Assembly: GCA_033398695.1 (NCBI GenBank)
Contig: CM065801.1
Location: forward strand, 51,408,358 to 51,472,357
Reading direction: 5' to 3'
Length of the DNA: 64,000 nt
DNA from: Orobanche coerulescens
Taxonomy: Eukaryota; Streptophyta; Magnoliopsida; Lamiales; Orobanchaceae
Shown: one piece after another, positions 1 through 64,000 of the stretch
How the letters are laid out: the number at the start of each line of letters is the position of its first letter
Numbering within the stretch: position 1 is the first letter of the stretch
Position numbers and translations under genes: made by a program
Notes under the pieces: model-generated
What the model was told of the DNA's origin: nothing
The model's input: the letters and a program-made list of their open reading frames with translations, nothing else
The model's database searches: none

Positions 1-19
1 TCATGTATTCGGTATTACA

Positions 20-31
20 TACTCCCCCTCT
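20..31 (-). promoter_or_regulatory. Polypurine tract of chromovirus copy 1
   Basis: The minus strand reads AGAGGGGGAGTA directly before the 3' LTR. This is the expected plus-strand DNA priming site and it marks the LTR border at base 19. Confidence 0.85.
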
Positions 32-67
32 AAACAAGTTTCGTCTCGAATCTTAAGATGAAAATAA

Positions 68-2957
68 TTTCGGATATCTAGCCTTCATACTATCTTCCGA
101 CTCTCAAGTGGCTTCTTCGACTCCATTACGCGACCATTGAACTTTAACCAATGGTATTGGTTTATTACTCAATTGTTTGACCCGACTCTCGAGTATCTTG
201 ATTGGTTTCTCTTCGAACGTGCCATCATTAGTCACTTCAATCTCGCCAAATTCGATGATATGACTGGGATCCGGTACATATTTCCGTAATTGGGATACGT
301 GGAACACATGATGAACATGACTCGGTGATGGCGGTAAGGCCAACCTGTACGCCAACTCCCCAACTCTTTCAAGGATCTCGAATGGTCCGATATTTCTCGG
401 ACTCAGCTTTCCTTTCTTCCCAAAACGGAAAATCCCCCGAGTAGGAGAAACCTTTAAGAGCACGTGGTCCCCAATTTCAAACTCTAACGAGCGACGACGC
501 ACGTCTGCATAAGACTTTTGTCGACTCTGGGCAGTCAACAGCCTTTCACAATCAGAGCTACCTTCTCTTGAGCCTGTACTATCAACTCTGGTTCCATCCC
601 GATCAAGTCAGACGAATCATCCCAACACAGGGATGATCTGCATCTTCTCCCGTAGAACGCTTCAAATGGTGCCATCTTAATGGCAGCATGCCAACTATTG
701 TTGTAGGTGAATTCAATCAACGGAAAATGAACCTCCCAATCAGTCGACCAATATAAGGCATAATCTCTTAGCATATCTTCTACTGTCTGAATAGTCGTTT
801 CGAACTGTCCGTCAGTCTGAGGATGATAAGTTGTGCTAAAGTTCAGCTCGGTTCCCAAGGCTTTATGAACTGCCTTCCAAAACTATGACACAAAGCGACC
901 ATCCCGATCCGAAATAATGGTCTTCGGCGTACCATGCAATCGGACTATCTCCGCAATAAAAACTTGTGCCAATTTTTCTGGTCCCCAAGTATCCTTAATA
1001 CCCATAAAATGAGCCGACTTGGTTAGACAATCAACTATCACCCAAATCATATTCATCCCTGTTCTGGTCCTTGGCATATTGGTGATAAAGTCCTTCGATA
1101 TATCCTCCCACTTTCATTCAGGAATCGGAAGTAGCTTCAACATTCCGGCAGGTCGCTGATATCCAATCTTAACTTGTTGACATGTTAAACACTTCGAGAT
1201 GTATTCTGCTACGTCCTTCTTCATATTTCCCCACCAGAAATTCTGCTTTAGATCCTTATACGTCTTACTGGTGCCCGGATGAATAGAATAGGGTGCACCG
1301 TGAGCTTCCTTCATGATCGTCTGCTTCAAAGCATCGTCATCGGGAACGCAAAGTCAACTCGAACCTCGTAACTCCATCATCATATATTACAAATCCGGGC
1401 CTTCCTTGTCCATTTCATCATGTAACCGAATAATCGAGAATCATCCAACTACTTAGATTTGATTTCGTCAATTAACGACGGTTAATTCCATCACACACAG
1501 TTTCCCTTGGACTCCTTGCGACCATACTTCAATTCCTTCGCAAATCAATTCTCGTTGAATGCTGGACTGGTACGTAAGTGTTTCCAACATTCGACTTGAA
1601 ATAGTTTTGCGGCTTAGTGCTTCAGCTACCACATTCGCTTTGTCTGGATGATAAAGAATTTCCAGGTCATAATATTTGATCAATTCCAGCCATCTCCTTT
1701 GTCTCATGTTTAATTCCTTCTGACTGAAAATATACTTGAGACTCTTGTGATCTGTAAAGATCTGAAAATGAGTGTCGTACAAATAATGTCGCCAAATCTT
1801 CAGGTCAAAGGTAACGGTTGCTAACTCTAAATCATGTGTCGGGTAGTTAACCTAATATGGTTTCAACTGTCGAGAGGCATAAGTAATCACCTTATCCTTC
1901 TGCATCAACACGCAACCCAAACCCTGATTTGAAGCATCGCTGTAAACCACGAACCCATCAGTTCCGTCTGGTAGTGCTAATATTGGCGCCGTTGCCAGTC
2001 CTCTCTTAAGTTCATCAAAACTAGTCTGACATTTATCGTCCCACACGAATTTCTGAGCCTTCTGCAATAGCTGAGTAAGCGGACAAGTAATTTTGGAAAA
2101 TCGTTCCACAAAACGACGATAATACCCAGCAAGTCCTAAGAAACTTCGGACTTCCTTCATGTTCTTAGGAGATTCCCACTCCAAGATTGCCTCAACTTTC
2201 TTCGGGTCTACTTGTACTCCGTCGGTTGATATCACATGCCCAAGGAACATTACTTCCTTCATCCAGAACTCGCATTTGTAAAGTTTCGCATAAAGTTGTT
2301 CAGTCTCAAAGTATTCAAAACAATTCGCAAATGTTCGCATGCTCTTCTGGATCCTTCGAATAGATCAAGATGTCGTAGATGAAAACGACCACGAATTTAT
2401 CCAAGTATTCTAAGAATACCCGATTCATCAATTGCATAAACACATCCGAGCATTAGTAAGACCAAATGGCATCACCACAAACTCATAGTACTGCATCGGG
2501 ATCTAAAATGGATTTCGGTATATCGATTACTTAATCCTTAATCGATGGTATCTCGATCTCAAGTCGATCTTCGAGAATATCATCGCCCCCTGCAGTTGAT
2601 CAAATAAATCATCGATCCGAGGCAATGGGTATTTATTCTTGATCGTCACCTTGTTTAGCTCCCTGTAATCAATACACAATCAGAGGGATCCATCTTTCTT
2701 TCGAATAAAAAGAACGGGCGCACCCCAAGGAGAAACACTAGGTTGAATGTAACCCTTCTGCAACAATTCCTCAAGATGTTTCTTTAACTCATGCATCTCG
2801 GTTGGCGCCATACGGTATGGTGCTCTGGAAATAGGTGCGGCTCTTGGTTCCAATTCGATATATAAATCTACAGCTCTACGTGGAGGTATCCAGGTAGTTT
2901 ATCAGGGAATATGTCTGAGAATTCGTTCACAACTGGAATAGATTAGAGCTCTACTCC
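68..2957 (-). pseudogene. pol: Chromovirus pol, copy 1: RT, RNase H, integrase, chromodomain (broken)
   Basis: Pieces in order on the minus strand: RT (about 2345-2950, with several breaks), RT end and RNase H (1852-2340, containing [15 protein letters not shown]), an RNase H tail and linker (1468-1782), the HHCC zinc domain of integrase (1114-1329, with CLTCQQVK), the integrase core (883-1077, with VIVDCLTKSAHF and IISDRDGRF; 535-858, with the catalytic E in TDGQFETTIQ), and an SH3-like plus chromodomain end (104-538, with IPLVKVQW and VEEAT). The RT active site reads FIYDILIYS where FIDDILIYS is usual. Compared with copy 2 there is an extra frameshift near 2310, where one G is missing. It is a non-functional relic in this sequence, although some breaks may be consensus errors. 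Confidence 0.9.
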
Positions 2958-4676
2958 TTATTCCTTCTTCATGGCATAACACCAAAACCCGGTACAACCC
3001 TGTTTCAGCAATTTAATCGCTTTCATAGCTTTGATCACTTTCCCTGAGCTTTCTGGTCTCCATCCTTCGAATAAATGTTCAGATTTGTCATCAATAATAA
3101 TCGAGATAACTCTCTTCTGATAATTCAAAATAGCCCCATAACGATTGAGCAAATCGTCTCCAAGAATTAAATCGTCACCATGGATGTCGACCACAATAAG
3201 ATTTGACGGCCAATTTCTCCCTCCTATGGACACAGGAAAATTTCTAGCTTGTAGATTTCCCATAATTCTCTCTCCACTCGGCAGACTCACAACATAAGGT
3301 TCACAATTATGCAAACACGAAATTTTCAAACGATTAACACGATTCAATGATATGAAAGAATGCGTAGCTCTTGAATCGAATAAGACACTAACTGGTTGCA
3401 AAAGAATCTGAATCGTACCTGATGCAACAGCAGTATTTTGATCATCTGACCTCCTCATCTCATAGAGGCGCGGAGGAACGGACCCAGCACTGGATGCTTC
3501 TCTTTTCCCAAAATTTTGCTGTTGAAGACCACTCTGCTGTGTCAGGTTCACAATCGTCTCTTTCGGAACTTGTGCTGAAGTGCGAGCTCCAAATGATCTA
3601 GTCACATTTCTGCAAAAATTCGCACGATGCCCTTCTTGCCCACATTCAAAACAGGTCACAGAAGGAGCGGAGAAATCACGTCGAACATTCCCTGGTCGTC
3701 CACAGTTATAACACTTCTTCGCTGAATCGGTAACTGTTGATGCCGTTCTGAACTTCTTTCCGCCTCGATAAGGATACGAAGGCCTCTTGGATGAATGGAA
3801 TGAGAACTGGCCCTTGCAGGGCCCACTACTCTTGCTCTTGGTGAAGTTGCCAGACACTTTCTGCTTCTTTGCTTCTGCAAATTTCTCCACTGCTGTCTCT
3901 TTCATTTCGTAAGCCAGGGCTTTGTCCTGATACTGTTGGAGAGTAGTACATTCAAATCCCAACATATATTGCTGGATCTCCGGCTTCATCCGCATGTCGA
4001 AGTGAAAAGTTTTTTCTACCTCGGTTCTGACCAGATGTCGCACAAAGGTCAGCTGGTGATTAAAAGTCTTAATCATATTTGTCACAAATGCCTCCAGATT
4101 CTGCGGTGAGAAAAACTCTTGGACTCTAGTCTCTCTAACTGGACAAGGACAATACTGTGATTCCATCATTAATTTAAATTCCGTTCAGTCAGCATTATGA
4201 TCCTCAGGTCAAATGGCTTCCCACCAGTCGAAAGCTTCCCCAATCAGAAAATACTGAGTGATCGAAACTTTTCGGTCATCGGAACAATTAATTCCCGCAA
4301 ATATCTTCTCCAGTTCTTTCAGCCAGTTGTCCCATGTAGGCATCTCTGAAGAATCTTCAAATTTCGGTGGGTGTAGTTTGACCACTTATGAAAGCCACTT
4401 GTCTCCCCGATTGTCTTCGTTGCGCTGTTGGCCCATCGTCACTTGCGTGCGGTCAACCACCTAAGCAAATTGGGTCATTTGAGTGACCAATTATTGAAGC
4501 ACTCCCGGCATGTTAGGATTTGCATCTTCCTCCATAGTTCGTGCTCGATCATTATTTACCGATTCCTATTGTCCGCCAGAACGGGAATCAGCTCGATTAG
4601 CTGACAAATCTGGGGTAGACAACGAATCTTCATGTCTCGCATTACCACGTTTGCATCCACGACCTCCTCTCAACAT
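2958..4676 (-). pseudogene. gag: Chromovirus gag-protease, copy 1 (broken)
   Basis: Gag capsid region followed by two CCHC zinc knuckles and an aspartic protease. The longest open piece is 2958-4169 (403 aa). The likely original start is the ATG ending at 4676, about 220 bp inside the primer-binding site, but stops lie between 4170 and 4676. Knuckle 1 reads CYNCGRPGNVRRDF, having lost both its H and its last C. Knuckle 2, CFECGQEGHRANFC, is intact. The protease motif is DSRATHSF in place of DSGATHSF, so the catalytic D-S-G triad is damaged. Products would normally form the virus-like particle and process the polyprotein. Confidence 0.9.
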
Positions 4677-4898
4677 ACTGTAAACACAAATACTCAATAT
4701 CCAGAGTAAAATCTTCTAAAGCTCGTCAATATCCACAAAACACGAAATAATTAAAATGGTAGTATATGATATTAGGAAACTTACAACCACGGTCCACATG
4801 ACGATGCTGGTTGTACAGTGATGTTATACGCGACCGATAAATCAAACGACATAAACAGACTCAACTAAACCCAACTGCCAAGATATCCATGAATCTTA

Positions 4899-4910
4899 GC
4901 TCCGATACCA
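4899..4910 (-). promoter_or_regulatory. Primer-binding site (initiator Met tRNA type), copy 1
   Basis: The minus strand reads TGGTATCGGAGC, one base from the standard TGGTATCAGAGC complementary to the 3' end of plant initiator tRNA-Met. It lies 5 bp inside the 5' LTR border. Confidence 0.85.
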
Positions 4911-5394
4911 TATTCTGTAACACCCCGAGATATTCGGAATAATTACAGCGTCGTAAACCCTTTATATAAGAATTTACAAGGCTAAATTACAAGAAATGCT
5001 GAACAATACGAAAGTACCACCAAAAGTTGAGTAATTTAATAATCGGTTTAATCATTCCACAACCATCCATTTATTACAAACTTTTCAAATCATCAAAAGA
5101 ACACACGTACTCGAGTGCTAAAAACCAAACCACAATACCAAAACAATACAACGGATAACATCACTGTGCCCCTTCGTCATCACGCTGGTACTTTGGTTGC
5201 TTCTCTGCTCCTCGGCTACCTGAATATCAAAACAAATGTCCACCCCCACAGGGTTAGAAAAATGATGCTAGTACAAGTATCATAATATATAAAGTCAGAT
5301 ATGCAACAACAATGCATAAAACACGGACTTCCTCTACCGGAATCCAACGATGCGAATCCACAAGATTCCATCAACATAACACAGGGTAATCCAA

Positions 5395-5560
5395 TTATCC
5401 AGCATCCTCAGCATAGATCCCAAGATGATCCCGTCGGACCAACACGAGGTGGAAAACCCGTCCAATGATCCAGCGCCCTCAGCATAGATCCCAAGATGAT
5501 CCCGTCGGACCAACACGAGGTGGACAACTGATCCAGCGCCCTCAGCATATAGATCACATG
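5395..5560 (-). repeat. Tandem repeat in LTR, about 60-bp unit
   Basis: Nearly three copies of a unit containing GATCCCAAGATGATCCCGTC and ACCAACACGAGGTGG. Equivalent arrays lie near 12540-12720 and 20010-20180 in the other LTRs of this family. They lie between the TATA box and the 3' end of the LTR. Confidence 0.8.
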
Positions 5561-6861
5561 ATCCCTTCGGATCATTACAACATATACAATACAACTATGC
5601 ATATACATATGCAAATCGATATGTCCATCAACATGAACAATATATGAATCAATAATTTGAACGACATTATGACAATTCAACTTGGATGATCTCATGTTCA
5701 ACAACATGAATAACAATATGCATGATCAAAATTATCAACATTAAACTAATAGTCAATTACGATACTTGCCTTAGAAAGATGGCAAGAATTAAGTACTTCA
5801 ACGACCGTCAATACGCCCGAAGGTCACCTCCTTCGATCAACTGTGCGCAACGCTCGAACCTTTAAACAAATAGGAAAATAAGGACAACTCAACTTTCATA
5901 ATAGTTTTAGCGAACGGATATCTAACGTCTACTACGGCCGGGTTAACACTCTAAGTTAGCCGGTTCACGGTTCAACTCATTCGACTAACGCTCGGTTGAG
6001 CTAAGGACATATTTCAAGCGAATCAAATGACCATAATGGGGATGAAAGCCGACATCTATGAGTTCAAGGATATTCAAATCATCATAAATTCGCACTTCGA
6101 TTCCTGATTATCAATTCCAATACTTGGTTCGGTCATTTAACACCCTTCAACCGAGTTTTAGATTAACTCATCCCTACAATTTCGTTCTTTCACAAGCTAT
6201 CCTTCTTGCCAAAAATTTTAAGTTCATAACAATTGTTACCCATCAACACCCTTCGTTCCAATTATCAACATGAAGATCATCATGTCCATAAATCATTACA
6301 AGTCATGAATTACGTTTGAATAACACCTCATACTACACATGGATTATTCTAAGTGAAGACCCTTAGAATTCATCTTCTTGAATATCTCCAATGTAGGTGA
6401 TGATATTAACAATACACTGGTATATAAGTGATTCGGAATCGACATCCAAAATGTGCAATAAATCTCAGAAACCATAACTCAGGTTCAACTCAAGAAGACT
6501 CGGTTATAATCTTCTTACTCAGAGAAGTTCTAACATGATTACTTCAGATTTTCCTAAGGTATGGTGTTCAACCTAATAAGTTATCAATAACCTTAATAGT
6601 TCCAGGATAAATGTTCATAATCCGAATAAGAACTCGAATTCTAAGCTCGGTCAGCAACACATACCTTATACGGAAAGAGAATATGAAAACACTTGATGAA
6701 CTCAACGTCGAACACTCGAACACCAATCCCCAAAGCTCCTTGCCTTTAATGAGTATAATCAGAGCTTGATATGAAGAGTTAAGGTCGATAGGGCAACTCT
6801 CTAAGTCCCGGAAATCGGGTATCGGTCAAAGTGAAATCTGAGAAATGAAATGAGGTACTGT

Positions 6862-6871
6862 CCTATTTATA
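6862..6871 (-). promoter_or_regulatory. TATA box of LTR promoter, copy 1
   Basis: The minus strand reads TATAAATAGG. It is placed just after the palindrome array and about 560 bp into the LTR, as expected for the U3 promoter. Confidence 0.7.
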
Positions 6872-6883
6872 AAAAATAACTAT

Positions 6884-7278
6884 TATCGCGCGCTATTTCT
6901 CCTTTTTAGCGTGCGCTAACAGGCTCCCAGCCCACTATTTCTTTCTGTCCTCGGCCTTGCGTACGCTGAATAGCCTTTACGTACGCTAAATACAATAGTT
7001 ACGCTAACACCAAACATAGCATGCGCTAACGGCTTTACGAAAGCTCACTGACCTCACTGTACTAGACTTAGCGTGCGCTAGCATCTCTCTCGTAGTGTGC
7101 GCTAAGCACCGTTGACTCGACTTTTCCAAAACCATCCAGTTTCATCCTGACATGTCACTATCTAAGATTCGTGGTCCGATCTCACTTGCCAACCTGTCTC
7201 AGTCATGCTGACCATACCTAGCGTGCGCTAGTTCACATATTTAGCGTGCGCTAGACTTTAATGTTAGCGTGCGCTAAA
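6884..7278 (-). repeat. Array of TTAGCGTGCGCTAA palindromes in U3, copy 1
   Basis: About twelve copies or variants of TAGCGTGCGCTA, formed by 6-bp inverted arms TTAGCG/CGCTAA around a 2-bp centre, at irregular spacing of roughly 20-60 bp. The array ends just upstream of the TATA box. Degenerate members include GCGTACGCTGAA, ACGTACGCTAAA and GCATGCGCTAAC. Confidence 0.85.
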
Positions 7279-7434
7279 TATACATAAATACTTGTATGAA
7301 TTTACATCTATGAAATCATACACTCTACAATACTGCGTTATGAAGAAGATTATACTCTGATCAATAATACGACATAAGCAATATCACAAAGCTCAAGTAC
7401 AAATAAAATACACGTAAGATATTCGGGTATTACA

Positions 7435-8630
7435 ATATCCAACTTTAAAAAGAATATGGATTAGTCCATCTTCATATCATGGAAGGGGTAGCCCAGGGCA
7501 AATCAATTGATGGAAGTGAAAAGAATGTAGTTGAAAATGATTACTGAAGAAGAAAAATAAAAAGAAAATGGTGAAAAAAAGAAGAGAAAGAGGAAGTTGA
7601 AGAGGAATAAGAGGAATAAAAGAAAGAGAAGGATGATCAGAATGATTCTGACCATGATCGGGATCAAGGCTCAAGTTCAACTCAACCATCACGTGCTGAA
7701 AAATCAGAGAAGCAGGGGTAACAATCTGAAAAATCCCCTTCTGCTCAAAAGTCAGCTGACCGGAGGATATCAACTGAAAAATCAACTGCCCAGGAGTCAT
7801 CTTCAAATGAAGGCACAACTGAAAATATCCATCACGCAGTGGCACCTGAATTTTAGCAACCATCTAACATCTCTGAGTTGATCCGCACAATGGTGGAGGA
7901 GAAAGTTGCAAAGCTTCTGGCAACAAAAATTGAATTGCATTTGTTGTCTCTCACAACAAAATGGACTCTCTTCTCAACAGAAAGGATCCCTCACCACCAC
8001 TAGCATCTTCCAGGATGCCACTTGGAATACAGGACTTTATGCAGAAGGTGGAGGAGCAGCTCGCACAACTTATTGATGCTGGAAAAAAGGGGGAAGAGAT
8101 GAGATAGAAGTGGAGGCACGAGGCATTAACTGTGGTTCCTAAAAGTACACCTACACCTCCTAATATCATCCATTATCCTGAAGGTGGAGCCTCAAGTTCT
8201 CATAAAAGAAAAAGTACAGTTGCACCTTCAGAAGCTTCTGCAGCAAAGAAGAGGAGAACCAGGCATGAATTACCTCAATCACTTCAATGGGAAGGGAAAG
8301 AGCTATATTATGTGGAGAAATTCCTGTCAGTAGAAGCTGAACCAATGTGGGGAACATCAAGAAATCAGTTCATAGAGAAGTATTACATATGGGAAATACT
8401 TCAAGATCTGACTGTCCCCCACAACAGATTTTTATTTATTTCATGGAGCTAAATTGGCCTAATCTATGTGAAATATTGAAGAAGCATGTTGAGCAAAAAT
8501 TTAATGCATATCCCATAATTCCAAACTTCAGACCTCAAGAAGCACCCACACTTATTAATGGAGAACTGGATAAGAATGCTCTTCAGAAGGAAATTAAACA
8601 AGTATGCATTGAGGACAAATATATTTCCTA
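7435..8630 (+). pseudogene. Degraded unknown reading frame (ORF-X), right part, copy 1
   Basis: This is the right-hand continuation of a frame interrupted by the chromovirus at ATATC. It has an E/K-rich segment (about 7540-7640 in the intact register), an S/K/E-rich stretch, and a basic patch KRKSTVAPSEASAAKKRR followed by a more structured region with the residues LYYVEKFLSVEAEPMW (8132-8452) and LNWPNLCEILKKHVEQKF (8347-8631). Stops and frameshifts separate the pieces. I do not recognise a domain. It resembles low-complexity reading frames common in Lamiales retroelement-rich genomes and lies just upstream of a Sirevirus-like polypurine tract. An env-like or accessory ORF of that element is therefore possible, as inference only. 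Confidence 0.5.
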
Positions 8631-8734
8631 GGGTTAGGGCCGATATTTCCTAGCCCATTTAAATCTGGGCTTTTTTGGCCCGGACCGTTTAGCCCGAAGC
8701 CCGTTAGGGCTAGCCCGAAACCCGCTAGGTCTAG

Positions 8735-8770
<36 letters not shown>

Positions 8771-9180
8771 AATTTCAACTTACAGTAATACTATATTTAT
8801 ATAACATATATTAATATTATATATATATAATATATTAATATTATATATGTAATATATATTAATATTATATATAATGTATATTATTACTGTATTTGTTAAT
8901 ATAGTGTTTATATATATATATATACATAAAAGTGTATTTTTTGTTATATTTATTATAGTATATTTGTTACTATATATATAAAATATATTGTTACTGTTTT
9001 TTTTGGTTTATGGCTTATAAAAAAATAAAAAATAGATTTTTTAAATATTTAGCCCGTTTAGCCTGAAACCCGTTAGGGTTAGGGTTAGGGCCGATATTTC
9101 CTAGCCCGTTTAAATCCGGGCTTTTTTGGCCCGGACCGTTTAGCCCGAAGCCCGCTAGGGCTAGCCCGTTTAACATCTCC
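8631..9180 (+). repeat. GC-rich repeat with (AT)n core, hAT-MITE-like, copy 1
   Basis: Two imperfect direct copies of a GC-rich block (TTTAGCCCGAAGCCCG, GGGCTAGCCCGTTTAAC, GGTTAGGGCCGATATTTCC) surround about 330 bp of AT-rich DNA with an (AT)n run at 8742-8766. The right end, GCCCGTTTAACATCTC, matches the terminus of the related element at 32311-33149. It interrupts ORF-X. Short GGGTTAGGG runs look telomeric but are part of this family. Confidence 0.6.
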
Positions 9181-9204
9181 ACATTTGAATATTAAGTTTT
9201 GCCA

Positions 9205-9224
9205 TCATCAAAATAGGGGGAATT
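9205..9224 (+). promoter_or_regulatory. Sirevirus-like polypurine tract, copy 1
   Basis: ATCATCAAAATAGGGGGAA directly precedes TGTTAGG. This CATCATCAAAA-GGGGG-TGTTAGG arrangement is characteristic of plant Sirevirus (Ty1/copia) 3' ends. It places an LTR start at 9225 and the element on the plus strand. Confidence 0.7.
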
Positions 9225-10026
9225 TGTTAGGAATATAATTTTAAGATCTTGATGATGTCATCCCGGTATTCAAAGATTATTTCAAATGTATGTACTTTGC
9301 GTTGTAAAGAAGAATCAAATGAGTATCTTCTATAAGCCTTTAAAATTAGGCTAGGTGTTGATCATGTTGATCACGTAGAAATTTGGCTAAGTATAGAACA
9401 GACAAATATCACCGATATTGACTTCACTAAAAATATCACCGGGTTTTGGTCAACGCAAGATATCACTAAGGATGACTAATAAAACATCAATGGATTTCTA
9501 TCAAAGATCACCAAATTATGGTCAACGCAAGATAACATCTAAGGATGACCAGAAACATCAATGGTTTTGGCCAAAGGAAAATATCAGTCGGGTTTGACCA
9601 AGTTAGAAGTAAAACTGAATATCACTGACTATAATTTTGGCTAAGTACAAAATAGTTAAAATATCAGACGAGTTTGGTCAAAGGAGAATATCAGCTCGAG
9701 TTTGGTCAAAGCAAAATATCAGTTGAGTTTGACCAAAGCAAATATTAGTTGAGTTTTATCAAGACTGAATATTAGCCAACTTTTGTATAGCAGAATATTA
9801 GCTGAGTTTTACCAAAGACATAATATCAGTTGAGTTTAGCAAGACGGAGTATCAGCCAAGTTTTGGACATCAACTAAGTCCACGTCAGCAAACGTTGAAA
9901 AGTCAACAATGACGGAAAGTCACGTGCAGGCTTAATAAATGCAAAGGGACAAAGTGATTGATTCTCCAAAGTTAAGGAATATTTTATTCCTAAAGATTCG
10001 CATCCAGAAGTCGTACTAATTATAGT
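9225..10026 (+). repeat. Sirevirus-like 3' LTR, truncated at the duplication junction, copy 1
   Basis: Starts TGTTAGGAATATAATTTT and is collinear with 23827-24636 up to base 10026, where identity stops abruptly at the tandem-duplication junction. It contains a minisatellite at about 9409-9860 built on ATATCAG plus GAGTTTGGTCAAAGC. Several units between 9424 and 9560 are corrupted relative to copy 2, always at CAG. Confidence 0.7.
9409..9860 (+). repeat. Minisatellite in Sirevirus-like LTR, copy 1
   Basis: About 14 degenerate units of roughly 26-36 bp with consensus AATATCAG then GAGTTTGGTCAAAGCA. The counterpart is 24010-24480. Confidence 0.75.
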
Positions 10027-10027
10027 G
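10026..10027. other. Tandem duplication junction
   Basis: Sequence to the left, through TACTAATTATAGT, matches sequence ending at 24636. Sequence to the right has no match at 24637. The repeat unit is therefore 10027-24636 (14,610 bp). The breakpoint joins the middle of a Sirevirus-like LTR to an unrelated LTR-like promoter fragment. Confidence 0.8.
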
Positions 10028-10690
10028 CTGAGAGAGAAATCCTGAGGTAGATTCGGGAGAGGAAGCCGGGAGCCTAAAAGTATGTATGTATTTGAGCGTC
10101 TTCTCTGAACTCAATGGAGAACCTTTTTTCAGTTGTTGGGGTTCTCTATTTATAGCACTGGGAGATGCTGGGCGATCGCCTCTGCTATATTATAATAAGC
10201 GGGCGATCATCTTTTAGCACATGGGCTGGTCTCCTTAAAGTCCGCAGGAGTTGCTGGCAGCCAGCTGTGCGGTCCAATGAGAAATCTGCACGCGTCTGAG
10301 TCGCTGTCATGGGCGATCCCACCTTGTACCTTTCGGAGGGTCTGTCGGTAGGTGATAAGGTGGTGACAGGCTATGGTCAACGATCTATGAAATGCGGCGC
10401 CTGTCGCGGATCTGCACATGGGCGCTGCTTTGAGATCCAGTCTTCGTGGACTTTGACAGACGAAGGTCTTTGTTTGTGGTACAGGACGGTCGTACTAAGT
10501 TGGGCACCAGAGTCGATCGCTAGGTGCTAAAGGCGATCGCCTTGAGAGTCGATCGCTAGATACTCGAAGACGGACTATTATCTTTGTTTAGGCGAGTTCG
10601 CCATAGCTTGATTGGTTGTGGACTCGGTCGCTCAACCTTGTAGTCGATCGCGTGTCGAGGTGAACAAATCTCGACACAACACTTCCTACA
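10027..10690 (-). repeat. LTR-like promoter fragment with GGCGATCGCC palindromes
   Basis: On the minus strand this segment has a palindrome-word array (GGCGATCGCC, AGTCGATCGCTAG, GTCGATCGCG and variants, about 10168-10652) followed by CTATAAATAG at 10155-10146 and a leader-like stretch. The layout is that of the U3/R part of an LTR whose 3' part was removed at the duplication junction. A candidate LTR start TGTAGGAAGTGTTGTG ends near 10690. No coding region is attached, so family assignment is open. Confidence 0.5.
10146..10155 (-). promoter_or_regulatory. TATA box in LTR-like fragment
   Basis: The minus strand reads CTATAAATAG, located just downstream, in transcription direction, of the GATCGC palindrome array. 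Confidence 0.55.
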
Positions 10691-12065
10691 AAGCATCCAC
10701 AGACTCAGAAGATTAAGAACAAGTTGAATCAGTTGCAGCCATCCCAACTGCAGTTGAGACTTCCACAAGGAAAACTGCAGCTGAGATTTCACCTACTCTG
10801 ACCCTAGCTGAAATAACCACAGCTGAAGTTGTGGTAGAAAAGTTAGCTACGGCTGAGGGAACCACAACTGCACATGAAGAAAACATAATTGCACCTATCA
10901 TTGTAGTTAGTGAAGATAGTGATGACCTTCCTCTTGCCTGGATCTTTAGAAAGAGGAAGTCACCAGAAAGGGAGACCAGACAACCCTTATCACCTGTACC
11001 CACCAAGAGACAGAAAGGTTTGGTGGACTACTCATCTGAATCTTTAGACCATATCGTACCCTGTGTTCTAAAAATCCCCGCCTAGGCCTATTAATCCTCC
11101 GATTAATCCCTAGAAGGTCTTTTGCCATTCCGATTATTGCTTAGGTGCTTTTACTGGACGTTTGGGTGATAAATCGATCGTCTTGGTGGGCCGTAGGGGC
11201 TATGAAGGCAATCTAAGATAATATGGACTAATTTATACCTATATCAATTTTTCAAATTTCCTAGCTACGTGTGCGACTAGGCGGATGCCTAGGCGATTAT
11301 AATTTTTTTATTTTTTTATTTTGTTCTAATAGTACTATAAATTCATAAACTAAGATATTATGGATATTATGGACTCCTTGATATCTATATCAATATTTCA
11401 AAGTTAATATTATTGATTATATATCTATTTAAATAGTTAAATTTTAATTATTTTTAATTATTTTATATATATAAAAAAATTATATATAAAAATGATTAAA
11501 ATAGTAATGAAAAATAAATCTGCCTAGTCCAATTAATACCCGAGTAATCCTAATCCTCTGGGCGCCAGGCATTAGCAATCCGAACGGCTAGCGCCTAGCA
11601 TTTTTTAGTACCATGATCATACCTGGAGATCATGCACCTAAAGTATCATCAGTTGCACCTGCAACACCACTTCTCACAGCTCCTGCAGATCAGTCTAAAG
11701 AACTGATCGTCATTGAAGAAGAAGAAATGGTTGAAGAACCATTACCTGAGCTTCCAAGCATACTAGAGTAAGAAGAGACTGAGGAAATCATTGGGGTACC
11801 AGAAGTTAACTACAGCTTCAACCTCATGGAACACAATCCACTTAATCTTACCCAGGTGCAACTACAAATGGTAAGAAAACAAGCCCTTAAATTTTCTTTG
11901 GTAAATATCTACAAGGAGTGGAAGGGTTTAAAAAGTCTTAGTTTTTCTGAGCTGAAAGAGTTGGTAAATAGAAGTGGATGGGCCTACCCTATAGCTACAA
12001 AATAGATGATCAGCGTGTTCTGTCATGAGTCTGATATGAGCCTACTTCTTGATGAAAACTGGTTT
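10691..12065 (+). pseudogene. ORF-X, left part, interrupted by a MITE and by chromovirus copy 2
   Basis: A plus-strand frame rich in A/T/E/V (10700-11060) with an acidic-then-basic motif of residues VVSEDSDDLPLAWIFRKRK, then the MITE at 11061-11615, then continuation from 11624 with an acidic stretch IVIEEEEMVEEPLPE and a more ordered region containing SLVNIYKEWKGLKSLSFSEL. Removing the MITE with one target-duplication copy leaves the frame open across the joint. Stops occur at 11770 and 12002. The chromovirus then splits the frame at 12066-12070 and it resumes at 22047. It resembles repetitive Lamiales reading frames of unknown function and no known domain was recognised. Confidence 0.5.
11061..11615. 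mobile_element. hAT-like MITE (about 555 bp) inside ORF-X
   Basis: AT-rich core with GC-rich arms built on GCCTAGGCG-type words. The ends form short imperfect inverted repeats around CTAAAAA. It is flanked by ATCGTACC (11053-11060) and ATCATACC (11616-11623), a 7-of-8 target-duplication match. The ORF-X reading frame is interrupted exactly here. Confidence 0.6.
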
Positions 12066-14013
12066 ATATCTGTAACACCCCGAGATATTCGGAATAATTA
12101 CAGCGCTGTAAACCCTTTATATGAGAATTTACAAGGCTAAATTACAAGAAATGCTGATCAATACGAAAGTACCACCAAAGGTTGAGTAATTTAATAACCG
12201 GTTTAATCATTCCACAACCATCCATTTATTACAAACTTTTCCAATCATCAAAAGAACACACGTAGTCGAGTACTAAAAACCAAACCAGAATACCAAACAA
12301 TACAACGGATAACATCACTGTGCCCCTTCGTCATCACGTTGGTACTGTGGTTGCTTCCCCGCTCCTTGGCTACCTGAACATCAAAACAAATGTCCACCCC
12401 CACAGGGGTTAGCAAAACGATGCTAGTACAAGTATCATAATATACAAAGTCAGATATGCAACAACAATGCATAAAACATGGACTTCCTCTACCGGAATCC
12501 AACGATGCGAATCCACAAGATTCTATCAACATAACACAGGGTAATCCAATGATTCAGTGCCCTCAGCATAGATCCCAAGATGATCCCGTCGCACCAACAC
12601 GAGGTGGAAAACCCGTCCAATGATCCAGCGCCCTCAGCATAGATCCCAAGATGATCCCGTCGGAGCAACACGAGGTGGACAACTGATCCAGCGCCCTTAG
12701 CATAGATCACACGATCCCTTCGGATCATTATAACATATACAATACAACTATGCATACACATATGCAAATCGATATGTCCATCAACATGAACAACATATGA
12801 ATCAATAAGCTGAACGACATTATGACAATTCAACTTGGATGATCTCATGTTCAACAACATGAATAACAATATGCATGATCAAAATCATCAACATTAAACC
12901 AATATTCAATTACGATACTTGCCTTAGAAAGATGGCAAGAATTAAATACTTCAACGACCGTCAATACGCCCGAAGGTCGCCTCCTTCGATCAACTGTTTG
13001 CAATGCTCGAACCTTTAAACAAATAGAAAAATAACGATAACTCAACTTTCGTAACAATTTTAGCGAACGGAAATCTAACGTCTACTACGGCCGGGTTAAC
13101 ACTCTAATTTAGCCGGTTCACGGTTCAACTCATTCGATGAACACTCGGTCGAGCTAAGGACATATTTCAAGCGAATTAAATGACCATAACGGGGATGAAA
13201 GTCGACATCTACGAGTTCAAGGATATTCAAATCATTATAAATTCGCACTTCAATTCTTGATTATCAATCCCAATACTTGGTTCGGTTATTTAGCACACTT
13301 CAACCGAGTTTTAGATTAACTCATCCCTATAATTTCATTTTTTTCACAAGCTATCCTTCTTGCCAAAGTTTTTAAGTTCATAACAATTGTTACCCATCAA
13401 CACCCTTCGTTCCAATCATCAACATGAAGATCATTATGTCCAGAAATAATTACAAGTCATGAATTACGTTTGAAGAACACCTCATACTACACATGAATTA
13501 TTCTTAGCGAAGACCCTTAGAATTCATCTTCTTGAATATCCCCAATCTAGGTGATGATATTAACGATACACTGGTATATAAGTGATTCAGAATCAACATC
13601 CAAAATGTGCAACAAATCTCAAAAATCATAACCTAGGTTCAACTCAAAAAGGCTCGGTTATAATCTTCTTACTCAGAGAAGTTCTAACATGATTACTTGA
13701 TTTTCCTAAGGTATGGTGTTCAACATAATAATTTATCAATAACCTTAATAGTTCTAGGAGAAATGTTTATAATCCGAATAAGAACACGAATTCTAAGATC
13801 GGACAGCAACACATACCTTATACGGAAAGAAAAGATGAAAACACTTAATGAACTCAATGTCGAACGCTCGAACACTAATCCCCAAAGCTCCTTGCCTTCA
13901 ATGAGTATAATCAGAGGTTTATATGAATGGTTAAGGTCGAGAGGGCAACTCTCTAAGTCTCAAAAATTGGGTATCGGGCAAAGTGAAATCTGAGAAATGA
14001 AATGAGATATTGT

Positions 14014-14023
14014 CCTATTTATA
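14014..14023 (-). promoter_or_regulatory. TATA box of 3' LTR, copy 2
   Basis: The minus strand reads TATAAATAGG, at the same place as in the 5' LTRs. In a 3' LTR it could drive read-out transcription leftward into ORF-X. Confidence 0.65.
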
Positions 14024-14033
14024 GAAAATGACT

Positions 14034-14459
14034 ATTAGAGTGCGCTATTTCTCCTTTTTAGTGTGCCCTAACGGGCACCCAGTCCACTGTTTCTTTCTGT
14101 CCTCGGCCTTGCGTATGCTGAATAGCCTTTACGTATGCTAAATACAACAGTTAGCGTACGCTAACACCAAACATAGCGTGCGCTAACGGCTTTACGAAAG
14201 CTCACTGACCTCACTGTACTAGACTTGGCGTGTGCTAGCATCTCTCTCGTAGCGTGCGCTAAGCACCGTTGACTCAACTTTTCCAAAAGCCGTCCTGGTT
14301 CATCCCGGCATGTCACTATCCAAGATCCGTGATCCGATCTCACCTACCAACATGTGTCAGTCATGCTGACCATACCTAGCGTGCGCTAAGTTTCAACTTT
14401 AGCGTGCGCTAGTTCACATATTTAGCGTACGCAAGACATCAATGTTAGCGTGCACTAAA
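14034..14459 (-). repeat. TTAGCGTGCGCTAA palindrome array, copy 2 3' LTR
   Basis: About fourteen members, including a block with TAGCGTGCGCTAAG and TTTAGCGTGCGCTAG that is shortened in the 5' LTRs. Array length therefore varies between LTRs of one family. Confidence 0.85.
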
Positions 14460-14620
14460 TATACATAAATACTTGTATGAATTTACATCTATGAAATCAT
14501 ACACTCTACAATACTGGGTTATGAGATACGGAAGATTATACTCAGATCAATAATACGACATAAGCAATATCACAAGGTTCAAGTACAGATAAAATACACG
14601 TCATGTATTCGGGTATTACA

Positions 14621-14632
14621 TACTCCCCCTCT
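14621..14632 (-). promoter_or_regulatory. Polypurine tract of chromovirus copy 2
   Basis: The minus strand reads AGAGGGGGAGTA adjoining the 3' LTR at 14620. Confidence 0.85.
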
Positions 14633-14670
14633 AAACAGAAGTTTCGTCTCGAATCTTAAGATGAAAATAA

Positions 14671-17575
14671 TTTCGGATATCTAGCCTTCATACTATCTTC
14701 CGACTCTCAAGTGGCTTCTTCGACTCCATTACGCGACCATTGAACTTTAACCAATGGTATTGGTTTATTACTCAATTGTTTGACCCGACTCTCGAGTATC
14801 TTGATTGGTTTCTCTTCGAACGTGCCATCATTAGTCACTTCAATCTCGCCAAATTCGATGATATGACTGGGATCCGGTACATATTTCCGTAATTGGGATA
14901 CGTGGAACACATGATGAACATGACTCGGTGATGGCGGTAAGGCCAACCTGTACGCCAACTCCCCAACTCTTTCAAGGATCTCGAATGGTCCGATATTTCT
15001 CGGACTCAGCTTTCCTTTCTTCCCAAAACGGAAAATCCCCCGAGTAGGAGAAACCTTTAAGAGCACGTGGTCCCCAATTTCAAACTCTAACGAGCGACGA
15101 CGCACGTCTGCATAAGACTTTTGTCGACTCTGGGCAGTCAACAGCCTTTCACAATCAGAGCTACCTTCTCTTGAGCCTGTACTATCAACTCTGGTTCCAT
15201 CCCGATCAAGTCAGACGAATCATCCCAACACAGGGATGATCTGCATCTTCTCCCGTAGAACGCTTCAAATGGTGCCATCTTAATGGCAGCATGCCAACTA
15301 TTGTTGTAGGTGAATTCAATCAACGGAAAATGAACCTCCCAATCAGTCGACCAATATAAGGCATAATCTCTTAGCATATCTTCTACTGTCTGAATAGTCG
15401 TTTCGGACTGTCCGTCAGTCTGAGGATGATAAGTTGTGCTAAAGTTCAGCTCGGTTCCCAAGGATTTATGAACTGCCTTCCAAAACTATGACACAAAGCG
15501 ACCATCCCGATCCGAAATAATGGTCTTCGGCGTACCATGCAATCGGACTATCTCCGCAATAAAAACTTGTGCCAATTTTTCTGGTCCCCAAGTATCCTTA
15601 ATACCCATAAAATGAGCCGACTTGGTTAGACAATCAACTATCACCCAAATCATATTCATCCCTATTCTGGTCCTTGGCATATTGGTGATAAAGTCCGTCG
15701 ATATATCCTCCCACTTTCATTCAGGAATCGGAAGTAGCTTCAACATTCCGGCAGGTCGCTGATATCCAATCTTAACTTGTTGACATGTTAAACACTTCGA
15801 GATGTATTCTGCTACGTCCTTCTTCATATTTCCCCACCAGAAATTCTGCTTTAGATCCTTATACGTCTTACTGGTGCCCGGATGAATAGAATAGGGTGCA
15901 CTGTGAGCTTCCTTCATGATCGTCTGTTTCAAAGCATCGTCATCGGGAACGCAAAGTCAACTCTGGAACCTCAGAACTCCATCATCATATATTACAAATC
16001 CTGGGGCCTTCCCCTTGTCCATTTCATCATGTAACCGAATAATCAGAGAATCATCCAACTACTTAGATTTGATTTCGTCAATTAACGACGAAGTTAATTC
16101 CATCACACACAGTTTCCCTTGGACTCCTTGCGACCATACTTCAATTCCTTCGCAAATCAATTCTCGTTGAATGCTGGACTGGTACGTAAGTGTTTCCAAC
16201 ATTCGACTTGAAATAGTTTTGCGGCTTAGTGCTTCAGCTACCACATTCGCTTTGTCTGGATGATAAAGAATTTCCAGGTCATAATATTTGATCAATTCCA
16301 GCCATCTCCTCTGTCTCATGTTTAATTCCTTCTGACTGAAAATATACTTGAGACTCTTGTGATCTGTAAAGATCTGAAAATGAGTGTCGTACAAATAATG
16401 TCGCCAAATCTTCAGGTCAAAGGTAACGGTTGCTAACTCTAAATCATGTGTCGGGTAGTTAACCTAATATGGTTTCAACTGTCGAGAGGCATAAGTAATC
16501 ACCTTATCCTTCTGCATCAACACGCAACCCAAACCCTGATTTGAAGCATCGTCAGAAACCACGAACCCATCAGTTCCGTCTGGTAGTGCTAATATTGGCG
16601 CCGTTGCCAGTCCTCTCTTAAGTTCATCAAAACTAGTCTGACATTTATCGTCCCACACGAATTTCTGAGCCTTCTGCAATAGCTGAGTAAGCGGACAAGC
16701 AATTTTGGAAAATCGTTCCACAAAACGACGATAATACCCAGCAAGTCCTAAGAAACTTCGGACTTCCTTCATGTTCTTAGGAGATTCCCACTCCAAGATT
16801 GCCTCAACTTTCTTCGGGTCTACTTGTACTCCGTCGGTTGATATCACATGCCCAAGGAACATTACTTCCTTCATCCAGAACTCGCATTTGTAAAGTTTCG
16901 CATAAAGTTGTTCAGGTCTCAAAGTATTCAAAACAATTCGCAAATGTTCTGCATGCTCTTCTGGATCCTTCGAATAGATCAAGATGTCGTAGATGAAAAC
17001 GACCACGAATTTATCCAAGTATTCTAAGAATACCCGATTCATCAATTGCATAAACACATCCGGAGCATTAGTAAGACCAAATGGCATCACCACAAACTCA
17101 TAGTACCCGTACCGGGATCTAAAAACGGATTTCGGTATATCAGATTACTTAATCCTTAACTGATGGTATCCTGATCTCAAGTCGATCTTCGAGAATATCA
17201 TCGCCCCCTGCAGTTGATCAAATAAATCATCGATCCGAGGCAATGGGTATTTATTCTTGATCGTCACCTTGTTTAGCTCCCTGTAATCAATACACAATCA
17301 GAGGGATCCATCTTTCTTTCGAATAAAAAGAACGGGCGCACCCCAAGGAGAAACACTAGGTTGAATGTAACCCTTCTGCAACAATTCCTCAAGATGTTTC
17401 TTTAACTCATGCATCTCGGTTGGCGCCATACGGTATGGTGCTCTGGAAATAGGTGCGGCTCTTGGTTCCAATTCGATATATAAATCTACAGCTCTACGTG
17501 GAGGTATCCAGGTAGTTTATCAGGGAATATGTCTGAGAATTCGTTCACAACTGGAATAGATTAGAGCTCTACTCC
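14671..17575 (-). pseudogene. pol: Chromovirus pol, copy 2 (broken)
   Basis: Less damaged than copy 1. The RT C-terminal half and RNase H start form one open piece at 16464-17093 (209 aa) with [19 protein letters not shown] (canonical FIDDILIYS, so one catalytic Asp is replaced by Tyr) and VFLGHVIS or similar landmarks. RNase H has [14 protein letters not shown]. The integrase HHCC domain is at 15717-15932, the core at 15486-15680 and 15138-15461 with D, D and E (TDGQSETTIQ), and the SH3-like plus chromodomain end at 14707-15141. The RT N-terminal half (17100-17570) has frameshifts. The RT change is shared with copy 1, so it predates the duplication. Confidence 0.92.
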
Positions 17576-19294
17576 TTATTCCTTCTTCATGGCATAACAC
17601 CAAAACCCGGTACAACCCTGTTTCAGCAATTTAATCGCTTTCATAGCTTTGATCACTTTCCCTGAGCTTTCTGGTCTCCATCCTTCGAATAAATGTTCAG
17701 ATTTGTCATCAATAATAATCGAGATAACTCTCTTCTGATAATTCAAAATAGCCCCATAACGATTGAGCAAATCGTCTCCAAGAATTAAATCGTCACCATG
17801 GATGTCGACCACAATAAGATTTGACGGCCAATTTCTCCCTTCTATGGACACAGCAAAATTTCTAGCTTGTAGATTTCCCATAATTCTCTCTCCACTCGGC
17901 AGACTCACAACATAAGGTTCACAATTATGCAAACACGAAATTTTCAAACGATTAACACGATTCAATGATATGAAAGAATGCGTAGCTCTTGAATCGAATA
18001 AGACACTAACTGGTTGCAAAAGAATCTGAATCGTACCTGATGCAACAGCAGTATTTTGATCATCTGACCTCCTCATCTCATAGAGGCGCGGAGGAACGGA
18101 CCCAGCACTGGATGCTTCTCTTTTCCCAAAATTTTGCTGTTGAAGACCACTCTGCTGTGTCAGGTTCACAATCGTCTCTTTCGGAACTTGTGCTGAAGTG
18201 CGAGCTCCAAATGATCTAGTCACATTTCTGCAAAAATTCGCACGATGCCCTTCTTGCCCACATTCAAAACAGGTCACAGAAGGAGCGGAGCAATCACGTC
18301 GAACATTCCCTGGTCGTCCACAGTTATAACACTTCTTCGCTGAATCGGTAACTGTTGATGCCGTTCTGAACTTCTTTCCGCCTCGATAAGGATACGAAGG
18401 CCTCTTGGATGAATGGAATGAGAACTGGCCCTTGCAGGGCCCACTACTCTTGCTCTTGGTGAAGTTGCCAGACACTTTCTGCTTCTTTGCTTCTGCAAAT
18501 TTCTCCACTGCTGTCTCTTTCATTTCGTAAGCCAGGGCTTTGTCCTGATACTGTCGGAGAGTAGTACATTCAAATCCCAACATATATTGCTGGATCTCCG
18601 GCTTCATCCGCATGTCGAAGTGAAAAGTTTTTTCTGCCTCGGTTCTGACCAGATGTCGCACAAAGGTCAGCTGGTGATTAAAAGTCTTAATCATATTTGT
18701 CACAAATGCCTCCAGATTCTGCGGTGAGAAAAACTCTTGGACTCTAGTCTCTCTAACTGGACAAGGACAATACTGTGATTCCATCATTAATTTAAATTCC
18801 GTTCAGTCAGCATTATGATCCTCAGGTTAAATGGCTTCCCACCAGTCGAAAGCTTCCCCAATCAGAAAATACTGAGTGATCGAAACTTTTCGGTCATCGG
18901 AACAATTAATTCCCGCAAATATCTTCTCCAGTTCTTTCAGCCAGTTGTCCCATGTAGGCATCTTTGAAGAATCTTCAAATTTCGGTGGGTGTAGTTTGAC
19001 CACTTATGAAAGCCACTTGTCTCCCCGATTGTCTTCGTTGCGCTGTTGGCCCATCGTCACTTGCGTGCGGTCAACCACCTAAGCAAATTGGGTCATTTGA
19101 GTGACCAATTATTGAAGCACTCCCGGCATGTTAGGATTTGCATCTTCCTCCATAGTTCGTGCTCGATCATTATTTACCGATTCCTATTGTCCGCCAGAAC
19201 GGGAATCAGCTCGATTAGCTGACAAATCTGGGGTAGACAACGAATCTTCATGTCTCGCATTACCACGTTTGCATCCACGACCTCCTCTCAACAT
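17576..19294 (-). pseudogene. gag: Chromovirus gag-protease, copy 2 (broken)
   Basis: The open piece 17576-18787 (403 aa) covers the Gag C-terminal part, two zinc knuckles (CYNCGRPGNVRRDC with H replaced by N; CFECGQEGHRANFC intact) and the protease with DSRATHSF. The original start is probably the ATG ending at 19294. The 500 bp between 18788 and 19294 are Gag-like but carry several stops of the TAA/TAG/TGA type expected from C-to-T change at CAA, CAG or CGA codons. Confidence 0.9.
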
Positions 19295-19516
19295 ACTGTA
19301 AACACAAATACTCAATATCCAGAGTAAAATCTTCTAAAGCTCATCAATATCCACAAAACACGAAATAATTAAAATGGTAGTATATGATATTAGGAAACTT
19401 ACAACCACGGTCCACATGACGATGCTGGTTGTACAGTGATGTTATACGCGACCGATAAATCAAACGACATAAACAGACTCAACTAAACCCAACTGCCAAG
19501 ATATCCATGAATCTTA

Positions 19517-19528
19517 GCTCCGATACCA
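19517..19528 (-). promoter_or_regulatory. Primer-binding site, chromovirus copy 2
   Basis: The minus strand reads TGGTATCGGAGC, complementary to initiator tRNA-Met except for one base, 5 bp from the LTR. Confidence 0.85.
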
Positions 19529-21473
19529 TATTCTGTAACACCCCGAGATATTCTAATAATTACAGCGTCGTAAACCCTTTATATAAGAATTTACAAGGCT
19601 AAATTACAAGAAATGCTGAACAATACGAAAGTACCACCAAAAGTTGAGTAATTTAATAATCGGTTTAATCATTCCACAACCATCCATTTATTACAAACTT
19701 TTCAAATCATCAAAAGAACACACGTACTCGAGTGCTAAAAACCAAACCACAATACCAAAACAATACAACGGATAACATCACTGTGCCCCTTCGTCATCAC
19801 GCTGGTACTTTGGTTGCTTCTCTGCTCCTCGGCTACCTGAATATCAAAACAAATGTCCACCCCCACAGGGTTAGAAAAATGATGCTAGTACAAGTATCAT
19901 AATATATAAAGTCAGATATGCAACAACAATGCATAAAACACGGACTTCCTCTACCGGAATCCAACGATGCGAATCCACAAGATTCCATCAACATAACACA
20001 GGGTAATCCAATTATCCAGCATCCTCAGCATAGATCCCAAGATGATCCCGTCGGACCAACACGAGGTGGAAAACCCGTCCAATGATCCAGCGCCCTCGGA
20101 TAGATCCCAAGATGATCCCGCGGACCAACACGAGGTGGACAATCGATCCAGCGCCTCAAGATAGATCACATGATCCCTTCGGATCATTTCATCATATTAA
20201 AGACAACTATGCATATACATATGCAAATCGATATGTCCATCAACATGAACAATATATGAATCAATAATTTGAACGACATTATGACAATTTAACTTGGATG
20301 ATCTCATGTTCAACAACATGAATAACAATATGCATGATCAAAATTATCAACATTAAACTAATAGTCAATTACGATACTTGCCTTAGAAAGATGGCAAGAA
20401 TTAAGTACTTCAACGACCGTCAATACGCCCGAAGGTCACCTCCTTCGATCAATCAGGCGCAACGCTCGAACCTTTAAACAAATAGGAAAATAAGGACAAC
20501 TCAACTTTCATAATAGTTTTAGCGAACGGATATCTAACGTCTACTACGGCCGGGTTAACACTCTAAGTTAGCCGGTTCACGGTTCAACTCATTCGACTAA
20601 CGCTCGGTTGAGCTAAGGACATATTTCAAGCGAATCAAATGACCATAATGGGGATGAAAGCCGACATCTATGAGTTCAAGGATATTCAAATCATCATAAA
20701 TTCGCACTTCGATTCCTGATTATCAATTCCAATACTTGGTTCGGTCATTTAACACCCTTCAACCGAGTTTTAGATTAACTCATCCCTACAATTTCGTTCT
20801 TTCACAAGCTATCCTTCTTGCCAAAAATTTTAAGTTCATAACAATTGTTATCCATCAACACCCTTCGTTCCAATTATCAACATGAAGATCATCATGTCCA
20901 GAAATCATTACAAGTCATGAATTACGTTTGAATAACACCTCATACTACACATGGATTATTCTAAGTGAAGACCCTTAGAATTCATCTTCTTGAATATCTC
21001 CAATGTAGGTGATGATATTAACAATACACTGGTATATAAGTGATTCGGAATCGACATCCAAAATGTGCAACAAATCTCAGAAACCATAACTTAGGTTCAA
21101 CTCAAGAAGACTCGGTTATAATCTTCTTACTCAGAGAAGTTCTAACATGATTACTTCAGATTTTCCTAAGGTATGGTGTTCAACCTAATAAGTTATCAAT
21201 AACCTTAATAGTTCCAGGATAAATGTTCATAATCCGAATAAGAACTCGAATTCTAAGCTCGGTCAGCAACACATACCTTATACGGAAAGAGAATATGAAA
21301 ACACTTGATGAACTCAACGTCGAACACTCGAACACCAATCCCCAAAGCTCCTTGCCTTTAATGAGTATAATCAGAGCTTGATATGAAGAGTTAAGGTCGA
21401 TAGGGCAACTCTCTAAGTCCCGGAAATCGGGTATCGGTCAAAGTGAAATCTGAGAAATGAAATGAGGTACTGC

Positions 21474-21483
21474 CCTATTTATA
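21474..21483 (-). promoter_or_regulatory. TATA box of 5' LTR, copy 2
   Basis: The minus strand reads TATAAATAGG, about 570 bp into the LTR and just downstream of the palindrome array. It is the expected start region of the genomic transcript. Confidence 0.7.
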
Positions 21484-21493
21484 AAAAATAACT

Positions 21494-21890
21494 ATTATCA
21501 CGCGCTATTTCTCCTTTTTAGCGTGCGCTAACAGGCTCCCAGCCCACTATTTCTTTCTGTCCTCGGCCTTGCGTACGCTGAATAGCCTTTACGTACGCTA
21601 AATACAATAGTTACGCTAACACCAAACATAGCATGCGCTAACGGCTTTACGAAAGCTCACTGACCTCACTGTACTAGACTTAGCGTGCGCTAGCATCTCT
21701 CTCGTAGTGTGCGCTAAGCACCGTTGACTCGACTTTTCCAAAACCATCCAGTTTCATCCTGACATGTCACTATCTAAGATTCGTGGTCCGATCTCACTTG
21801 CCAACCTGTCTCAGTCATGCTGACCATACCTAGCGTGCGCTAGTTCACATATTTAGCGTGCGCTAGACTTTAATGTTAGCGTGCGCTAAA
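21494..21890 (-). repeat. TTAGCGTGCGCTAA palindrome array, copy 2 5' LTR
   Basis: Same arrangement as 6884-7278, with only one or two base differences (for example CACGCGC in place of CGCGCGC at the array edge). Confidence 0.85.
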
Positions 21891-22046
21891 TATACATAAA
21901 TACTTGTATGAATTTACATCTATGAAATCATACACTCTACAATACTGCGTTATGAAGAAGATTATACTCTGATCAATAATACGACATAAGCAATATCACA
22001 AAGTTCAAGTACAAATAAAATACACGTAAGATATTCGGGTATTACA

Positions 22047-23242
22047 ATATCCAACTTTAAAAAGAATATGGATCAGTCCATCTTCATATCATGGAAGGGG
22101 TAGCCCAGGGCAAATCAATTGATGGAAGTGAAAAGAATGTAGTTGAAAATGATTACTGAAGAAGAAAAATAAAAAGAAAATGGTGAAAAAAAGAAGAGAA
22201 AGAGGAAGTTGAAGAGGAATAAGAGGAAGAAAAGAAAGAGAAGGATGATCAGAATGATTCTGACCATGATCGGGATCAAGGCTCAAGTTCAACTCAACCA
22301 TCACGTGCTGAAAAATCAGAGAAGCAGGGGTAACAATCTGAAAAATCCCCTTCTGCTCAAAAGTCAGCTGACCGGAGGATATCAACTGAAAAATCAACTG
22401 CCCAGGAGTCATCTTCAAATGAAGGCACAACTGAAAATATCCATCACGCAGTGGCACCTGAATTTTAGCAACCATCTAACATCTCTGAGTTGATCCGCAC
22501 AATGGTGGAGGAGAAAGTTGCAAAGCTTCTGGCAACAAAAATTGAATTGCATTTGTTGTCTCTCACAACAAAATGGACTCTCTTCTCAACAGAAAGGATC
22601 CCTCACCACCACTAGCATCTTCCAGGATGCCACTTGGAATACAGGACTTTATGCAGAAGGTGGAGGAGCAGCTCGCACAACTTATTGATGCTGGAAAAAA
22701 GGGGGAAGAGATGAGATAGAAGTGGAGGCACGAGGCATTAACTGTGGTTCCTAAAAGTACACCTACACCTCCTAATATCATCCATTATCCTGAAGGTGGA
22801 GCCTCAAGTTCTCATAAAAGAAAAAGTACAGTTGCACCTTCAGAAGCTTCTGCAGCAAAGAAGAGGAGAACCAGGCATGAATTACCTCAATCACTTCAAT
22901 GGGAAGGGAAAGAGCTATATTATGTGGAGAAATTCCTGTCAGTAGAAGCTGAACCAATGTGGGGAACATCAAGAAATCAGTTCATAGAGAAGTATTACAT
23001 ATGGGAAATACTTCAAGATCTGACTGTCCCCCACAACAGATTTTTATTTATTTCATGGAGCTAAATTGGCCTAATCTATGTGAAATATTGAAGAAGCATG
23101 TTGAGCAAAAATTTAATGCATATCCCATAATTCCAAACTTCAGACCTCAAGAAGCACCCACACTTATTAATGGAGAACTGGATAAGAATGCTCTTCAGAA
23201 GGAAATTAAACAAGTATGCATTGAGGACAAATATATTTCCTA
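22047..23242 (+). pseudogene. ORF-X, right part, copy 2
   Basis: Continuation of the frame from 12065 after the chromovirus and second target-duplication copy. It has the same pieces as 7435-8630, including the basic patch KRKSTVAPSEASAAKKRR (within 22744-23064) and LNWPNLCEILKKHVEQKF (within 22959-23243). Stops occur between pieces. It ends where the GC-rich repeat begins. Function unknown. Confidence 0.5.
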
Positions 23243-23782
23243 GGGTTAGGGCCGATATTTCCTAGCCCATTTAAATCAGGCTTTTTGGCCCGGACCGTTT
23301 AGCCCGAAGCCCGTTAGGGCTAGCCCGAAACCCGCTAGGTCTAGCCCTATATATATATATATATTGTTAATTTCAACTTACAGTAATACTATATTTATAT
23401 AACATATATTAATATTATATATATATAATATATTAATATTATATATGTAATATATATTAATATTATATATAATGTATATTATTACTGTATTTGTTAATAT
23501 AGTGTTTATATATATATATATATATACATAAAAGTGTATTTTTTGTTATATTTATTATAGTATATTTGTTACTATATATATAAAATATATTGTTACTGTT
23601 TTTTTTGGTTTATGGCTTATAAAAAAATAAAAAATAGATTTTTTAAATATTTAGCCCGTTTAGCCTGAAACCCATTAGGGTTAGGGTTAGGGCCGATATT
23701 TCCTAGCCCGTTTAAATCCGGGCTTTTTTGGCCCGGACCGTTTAGCCCGAAGCCCGCTAGGGCTAGCCCGTTTAACATCTCC
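23243..23782 (+). repeat. GC-rich repeat with (AT)n core, hAT-MITE-like, copy 2
   Basis: Counterpart of 8631-9180 with a shorter first (AT)n run (23347-23365) and a longer second one (about 23508-23527). This shows that the AT runs are unstable in length. Confidence 0.6.
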
Positions 23783-23826
23783 ACATTTGAATATTAAGTT
23801 TTGCCATCATCAAAATAGGGGGAATT

Positions 23827-25517
23827 TGTTAGGAATATAATTTTAAGATCTTGATGATGTCATCCCGGTATTCAAAGATTATTTCAAATGTATGTACTTT
23901 GCGTTGTAAAGAAGAATCAAATGAGTATCTTCTATAAGCCTTTAAAATTAGGCTAGGTGTTGATCATGTTGATCACGTAGAAATTTGGCTAAGTATAGAA
24001 CAGACAAATATCAGCTGATATTGACCAGCTAAAAATATCAGCCGGGTTTTGGTCAACGCAAGATATCAGCTAAGGATGACTAATAAAACATCAGTCGGAT
24101 TTCTATCAAAGATCAGCCAAATTTTGGTCAACGCAAGATATCAGCTAAGGATGACCGGTAAAACATCAGTCGGGTTTCGGTCAAAGGAAAATATCAGTCG
24201 GGTTTGACCAAGTTAGAAGTAAAACTGAATATCACTGACTATAATTTTGGCTAAGTACAAAATAGTTAAAATATCAGACGAGTTTGGTCAAAGGAGAATA
24301 TCAGCTCGAGTTTGGTCAAAGCAAAATATCAGTTGAGTTTGACCAAAGCAAATATTAGTTGAGTTTTATCAAGACTGAATATTAGCCAACTTTTGTATAG
24401 CAGAATATTAGCTGAGTTTTACCAAAGACATAATATCAGTTGAGTTTAGCAAGACGGAGTATCAGCCAAGTTTTGGACATCAACTAAGTCCACGTCAGCA
24501 AACGTTGAAAAGTCAACAATGACGGAAAGTCACGTGCAGACTTAATAAATGCAAAGGGACAAAGTGATTGATTCTCCAAAGTTAAGGAATATTTTATTCC
24601 TAAAGATTCGCATCCAGAAGTCGTACTAATTATAGTAGCGGCGCAACAGCAACATACATCTTCAAACGGTCAAATCTGAAGAACGAAGAAAAGTGTTGCA
24701 AAGAGATAAGAAGATAAACAAAGAAGTCCACTCTCCAACGGACAGATTTGTTACAAGATGCAACGGCTATGAAGATATCAAATATCGTACTATAAATATC
24801 TGAAGAACACTTGAGCCAAAGTACGATACAAACTGCACTTACAAAGCAATCAAAGCGAACATAAGTGATATACATCTATATCGTCATGAAGAGCAAGATC
24901 TTAAAGCAAATACAGAGAATCTCTTAAGTTGGAGAAGACAAACACTCTTGTATTTAGGTTTGAGTAAGGGTACTTTGTTCAACGAGGTTCTTCAAAGTAA
25001 GAGGTTGTACAATATCCACGAATTCTTGATTGGAATATGATAGGCAGCTTGCGAGTTGTTGAGGCACTATGGGTTTTCGGTCAAGAGGTGTTAGGCAACC
25101 AAGGAAATGAGTTACAACGGCCATGGGTTTCCATTGGTTGGAAGCTATTGTAACTAAATTCATTATAACGTGATTTCACTGGTTGAAAGTTATAGTGAAT
25201 TTATCTCCAACGGGTTTGGAGAGAAGTGGACTAATAGAGGATTACCCTACCTCTAAAACCACTATAAAGTGATGTGTGATTTACTATCTTTATCATCATA
25301 CGTAACTGCTGCGTTCATATTAACTGTTCCATTCAAAGTCAGTTGTCCTTCCATAAAATAATTTTACAGCTGACAAAAGTTAACTGCACAAATCTCAGCC
25401 AAGTAACTTTAGCTGCATTTTATATCAGCTGTGTTTCTCAAAACAGTTATTTAGCAAAAGATTTTATAAGTCTATTCACCTCCCTCTAGACTTATAGCTG
25501 ACGTTCTGTGACCTACA
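23827..25517 (+). repeat. Sirevirus-like 3' LTR, full length
   Basis: Begins TGTTAGGAATATAATTTT after the polypurine tract ATAGGGGGAA (23816-23824) and ends near TTCTGTGACCTACA after a typical TTCACCTCCCTCTAGACTT stretch. It would be 1,691 bp. No matching 5' LTR lies in the window, so the right border is inferred from the terminal CA and the CTCTAGACTT motif. The element's pol would lie to the left, beyond or destroyed by the later insertions. Confidence 0.6.
24010..24480 (+). repeat. Minisatellite in Sirevirus-like LTR, copy 2
   Basis: About 15 units, each holding ATATCAG followed by a GTTTGGTCAA-like block. It is cleaner than copy 1: the CAGCTG and CAGTCGG cores are intact here. Confidence 0.75.
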
Positions 25518-25525
25518 CTTTTGTT

Positions 25526-25700
25526 GTAGACTGGAGGAATCATTTATGATGCATCTTCATTTCTTATTGGATGCCGCTGTATGGACCCGCTATAGGATGA
25601 ACAATGTGGGTTTGCTGCACTTATCAAAATTCAGAGAGATTTCTCCCAACACCCTGGGACTATGTTCTACTCACAAACTTCTACTAATATTATGGGTTTG
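25526..25700 (+). repeat. Direct repeat A (about 175 bp), left copy
   Basis: TGTAGACTGGAGGAATCATT through CAACACCCTGGGACTATGTTC recurs at 26372-26545 with scattered differences. About 670 bp lies between the copies. They could be short LTRs of a TRIM-like element or remnants of a rearranged insertion. No primer-binding site was recognised. Confidence 0.6.
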
Positions 25701-26371
25701 TTATCGCCACTTTTTGGTAGCTTTCCTTGACCCATCCCCCTTTTTGGTATTATCCTGTTCGGAGATTTTGTCATGGATCTGTGCAGGAGGTGGGACGGCC
25801 TGATTCTCCTTCACATCTTTTATGACAATAAGATATGCGACTATTATGGTAAGTTTTCACTTTTTGCTTAATCAGTCGGTCTCTTGTGTTTTCAAGGCAG
25901 CTATAGTTGTTGCTTGAGCAACACCAAGTAGTAAAGAGAGTTTTTCTTAAGTTTGCAAGAATATACTTTGACAAATTTTTCAGTAGTTGATCAAGTCCTC
26001 TAGATGGCTATTTATAACCTTGGTAATTTATTCGTTATAAATGTAGCCTTGCGGGTAGGTGAGATGTGGACTGCTTCTGATATCCGGTTTGCTGAATGTT
26101 TGAATTAAAGTAATCCATCTTGTCCAGCATTAAATGCTTCAGAAATTTTTTTGTCCTTCGTTAAATGCTCGACAGACCCCAGTCTTCGGACGTATTAAAT
26201 ATTGTCTCTATCAACAATAAATGCACTCAAAATTGCGAATGCTTTAATAGATATTTAATTACTTTACTCACAAAGGTTTGATATCCATTTTTGTAATATT
26301 GGATTTATATTTTACTTTTTCTAAGTAAAATGCCTACAACAAATATGATATAGCCAACTGAGTTCTTTTGC
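25701..26371. other. Intervening sequence between direct repeats A
   Basis: No coding similarity recognised. It contains ordinary AT-rich DNA and an ATTAAATGCTTC/ATTAAATGCTCG pair near 26130-26170. Confidence 0.4.
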
Positions 26372-26545
26372 TGTAGACTGGAGGGATCATTTATGTTGTA
26401 TCTTCATTCCCTGTTGCTTGACGTTGTATGAACCCGCTACAGGATGAAGGTTGTGGGTTTGCTGCACTTATCAAACAGAGAGAATTCTCTCAACACCCTG
26501 GGACTATGTTCTCGTTACAGTTCTAATAATATTGTAGATATAGTA
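26372..26545 (+). repeat. Direct repeat A, right copy
   Basis: Matches 25526-25700 (TGTAGACTGGAGGGATCATT ... CTCAACACCCTGGGACTATG) in the same orientation. Confidence 0.6.
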
Positions 26546-28051
26546 TTGGCCCGTGTCCTGAACTTGCTCATTCTTATGACAAATTAAAGTTCATCGATCA
26601 TCAATAAATCATCGTGTGTATAAAAGTTGACCAAATTCATGGACCAAATTAAGGCAACAGTTTTGAAAAGAACAAAGAGAGGAAAACTTGATTAATTGCG
26701 AGCCAAGAATTGAATTGAAATACTTGTAAATCTAGAATATAAAGGAATTTAGCCAAGAAATATGGCCACAAAATTACACTATGAATAGTTAAACATGTTC
26801 TTCACATTCCACTTACGAAAAATAGAGAAGAAAAATTGGACAGTAAAACTTATTCCGGTCTTGAACTCGATCGTTGATCTTTGCTTGCTTCTCCTTTTTA
26901 TGCTTTCTTGATTTTCCTAATGTCGAAACATAATATTTATATCAAAATCGTGCTCCATCATTTCCCTTATATAGGGGGGTTCAATCTAATTCAACTTATT
27001 GGTCAAGACAATTCAAAATATGAAAGAAAATTTTCGCCCCAAATTGTCCAAAAAATATCTGAACACTTGCATGTCCCGTGTGGCCCGATATAAATAGAAT
27101 TGGACGTCGAACCGTTTCACATGAGTTGTATATCTTTCTCTTATCTTTATGTGGCCACTTCAAGCATCCCAATCCAATTTCGTGTGAAGGAGTATGACCA
27201 AAATACGAAAATTGTGCGTAGCGAAAAATTACCTAAATACGTGACACGACCGTGTCGCGTGTAGATGACATCTGGCACGGACGATGTCGGAGAAACAGAT
27301 AGTTTAAGCATTCGACAACGTCTGTATCGTGGGTAGGCGACGTGACATATGTATGCGTAGCCGTTTTTCCATCATTTTGACCCATTCAAGCTCCAAATGC
27401 ATCTCAACTTCATTTTGACCGATTTTAGTCTGTTTTAAGCACGAATGAACCAAAACACTAGATATCTCATAAAATAATAAATATATACAAATAATGTCAA
27501 GTTTACACAAGAATTGCTTCTAAATATGAAACAAGATGACCCTAATTAACGTGTGAAAACTGTGTTACAAACAACACCATTTCTCTCTCTCAATGTCTGC
27601 ATATGCATACTTGAATTTACGGTATGTTGCTCAGTTCTTCGATCAAAACCAGTTTGCCAGTGGGGTTGGTTTCAGAGCTCTTATCCAATCCCGAGTCGTT
27701 GTATTTTGGAAAGTTCATTGTCTAGACCATGAGCTACTATAAGGGCAATAAGAATCTTAGCAAAAGAGTTCGCTCGCCTCGACTATTTTTTTCGTTGCTC
27801 GTTTGTTTACTGTTTATTTTATTTATAGATTTGCTATTAGTTCATAATTCTGTAGTATATCCAAGTATTTTTGTTGTATCCCGACATTGTTTACTTAATA
27901 TATATATATATATATCCAACATTAATGAGGAACTTTTAATTGCTAATCAATAGACTTTTATTTTATTCACAACCCGAAGACACCTTGATTGTAAACTTAC
28001 AAATCCAATCATATTTCCATTGCGAAAATCTCCAAATCCACTTTTCCATGT
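26546..28051. other. Intergenic DNA, no gene seen
   Basis: AT-rich with short open frames of no recognisable similarity. It contains an (AT)n run at 27899-27914 and a GTGTCGCGTG-rich patch at 27240-27350 with partial dyad symmetry. Confidence 0.5.
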
Positions 28052-28279
28052 TCCTTTTAAGTTCCATTTGGATGGAAGGATTTGGATGAAATGTTTAAAA
28101 TCAATAATCAACTAATTCATTGAGGTTGTAATGAGCTCAATCTTTAATATAATGGATTTCAAAACCCATGTAAACTAATTTAAGTCATGTAGGTAGATTC
28201 AAAGAATCAAATTACATCTTACTTGAAGTCATTCGAGTTCCTTCCTAAATCCAAATCCTTCAATTCAAATGCAACCCAA
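28052..28279. mobile_element. Candidate small MITE
   Basis: The left end has CCATTTGGATGGAAGGATTTGG and the right end has CCAAATCCTTCAATTCAAATG, which is roughly its inverse complement. The terminal repeats of about 25 bp are imperfect and enclose about 180 bp. No clean target duplication was found. Confidence 0.4.
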
Positions 28280-28572
28280 ACTAGAATGTTCAAAGTTACG
28301 CATGACAAATAGAATTTCGAAAGTTTAGTAGAGAAAGTGCAATAATCAAGAATGTCTGGGTGCAAAATGCAGTTATCCTGGATTTTCAAGCGCTCTGCAG
28401 AATTAAGGTATATCTACAAAAACCGAGTTATAACATTAGAAACAGGTAAAAAAAAAAAAATTATAGACCTCAAATAACACATCAACTGGAAATCTCTAAA
28501 CTCATCCGGCAAGACGAAATTTTCCACCTGCGAACAAAATGAGAAGAAAAAAAGAGGGAATCCGCAAGTAAT
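28280..28572. other. 3' flank of the GRAS gene
   Basis: Noncoding; includes a 13-bp A run at 28448-28460. It probably holds the 3' UTR of the minus-strand gene. No canonical polyadenylation hexamer was identified with confidence. Confidence 0.4.
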
Positions 28573-29922
28573 TCACCTCCGATATCTCCAGGCTGAAACC
28601 GAGATAACAGGATGATCTTGCCAGCAAATCACCACACTCCCATTCTCTTCTCTAATCTTATAACCAGCACACTTAAAGCTCATCAGCAATCTTTTAGCTT
28701 GCAACATGGCATAATAGCTCAACGGGACATTAGCGAAGCCAGCCGAGTCGAATCTCCGATTCCACTTCTCAAGCTTTTCATGTCTTTGTTTCCTCTCAAC
28801 TCCCTCACACGCGATTATATTCTTAATTTCCTCGCCTAATAGAATCTTCTCCATTTTCAACCTCTCCAAAGACTCTCTCGGTAATGCAGACTCCAAACAG
28901 TCAAACAATGCAGCATAGAAATATAAAGACTCCGAAAGCCTCTCCATTAAGCTATTCCCGTTGTGATCGGAATCTTGTTCCGTCACCACCGTAATCCTGG
29001 GAGACAAACCCCATAAAGCACTAAGAAAACTACTGATGCTCGGCACTGAAGATGGTGGTGATGAAGAAGCTGAGTCATGACTCGGACTGCAACCGTTGTT
29101 TACCATAATATCCTTGTCAACCCTTTGGAAGTTTTTAAAATCACTATAACTATCATTGGGAGCTAAAAGGGTGTGTAATTGCATAACTGAACTAACTGCA
29201 AGAGCCTCCCCTGTTTTGACCCGCAGTTCTCGGATATCAAGATTTTCTAATTTGCTAACAACTGGGTTGAATTGAAATGGCAAATCCAGCTTTTCGGCTT
29301 CTTGGGTCAATATGTGAGCCATTCTTTCCAATACCACCTTCTGATGATGAATCCCAGTAATCCTCAAATTAGGCGGGCCTTCGGGCCGAGCACTCAAGTC
29401 TCCTATGAGTGCGCACCACTGTGCGGGCTCGGCCGCGTTCAGGTCGATTACGTGAACCATCTTCTCTCCTTCCATGGCCTCGACAATCGCTTGGTTACTG
29501 ATCACGAAAGCCACCTTCATGAACGGCAAAAGCTCGAAAAACACATTTCTCGCCAGGATTTCTTCAGTGAAAGCAGACATTCTAGTCGAACGAAAGGCCT
29601 TATAGACACCGGGCCAGGCTCTGAGGATCCTGTCGGCTAGAGCCTCGGAAAAATAGCAAGCGATTCGCTGCATGGTATCGCCGTCGGGGGAGGCTAGGTG
29701 GGACACTTGATCGAGCACTACGTTTGCGTTCTCAAGGCTGCCGGACGCTACATGATTCGCGCAAGTGATTAAGAGATGGATTAGGTATAACCCCCTCTCT
29801 TCGGGTTTTAGATCCTTGAGCCATGGATATGGACACATCAAACCAGGCGACGACGACATCATGGGAAACATTTGTAGCGGCGATGAAGTTACAGAGGATG
29901 ATGATCCATCTTCTTGAAACAT
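28573..29922 (-). CDS. SCL3: GRAS-family transcription regulator, SCARECROW-LIKE 3 type
   Basis: Intact single-exon frame of 449 aa; family members are usually about 440-490 aa. Arabidopsis SCL3 acts in the nucleus as a positive regulator of gibberellin signalling that antagonises DELLA proteins and works with SHR/SCR in the root endodermis; that role is from family knowledge. Visible regions: short Ser/Met-rich N-terminus (1-38), leucine-rich region I (about 44-115, starting RGLYLIHLLITCANHV), VHIID core as VHVIDLN at 156-162, leucine-rich region II (about 200-235), PFYRE region (about 238-365, with YFYAALFDCLESALPRES), and a SAW region ending SAWRYRR at the C-terminus. A Ser/Pro-rich insert at 280-297 is outside the conserved core. 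The first ATG (29922) is used because the family starts just before the GRAS domain. It lacks a DELLA motif. Confidence 0.95.
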   Translation of the reverse strand: MFQEDGSSSSVTSSPLQMFPMMSSSPGLMCPYPWLKDLKPEERGLYLIHLLITCANHVASGSLENANVVLDQVSHLASPDGDTMQRIACYFSEALADRILRAWPGVYKAFRSTRMSAFTEEILARNVFFELLPFMKVAFVISNQAIVEAMEGEKMVHVIDLNAAEPAQWCALIGDLSARPEGPPNLRITGIHHQKVVLERMAHILTQEAEKLDLPFQFNPVVSKLENLDIRELRVKTGEALAVSSVMQLHTLLAPNDSYSDFKNFQRVDKDIMVNNGCSPSHDSASSSPPSSVPSISSFLSALWGLSPRITVVTEQDSDHNGNSLMERLSESLYFYAALFDCLESALPRESLERLKMEKILLGEEIKNIIACEGVERKQRHEKLEKWNRRFDSAGFANVPLSYYAMLQAKRLLMSFKCAGYKIREENGSVVICWQDHPVISVSAWRYRR

Positions 29923-30031
29923 ATTGTGTTTTAGACAGAAAATCTCTTGATTTATTTATATATTGATATATAGTTTTTTTTCCTCGAATAACAAAACAGA
30001 GGGAGAGTAGTTTGATTGAAATTAAGGAAGA

Positions 30032-30041
30032 GGTTTATAAG
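30032..30041 (-). promoter_or_regulatory. Possible TATA box of the GRAS gene
   Basis: The minus strand reads CTTATAAACC about 110 bp upstream of the start codon, a plausible core-promoter distance. Other TATATA words lie nearer (29955-29975), so this is tentative. Confidence 0.35.
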
Positions 30042-30529
30042 ACTAATCAAAATGTTGGGGCAGCATTTATTACATGGCCAAGTTGTGGAGTAAGCGTGAG
30101 AAGGAGGAGTTTGTTGTGACTGGGTTGGTTTGGTTTGGTTTCATGTAGAACAGTAAAAGGAATATGGAATTTTGTGAGAAGTGCCCATCTTCGTACCTTT
30201 ATTTTTTTCTTGTGAAAATCCCTGTTTTGAAATTTGGACTTATTCTTTGTCTGCCACGGCACTTGTCACTTTCTCCTCCAAATGGGGAAAAATGGGAGCC
30301 TCCGAATTGACAGTGATGGGCTAGTTTCTGTAGGCAGAATTAATCTTTATTAAAAGGGAATATAGTTACTTTTCAAAAAAAAAAAAAAAAGGAATATAGT
30401 TTTTGTGGGAATATGGATTTTGTACTCATTTTAATATAAAAAAATTTATGGGTTTCAAGTTTGACAACTTTTTTAAATTCAAATTATCGATTATAACTTT
30501 TATTTAAGTATTCAAGTAATCACCTATTT
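30042..30529. other. Upstream region of the GRAS gene
   Basis: No coding signal. It contains an A run at 30379-30391. Regulatory elements probably lie here but none was identified by sequence. Confidence 0.4.
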
Positions 30530-30895
30530 TATATGATTCGGGTGTAATTAGCTGACTCAAATAGATGACTCGAATGTATATTAGGTGATTGAAATGCAAT
30601 TAAGTGACTCGATTGTATTTTAGGTGACTTCAATGTAATTATGTGACTTAAATAGGTGACTAAATGTATATTAGATGACTCGAATATGTGACTCAAATGC
30701 ATTTAGACGACTCAATTGTAAATAAGTAACTCGAATTTATATTAGGTGACTCGAATGTATTTTATGTGACTCGTATGTAATTAGGTGACTCGAATAGGTG
30801 ACTCCAATGCAATGTAGATGACTCCAATATGTGACTCAATTATATTTTGTGTTACCCGAATAGATGACTCGAATATATTACTCGAATAGCTTATA
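30530..30895. repeat. Degenerate minisatellite, TAGGTGACTCGAATGTA unit
   Basis: About fifteen or more units of roughly 20-24 bp, each with GTGACTCGAATGTA or a variant. The same word family (GGATGACTCGAATTGTATTA) recurs at 61380-61520 beside the DUF1985-like pseudogene. Confidence 0.75.
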
Positions 30896-31100
30896 CAATT
30901 TAAGTACCAAAAAAATTATTAAATTGTGGGCAAAAAAGAATATCCTACATTCAAATAGGTATGTACATTTTTACCCTATAATTCTTGCTCAGCTATTTCT
31001 ATATTTTGAACATATTGGCCTTCAACTTTTCTTAATTTTGTTAGTCGCTTGTAGCAAGCGTGAGCACGTGACTCTCATGCCGGAGCAATCCAGAATCTAG

Positions 31101-31345
31101 AGTTAATTACATAAATCGTCCTCGTGGTTTGTCGGGTTTTACAGGTTTAGTCCTTATACTTTTTTTTTCAGCGGGTCATGTTCTTGTGGTTTTTGATCCG
31201 TTACGGGTTTAGTCCTTGTGGTTTGTCGGGTTTCACATGTTTAGTCCCTTTACTTTTTTTTCAGCGGGTCATGTCCTTGTGTTTTTTGATCCGTTACGGG
31301 TTTAGTCCTTGTGGTTTGTAGGGTTTCACAGGTTTAGTCCCTATA
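31101..31345 (+). repeat. Left long terminal inverted repeat of MULE-like element
   Basis: Two and a half tandem units of the 93-bp motif; it extends about half a unit further than the right arm. Confidence 0.8.
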
Positions 31346-31640
31346 ATGCCCAAATACTTCCAGAGTTTACACATACGGTCGACATTCGAATGGTGGACGT
31401 AAAACAAAGGGTCATACCCTGCGGAGTAGAAGTTATCCATGTCCTCATTATTAGGATTTGGCCAATCACCAACCCATCTTTGCACAGCGGTGTGAGTCCA
31501 GCTTCGACCGATCCAATCGACTTGGCACCATTTGCAACAGGCGCATCCCCAACTACGTATGTTTCATGGGTTTTCATAACAACCAACCGCCATATAAGAT
31601 ATGATAAGATAGATAAAACTTTACCAATCAAACATGTTGT
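31346..31640 (-). pseudogene. Polyphenol oxidase (tyrosinase CuB) fragment
   Basis: The minus-strand translation contains residues [21 protein letters not shown] and [13 protein letters not shown], the hallmark CuB region of plant polyphenol oxidase (copper enzyme oxidising o-diphenols, normally about 600 aa with plastid targeting). Upstream, in another frame, is [16 protein letters not shown], so one frameshift separates the pieces near 31490. The second CuB histidine region reads AVQRWVG where AVHRWVG is usual. Only about 90 codons are present, with no start, CuA site or C-terminal domain. It is enclosed by the MULE-like inverted repeats, so it is a captured, non-functional exon piece. Confidence 0.85.
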
Positions 31641-32094
31641 GCTTATTTTCAGTAATTCAAGCCTTTAATATCAATTCGGAGGTGTGGCAAGCTAAAGAAA
31701 TGTATGTGTTATTTATAGGCCCCATTCCATGTAACTTATGAATGATTGTAATTAACTATCCTCAATTAATAAGGAAATGAAACTGTTAACCTATCATGTC
31801 CCAATCGTTTGGTTATTTGTGTTTTATGGTGTTTTGGTTTTCTTGTATTGATGGTTATGTATTATATTCGGATGTTAAAGATAATGAGTTGAAGCTTTAA
31901 GACTCCATAATAATTAAGACATAAAAATTGGAGTCATTAAGACTCCACAATAAATTTAAGGACTCGATCTTTATATGTATAAGATAATCATAAAATAAAG
32001 AACTAATTACAACATACTCAAATAATAATAATAATAAAAAAATATATGAAAAGACGAAAATATCCTTCAAATTAACGATCAACTAACAGAATTA

Positions 32095-32310
32095 TTGGTC
32101 AAAGGACTAAGCCTGTAACGGTTCAAAAATCACAAGGACATGACCCGCTGAAAAAAAAGTATAGGGACTAAACCTGTGAAACCCGACAAACCACAAGGAC
32201 TAAACCCGTAACGGATCAAAAACCACAAGGACATGACCCGCTGAAAAAAAAGTATAAGGACTAAACCTGTGAAACCCGACAAACCACAAGGACGATTTAT
32301 GTAATTAACT
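32095..32310 (-). repeat. Right long terminal inverted repeat of MULE-like element
   Basis: Inverse complement of 31101-31313. The innermost part (32095-32130) is the least conserved. Confidence 0.8.
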
Positions 32311-32583
32311 ATGTTAAACGGGCTAGCCCTAGCGGGCTTCGGGCTAAACAGTCCGGGTCAAAAAAGCTCGAATTTAAACGGGCTAGGAAATATCGGCCCA
32401 AACCCTAACCCTAACGGGTTTCGGGCTAAACGGGCTAAATATTTAAAAATCTATTTTTTTTTTATAAGTCATAAACAAAAAAAATAGTAACAATATATTT
32501 TATATATATAGTAACAACTATACTATAATAAAAATAACAAAAAATACACTTTTATGTATATACATATATATATATACACACAC

Positions 32584-33019
<436 letters not shown>

Positions 33020-33230
33020 GGCTTCGGGTTAAACGGTCCGGGCCAAAAAATCCCGGATTTAAACCGGTTAGAAAATATCGGCCCTAACCCGATTTTTTGG
33101 CGGGTTAAACAGGTCAGCCCGCCGGGCCCGAGCCCGTTTAACATCTCTAAGCATTACGCATTCGAGTCACTAGATTAATTCTCTCTCCTATGTGGCATTA
33201 TCTTAATTTTGGATACTTATTTATCTAAAA

Positions 33231-33641
33231 TCATGAATCCCACATCAATTCTCTCTCCTTGCACACGATGGCATGCACACGATCGATGTCCGTCGTGTGA
33301 AGACCATCGTGTGCAACACGACGACTCATACGACGGGCATCGATCGTGTGCATGCCATCGTGTGCAAGGCAGAAGACTTTGATCTTCTTGCCCACGACGA
33401 CACACATGATCGACGACTGTTGTGTGTAAACCATCGTGCCCACGAAAGACAATCGTGCACACGGTGTTATCTTCTTCAGCACCATCGTGAGACGATGAAC
33501 AACCGTCGTGGCACGATCGTGTGTGAATGAAAATACACTAACCGGTGGCTCATTGACGAATTCCTCTTCAGATGGAGTGTCACTAGTGTGTGAGGAACTT
33601 CCGGCGTTTTCAGCTTCTCTGTCGTAGTCGGAGTTCGACAT
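33231..33641 (-). pseudogene. Exon-like frame of unknown gene, running into a fold-back
   Basis: Open frame of 136 aa. Its first 33 codons, starting MSNSDYDREAENAGSSSH and acidic and Ser-rich through SEEEFVNEPP, look like a genuine plant protein N-terminus preceded by a CT-rich leader. A GTTAGTG donor-like site follows EPP near 33540. The remaining codons are formed by CACGATGG/CCATCGTG repeat words and are probably not coding. I do not recognise the protein. It may be a gene-start fragment captured or left by rearrangement. Confidence 0.35.
33259..33365. repeat. Perfect 28-bp inverted repeat (fold-back)
   Basis: The arm GCACACGATGGCATGCACAC plus GATCGATG (33259-33286 approximately) is exactly inverse-complemented at about 33337-33364, and the pairing extends to about 36 bp with one mismatch. 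The loop is about 34-50 bp and is itself rich in CGTGTG words. Confidence 0.8.
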
Positions 33642-34469
33642 CTTCTGGCCGGCGAAAGGGTTTCACGACGGTGGGTTTTGGTTCTACGAGAGATGCAGCG
33701 AGAGAGTTATTTTGCAAGAGAAAGAAATATTGAGTTGTGGGACCGTTTAGATTATTGTTATTTGCTTTTAATAATTTTCTCTTTTTTATGTTTTTTATCT
33801 TTTAGTGGTAGACTTTAAGGGTAATAATGTCTTTTAACACATTTTGGTATAAAAAACTTATAGTTTTATGAATGGGAATATATAACTTATTAGTTTTATG
33901 CTTTGGTACTAAAAAAGTGAGATCCCTTCTTTAATTAGTAAAAATTAATAAGGTAGGTAGGAGTTATTTTGAGGTATAATCATAATATAATTTATTCAAT
34001 GATAATTAGGCTCGTAATTAATTATGTATCAGCCGAAGCATAAGAAGATGACACACAAGCACAAGAAGCACCAACAGAATATATGTAACAATCGAAATAT
34101 GAGAAACTGCCACTTAAACACAGCATATTCAGCATCTGTATATACGAGAAAATTCTAAGCTAACTTAGAAATTGGAAGCAACGCTTTCTGTCTTGTAGTA
34201 TTTATTAGTCAAAATTGTCGTTATAGGTAAAGAAAAAGATTCGGCAACTTCATGTTGGAAGAAAATTCCACGTAGTCCAAAATCTTAGTTATATTTTATT
34301 AAATTGTTATATCATGAACTTGAATTTATGATATAATATAAATTTGAAAGCAATATATGAAAAATGTTGATGACTTGATGAGAGCAATTTTGTTATTTAT
34401 TTATTTATTTCTTAATATAATTACTACAGAGCAATAATAACTATGACAAGTACAAGAAGGCTAGAAAAA
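33642..34469. other. Intergenic DNA, no gene seen
   Basis: AT-rich. 33650-33730 may be the leader of the exon-like frame at 33641. No other coding or repeat signal was recognised. Confidence 0.4.
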
Positions 34470-34975
34470 AGAAAGATAAAAATCAGTGTAAGGTGCCAGA
34501 GTGAAGGCAAGTCAGAGATTATATGCGAGATTGAATACGAATGAAAGGGAAAAAAGATCTATAAAATTACTTATAGGAGGACGAGAAGATTCTGGGATAT
34601 TGAGAGAGTTAAATGTGTAAAAGATATTTATCCCAAAATATATTGGTTCGAGATAAAGGATAAATGAATGTCATACTTTGATACACTAGGCCATCAGGAG
34701 CAAGATATTGGGGATTTAAACATCAGTTCAAGTATGGTTAATCAAAAATTTATGCGAAGAATCTAAAAGGGTGAAGTGGAACTATGAGGTCTAAGAAAGC
34801 AGGAGTAAATGATATACCTATTGAAGCTTGGAGGTGTTTGAGGAGAGAGGGATCGAACGGATAACTATGTTCTTCAACAAAATTTGGAGAAGCAACAAGA
34901 TGCCGTTAGTATGGAGGAAATATAATATCGTCCATTTGTATAAGAAAAATATGATGTTCAAGATTCTTCCTAATT
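34470..34975 (+). pseudogene. Degenerate RTE-type LINE fragment
   Basis: Plus-strand translation pieces include SKKAGVNDIPIEAWRCL and a following FFNKIWRSNKMPLVWRK. These correspond to the RT entry region seen as LAELFNILLRGSKMSTEWR in the LINE at 55052-57465. Upstream are poorly matching remnants of the preceding linker. Many stops and frameshifts; an old dead copy. Confidence 0.5.
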
Positions 34976-35645
34976 ATATTTCACAAACGAACAAATGATT
35001 GATCAAAACGAACTGAATTAATCGAACGCTAACGAATGAACACGAAATATGTGAAATTTTAACGAACTGTACACGAACAAGGAGTTTGCATTTTTAACAA
35101 AAACGAACATGAATTGAACGAGCCGAACTCTTAACAAACGAATGTTTGTTAAGGTCACCATTTAATTCGATCAGTTCGAAATACACCGCTAATGAATAGT
35201 TTGGTATAATGAGGAAAATTTTATTGTTCCACAATTGAAAGTCTTTAAAAAGTAGCTAGACAAATGAAACTAATGAGTGGGGAACGGCTGGAACCCTTAA
35301 GATAATGTTCGAGCCTGAAACCATTAACCCGAGAAAGGGGCCCAATAAGCGCGGGCCTGTAACTAAAGTGGGGGACCACGAGGCGAACATGTCATGCTCG
35401 AAAATTTACCTCTAGATCGGAGATGAGGGAAAAAAACTAATGAGTGAGGAAAAAAGAAGAAACGGGCGGCGAGAACTGGCCGCAGTACCCATTAGAAATT
35501 AAACCGGGTAATTTACACTTTTCAGTATATTTTACGAAATTATTGCAAAAAATATCATCATAGTAAAATAATTATAAGAATTATTGTTTGAATTGATATT
35601 CAAATGCAATTTTATATAATCAGACAATTATTTGCAAGTGTCTAA
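34976..35645. other. Intergenic DNA with degenerate AACGAAC repeats
   Basis: 34985-35170 is rich in ACGAAC/CGAACG words and may be a decayed MITE. The rest shows no recognisable feature. Confidence 0.35.
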
Positions 35646-35830
35646 GGCCCTGTTCTTTTGGACTTATTTTTCGATTTTTCGGGCCTCGATTCGAGTCCAT
35701 TCGGGCCATTGATTCGAGTCCATTCGATTGGGCCTGATTCGATTGGGCCATTCGATTGGCCTGGGCCTATTGATTCTATTGATTCAGCCTTGATTCGATT
35801 CAGATTAATTCAGTCCAAAAGAACAGAGCC
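35646..35830. mobile_element. Harbinger/Tourist-like MITE (185 bp)
   Basis: The termini GGCCCTGTTCTTTTGGACT and AGTCCAAAAGAACAGAGCC form near-perfect inverted repeats. It is flanked by TAA on both sides (35643-35645, 35831-35833), the 3-bp target duplication of PIF/Harbinger elements. The core is TTCGATT microsatellite-like. Confidence 0.75.
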
Positions 35831-36016
35831 TAAATGCAATACATTTCACTAGATGATGTATACTCGATTATCGAAAAATTGATATTCAAATATAATATAT
35901 TAGGTAATCAAATTATTAATTAAATGTATCTAATGCATCAATTTTATAATTAAAATCTTATATAATTAATCTATTAATATTATATAGATAGGTAAAGAAT
36001 CCAATTAACTCGTGCA

Positions 36017-36247
36017 TGTTCCGGGATATCCTTCCCGTATTGGTGTCTTACCTAATACTAGTTGTAGGTGGATAAGAGTTATGGTAGGTTCTAGACTCTT
36101 CCATAAGTAGTTGGATACTGTTAGATGTCTTACCTTAACTAGGAATCCTATGTATGGAAAGACTCTCTTTGTAAAGCCTATATAAAGGCCCCTCTATTCA
36201 TTGTTATCAATACAATTGATTGCTGTCTTTACTTTTCTCCTCAAACA
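36017..36247 (+). repeat. 5' LTR of copia element
   Basis: 231 bp, TGTTCCGGGATATCC...CTCAAACA. It is nearly identical to the 3' LTR apart from the CCGGGAT/AGGAA difference near the start and one base at 36067. The high identity indicates a fairly recent insertion. Confidence 0.93.
36179..36188 (+). promoter_or_regulatory. TATA box of copia 5' LTR
   Basis: TATATAAAGG, repeated at 52055-52064 in the 3' LTR. Confidence 0.75.
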
Positions 36248-36260
36248 CGTTATCAGCACG
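36248..36260 (+). promoter_or_regulatory. Copia primer-binding region
   Basis: CGTTATCAGCACG immediately follows the LTR. This is the usual post-LTR sequence of this copia group and presumably pairs with a tRNA primer. It is not the simple TGGTATCAGAGC type. Confidence 0.5.
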
Positions 36261-36289
36261 TAGCTCGAACGAAGAAAAAAAAAAAATCG

Positions 36290-36960
36290 GCCAAAAGCCT
36301 ACCGCCGAGCTCAGCCGCCGCCGCCACCTCCGACCGCCGCCGACACCGCGCTGCCGCTCGCTCCGCCTCCGCTGCCCGCGCCGCCGCCAACTCCGCCGCC
36401 GCTCCCAGTTGCTCGCCGCCGCCCGCCTCGCCGCCGCCCGCCGCCTCCGACCGCCGCCGACACGCTCGCGCCCGCTTCAGCCGCCCTTGCCTGCCCGCAC
36501 AAGCCGCTGGCCACAACTCCCGCGGACTCCATTGCTCCGCCGCCAAGCTCGCCGCCCCGCTCCGCCGCTGACCCTGGGCTTGCTCCGCCGCCGGCTCGCC
36601 GCTCCGCCCGCGCCGCTGACCCACCGCCTGGCCGCCTGCCCGCCGCCTTGCTCGCCCGCCAAGCTCGCGCCGCCCGCCGCGACCCTGGGCTTGCTCGCCC
36701 GCCTCGCCGCCCGCCCGCCGGACCCGGGCTTGCTCGCCGCCGCTCCGCCGCTCCCCAGCTTGCTCCGCCGCCGAACGTCAGCGCCTCCGCACCGGACCAC
36801 CGCCACCGGACCGCCTGTCACGGACCGCCACTCACCAGAGCCGGACCACGCCACCAACCATCGCCAGACTGGCTGCCGCCCGCCGAGCGCCGCCGACCAC
36901 CGCCGACCGCCGCCGACCGGCCCAGCTCGAGTCCGACCTGGGCCCGACTCTCGGACCAAA
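36290..36960 (+). other. Extremely GC-rich leader with degenerate GCCGCC repeats
   Basis: About 670 bp made mostly of CCGCCG/CTCGCC words in a window that is otherwise AT-rich. Long frames on both strands here (for example 36220-37038) are a by-product of the missing A/T stops and are P/R/A-rich. No protein family was recognised. It lies between the primer-binding region and gag. Confidence 0.7.
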
Positions 36961-37085
36961 ACCCGAACATCAACTTATCTTCTGGTTGCCAAAATTGCGC
37001 CTCCGGTTTCACGTCGTCGCATCGAGTACCAACCGTAGATCGAAGCACAAGACAGATTCAAGACGTACCTAATTTTATAATCGAG

Positions 37086-37476
37086 GTAACTATCCGACTT
37101 GTCCCTTTTCAATTCTCTCCTTTTTGGGAATTTTTCTTTTGGGGACACGGGTTTTGGGTTCTTTATCTCCCACGCTACTTTGCGGTGGATGAGACCGCGA
37201 GAGAAGTCGGTATCTCTGCGTGTCGAAGAAAACCGTGTGACGGTCCTGGGGGAGTCACGGAATTGTTGAAAAGTCGATACTTGTGGTTGTTTGCATACAC
37301 CACGTATCTGGGTGCGATCCGATATCGCCGTTTTTTGTCGACTTTACTAAACAACAATTAAGGGAAGTAAATCGAGTAACGGTTATGTTACACGCCTTTA
37401 AAAGCATCGATTGTGACCGTTTACATTGTCACCGAAAATCCAACAAGACTAACTTCCTCTTGTTTATATCTTGTAG
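37086..37476 (+). other. Possible leader intron before copia gag
   Basis: AATCGAG|GTAACT near 37086 resembles a splice donor, and TTTATATCTTGTAG ending at 37476 resembles an acceptor. It directly abuts the gag ATG at 37477. Inference from sequence only. Confidence 0.35.
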
Positions 37477-37943
37477 ATGGCACAAAGCTCCAATGTTCAT
37501 CCGAGTTCGACATCCTTGACCATGCCGGTAAGGAGTACCATAGGTGGGTCTCGGACGTTCGCTTGGCGCTCGGTAAGAGATTTACTACCACCATCTTTCC
37601 CTCTAACGAGCCTACCGCTCAAGAACCGAGCGAGGAAACCAAGGCTAATGCACTGATGTACTTGCGTAGACATATACATCCGTTGTTGAAAAAGTGTTAT
37701 ATGAACTTACAAACCCCTAAAGAACTATGGGACACACTCGAACAACGATTTAATAATGTGCATGATCAGCGCTTCCCGAATCGCAACTTCAAGGGAGCAA
37801 ATCCGATTTTTGGATTATGCGAATGTGGAAGCCTATAATCAAGCTGTCCTCGATCTTCGCGCTGATCTTGGTTTTTGTGGTGTCAAGAAGTCTGATCAAG
37901 ATTTGATCGAGAAGACTCTTAACACGTTTCCCGTGGGAGCAAG
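37477..37943 (+). pseudogene. gag: Copia gag, N-terminal part
   Basis: Starts at the ATG at 37477 (MAQSSNVHPS). The conserved frame then shifts by one near 37503 into SEFDILDHAGKEYHRWVSDV, with the Gag core LYLRRHIHP-type helix region and KELWDTLEQRFNN. A second frameshift near 37793 moves it to the frame of residues FLDYANVEAYNQAVLDL. It stops at PVGAS, where the chromovirus inserted after GCAAG, and continues at 46438. Gag assembles the cytoplasmic particle. Confidence 0.85.
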
Positions 37944-38512
37944 TGTAACACCCCCAGGATATCCGAGGTATATTACAGCGCCGTGAATCCCTATATGGGA
38001 CCCACCAGGCTGAACAGCATCATACACAACGACTCACAGAAACGATAAAATAACACCACGTCATAAAGACGCAAAACAGGACAATCCACCCGGTTCAACC
38101 GGTCAATGTAACATCATCATCCAACACAACATAAACACAACAATACAATCTGGACGAACAAGAACTCTTAAGTACTCGAGTACAGCTATTAGTTCAAAAG
38201 CCATAAAAGATGAAAAGACAAAAAGACATTAAGACGTCTCTTATGCACAATCATCACGCATGGCCATCATCCGTATCGTCCAGTCACCGCTCGTCCCGAT
38301 GAACTCCGACTGAAATTCATAAAACGAATTTCCCCAAAACGGGTCCCCAGAGGGGTTAGCAATTACGCTAGTACAAGTAACCAGATGAACAACTTACATC
38401 TTACACATATAGTAATGCATGCAATAAAGAAAACCGTTTGAAAGCACTCATTTCCGGAAATGCCAAAATCAAATCACATTTGTAAAATTCACCACAATTA
38501 ACCGTCGATCCA

Positions 38513-38632
38513 CACCTCCGTGGACCCCTACCGAGACCCCGTCGGATCTAACCCGTAGTGGTTAAAAGCAAAGCTCGTCGATCCACACCTCCGTGGACCC
38601 CTACCGAGACCCCGTCGAGTCTAACCCGTAGT
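38513..38632 (-). repeat. Tandem repeat in nested chromovirus 3' LTR
   Basis: Two copies of a unit with GTCGATCCACACCTCCGTGG and ACCCCTACCGAGACCCCGTCG, separated by a short spacer. Same unit at 45123-45246. The position matches the tandem repeat of the other chromovirus family. Confidence 0.8.
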
Positions 38633-39248
38633 GAGCATACACACACATACAATTTCTCATACAAAACTACTATGCCAAGATTGTAAGTTCATAAGGATAC
38701 TTGCCTCGATTAATTAGACGATGACACGAACGGAACGGAAGAGTTGAACACGACCGCAAGGAACCGGCGGAAATGAACCTAACGATTTGAATAGCACAAT
38801 CACAACCACTTCTAAACGATTATGGAAATGGAATACTCCCGGAAACCCGCCTACGATTCATGTATATTCGTATACAAACAACAACGAGGGCGGACCACAA
38901 CCGAACCCTCTCGATTCCGTAAAAATCACGAAATATACCATGAATCCGTAGGAAACTAAGAATACCAACAAGAATAATCATATTCATCATGAATCCATCA
39001 ACGAAACGGAAAGAATCGGACAAAACCCCAAAATCCCCAATTATCCAAAAAGGTAGGGTTTCAAGAGATATTACCTTGAGTGATTCAAGTATTAAGATCC
39101 GTAGAACACGTTAGATTGATTATCCGAGCCTCACAACCGAAAAGAAATGATGAAAATCGACCGGATGAAGAACTCTCCTCTATATCTTCTCTCTCGCGAC
39201 GCAAAGGGAAAAGTGGGGAAGGAAATGAGCTTCACGCTCAAAACAACA

Positions 39249-39259
39249 CATTTATAGTG
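39249..39259 (-). promoter_or_regulatory. TATA box, nested chromovirus 3' LTR
   Basis: The minus strand reads CACTATAAATG, just downstream of the palindrome array. Confidence 0.6.
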
Positions 39260-39267
39260 TAACACAC

Positions 39268-39485
39268 CGAACCTATCGGCCACGGCTATCGCCGATAGCC
39301 CAACCGATACCCATACTAATGCCGCGGAGAGTCTATCGACCCCCTATCTACCGAAAGGCTCCCGGAAGTTCGAAGGTGAAGAAATTTACCTATCGGCCAG
39401 CCTATCGGCCGATAGGCCCAACCGATACCCATACGGAATGCCGGCAGAGAGTCTATCGACCCCCTATCGGCCGAAAGGCTCTGGA
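39268..39485 (-). repeat. CCTATCGGCCGATAGG palindrome array, 3' LTR
   Basis: Words of the perfect 16-bp palindrome CCTATCGGCCGATAGG, half-sites CTATCGGCC and GTCTATCGACCCCC, in a duplicated block of about 125 bp. Several members lost bases relative to the 5' LTR. Confidence 0.8.
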
Positions 39486-39795
39486 AGTGCTCGCCAAAAT
39501 CGAAACGACCATAACTCTCTCGTCCGGACTCGATTGACTCACCGCTTGAACCATTGGAAAGCTAACTCGATGTTATATAATATTGCAAAGATTTATAATT
39601 TTTGGAGTCACCAAAAATTAATGGTGATCTAACAAAGTCGAACTCATGTGAGGAAAATTGAAACAACGAACAATAACGAGAATACAATTCAACAATTGAC
39701 AGGAAGGACATACTGAAAGATACATGAGGGTCACTATGACCGAGAAATATACCAAAAGTGAAAATACAAGGGAAAGAAAAATACCGGATATTACA

Positions 39796-39809
39796 TTCTA
39801 CCCTCTAAA
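39796..39809 (-). promoter_or_regulatory. Polypurine tract, nested chromovirus
   Basis: The minus strand reads TTTTAGAGGGTAGAA before the 3' LTR. It appears shortened relative to the AGAGGGGGAGTA of the related family. Confidence 0.7.
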
Positions 39810-39839
39810 AATAAGTTTCGTCCGAAACTTAAGAAACAA

Positions 39840-42755
39840 ACAACTCCGGTACCTAGACGCATGCTATCCTCGGTTTCCCAAGTTGCCTCCTCGACACCGT
39901 GTCTCGACCACCGAACTTTGACCAAAGGGATGGTCTTATGCCTCTCGTTTCTCACGATGCTCCAAAATCTTCAAAGGACGCTCCTCAAAAGTAATATCTT
40001 CAAGAATATCAACCTCGCCATAATCGATGACGTGACTAGGATCCTAACATATTTCCTCAATCGGGAAACATGAAAAATGCTATGAACATGACTCAAGGCC
40101 GAGGTAACGCCAAACGGTACGCTAATTCACCGACTCGCCGAGAATCTCAAAGGGTCCAATAAATCTCGCTCACTTTCCTTTCTTCCCAAAACGAAACTCC
40201 CTTCGTCGGCGACACCTTTAGCAAAACGTGGTCTCCCACCTCGAATTCCAAAGGTCGACGACGGACGTCGGCATATGACTTCGTCGACTGCAGGCGATCA
40301 ACATCCGTTCTCGAATTAACTCTATCTTCCGCCTCGTCTCTAAAAGCGACATCCGGCTCGGTCCGACTAAATCGGACGCCTCATTCCAACAAATCGGCGA
40401 TCGACATCGCCGCCCATAAAGTGCCTTGTACGGTGCCATCCGAATCGACGTGTGCCAACTATTGTTGTACGTGAATTCGATCAATGGCAAATGCTCCTCC
40501 CAGTCACTACTCCAATCGAGGGCACAAGCACGCAACATGTCCTCGAATGTCTGGATAGTGCGTTCGTCCATCCGATCGGGATGAAAAGAGGTACTCAAAC
40601 GCAACCGGTACCTAACGCCTTATGCACCGCCGAAGTGCGATACAAAGCGGCCGTCACGATCCGAAACAATAGACTTGAGTACCGTGAAGTCTCACGATCT
40701 GCGCAATAAACACACGAGCTAACTTCTCCGCCCCAAGTGTCCTTGATGCCCGGAAAATGTGCCGACTTGGTCGGGCGATCAACAATCACCCATACCATAT
40801 TCATGCCCGACCTCGATCTCGGCAAACTCGTAACGAAATCCATCGATATATCTTCCCATTTCCATTCCGAGCGAAGTGACTGCAATAACCAGCCGGTCGG
40901 CCGATGCTCGATTTTGACACTTGGCAAGTCAAACATCTCGCCACAAAGCGTGCGACTTCCTCCTTCATATCATTCCACCGAAGTTCCTCCTCGTGTCCTT
41001 GTACATCTTACTCGTACTCAGATGAACGGAATAAGGTGTAGCATGGGCCTCCCGTAAAATACTCGCCTCAACTCGAGTCGTTCGGCACACAAAGCCGACT
41101 GAATCTTAAAACGCCATCCTCGTGAATCACAAACCAGAGACTTTCCTTTAAGAACGTTCTCTCGGATTTGAGTAATCATCGGATCCTCTAATTGCTTGAT
41201 TTAATTTCATCGATCAAAGGCACGAAATTTCCAAGGCACAAAGTTGCCCGACAGATCCAGAAGCAAAACCTCAACATCTAACCCGATCAAAGCCCGCCGA
41301 AGCTCGATCGAGGCGTAAGGACCTCAAGCGTTCGCAACGCAATCGGTTTCCGACTCAAGGCGTCGGCCACGACATTCGCCTTACCGGATGATAAAGGATT
41401 TCGAGGTCATAATCTTTAATCAACTCTAACCACCTCCTCTGCCTCATATTCAACTCTCGGAGTAAATATGTACTTGAGACTTTTATGATCGGTAAAAATC
41501 GACATGCGAGCCGAAAAGATAGTGACGCCAAATCTTGAGTGCAAAGACAACCGCCGCTAACTCCAAATCGTGAGTAGGGTAGTTAAGCTCATACGGCCTC
41601 AATCGTCTCGACGCATAGGCAATGGTCTTGCCGTCTTTGCATCAATACGCACCCAAGACCACGACCAAGCGTCGCTAAAACGGCGAAACCCTCGTTGCCA
41701 CATGGCAATGCCAAAACCGGGTCAAGTCAAACGCTTCTTCACTCCTCAAAACTCGATCGCCTCTCATCGGTCCAGACGAACTTCTCGGATTTTGGAGCAA
41801 TCAGGTAAGTGGTCGAGCTAGTTTTGAGAAACCCTCGGCGAACCTACGGTAGTAGCCACCAAACCCAAGAAACTACGGACCTCCTTCACATTTGTGGGCG
41901 ATGCCCAATCCAACACCGCCTCAATTTTCTCGGATCTACTCGAACTCCTCATTTGAAATCACGTGGCCCAAAACATCACTTCTTTCGGCCAACTCACATT
42001 TCGAGAACTTCGCATAGAGTTGCTCGGTCCTCAAAATGTCTAACACTACCCGCAAATGATGGGCATGCTCTTCCTCGTTCCTCGAATAAATAAGAATATC
42101 GTCAATGAAGACGACGACACACCTATCCAAATACTCGATAAAGACTTTGTTCATCAACTGCATGAACACCGCCGGCGCGTTAGTTAACCCGAAAGGCATA
42201 ACTACAAATTCATAATGTCCGTATCTCGTCCGAAAAGCTGTTTTCGGCACGTCGGACTCCCTCACCCGGAGCTGATAGTACCCCGATCTCAAATCAATCT
42301 TCGAGAATACCGCAGCTCCCTGCAATTGGTCGAACAAGTCGTCAATCCTCGGCAAAGGATACTTGTTCTTGATGGTCACCTTGTTTAGTTCGCGATAGTC
42401 GATACACAAACGTAGCGAACCATCCTTCTTCCGCACAAACAGGACCGGTGCGCCCCAAGGCGAGGCGCTCGGTCGAACATACCCCGACTCAAGAAGCTCA
42501 CCCAACTGCTTCTTCAACTCGGACATCTCTGAAGGTGCCATGCGATACGGCGCCTTCGAAATAGGAGCCGCGCCCGGTTCTAACTCTATAGCAAACTCAA
42601 CCTCACGGTCCGGTGGCAATCCCGGTAATTCGTCAGGAAATACATCAGGAAACTCATTAACGACTGAAATCGACGAAAGCTCGACTCCACCATCCTCCGC
42701 CTTTAAGGCATAGCACCAATAACCAGTACACCCCTTTCGCAGAGACTCATCGCCT
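39840..42755 (-). pseudogene. pol: Nested chromovirus pol (broken)
   Basis: The RT piece at 41936-42619 (227 aa) is well preserved, with residues [50 protein letters not shown] and the intact FIDDILIYS catalytic box. RNase H and connection (41200-41930) are heavily frameshifted. The integrase core is at 40595-40936 (VWVIVDRPTKSAHF) and 40218-40604 (FTYNNSWHTSI, ALYGRRCRSPICW). The C-terminal chromodomain region 39840-40217 is scrambled by deletions. The preserved RT means this copy is biochemically closer to function than the 12071-22046 element. Confidence 0.9.
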
Positions 42756-44349
42756 TCAAGGCATTAATAACGATTTCTGTTTCCCTCTTTCGCCCGCGAA
42801 AGAGTGCTCTTTGCAGTCCTCGGCTAACATAGTGATGATCCTCGTGCGGTAGTTCATGATCGCACCATGCCGCTCGAGCCAATCATCACCAAGAATCAAA
42901 TCCTCACCCTCGATACTCACAACAATAAGATTAGAGGGCCAAGTCCTCTCACAAATAAGTACAGAGCAGTCTCGAACCTCCTGATCACCAACGATCCTAT
43001 CGCCGCTAGGAAGCTTAACGATGAAGGGTTCACAAGGCGTCAAACGGTCGAGACTCAAACGACGCACACAATCCGAGAGATATGAACGAATGCGTAGCAC
43101 CTAATCAAAAGCACACCGACAGATGAGAAAGAATATAAACGGTACTGCCGCCAAGGTAGCCGCTGGATCATCGGCTCTCCGCATCTCATAGACACGCGGA
43201 TGGGCGGAGCCCACCGGAAGCTCCCCTTAGAGGGCTGACCCGACCTCTCCCGACTAGCACTCGGCGGAGGCGAGGAGCAAACGATCCCCGATTCACACTT
43301 GGTTCCCTAGGCTGGAATGGAAGCCCGGGCGCCAAGAATTTTCTCCTCTCAAGGCCAGACGGCTTTGTGGCCCGGGCCACACTGATTACACGTCGAGAAA
43401 GGGCTCAAACAAGTACGACCGATGTGGCCGTCGACCACAATTGAAACACTTCACATCACGAAAAGGAGCACCGTAGTTCCACGAGGACCCCTGCGGAACG
43501 AGGTGGACCACCGCCGGCGGAAGTTAGCGATTGGGATCTCTGACCCCCACTCTTGTGGCCGAAAAGTTCCCAATGGACTTACGCTTCTTACTCTCGCGGG
43601 CCGCCTCACTCGCCGTCACCGACATATCATAAGCAAGGGCCCTACTCGATAATCCTTCAATGTAGTGCATACGAGCCCCGACATATAGTCCCGGATCGGC
43701 AACTTCATCCGTCTGAGAAATGGAAAATCTTGTCACTCTCCTCGACAACTTGGGTCTTCACATAACCCAACTCTTTGTTAAAATCAAGAATGGCTTGAGC
43801 TACGGGATATCCCGTGGTTGAGCATCATAAAAGCATGTACCCGAGCACATCTGATCGCCACGGCAATATTCATCTCCATCAACTCTTGAAACTCACCACG
43901 AAGCGGCATGGTCTTTGGGCCCAACGGCCTCCCACCAATCCGTAGCGTCCCGGTGAGAAAATATTGAGCAATAGGGACTCTACGTTCCTCGGGACGATTA
44001 GTGGCAACGAAGACCTTAGATATCTCCTTAATCCACCCTTCCCAGCCCATCGGGTCCGAAGCTCCCAAACCGAGGAGGATGCATCTTGATGACATCTTGA
44101 AGCCAACGATCCGCTCGCCCGATTAGCGTGGGCTCGATCCGGGTTGAACCGCCTGGCTATCGCGCCATTTGGTTCACCATTTGTTGCATTACGGCCGCGA
44201 TACCAAGATCGGCACGCTCGAGAAGAAGCATGGCTATGACGGTCGCCGCTGCCGGCTCAAGACTGTGACGTGGCCGCTCCACCGGCTGCCCCACGTCCCC
44301 GGCCGCGTCCACGACCACGACCGCGACCACGACCTCTTCCAGCATCCAT
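42756..44349 (-). pseudogene. gag: Nested chromovirus gag-protease (broken)
   Basis: The protease-side piece at 42756-43100 contains LPSGDRIVGDQEVRD, WPSNLIVVSIEGEDLILGDDW and ERHGAIMNY, parallel to the other family's residues. The zinc-knuckle region is near 43400-43460 (CFNCG visible). The capsid part at 43500-44100 is in fragments. The probable start is the ATG ending at 44349, whose product begins MDAGRG followed by a basic RGRG-rich stretch as in related Gags. Confidence 0.85.
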
Positions 44350-44564
44350 ACTAGAGTTAAATAAGTAGCAAAAGCCATACGAGGATCAGTACAAGAAAAG
44401 AACAATCACAAGTCGAGAATCAAGGGTACGATACAAGGAATTAATGAACAGAGGAAAGAAAACTTACGGACCGGTAGTAGGAATCATGGCGGCGTGACGA
44501 TGATGTGCAAAACCAAACACCACAAGACCCAATAAACCAACAAGCCTAGGTATCCATAAACCTA

Positions 44565-44577
44565 GAGCTCGATACCA
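44565..44577 (-). promoter_or_regulatory. Primer-binding site, nested chromovirus
   Basis: The minus strand reads TGGTATCGAGCTC. Compared with the standard TGGTATCAGAGCTC, one A is missing, again at a CAG. Confidence 0.8.
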
Positions 44578-45122
44578 TTTTCTTAACACCCCGGGATATC
44601 CGAGGTATATTACAGCCGTGAATCCCTATATGGGACCCACCAGTGAAAGATCATACACAACGACTCACGAACGATAAAATAACACCACGTCATAAAGACG
44701 CAAAACAGACAATCCACCGGTTCAACGGCCAATGTAACATCATCATCCAACACAACATAAACACAACAATACAATGGGACGAACAAGAACTCTTAAGTAC
44801 TCGAGTACACTATTAGTTCAAAAGCCATAAAAGATGAAAAGACAAAAAGACATTAAGACGTCTCTTATGCACAATCATCACGCATGGCCATCATCCGTAT
44901 CTTGGTCCAGTAGCCGCTCGTCGATGAACGACTGAAATTCATAAAACGAATTTCCCCAAAACGGGTCCCAGAGGGGTTAGCAATTACGCTAGTACAAGTA
45001 ACGGATGAACAACTTACATCTTACACATATAGTAATGCATGCAATAAAGAAAACCGTTTGAAAGCACTCATTTCCGGAAATGCCAAAATCAAATCACATT
45101 TGTAAAATTCACCACAATTAAC

Positions 45123-45246
45123 CGTCGATCCACACCTCCGTGGACCCCTACCGAGACCCCGTCGGATCTAACCCGTAGTGGTTAAAAGCAAAGCTCGTCG
45201 ATCCACACCTCCGTGGACCCCTACCGAGACCCCGTCGAGTCTAACC
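45123..45246 (-). repeat. Tandem repeat in nested chromovirus 5' LTR
   Basis: Two copies of the GATCCACACCTCCGTGGACC unit, as at 38513-38632. Confidence 0.8.
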
Positions 45247-45874
45247 CGTAGTGAGCATACACACACATACAATTTCTCATACAAAACTACTATGCCAAGA
45301 TTGTAAGTTCATAAGGATACTTGCCTCGATTAATTAGACGATGACACGAATGGAACGGAAGAGTTGAACACGACCGCAAGGAACCGGCGGAAATGAACCT
45401 AACGATTTGAATAGCACAATCACAACCACTTCTAAACGATTATGGAAATGGAATACTCCCGGAAACCCGCCTACGATTCATGTATATTCGTATACAAACA
45501 ACAACGAGGGCGGACCACAACCGAACCCTCTCGATTCCGTAAAAATCACGAAATATACCATGAATCCGTAGGGAAACTAAGAATACCAACAAGAATAATC
45601 ATATTCATCATGAATCCATCAACGAAACGGAAAGAATCGGACAAAACCCCAAAATCCCCAATTATCCAAAAAGGTAGGGTTTCAAGAGATATTACCTTGA
45701 GTGATTCAAGTATTAAGATCCGTAGAACACGCGTTAGATTGATTATCCGAGCCTCACAACCGAAAAGAAATGATGAAAATCGACCCGGATGAAGAACTCT
45801 CCCCCTCTATATCTTCTCTCTCGCGACGCAGTGGAAAAGTGGGGAAGGAAATGAGCTTCACGCTCAAAACAACA

Positions 45875-45885
45875 CATTTATAGTG
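45875..45885 (-). promoter_or_regulatory. TATA box, nested chromovirus 5' LTR
   Basis: The minus strand reads CACTATAAATG about 550 bp into the LTR. Confidence 0.65.
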
Positions 45886-45892
45886 TAACACA

Positions 45893-46120
45893 GCCGAACC
45901 TATCGGCCAGTCTATCGGCCGATAGGCCCAACCGATACCCATACTAATGCCGCAGAGAGTCTATCGACCCCCCCTATCGGCCGAAAGGCTCCTGGAAGTT
46001 CGAAGGTGAAGAAATTTACCTATCGGCCAGCCTATCGGCCGATAGGCCCAACCGATACCCATACAGAATGCCGGCAGTAGAGTCTATCGACCCCCCCTAT
46101 CGGCCGAAAGGCTCCTGGAA
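45893..46120 (-). repeat. CCTATCGGCCGATAGG palindrome array, 5' LTR
   Basis: Two blocks of about 125 bp, each with CTATCGGCCAG, CCTATCGGCCGATAGGC, CCAACCGATACCCATA, GTCTATCGACCCCCC and CTATCGGCCGAAAGG. It ends next to the TATA box. Confidence 0.85.
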
Positions 46121-46437
46121 GTGCTCGGCCAAAAACTGAAACGACCATAACTCTCTCGTCCGGACTCCGATTGACTCACCGTTTGAACCATTGGAAAGCT
46201 AACTCGATGTTATATAATATTGCAAAGATTTATAATTTTTGGAGTCACCAAAAATTAATGGTGATCTAACAAAGTCGAACTCATGTGAGGAAAATTGAAA
46301 CAACGAACAATAACGAGAATACAATTCAACAATTGACAGGAAGGACATACTGAAAGATACATGAGGGTCACTATGACCGAGAAATATACCAAAAGTGAAA
46401 ATACAAGGGAAAGAAAAATACCGGATATTACAGCAAG

Positions 46438-47044
46438 TGTAATTGCTCATCAGCTGCGCGTTGCCTATGAGGAAGGGAGAATTAAGAACTTTAGTGACCT
46501 TATCTCCCACCTCGCGAAAAAAGAAAGGCACCATGAGATTATTCTCAATAGCAATGCGCGCCCAGCTGGTACGAAGCCGATTCCGGAAGTGAATCAGGCT
46601 ACCCACAGGAAAGCACCACGACAAAATAGAAAAGGCAACGCTACTCAGTTTTTGCAAGCACCACGGATGCATGACTCGAGCAAGCAAGGGAAAAGACGAG
46701 GTCGTCGTTCCAACGTGTGGAAGAGGCAAGGTGGCTCGGCCACGGGACCTAGTGGAACCCAACCACGTGGGCCGCCTCCTGCCGCCGGGAATGGAACCAC
46801 TCCAAAGGAAGGCCGGAATTGCTATACTTGCGGATCGAAGAAGCATACTTACCGCAATTGCAAAGCGCCAAAGAACATCCAAGCTTACTACAAGCACTAT
46901 AAACAATATTTGGCTCAAGAGTCGAATTACATGGAAGTAGATAATGAGAATACGGAGGTGAACCATATTGAGATCCGGACTGAGATCCCTCCTCTCACCA
47001 TTGCGGACAAAGACCAACATATGGATGTTGCCGACTTTGACTAG
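46438..47044 (+). pseudogene. gag: Copia gag, C-terminal part
   Basis: Resumes directly after the second GCAAG with VIAHQLRVAYEEGRIKNF, then a basic linker (GNATQFLQAP, KRRGRRSNVW) and a single CCHC knuckle CYTCGSKKHTYRNC. It ends MDVADFD at a TAG (47042-47044). This part is one unbroken frame, so apart from the nested element and two N-terminal frameshifts gag is well preserved. There is no read-through into pol. Confidence 0.88.
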
Positions 47045-47867
47045 TTTTACGCTTTGGTTATGTTTTGTCTTGTTTCTAGTTTCCGAGAACTACTTTGGAT
47101 TTTCATGAATGTAATAAAGTTGGCTATGATGAATAAAATTCTTTTAATTGCTGTGATTGTGCAAAGATGAATTTTATTTTTCCCTTCAAAGCATGTTTGG
47201 TTTATCACAAAATAATTGCTAACGAATTGCTTGGTTAAAATAAAAATTTGATACATTGGTAGGATTTCATCAAAACTTTTGATCAAGACTAGCGCATCCT
47301 CCTTGGTATTTGTTTATGCTTTGAGAGTTCAAACGGAATCGTTGGTTTTTAAACGGCCTTTTTGTCTGACATTCCTACTTTCTCTGCAAGTCTACCAAGT
47401 TGGAGTTACCGAAAGGATCATTAGTAGAGATATAAATCGTAAACCAAGACGCGTTTTAAAGTATCTAAACGCTCCTATGGCCATATTTCCATAGTATTGT
47501 ATCAAAAATAATGCCTTTGAAAAAGGCTTAAACCTTGCTCTTTCACTCAACAATAGGGAAATACCAAAACAGCAAATTAAAACGAGCACTGAGATCTGAG
47601 TTTAATGATCCAGAAAGTGCACGACCTATGGATAGAAAGATACGGAAGTCTAGTTTCCAGAACAACTGACCGTTCGTCCATAGCCTTCTTAACGAAGAAG
47701 TTATTTCTGTTTTAGTGAACAAAGGTCAAGCTGCGCGGAAATTATTTCCAGCGATTGTGCTAACTTTGATCCTAACCAACTTGGTCGAATTTACCCAAAC
47801 TCGATGTAAATGAGTTTTCGCTATGTCTCTAAACATAAGACTAATTGAGTTTCATGTCTTATTGTAG
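47045..47867 (+). other. Noncoding spacer between copia gag and pol
   Basis: 823 bp without a coding match. Near its start are GTAATAAAG (about 47111) and GAATAAAAT (about 47132), polyadenylation-signal-like words. Its end, TTTCATGTCTTATTGTAG, looks like a 3' splice site touching the pol ATG. Most copia elements have gag and pol fused, so the gap is unusual. Confidence 0.7.
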
Positions 47868-50800
47868 ATGTCTCGTGGCGAAATTGAGTGCCTTGCTGAT
47901 AGTGGAACAACCCACACTATTCTTCGGAATAGGCAATTATTCAAGGATATTGTGCCATACATATCCTCAGTGACAACAATGATTGGTTCCTCCCAAGTAA
48001 TTCAAGGGAGGGGACCTGCTCATTTCTTGCTACCTAACGGTACGCATATTAATGTCACAAATGCTCTCTATGCCCCAAGAGCAAACCGAACCTTGCTAAG
48101 TTTTAGGGACATCGTGCCAACTGCTATCACCTTGATACGCATTGTGAGAATGGGACAGAATTTTTGTGTGTTACTCGCGTAATGCGGAAGACGCGCGTTC
48201 TCGAGAAACTTATGAGTCTAAGTAGTGGTTTATACCATACTACAATAAGGGTTATTGAATCTATCTTTGTGAGTCACGAAATGTGTGATTCGAAGCATAC
48301 CAACTATGGCATGACCGACTCGGTCACCCTGGACGCGACATGAGGAGTCGCAGTTTGAAAACCTCACAGGGTCATCCGTTGGTCAAGTCCAGAAAACGAG
48401 TGGACGCACCACTCGATATCGGCAGTGATGTGAGTGAGCTTGATACCGTATCACCGGGACTAAAGATCGCACGCCCTAATAAGGTTGACGGTGCATCTCT
48501 CGTAAATCCCGAGGCTTCCGTGGCAATTTCTAATGCCCATAAATCGTTTTGTAAAGCCTGTTCACTAGCAAAGTTGATACCCTCTCCGTCCTTTGCTAAA
48601 GACTCAACACAAAATATTCGCTTCTTACAAAGAATTCAAGGGGACATATGTGGACCTATTCAACCAGAGTGCGGACCATTTAGATATTTTATGGTTCTGG
48701 TTGATGCATCGACGCGATGGTCACACGTCGCTCTGCTATCCACAAGAAACGCTGCATTTGCTAAACTCCTAGCACAAATTATCAAGTTACGGGCTAACCA
48801 CCCCGACTTCCCAATCTCGTCATTAAGATTGGACAATGCTGGAGAGTTTACGTCAAAGTCTTTTGACGACTATTGCATGTCGATTGGGATTGATGTTGAA
48901 CATCCCGTCCCCCACGTTCATTCGCAGAATGGCCTTGCCGAGGCTATGATTAAGCGGTTACAGCTTATCGCCCGAGCATTGGTATTGCGCACCAACTTGC
49001 CGATTTCTGCATGGGGTTATGCAATTTTGCATGCGGCTATACTTATTCGCTTTCGACCCACTGCCAATCAACCGTTTAGTGCGTACCAGTTGGTAACTGG
49101 ATATGAGCCTGATATTTCACACTTACGCATTTTTGGTTGTGCGGTATATGTGCCAATTACGCCTCCACAGCGTACTAAAATGGGTCCGCAAAGACGATTA
49201 GGTATATATGTTGGCTATGAATCGCCTAAAATTATCCGCTATTTGGAACCTTTGACAGGAGATCTGGTCACTGCAAGATTTGCAGATTGTCACTTTGATG
49301 AGACAAACTTCCCGTCGTTAGGGGGAGAGAGGAATCGAACGATTCCAGTTGAACGCCAGAAATTGTGCAGTGTGCTCCCTCCTTGCCTCATCAAGATCCC
49401 CGCACAGCTCAATCCGAGCTAGAAGTGCAACGTATTCTCAGTCTTCAGAAAGTTGCGGATTCGATGCCCGATAGCTTTACTGATACTGCGAAAGTGACAA
49501 GATCTACCATTCCCGCTGCGAATGTTCCTGCAAGGTTGGAAGTCCCAGTTATAGGGCAAGGTTCAGCCGCCCAAAGGAATGATGCCACCGGCGTCAACCT
49601 TAGTGGTGGGACGGCTGCTTCGGCTGCTCTTATCCCTGCTCGAAAGAGGGGGAGGCCAGTGGGTAGAAAGGATACCGAACCTCGAAAGAGAAGAGGAACG
49701 GAGGCACAAAATCCTCTCATCATCGACACAGTGACTCCGTCACACGAGATTATCTCTGACTACGGATATGTCCTCGAATCAACAATGGAACAATCGACGG
49801 ACGCGTCGGAAACTTTGTTGATGTCAGAAAATAAAGAAATCTCGATGCAATGTACGAGTGAATACGCATTTATTGGGCCAGTCGCCCACGCTAGTCGACG
49901 ATGCTTTTGCCTACTCCGTCGCTCAAGAAATTATTGAAGACGACGACGCTGAGCCGCGCTCGGTTGCTGAGTGTCAACAACGAGCCGATTGGCCGAAATG
50001 GAAAGATGCAATGCAGGCTGAACTAGACTCAATGGCTAAACGTGAGGTATTTGGCCGTATCGAGCCAATACCCGTGGGCGTTAAACCAGTTGGACATAAA
50101 TGGGTCTTTGTTCGTAAACGCAATGATAAGGATGAGGTCATGCGTTACAAAGCGAGACTAGTTGCCCAAGGCTTCTCGCAGCGCCTGGCATTGACTACGA
50201 GGAGACGTATTCTCCGTTATGGACATCATCACTTTCCGCTACTTAGTCGGTTTGGTAGTGTCCGAAAATCAACATGCGGCTTATGGATGTGGTTACACAG
50301 TATCTTTATGGGGATCTAGATACGGATATCTATATGAAAGTCCCCAAGGGATTTCATGGCCCAAATCAAGTAGCTCTAAACCACGGAGCGCGTCTGCTGT
50401 GAAATTGCGTCGTTCACCGTATGGCTTGAAACAATCCTAAGGATGTGGTACAACCGCCTAAGTGAATACTTGGTTGGGAAGGGATACAAGAACAGTGACA
50501 TCTGTCCATGCATATTCGTGAAAAGAACAGATGCAAGATTCGTGATTGTAGCCGTCTATGTAGATGACATGAATGTCATCGGTACCATAGATGAGGTCAA
50601 TGAAACGGCCCGCTACCTTAAATCCGAATTCGAGATGAAAGATCTGGGGAGGACTCGATTCTGCTTGGGCTTAGAGCTAGAACATCGAGATGATGGTATA
50701 CTCATTCATCAGTCTGCCTATGTCCATAAAATGCTCAGGCGATTTAGCATGGACAAGGCACATCCTCTTGCTACCCCCATGATTGGTCGAAGTCTGGAAA

Positions 50801-51697
50801 TGAACAAGGATCCGTTTCGTCCTAAAGAGGAGGATGAAGAGGTCCTTGGAGCAGAAACACCGTACCTTAGCGCAATCGGTGCGTTGTTGTATTTGGCTCA
50901 ATGTACTCGTCCAGACATCGCATTCTCTGTGAATCTGTTAGCGAGATTTAGCTCCGCTCCCACGATAAGGCATTGGAATGGAGTAAAACACATCTTTCGA
51001 TACTTGAAAGGCTCCAGTGACCTTGGATTGTTCTTTCCCTACGCAAAAGAGAGTGATATTCCGAAAGGAATTGTTGAGGTGAAGACGATGCATACCGACC
51101 GTCGATCTTCCTCTGATATTGCAGAAAAGCATGGTAGCTTGACTACCAGAAGTGCTAATGCGAGCAAGCTTACCCCTTATGCAGAGAATCCTAACGACAC
51201 GTTAGTTGGATTTGCTGATGCCGGTTATCTCTCTGACCCGCATAAAGGACGTTCCCAAACCGGTTATGTGTTCACCATTGTGAATACGGCGATATCTTGG
51301 CGATCTACCAAGCGGACCACTAGTTGCTACTTCCTCGAACCATGCAGAGATAATTGCATTGCGAATCCGTAAGGGAGTGCATTTGGCTCCTCGACCATAG
51401 ACCATATACGAGGAACGTGTGGATTAGATCCCACTACGGAACTCCTACTTGCATCTTTGAGGAAAATGCTGCATGCATTGTGCAGATGAAGTTAGGTTTC
51501 ATAAAGGGTGACAATACCAAGCATATTGCGCCGAAGTTCTTCTATAATCGGCAGCAGCAGAAATTGTGAATATCGAAGTGAAACAAGTGAGTTCCGATGA
51601 GAATATCGCAGACTTGTTCACTAAGTCTCTGCCGAAATCTACATTTGAGAAACATGTGAGGAGCATCGGAATGTATCGATTATCCGAGCTCAACTAA
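47868..51697 (+). pseudogene. pol: Copia pol: protease, integrase, RT, RNase H (frameshifted)
   Basis: ATG at 47868 (MSRGEIECLADSGTTHTIL) places the protease DSG only 11 codons in. Integrase (48340-49422) shows a GAG-pre-integrase CKACSLAK motif, D in QGDICGPI, D in RLDNAGEF and E in QNGLAEAMIKR, and GYESPKIIRYL after it. RT spans 49858-51372 with KARLVAQGFSQR, VYVDDMNVIG (intact YVDD) and GALLYLAQCTRPDIAFSVN. RNase H has FADAGYLSDPHKGRSQTGYVF. The C-terminal tail DENIADLFTKSLPKSTFEKH ends SELN at 51697. Breaks: near 48185-48340, 49420, 49900, 50195-50300, 50440, 51340 and 51565. Confidence 0.92.
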
Positions 51698-51894
51698 AGA
51701 TGGCTCGATGGAATGAGTGTCATGTATACCTCGGGGAGTATACTTCACATGATTCGACATTTGTAGTTGGTGCGTTGCGCTCTTTTTCCTCACCAAAGTC
51801 TTTGTTTTTCCCACGGGGTTTTATTTGACTTGGAAAGGTTTTTACCGAGGCAACACATTGTGCACCATGTTAGTATTAGCGTTCGACACGGGAG
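51698..51894 (+). other. Copia 3' untranslated segment with weak polypurine tract
   Basis: Noncoding, ending CACGGGAG just before TGTTAGG. The purine run is short for a polypurine tract. Confidence 0.55.
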
Positions 51895-52123
51895 TGTTAG
51901 GAAATCCTTCCCGTATTGGTGTCTTACCTAATACTAGTTGTAGGGGGATAAGAGTTATGGTAGGTTCTAGACTCTTCCATAAGTAGTTGGATACTGTTAG
52001 ATGTCTTACCTTAACTAGGAATCCTATGTATGGAAAGACTCTCTTTGTAAAGCCTATATAAAGGCCCCTCTATTCATTGTTATCAATACAATTGATTGCT
52101 GTCTTTACTTTTCTCCTCAAACA
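51895..52123 (+). repeat. 3' LTR of copia element
   Basis: 229 bp, TGTTAGGAAATCC...CTCAAACA, followed by the target duplication GTGCA. TATA box at 52055-52064. Confidence 0.93.
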
Positions 52124-52363
52124 GTGCAATAATTTTTGGAGGGGTTATGGACTGGCCCAAAAAACAAAAAAACATCCCTTTTATAGATTATCTTAATATT
52201 AAGCTGCAAGTAAATTGTATTTCATAAAGTTACAGCATGATTGTATTCAAGCAAAATTCTACCCCAAGATCTTTAACATGTCCAGAGTGAAAAAAACGTC
52301 TGTTTCGAGTCAACAAACAATTTTGATATACTGAAATACTCCACAGTCCAACAAGATTACTAC

Positions 52364-53019
52364 TAGACCTGCCAAAATAGGCCCAGATCCGTGGGCTGGG
52401 TCAGCCCGCCTATTTTTGGGCGGGCATTGGGCTTCGATTTTTGGCCCAAAAAAAATCGGGCCTTTTTGTCCCGGCCCAGATTTGGTCCGACCGTTGAGGC
52501 CCGGCCCGCGTGCGGCCCGCCCGGCCCATTTTTTTTTTTTTTTATATTTATGTTATATGAAATTATAATATTTAAAAATTTTCCTTATTTGTTAGATTAG
52601 ATTACATCTATAGGTTAATTATTGATGTAGTTTTATTTTTTATGGGACTTTGTGATTACTTTGTAGTATCTCATATCAATAATAATATTATTTTATAATT
52701 TTTATAAGAAAGTAGTAGTGATAAATGAAATGATGATCAAATAAAAATATTTATATATTTGTCTTTTGATTGTGGTAGTGTAGTAAATAATATAATTATC
52801 AAATAAAAATAATTATACATTTATTTAATTGATTATGATAGTATAGTGAATAATATAATAATTACGGATCGAAAATATTTCTATATTTATTCATAAATAA
52901 TATTTCAAAAAAAATCGAGGCATGGCTGGTCAAGCCTGGCCGGTCCATGGCCTAATATTTTGGCCCAAAATCGGGCCTTTGGCCCGGCCCAAATTTGGCC
53001 CGCCCGTTTGCCAGGTCTA
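52364..53019. mobile_element. hAT-type MITE (656 bp) with perfect target duplication
   Basis: The ends TAGACCTG and CAGGTCTA are inverse complements. ATTACTAC at 52356-52363 is repeated exactly at 53020-53027, the 8-bp duplication of hAT elements. GC-rich GGCCCGGCCC arms surround an AT-rich core with no transposase. Confidence 0.85.
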
Positions 53020-53153
53020 ATTACTACATTTGTAATTTGAACGGTTATTTAAAGAGGAAAAAAGTAGAACGGTGCGAGGTTGTAAATTATTTAATTTAGG
53101 GGGATGAGAGGCAATTATTAATAATTTGATTATCTAGAGATGTAATTGAATAA

Positions 53154-53367
53154 GGCGCATTATTGGACTTATTTTTAGTTTTCGATTCGATTCGATTCAA
53201 TTGATTCGATTCGAATCAGTCTCGATTGATTCGATTCGATTCTTCTTCTTCTTCTTCTTCTTCTTATTATTATTATTATTATTATTATGTAATAATAATA
53301 ATAATATTAATTATTTTTATTGTTATTATTAATAATAATATTTACTATTATCGTTGTTGTTGATTAC

Positions 53368-53401
<34 letters not shown>

Positions 53402-53877
53402 TACTATTATTACTAGTGTTATTATTATTATTAATCTCAATTATTATTGTTATTATTACTAATAATATTACTATTATTATTAATAATATTTATTATTATC
53501 GTTGTTGTTGTTGGTTACTATTATTATTATTATTATTATTATTTACCATTATTTTGTTATTATTTGTTATTATAGTTATTATCGTTATTGTTATTAATAT
53601 CATTAATATTATTATAATTTACCCTTATCAAATAGATCTCAACTTATCATTTATATTTTATTATACTATTATTTTTATTATTATTTTATTATATTTATTA
53701 TTTTATTTTTATTATTATTATTATTATTTATCCTTAATATATATTTCAGTTCAATTTAGTTCACGTCCATTCGATTCGATTCTGTTGATTCGATTCGATT
53801 TAGATCCATTCAATTGATTCGATTCAATTGATTCGATTCGATTCGATTCGATTCATTCGGTCCAAAAGAATACAGCC
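53154..53877. mobile_element. Harbinger-like MITE with expanded (TTA)n core
   Basis: TAA flanks at 53151-53153 and 53878-53880. The ends GGCGCATTATTGGACTTA and TCCAAAAGAATACAGCC pair imperfectly. Arms are TTCGATTCGATT and TTCTTCTTC repeats, and the core (about 53261-53735) is ATT/TTA trinucleotide DNA. Long I/Y-rich frames here are repeat artefacts. Confidence 0.7.
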
Positions 53878-53880
53878 TAA

Positions 53881-54362
53881 GATTATTTTGCTAAATTAAA
53901 AAATATAGTAAATCTATTAGGATAATTAAATAAGAAAAATATAGTGAATATATCATGATGACAACAGTCCTGACCCCTCAAAATTGTTATCAGTTAAATC
54001 ATGAGATGTGTATCCGGCTCCTTGATTCTTAAATATCTTCAAGTACCACGCACAAGGAGTCGTTCCCCAAGTGATTGCTTCATGCTGGACCCAACCTATC
54101 TAGCACAGGTTCCCACCGAGTTCAGTCGTCTCCCAATGATTGATTCATGCTGGATCCCGCTTATCGAGTCGCGGATTCCCACCGATATCAAACCTCACAC
54201 TGCCGCTTGAAGTCCTCAATATTTAATTGTTCCATCAGCGTACCTCGAGGGCTAGGGCCTATGCCTCAGCTGAAATTGAGGAGTCATAAATCCCTAAATA
54301 AATTTGCGGTTTTTATGGAATTCGAACTTGGATCGTTCACTTAAAATGAAATACCCTAGCCA
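53881..54362. other. Intergenic DNA with a short tandem duplication
   Basis: 54071-54185 holds two diverged copies of a roughly 64-bp unit with TGATT-TTCATGCTGGA and TTCCCACCGA. No gene recognised. Confidence 0.4.
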
Positions 54363-54971
54363 TAGGGCTGTAAATGAATAGAGTTGTTCGCGAACAAAGC
54401 TCGGCTCGGCTCGTTAAGGGCTCGGTTCGGCTCAGTTCGCTAAGAACTCGAGCTCGAGCTCGAACACAAAAATTTGTGCGTTAAGAAAACAAGCTCAAGC
54501 TGAGCTTGGGCATGTGCGGCTCGAGCTCGGCTCGAGCTCGGTTCGACTCGTTAAGCTCGATTAATAAATATATTCTTAAATTGATTTTAATAATATTTAT
54601 ATATTATATTATAGATTAATAATTTTTTAAATAATTTTCATATATTAAAATATTACTTTTTATATATATTTAAAAAATATATAATTTGAATGATTATTTT
54701 AAAATATTTATTTTAAATAATTCAAATATATTATTTAAATAATTTAAAAATATATAATTATTCGCGAACAGCTCGAGCTCGGCTCGAGCTCGACTCGGCT
54801 CGAGTTGTTCGCGAACAGCTCAAGTTCGACTCGTTTTATTAACGAGCTCGAGCTCGAACACATTTTTTGTGCGATAACAAAGCTCGGCTCGACTCGGCTC
54901 CTCAGGGAAAAAAATTGAGCTCGGCTCGTTTAGGTCAAAGCTCGGCTCGGCTCGGTTCGTTTACAGCCCTA
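54363..54971. mobile_element. hAT-type MITE (609 bp) with perfect target duplication
   Basis: Ends TAGGGCTGTAAATGAA and TTCGTTTACAGCCCTA (16-bp inverted repeat, one mismatch). CCTAGCCA at 54355-54362 is repeated at 54972-54979. The arms consist of GAGCTCGGCTCG words that can pair with each other, and the core is AT-rich. Confidence 0.9.
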
Positions 54972-55051
54972 CCTAGCCATCGAGACAAGTTCAGCAGTTG
55001 AAGTTGTTCATTTTCTACATACTCAAATCCGGCCCTCTCATAACATAAAAC

Positions 55052-57465
55052 CAAACCAAACCAAACATACCCAGTATATCCCGCTCAGAGCAGGGTCTGG
55101 GGAGGGTAAGATGTACGCAGACCATGCCCATACTTATTACAGTAGGGAGGCTGTTTCCGTGAAGACCCCCAGCTTAGTGCACAGCAGAATATTGAGTGAT
55201 AAAATGATTCTAAAAAGCTCGATACCATACCTGAGCCCATGGCTTAATCCACATGGGACTTACCTAAGCGGATTTTGGCTACTTCACTCCCGATGAACGC
55301 TGCTCTAACAGAAGAAAGGTTGGCTCAACGCACAGATCCCTGTCAAAAATACACCACACGCAAAGATAATAGGGTAAAATATACCATAAAAGTAAAAAAA
55401 TACAATGCTCTAGGTCAAAGCTAACCGAGACAACCCAACCCTGAGGCTCTCAACTACAGCACCGCTCCCTACAAAAGAATCCACAACTCTGATCTGGCGC
55501 CTCCAAGCGCACCTATCAACAGTCATGGTCTCGGAAAGGTTTCAGGCCTTCAAATCTAATCTCAGCTGCTTCTCCCACGTCCTCCTCGGCCTGCCTCTCC
55601 TCCTCTCCCCGACAACCAATAAATTCTCGACCCTCCTCACCGGAGCAGATGCCTGCCTCCTGCGGACGTGGCCAAACCATCTCAATCTCCCTTCCCTAAC
55701 TTTCGCTGAAATGGGCGCCACTTCCAGCGCGTTCCTGAAAACCCCGTTCGCGATTCTATCTAACATTGTGCGACCACAAGACCAACGTAACATTCTTATT
55801 TCAGCCACTTCCAACTTGATCTCAAGCGACTTCTTCATCGCCCAACATTCGGAGCCATACAACATTGCAGGTCGGATAGCCACTCTATAGAATTTACCCT
55901 TCAACTTTAGAGGGACTTTCTTGTCGCACAGGACCCCTGTCGCTGCTCTCCACCTTAGCCACCCCGCCTTGATGCGATGAGTGACATTATCTTCACACTC
56001 ACCTTCCTTCTGAATGATCGAACCCAAATACTTGAACTTATCCGTATGGGGTACGATCTGATCCGCAATCATAACCTCTACATCTTCCTCGTTGGCCTCA
56101 CCACTAAAGTTATACCAGAGATACTCGGTCTTAGACCGGCTCACACGCAAGCCTTGAGATTCTAACTTAGACCTCCATAGCTCCAACTTCGAGTTCACCT
56201 CCCTCCTCGACTCCGCCACTAACACAATATCGTCAGCAAAAAGCATGCACCACGGGACGCCATCTTGTATCCCCCGCGAAATGACGTCAAGGATTAGAGC
56301 GAAGAGAAGAGGGCTTAGCGCCGACCCCTGGTATAGCCTTATCTCAACTGGGAAATACTGGGTGTCACCAACTAGGGTCCTAACGCACGTCCTAACTTGG
56401 GAGTACATGTCTTGGATCGCCTAACGAACGGTAACAACACCATCCTCTCTATTAAGCTCCTCCAAATAACATCGCGCGAAATGCTATCATAAGCCTTCTC
56501 TAGATCTATGAACACCATATGGAGGTCCTTACGCCGCTCTCTAAACTTCTCCATAAGGCGTCTGACGAGATGAATGGCCTCAGTCGTGGACCTCCCCGGC
56601 ATGAAGCCAAATTGGTTCTCTGAGATCTCAACTTCTCTTCTAACCCTGCATTCCACCACTCTTTCCCAAAGTTTCATACTATGACTGATGAGTTTAATAC
56701 CCCTATAGTTACTACAACTCTGAGCATCGCCTTTGTTCTTGAAAAATGGCACGACAATACTATGCCTCCACTCCGTCGACATCTTAGAACCTCTGAGGAG
56801 GATGTTGAACAGCTCTGCAAGCCACTGAACTCCGACTTCCCCCAGACAAAGCCACACCTCAATAGGGATCTAATCCAGGCCTACAGCCTTAGCTCTCCCC
56901 ATTTTCATTAGGGCACCATTCACTTCCTCCTTGCTGATGCTCTCACAGGAACTAAACGAACGAGCAGAAGATATGCTAACTCCTAGCACCACCGAGTCAC
57001 TACCTCTAGCCTCATTGAAAAGTTCGAAAAAATACCTATTCCGCCACTCCTTAATAGCCACATATTTCACTAACACTTGGCCCAAATCATCCTTAATAAA
57101 CTTAACGGGACCCAGGTCGCGCCGCCCTCTTTCCCTAGCTTTCGCTAGTTTAAAAATAGCATTCGCTCCTTCTTTGGTGTCTAGGCGCTTGTACATCTCC
57201 TCGTAAGCCTCACTTTTAGCCTTAGTTACTGCCTTTTTAGCCTCTCTTTTCGCCACCTTGTACGCTACCATCTTCAAGATTCTCTCCTCCCCAGCACTAA
57301 CCGACAAAAGCTCCTTAAATAGCATTTGCTTTGCCTTAACTTTCTTTTGGACCTCCTCATTCTACCACCATGCCTCCCTAGGTCCACTAGACTTGCCCGA
57401 AGAAACTCCTACCACCTTCTCGCCCACTCTGCTAATAGCAGGGACCATGCTGGTCACCTGCTAAT
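55052..57465 (-). mobile_element. RTE-type LINE, 5'-truncated
   Basis: The minus-strand element ends in a (GTTTG)n-type tail (CCAAACCAAACCAAAC on plus near 55052-55071), preceded by the conserved 3' region GGGATATACTGGG and CTTACCCTCCCCAGACCC. It encodes the reverse transcriptase but lacks the N-terminal endonuclease, so it was truncated on insertion. The left border is clear; the right border (about 57465) is an estimate. Confidence 0.85.
55542..57325 (-). pseudogene. LINE reverse transcriptase (frameshifted)
   Basis: Three overlapping pieces in order: 56870-57325 (linker before RT, AKAVGLD), 56372-56857 (WLAELFNILLRGSKMSTEWR, NYRGIKLISHSMKLWERV, FMPGRSTTEAIHLVRRLME, FIDLEKAYDS) and 55542-56408 (QGSALSPLLFALILDV, CMLFADDIVLVAES with the catalytic FADD, GSECWAMKK, RWFGHVRRR). 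These are standard RT blocks of plant RTE LINEs, which copy their RNA at a nicked target. Two frameshifts near 56390 and 56865 and the missing endonuclease make it inactive. Confidence 0.88.
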
Positions 57466-57849
57466 ATTTTTGTTGTCTACTTGGTTTGGCAAAATTATCA
57501 AGAAATGAACTCCCTCTCTCACATATAGAAGAAAATGACGTTTTTCTCTCTCTTCGGAAAATTTCAATTTGGAACTTCGACTTTTTTCTTTCTTGTCAGT
57601 TTGTCGTGACATGAGGCAGTGGATATGGAAATCAAAGGGCTGCCTAAAAGTCTTTGATATTCTTCAAAACCTTCACTAAGTTCCACGCATGCCCTACCAA
57701 AGAGCCAAAACAATGTGCCGCCCCATTAGTTTTTTTTAATAACGAGTTTCCAAATTTGCACAGGATTAATTCTCGGTATAATAGTTCCGATCTCACAGTA
57801 CTATTATCATACAAAACTGTATTGGGTAAATTTTTTAAGTGATTGATTC
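57466..57849. other. Intergenic DNA, no gene seen
   Basis: AT-rich with no recognisable coding or repeat structure. Confidence 0.4.
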
Positions 57850-58050
57850 CACCGTACTGCGGCTCCATACTCCAGAAATCCCCCTCCGACCTGGTCCTAC
57901 GGGTTAATATCACTTGGCCCTACGCGTATGGAGATTTTTTTGGAGAAAATCAATACCATTATTTGTTAGTAAAAGGAGTCGAATACGGAACCTCAGCCAA
58001 CAATGTCTGAGTCCTTTACCACTAGGGCAGACTGATACATCTGGTCACAG
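57850..58050 (-). mobile_element. Candidate tRNA-derived SINE
   Basis: The minus strand has an A-box-like CCTAGTGGTAAAGG (58014-58028) and, about 35 bp later, a B-box-like GTATTCGACTCC (57976-57987), the spacing of an RNA polymerase III promoter. The downstream body CCCGTAGGACCAGGTCGGAG resembles plant SINE bodies. Borders are uncertain. Confidence 0.4.
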
Positions 58051-58843
58051 ACACTCACGTAGTGCGTTCTGCCGGATGCACTACACGCGTATCGTGGACG
58101 GTGCAGATTGACTAGATGGGCGTTGATGCACTGCCTATACACGTCATGCCAGAACAGATCCGACAAGAGATACACTATATGAAAGTGTACAACCCAAAGA
58201 CTCTGAACCTCAGCCGCCCATTAATTTTGTTTCCTAGTGTTTGTCTAAGTTTCGGAATTTGCAGAGAATTCTCCCACATTATTCCAGAAAATGGTTTTGT
58301 TTTCTTCTGCACAACCAAACACAAACCTCCAAATTGTTGTCGTCTTCACCCTTGAAATTGAGAAGAACCATCCAAAACTAAAACATCACAAATCTCAATT
58401 GTAAGATTAGATCTGAATTCACTGACCACATTCTTTTGGAGAAAAGATTTTTTAAAAATTTATACTTTTTAGTATATGATTAAAAAAAGATTTTAACGTC
58501 CGAATAGGTTTGGTGGATTAATTACAAATTAAGGATTTTAAGCTACATTGCTCGTTGTGACTCTGTGATTGAATTTGAGGGATTTTGATTCGAGTGATTT
58601 GATAGAAACAATTACTTTGGAGTCGATTTATTGAATATTTGAAAAATTGAAGAATTGGATATACATCTGCTAATTAAGTGGAAACAATAATGAAGACTAG
58701 AATTACTGTCTTCGGGATTAATTAATCAAATGTAAATTCAGAGTCTACACACCAAAAAGAAAGTAGGTAATGATCTGGAAAAACATGAATAAATAATAAA
58801 TTTATAAAGTGTAATATCAAAAAAAAATTAAAAGTGGGTCAAT
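58051..58843. other. Intergenic DNA, no gene seen
   Basis: AT-rich; no feature recognised. Confidence 0.4.
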
Positions 58844-59080
58844 AAAACTCTCTTTTGACTTATTTTTCGATTTTCGATTCGATTCAATCTATTGGCCAAT
58901 TCGATTCGATTCGATTCAATTGATTCGATCTGGTCAATTCGATTCGATTCGATTAAACGATTGATTCGATTCGATTCTTCTTCTTCTTCTTATTATTAAT
59001 CTTAATTATTATTATTGTTATTATTACTAATAATATTACTATTATCGTTGTTGTTGTTAATTACTATTATTATTATTTAC

Positions 59081-59111
<31 letters not shown>

Positions 59112-59236
59112 TACCCTTAATATATATTTCGATTCGATTCGATTCATTCGATTCGATTCGATTCGATTCGATTCAATTTCATTCATTCGATTAATTGATT
59201 CAATTTAAATTCATTCAATCCAAAAGAAAAGAGGCT
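58844..59236. mobile_element. Harbinger-like MITE, third TTCGATT family member
   Basis: The ends CTCTTTTGACTTATTTTTCG and CAATCCAAAAGAAAAGAGG match the family at 35646 and 53154. The core again has TTCGATTCGATT, (TTC)n and (ATT)n. The left terminus has lost bases and no clean TAA duplication is seen. Confidence 0.6.
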
Positions 59237-60119
59237 AGTATACATCCCTTTATTTCTCGATGACAGCTATGCTATCACAAGTAAACAAAACAAAAGGCTT
59301 TGTGGAACCGAGTCAAACCTCATCTACCTATTCAACAAAAAAAAAAGAGTATATGGTTATTTTATTTTAGGGATAAAAATATAGAAAATTTCAGTCTTTA
59401 GCAAAGTGCATCAAATTTTATCATATTTTATAAATTATATAAAAACTTTAGATGGTAAGTATGTGTGCACAAAAAAAATTTCGTTAAATTTCGATCAAAA
59501 ATATTAACGACGTCATTTTTTCACCATAAAGATTTAAGAATAAAAAAGTACCTAAAAAATCCAATTTTTCAAGTTTAAAATTTGATCTAACAAATTCAGA
59601 AAATAAACTAAAAAAAATTTTACTTTGTAAAAAAATAATTCAAAAGTATCAAAATTACTTAAATTCTGAAAATATCAAAATATATTTTAAATCTCTTTAA
59701 TTTCTCAAAGGAATTCTCTTAAAATTTGCGAAATAAGTACAATTTTTAATAAACCCAAAATATAAAAAATTTTAAGTTCCTATAATATTTTTTAAATAAT
59801 TTATAAAAATAAAAAAAATCATTTGTAATGAATTTTTTTTATAAAATAAAAATTTTCAATTAATTTTCTTATATTTAAACGAACTTTGAGAGTTCCGGAA
59901 CTTCTATGCAATTTATAAAATATGGAGAAATTGGATGCACTTTTAGCTACATATGTATGAACCCTTTATCCATTTTACCCCGATCATAGTTACACCTGGT
60001 TATTATACTTGGAACAACAACCTCAATCCTTCAATGTTATTTTGTTGAAGTGAGAATAACTTATCTTGACATTTTATATATATTATTATTTTTTTTGGCT
60101 TAAGTTTAGCAACAACTCT
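59237..60119. other. AT-rich intergenic DNA
   Basis: Very AT-rich with many short A and T runs. No gene or repeat family recognised. Confidence 0.45.
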
Positions 60120-60460
60120 ATTAATATAGAAATTGCCGGAATTGACATTTAGTCGAATAAATTCGAGTCATATATTGTATTTTCGAGTAATACAATTTCA
60201 AGTCAACTTCAAAAAATATACAGTATTGAGGAAGGTTGACAATCGGGTAAGACGAATTAGACATCGAGTTACCCGAATTCAAGTGAGCCGATACGATTCG
60301 AGTTAACCGAATAAGGAGTCCTATTACTCGAAAAAACTCGAGTTACACGAATAGCGTCGAGTCACCCGAGACGGTTCCGGGTTACCCGAAATAATCAAAA
60401 CGTGTTACTCGAATTATCGAGTTACTCGATTGGCGAGTAACTCATTATAAATCGCTGCAT
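60120..60460. repeat. ACTCGA/TCGAGT-rich repeat upstream of DUF1985-like pseudogene
   Basis: Dense mixed-orientation words CGAGTTAC, TTACTCGA, TTACCCGAA, including the near-palindromic stretch around 60410-60445 (GTTACTCGA...CGAGTAACTC). No transposon ends were identified. Confidence 0.6.
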
Positions 60461-60600
60461 GAAGTCATCTTCTTCATTCTACTGCATCTGAGTTTCACGA
60501 GTCGACTGCATCCGAGCTTCACGAAATTGAGTTTAACAAAAGTATTCGAGTTTTACGAGTATCCAAGTAACACCTATTCAATCGAGTTACCTCTTTCTCG

Positions 60601-62562
60601 ATGGCGAATTCTACTTCCCCGAATGTGAGGCGTTCCCCGAATGACGCCGCTGACACCGCCGGTCACGCCGATGCCGAGTTCGCCGTTGCCGCTGGATCTG
60701 CCGAAAACCAGGTAAAATTTCAATTTTGTGTCACTCGATAATCGTGTTACTCGAATTTAGACTCGTTTTCCTCGAAGTTGGACTCGTTTTACTCGAATTT
60801 GGACTCGTTTTACTCGACTTTTAGGCTCGTTTTACTCGTTTTAGCCCCCGCTGAACCTTTACCGTTTTACTCGATGTAGGTTGTCGTGTTACTCGAAATG
60901 ACAAAAAATAAAAAAAATAAATAGAGAAAAATGAATTTGGGAATTAAGTACCGCCGGTCAACCTCGAATACTTATCGTGTTGATATCATATTCTCTATTT
61001 AAATAACGAGCCTAAATTCGAGTTGAATTGATTATCAGATAGAGAAAACGAATTTGGGAATTAAATAGAGAAAACGGGGCTTATCATGTTTCTGAATTGA
61101 TATCGTGTTGAATTGATTATTTATGTAATCTTAATAATTCGCATTCGAAGTTGAATTCGAATTTGGGAATGTTATAAATATTGATATCGTGTCGAATTTA
61201 GTTAGTTTATTTCATTTAGTTAGTTTATTTCGTTTAGTTAGTTTATTTCATTTTTTCTAGTTGTATTACTCGAATATAGTTTATAAGTTACTCAAATTGG
61301 ACTAATTGACCAATTAGGATTTCTCAAATTAATTTAGAAAACTAATGTTCTTCCACAATTAAAATGACGCAAATTGATTTAGGATGATTCGAATTGACAT
61401 AAAAGTACTTGAATTACGATGACTCGAATTGTATTAGGATGTCTCGAATTGCATTAGATGATTGAAATTGAATTAGGATGTCTCAAGTTGAATTAGAATA
61501 ACTCGATGGAAACAAACCGAATAAATTTTACTGTTACACGAATTGTCTAGTTACTTTTTCCCGATTACATATTACCCGAATACATCCACAGGAAGCTAAA
61601 ATTAAGGTATGTTTGAATCGTCGGGTTGTTTGGAAGAGGCCGAATATGCGGGGTTCGAAATGCTCGATAAATGGGTATGTTAGATTAGGGATTGTTAAGA
61701 CTATTATTGCTGAGCTGTGGAGTGTAGGTGATGACACTATTAGAGAGTTTAGAGAGTCGTGTCTTGGACACTTTATCCGGGAGGAGTGGGGGGATTTGTC
61801 TCTAATGCCGCATTGCATGCCTTGTTCTCGAACGAGGTGGTTAGACCGGATGCACATGCCGATGAGTTTTGGTTTATGATCGATCATCGCTTAATCTGAT
61901 TTTCTAGATATGAGTATGCGTTAGTCACTGGTTTGAGATTCGGAGACTCCGACTTCGATGTACACAGGGATGATGTTCCACCGGAGGGGAGCGTGTACGA
62001 TCGGTATCCGTTGCTCAGTCGTGGGAGGCAGATGTTAGACCGTATTTGTGATCGATTTACTGCTGGATATTTTAGAGAGCATCCCGGTGATGCGCTGAAG
62101 GTCGCTAAGGTGTTGTGCGTCTGCTATTTGATATTCGGTGTGGATGGTTGGAAGCGTATTGCTGACAGGTGGTTGTGGACGTTGGTTTAAGACCATACTC
62201 GGTGGGAGAATTCCATGAGGCTTATATTCATATCAGATATTGGTTACGTATTTGAGCGATGTTTCCACTGAGGTCCCCGCTGGTCTGGATCCGAGTTACC
62301 ATTTTTATGGTAACATATACGCTATTATGGTACGTCCTCGTATTCATTAACTTAATTATATATTGAAACTCGTAATAAATATTTTTATTATTTCTTATGT
62401 TGGGATTCAATTATTGTTTTCAGATATGGGCTTGCGAGGCTATACTTAGGCTCCAAATATGGGACCATGCTCGAAGCTTCTTTCATCCAGCGACCTCGTT
62501 GTACACGCTGGAAGTTGAAGAAGCTGGGTCATGTTGCTTTTACCACATTCTTCGATGAAGAG
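60601..62562 (+). pseudogene. DUF1985-like gene, three exons, broken
   Basis: Exon 1 60601-60711 (37 codons, MANSTSPNVRRSP, donor CAG|GTAAAA), exon 2 61592-62329 (acceptor CACAG; phase 0 join) and exon 3 62424-62562 (acceptor TTTTCAG, donor GAAGAG|GTAAGC). Exon 2 shows the DUF1985 pattern: RESCLGHFIRE, then in a shifted frame EFWFMIDHRLI, RYEYALVTGLRFG. Exon 3 has IWACEAI. DUF1985 occurs in plant proteins often carried by MULE or CACTA elements with Ulp1-type protease domains. Function unknown. Breaks: frameshift near 61800, TGA at 61897-61899 (CGA to TGA), TAA at about 62188, and frameshifts near 62270 and 62450. An LTR starting at 62675 cuts off any downstream exons. Confidence 0.65.
60712..61591 (+). 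other. Intron 1 of DUF1985-like pseudogene, repeat-filled
   Basis: 880 bp bounded by GTAAAA and CACAG. 60730-60900 carries GGACTCGTTTTACTCGAATTT repeats, and 61260-61520 carries GGATGACTCGAATTGTATT units like those at 30530-30895. Confidence 0.55.
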
Positions 62563-62674
62563 GTAAGCAATTATAGGGTTTCAATACGTAAATACTCTTC
62601 AGGATATTTAAGGTAATAATTAATGAAAATATATCATTGAATTGCATTTAGATTGATTGCTTTGAGGTGTTATC

Positions 62675-64000
62675 TGTAATATCCGTAGTTTCTATTTTTA
62701 ACAGTTTCTATTTTTGGGTGCATGTCTATTTTAACGACTCGCTTGTAACCATTTCGACGCTTTGAATCTATTTTGTTCTTGGTATTTTTCCATTTGGACG
62801 AGTTTTAGATGTGTTTTTATGTAATATTCTTTATGTTATGATCTTATCGCATGTACGTTCGATTCTCGTAAAACTCGTTCGATTTTGTTGTTTCTTTGTT
62901 CCCACGAGTCTGTTTGGTTGAGTTATACATGTTGTGAGTTTCGGTTTAATGATCCAACGCCATATCGTGATTTTCGAACGTTTGGGCCGTTCTGCAATTT
63001 TCTAAAGTTTGAAGGAGATTTACTTCCGTCGTCGAATTCCGAACCTTCGAGTAGTAGGAATTGTATTTTTTTCTAGCACTTAGATTCTTCGTCGGGAATA
63101 CTTCGTAACCATATATTCGGATTGTTAGCAGGTTCGGGTTTCAGTGTCGTTTGGGGCGGTTCGGACATCAGCCTTTCCAAACTGCTGTCCAGCAGGGTGT
63201 TACGGTCGTAACATCCCAGTGCTTACGGCCGTAATAGGCCTATTGTTATGGCCATAATAGGCTTGTCGTTATGGTCCTAACGTCCCGCTGTTCTTAAAAC
63301 AGCAGGCAGAGGACATCAGTCCTCACTTGTTCCTTTTCATATTTTTTCCACGGGCGACACGAGAGTTCTTTCCAGGGGCGATTTTTACCACTTTCAATCT
63401 GTGTGTTCATCATCTTCCATCACCGTGATATCATGGTAGCATATTATCATCAACGAAATCATCCTACTCCGTCTGAGTTCAAGGTATTTCGGCTTAGAAC
63501 CCCAACTTTGTCAATTTTGGGGTTTTTTCGGGTTTTGCCTATTTAAACTCGAATTGTTCGTTTATGTTATGATAATTCTTATCGATTATTGTTATCGAGT
63601 GATTCCCAATCCATTTCCATTGGTGTTTGATCCATGAGTTGTCGATTCGGGGAGGTTTTGTGAAAACCCTCGCCCGTATTGATCGTACGTATATTGTTAT
63701 GGTTGGTAACTAGGGTTGTGGGCGTATTCCGTTCGGTTAATGATGTCGTTTAGGACTTATTCGTGTTAACCTTTCATTTAGGAGCGGTCGTGGTCACTCC
63801 AGGTCATTCCTAGCCCATCGTTTATTTTCCGCCTCGTTGAAGATGTCTCAAAAGACAAGTACTTTATATTTGTATGCATATTCTAGTATTTGATTTATGG
63901 CTTTCCGTGCATGTTGTGGTTGTGAATGCGTATGTTCACCCAGGGATGTCTGACGGGGCCTCTGGGGATACGTAGTGCCGTGTGTATACGTATCGTGAAC
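62675..64000 (+). repeat. Start of a third chromovirus-type LTR, cut by window edge
   Basis: TGTAATATCCG start, the same terminal word as the LTR at 46432 read on the minus strand. Plus orientation. It contains a palindrome array at 63187-63300 and a TATTTAAA at 63539-63546. Its coding region, if any, lies to the right of the window. It inserted downstream of exon 3 of the DUF1985-like pseudogene. Confidence 0.55.
63187..63300 (+). repeat. GTTACGGTCGTAAC/TTATGGCCATAA palindrome array
   Basis: Members GTTACGGTCGTAAC, CTTACGGCCGTAAT, GTTATGGCCATAAT and GTTATGGTCCTAAC in about 110 bp, some 510-620 bp into the LTR. Confidence 0.7.

Follow-up and report, generated by a model that had tools for sequence, protein, structure and literature searches.

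In Orobanche coerulescens, LTRs of Ty3/Tekay-type retrotransposons carry arrays of short dyad-symmetric words that recur at a preferred spacing, in part stand a short distance from a TATA box, are replaced by other words between homologous flanks, and occur on the scale of the whole genome. On balance, these arrays appear to be regulatory cassettes of Tekay-type LTRs that offer sites to a DNA-binding protein acting as a symmetric dimer, with rapid turnover of the word that is bound. The stretch analysed is plant DNA of 64,000 nucleotides (C1:51408358-51472357 of a 3.646-Gb assembly), referred to here as the window. In the accessible text of one survey, Tekay elements make up 9.7-12.7% of diploid Orobanche genomes (PMC4381496).

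Array-bearing elements of the window

The arrays of the window belong to two elements with recognisable pol genes (fam1 and fam2), to an LTR-like fragment (X), and to an LTR at the right edge (Table 1). Assignment of fam1 and fam2 to the Tekay type relies on a Ty3-type pol (Pfam RVT_1 in both, with RVP_2 and SH3_Tf2-1 additionally in fam1), on a primer-binding-site-like TGGTATCG... beside the 5' LTR, and on 5-bp target duplications; the primer that matches this site is our assumption. A profile search of fam1 and fam2 gave no Pfam Chromo match behind the integrase, where the tail presumably resembles that of the Tekay type. The right-edge element is called Tekay-like only from its LTR ends and primer-binding-site-like sequence. 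Fragment X spans approximately 10037-10700 and holds a TATA box and palindromic words, but no LTR ends could be located for it. Tekay elements of sunflower reportedly code for an additional dsRNA-binding-like protein (PMC12844716, accessible text); the internal parts of fam1 and fam2, which are decayed copies, hold no frames of at least 150 aa beyond the pol-type frames.

The four families were at first described as unrelated, which proved incorrect. The pol genes of fam1 and fam2 are related Ty3 genes, internal pieces of the two elements are 70-71% identical in DNA, and U3 blocks of the fam2 type and of the edge type adjoin in another stretch, L035. Of the four, X alone stays apart.

Several other features share the window. 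A tandem segmental duplication of 14.6 kb (10037-24636 versus 1-10036, 98.8% identity) has its junction at approximately 10027-10037, beside fragment X, and LTR_A is part of the second fam1 copy that it created. Repeats of 224 bp at 36024-36247 and 51900-52123 (99.1% identical) are the likely LTRs of a Copia element with pol at 48289-51369 (+), inside which fam2 is nested. A Scarecrow-like 3 GRAS gene lies at 28576-29955, and its protein is 94% identical to the Orobanche gracilis homologue.

Table 1. Elements, arrays and TATA boxes in the window; fam1 copies were counted at <=5 mismatches to TTAGCGTGCGCTAA, with one weaker row per LTR dropped
Feature	Position	Strand	Details
fam1 full-length Ty3/Tekay-type element	12071..22046	-	5' LTR 19534-22046, 3' LTR 12071-14620; 5-bp target duplication GATAT
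fam1 LTR_A	4916..7434	-	copy of LTR_C via 14.6-kb tandem duplication
fam1 array, LTR_A	6883..7277	-	10 copies of TTAGCGTGCGCTAA; 23-bp spacings 3/9, 24 bp once
TATA TATAAATA, LTR_A	6864..6871	-	11 bp downstream of last palindrome
fam1 array, LTR_B	14035..14458	-	12 copies; spacings within 23+-1 bp: 7/11
TATA TATAAATA, LTR_B	14016..14023	-	11 bp from array
fam1 array, LTR_C	21495..21889	-	10 copies; 23-bp spacings 3/9, 24 bp once
TATA TATAAATA, LTR_C	21476..21483	-	11 bp from array
fam2 Ty3/Tekay-type element	37944..46432	-	5' LTR to 46432, 3' LTR 37944-39795; target duplication CTTGC; nested in likely Copia element
fam2 array, 3' LTR	39268..39488	-	CCTATCGGCCGATAGG and half-sites on ~120-bp duplicated unit
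fam2 array, 5' LTR	45893..46120	-	dyad words
fam2 outer-U3 block	46136..46327	-	matches L026 (92%), partly L035 (86%); arrays there use other words
X, LTR-like promoter fragment	10168..10652	-	words GGCGATCGCC / CGATCG; TATAAATA at 10147-10154, gap 16 bp
Right-edge 5' LTR, Tekay-like ends	62675..64000	+	runs to 64606 in L038, then primer-binding-site-like TGGTATCGGAGC
Right-edge array	63199..63281	+	4 copies GTTACGGTCGTAAC / CTTACGGCCGTAAT / GTTATGGCCATAAT / GTTATGGTCCTAAC; spacings 23, 23, 23

Reality and position of the arrays

Palindromic words were found where the preliminary description had placed them, and in every one of the seven regions the repeated-dyad-word statistic, which tolerated no more than one mismatched pair and two mismatches, was reached by 0 of 300 shuffles. 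Under strictly perfect dyads, regions R1a and R1c score 0, because their centre is TG. A scan of the window found six places outside the arrays that also reach at least four copies, several of them being simple repeats; R2a, X and the edge array stop at three. Simple palindrome density, compared with shuffled sequence, fared less well: shuffles reached the observed density of R1c in 27 of 500 cases, of R2a in 43 and of X in 44, and the 224-bp Copia LTR likewise scored high (8 of 500). Simple palindrome density was rejected as a test for being too weak.

Within their LTRs, the fam1 arrays occupy 157-552 and 162-586 bp. In fam1, fam2 and X the palindromes precede TATA on the minus strand. Their placement directly upstream of TATAAATA, as originally described, stands for fam1 and for X, where the TATA box follows GGCGATCGCC; fam2 uses TATAAATG instead, its last half-site lying 15-16 bp upstream as derived from the positions. 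The right-edge array does lie in a real LTR (62675-64606, plus strand), although one without a canonical TATA box; all that follows is a TTAAAA 12 bp beyond the last copy.

Abundance of the words and of further arrays

Each array word is far more abundant in the genome than the same word read backwards. The 14-bp fam1 word TTAGCGTGCGCTAA has 228,904 exact occurrences against 3 backwards, and the right-edge word GTTACGGTCGTAAC 4,760 against 2. For the perfect palindromes CCTATCGGCCGATAGG of fam2 (12,532 places against 0) and AGGCGATCGCCT of X (8,188 against 10), which are reported on both strands, each place was counted once. The size of these differences settles the array words as real.

The arrays are more widespread than the four families first reported. 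A survey of 23 stretches of 10 kb (230 kb in total), all from contig C1 and placed in 2-Mb steps between 2 and 40 Mb and then at 45, 85 and 125 Mb, found at least five copies of one dyad-symmetric 12-mer in 132 of 3,151 windows, each 420 bp long. Mirror-symmetric 12-mers gave 7 of 3,151 windows with five copies and none with more, and block-wise dinucleotide shuffles gave 0 of 30,590 windows with at least five dyad copies. Chance origin of the arrays was rejected on the shuffles, the mirror control and the counts of backwards words taken together.

Seeds of at least five copies resolved into 28 arrays in 14 of the 23 loci, which are partly dependent, as they include LTR pairs, shared families, and neighbours that may be one array. 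Their seed words fall into eight classes under a 3-mismatch rule, and a Tekay-like LTR start lies within 1.2 kb of 14 of the 28, a figure that has no random control. Naive scaling, extrapolated from one contig, gives approximately 440,000 arrays per genome.

Spacing of the words and distance to TATA

The commonest distance between copies is 23 bp, with 83 of the 228 spacings, ahead of 21 bp (20) and 24 bp (13) and then of 18, 20 and 50-53 bp. The preference extends beyond fam1-type words, since 23 bp (26 times) and 21 bp (19 times) also recur among the 125 spacings outside them. In LTR_B of fam1 the spacings run 23, 50, 20, 23, 22, 52, 24, 127, 23, 23 and 23 bp, and the proportion lying within 1 bp of a single period was matched by 29 of 200,000 random placements. 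The 23 bp in this LTR and in the right-edge array are made up of a 14-bp word and a 9-bp spacer. Across 24 arrays, mean identity between copies is 0.30 for spacers, which is near chance, against 0.86 for words, with the caveat that words, but not spacers, had been chosen for their similarity. In the right-edge array, the four spacers resemble one another to some extent (0.46).

Of the 28 surveyed arrays, 16 have an outward-facing TATA box no more than 150 bp from one end, compared with 943 of 5,000 random placements; in two of the 16 it is within TA repeats, and in the remaining 12 arrays no outward TATA occurs within that distance. At closer range, TATA stands 10-17 bp beyond the last copy in seven of the 28, against 407 of 20,000 random placements (2.0%), for a binomial probability of 1e-6 that treats as independent arrays which are not all so.

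Turnover of the words between homologous flanks

The preliminary description proposed that the words turn over while the layout is retained, and comparison of homologous LTRs bears this out. The LTRs of fam1 and L030 are 83% identical over 925 bp of R-U5, and the stretch made up of outer array plus outer U3 is 63% identical; they keep one spacing skeleton and differ in their words, TTAGCG-YR-CGCTAA in the one and TTAACGTACGTTAA-type and mixed words in L030. Arrays in L022, L028 and L036, with TTAACGTACGTTAA-type or mixed words, have a skeleton similar to that of fam1 and L030.

Elsewhere the words change abruptly. Behind the outer-U3 block that fam2 shares with L026 and L035 stand arrays of different words, and between fam2 and L026 similarity resumes at TATA and the start of R. 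Furthermore, an identical 27-bp upstream anchor, with 16,067 exact places genome-wide, leads into palindromic cassettes of three kinds. Among 20 of its loci (taken from 100 listed places, with close pairs avoided, and classed by eye), 17 have GACCGTGTC/GACACGGTC, two the fam2 word, and one GTGCCGCGGCAC. Two modes of turnover are visible in these sequence comparisons, namely gradual change along a homologous array and replacement of a cassette between homologous flanks.

Dyad symmetry and the origin of the copies

Whether dyad symmetry is itself the object of selection, as was initially suggested, is a separate matter from the reality of the arrays. Two symmetric query words skew the core pairs of the TTACGTACGTAA set in the shuffles across arrays given below, for which only flanking pairs were used. 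Complementarity was assessed at flanking pairs, outside the positions used to pick the copies. For fam1-type words, shuffles within arrays reached the observed complementarity at +-7 in 88 of 5,000 cases and at +-8 in 63 of 5,000 (z 2.2-2.4), with no excess at +-9, +-10 and +-12 and an intermediate value at +-11 (221 of 5,000). Values of z of 1.8-2.2 likewise occur at other distances and in other word sets as scattered single excesses, and words of the TTACGGCCGTAA type show no flanking-pair excess in within-array shuffles. Shuffles across arrays, which ignore the relatedness of arrays, reached the +-7 value in 0 of 2,000 cases for fam1, 0 of 2,000 for GTGCCGCGGCAC and 1,731 of 2,000 for TTACGGCCGTAA, and gave z values of 4.6 and 2.9. 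In the genome counts around the core TAGCGTGCGCTA, the odds ratio is 4.1 for complementary C..G and 3.0 for the non-complementary control C..T, a C-G excess of 1.4-fold relative to the T column; with such a control, compensatory change was set aside as proof of symmetry selection for not being clean. At best, then, the genome counts and flanking pairs modestly favour selection on symmetry. Together with the formation of arrays by dyad words and hardly by mirror words, the small fam1 excess faintly suggests selection on dyad symmetry itself, and the strength of the non-complementary control counts against it.

At the two central bases of the fam1 word the sense strand mostly reads CA, the few exceptions being flipped copies in L028, L021 and L036, so that the copies look like direct duplicates instead of freely oriented dimer sites. 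Such a one-way centre suggests that the copies descend from one another by duplication or that their reader is asymmetric. After insertion, the arrays decay as fast as their surroundings or faster, with divergence of 8.9% versus 6.9% in one comparison and 5.8% versus 1.6% in another, the latter due partly to one remodelled palindrome. At 39284-39300 in the 3' LTR of fam2, both arms of a palindrome differ from the 5' LTR and symmetry is kept (GGCTATCG-C-CGATAGCC), the pattern expected of a template switch after insertion.

These observations bear on a purely mutational origin, in which slippage and duplication would enlarge the arrays, and template switching from arm to arm, along with deamination of both strands, would restore their symmetry, with no selection on the word. 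The one-way fam1 centre and the fam2 palindrome altered in both arms agree with such an origin, as do the 120-bp tandem duplicate that makes up the fam2 array and a 23-bp unit gained or lost between fam1 LTRs. It is nonetheless improbable, for the words and the period persist on spacers of near-chance identity, the distance to TATA is similar across different words, and it is dyad words, hardly ever mirror words, that form arrays; where LTR_B and LTR_C differ in a homologous fam1 word, inspection by eye found no compensatory pair.

Proposed sites for a dimeric factor and other readings

Of the three mechanisms initially proposed, namely homodimeric sites, hairpins and methylation targets, the first fits best. 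Many copies of a dimer-bound site would be held on unrelated spacers, with a preferred period of 23 bp, or of 18-21 bp for other words. A factor bound there would help to assemble or protect the promoter, given that the copy nearest TATA is often 10-17 bp upstream of it. The putative protein, probably a dimer, may activate transcription or counter silencing, with selection the presumed cause of the arrays. The change of words between families, whether gradual within a homologous array or by exchange of an entire cassette, would be expected if elements switch or co-evolve with their factor, perhaps to escape sequence-directed silencing. A broader and more doubtful proposition is that plant Ty3 elements, and by the literature also Ty1 elements, have converged on a word-agnostic promoter code, in which periodic dyad arrays locked to TATA would be swapped as cassettes in a silencing arms race, each word having its own fast-evolving homodimeric factor.

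The arrays could instead act as RNA, with the U3 array, which the 3' LTR contributes to the 3' end of the transcript, folding for packaging or for 3'-end processing, or feeding the small-RNA silencing of the host, a reading published for maize Sireviruses (2016 study, in the accessible account of PMC10760457). Sense-strand folding does exceed that of shuffles in fam2 (z -4.8 in the 5' LTR and -2.6 in the 3' LTR), X (-3.0) and the edge array (plus strand, -3.6), and 21 of 174 and 15 of 175 windows of 110 nt in the fam2 LTRs fall below -40 kcal/mol. Hairpins suit fam1 poorly, however: its sense strand reaches z values of only -1.7 and -2.7, a single window among 241, itself outside the array, and none among 244 fall below -40, and a lone fam1 word forms a 5-bp stem at best because of its 2-nt centre. 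Folding of RNA explains neither the phasing to TATA nor the 23-bp period, and it is an unlikely basis for the arrays. A DNA code read by a protein dimer fits better than RNA hairpins with three features: spacers that are unrelated although a period is preferred, TATA distances that cover a narrow range, and symmetry of the reverse-complement kind only.

That the words matter only through a CpG in each arm, as methylation targets or reader platforms, is very unlikely: both arms of the seed word contain CpG in 24 of the 28 arrays against 164 of 678 dyads (24%) outside arrays, so that methylation sensitivity is plausible, and five window arrays have 6.1-7.8 CpG per 100 bp versus 4.3 for the window, but their observed/expected ratio of 1.0-1.3 is close to the 1.04 of the window, and a methylation platform needs no 12-16-bp word, preferred period or TATA distance.

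Distribution in other genomes

Similar words may occur in LTRs of other large plant genomes, a point of background not used as evidence here. Two scans of viral contigs yielded no relatives. Nine contigs that carry bacterial genome labels (Streptomyces, Mycobacterium, Trichormus and others; L001-L009) are misfiled Ty3 retroelements of plant-like or other eukaryotic kind, and the same kind of array scan found in them no word with at least five copies, the best being four in L007. LTR sequence was inspected closely in parts of L002, L001, L004, L006 and L007, and only in L002 could a Tekay-type U3 be followed from the start of the LTR as far as a TATA-like site. As this Tekay-type LTR of another plant has no array, the arrays are not universal. 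At the contig end of L007 (5820-5943, a Trichormus MAG), dense palindromes GGCATTCATGCATGAATGCC and TCACGCATGA lie behind a Ty3 pol, possibly an array in a fern element; the host behind this MAG we take to be Azolla.

Comparison with known systems

The closest structural precedent is the RM box of Sireviruses, a repeated palindromic motif upstream of TATA in Ty1/copia elements that was called Sirevirus-specific (Bousios et al. 2010, PMC2829016, as are the RM-box statements below, all from its accessible text). As in Sireviruses, the palindromic word differs between families; at least eight palindromic copies in the LTR, upstream of TATA, count as a mark of RM boxes, a number matched by fam1 at its distance of 11 bp, while fam2, X and the edge array have fewer full dyads. 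The CGG-CCG core of RM boxes is present in the fam2 and right-edge words and absent from those of fam1 and X, and formation of a CpG island counts as a mark of RM-box clusters, to be compared with the CpG contents of the window arrays given above. Unlike the Sirevirus hosts, those with pol described here are Ty3 elements, and a preferred period of the copies and cassette exchange between homologous flanks set the Orobanche arrays apart from the accessible RM-box account. Maize Sireviruses likewise have fast-evolving palindrome clusters in the regulatory region of the LTR, which are a small-RNA hot spot, but in Copia elements (Bousios 2016, via the accessible parts of PMC10760457 and PMC5311732), and maize Ty3 elements are generally without a structure peak according to the same text (PMC10760457).

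A search of largely open-access literature found no published description of such arrays in Ty3/Tekay LTRs. Measured against the accessible literature, palindromic motifs are known from Sireviruses, and the Ty3 hosts, the period, the TATA distance and cassette replacement are new. A pattern called Sirevirus-specific is thereby extended to Ty3 elements. The genome-wide copy number of the fam1 word alone would present a vast load of sites to any host or element factor.

In evolutionary behaviour, the nearest analogue is VANC and the motif arrays of VANDAL elements, which are proposed, in the accessible text, to evolve by co-evolution with the binding protein and escape from RdDM (Hosaka 2017, PMC5735166; Sasaki 2023, PMC10398659). 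Both systems place dense motif arrays in non-coding DNA of mobile elements, where the motifs change together and differ between related families. Unlike the elements described here, VANDALs are DNA transposons, and the motifs named in that text are non-palindromic. Their binding protein is encoded by the element (PMC5735166, PMC10398659); among frames of at least 150 aa in fam1 and fam2, no such gene was found. In Orobanche, identical flanks with different cassettes amount to natural swap experiments, and they make testable how a mobile-element promoter can alter its binding code and yet keep working.
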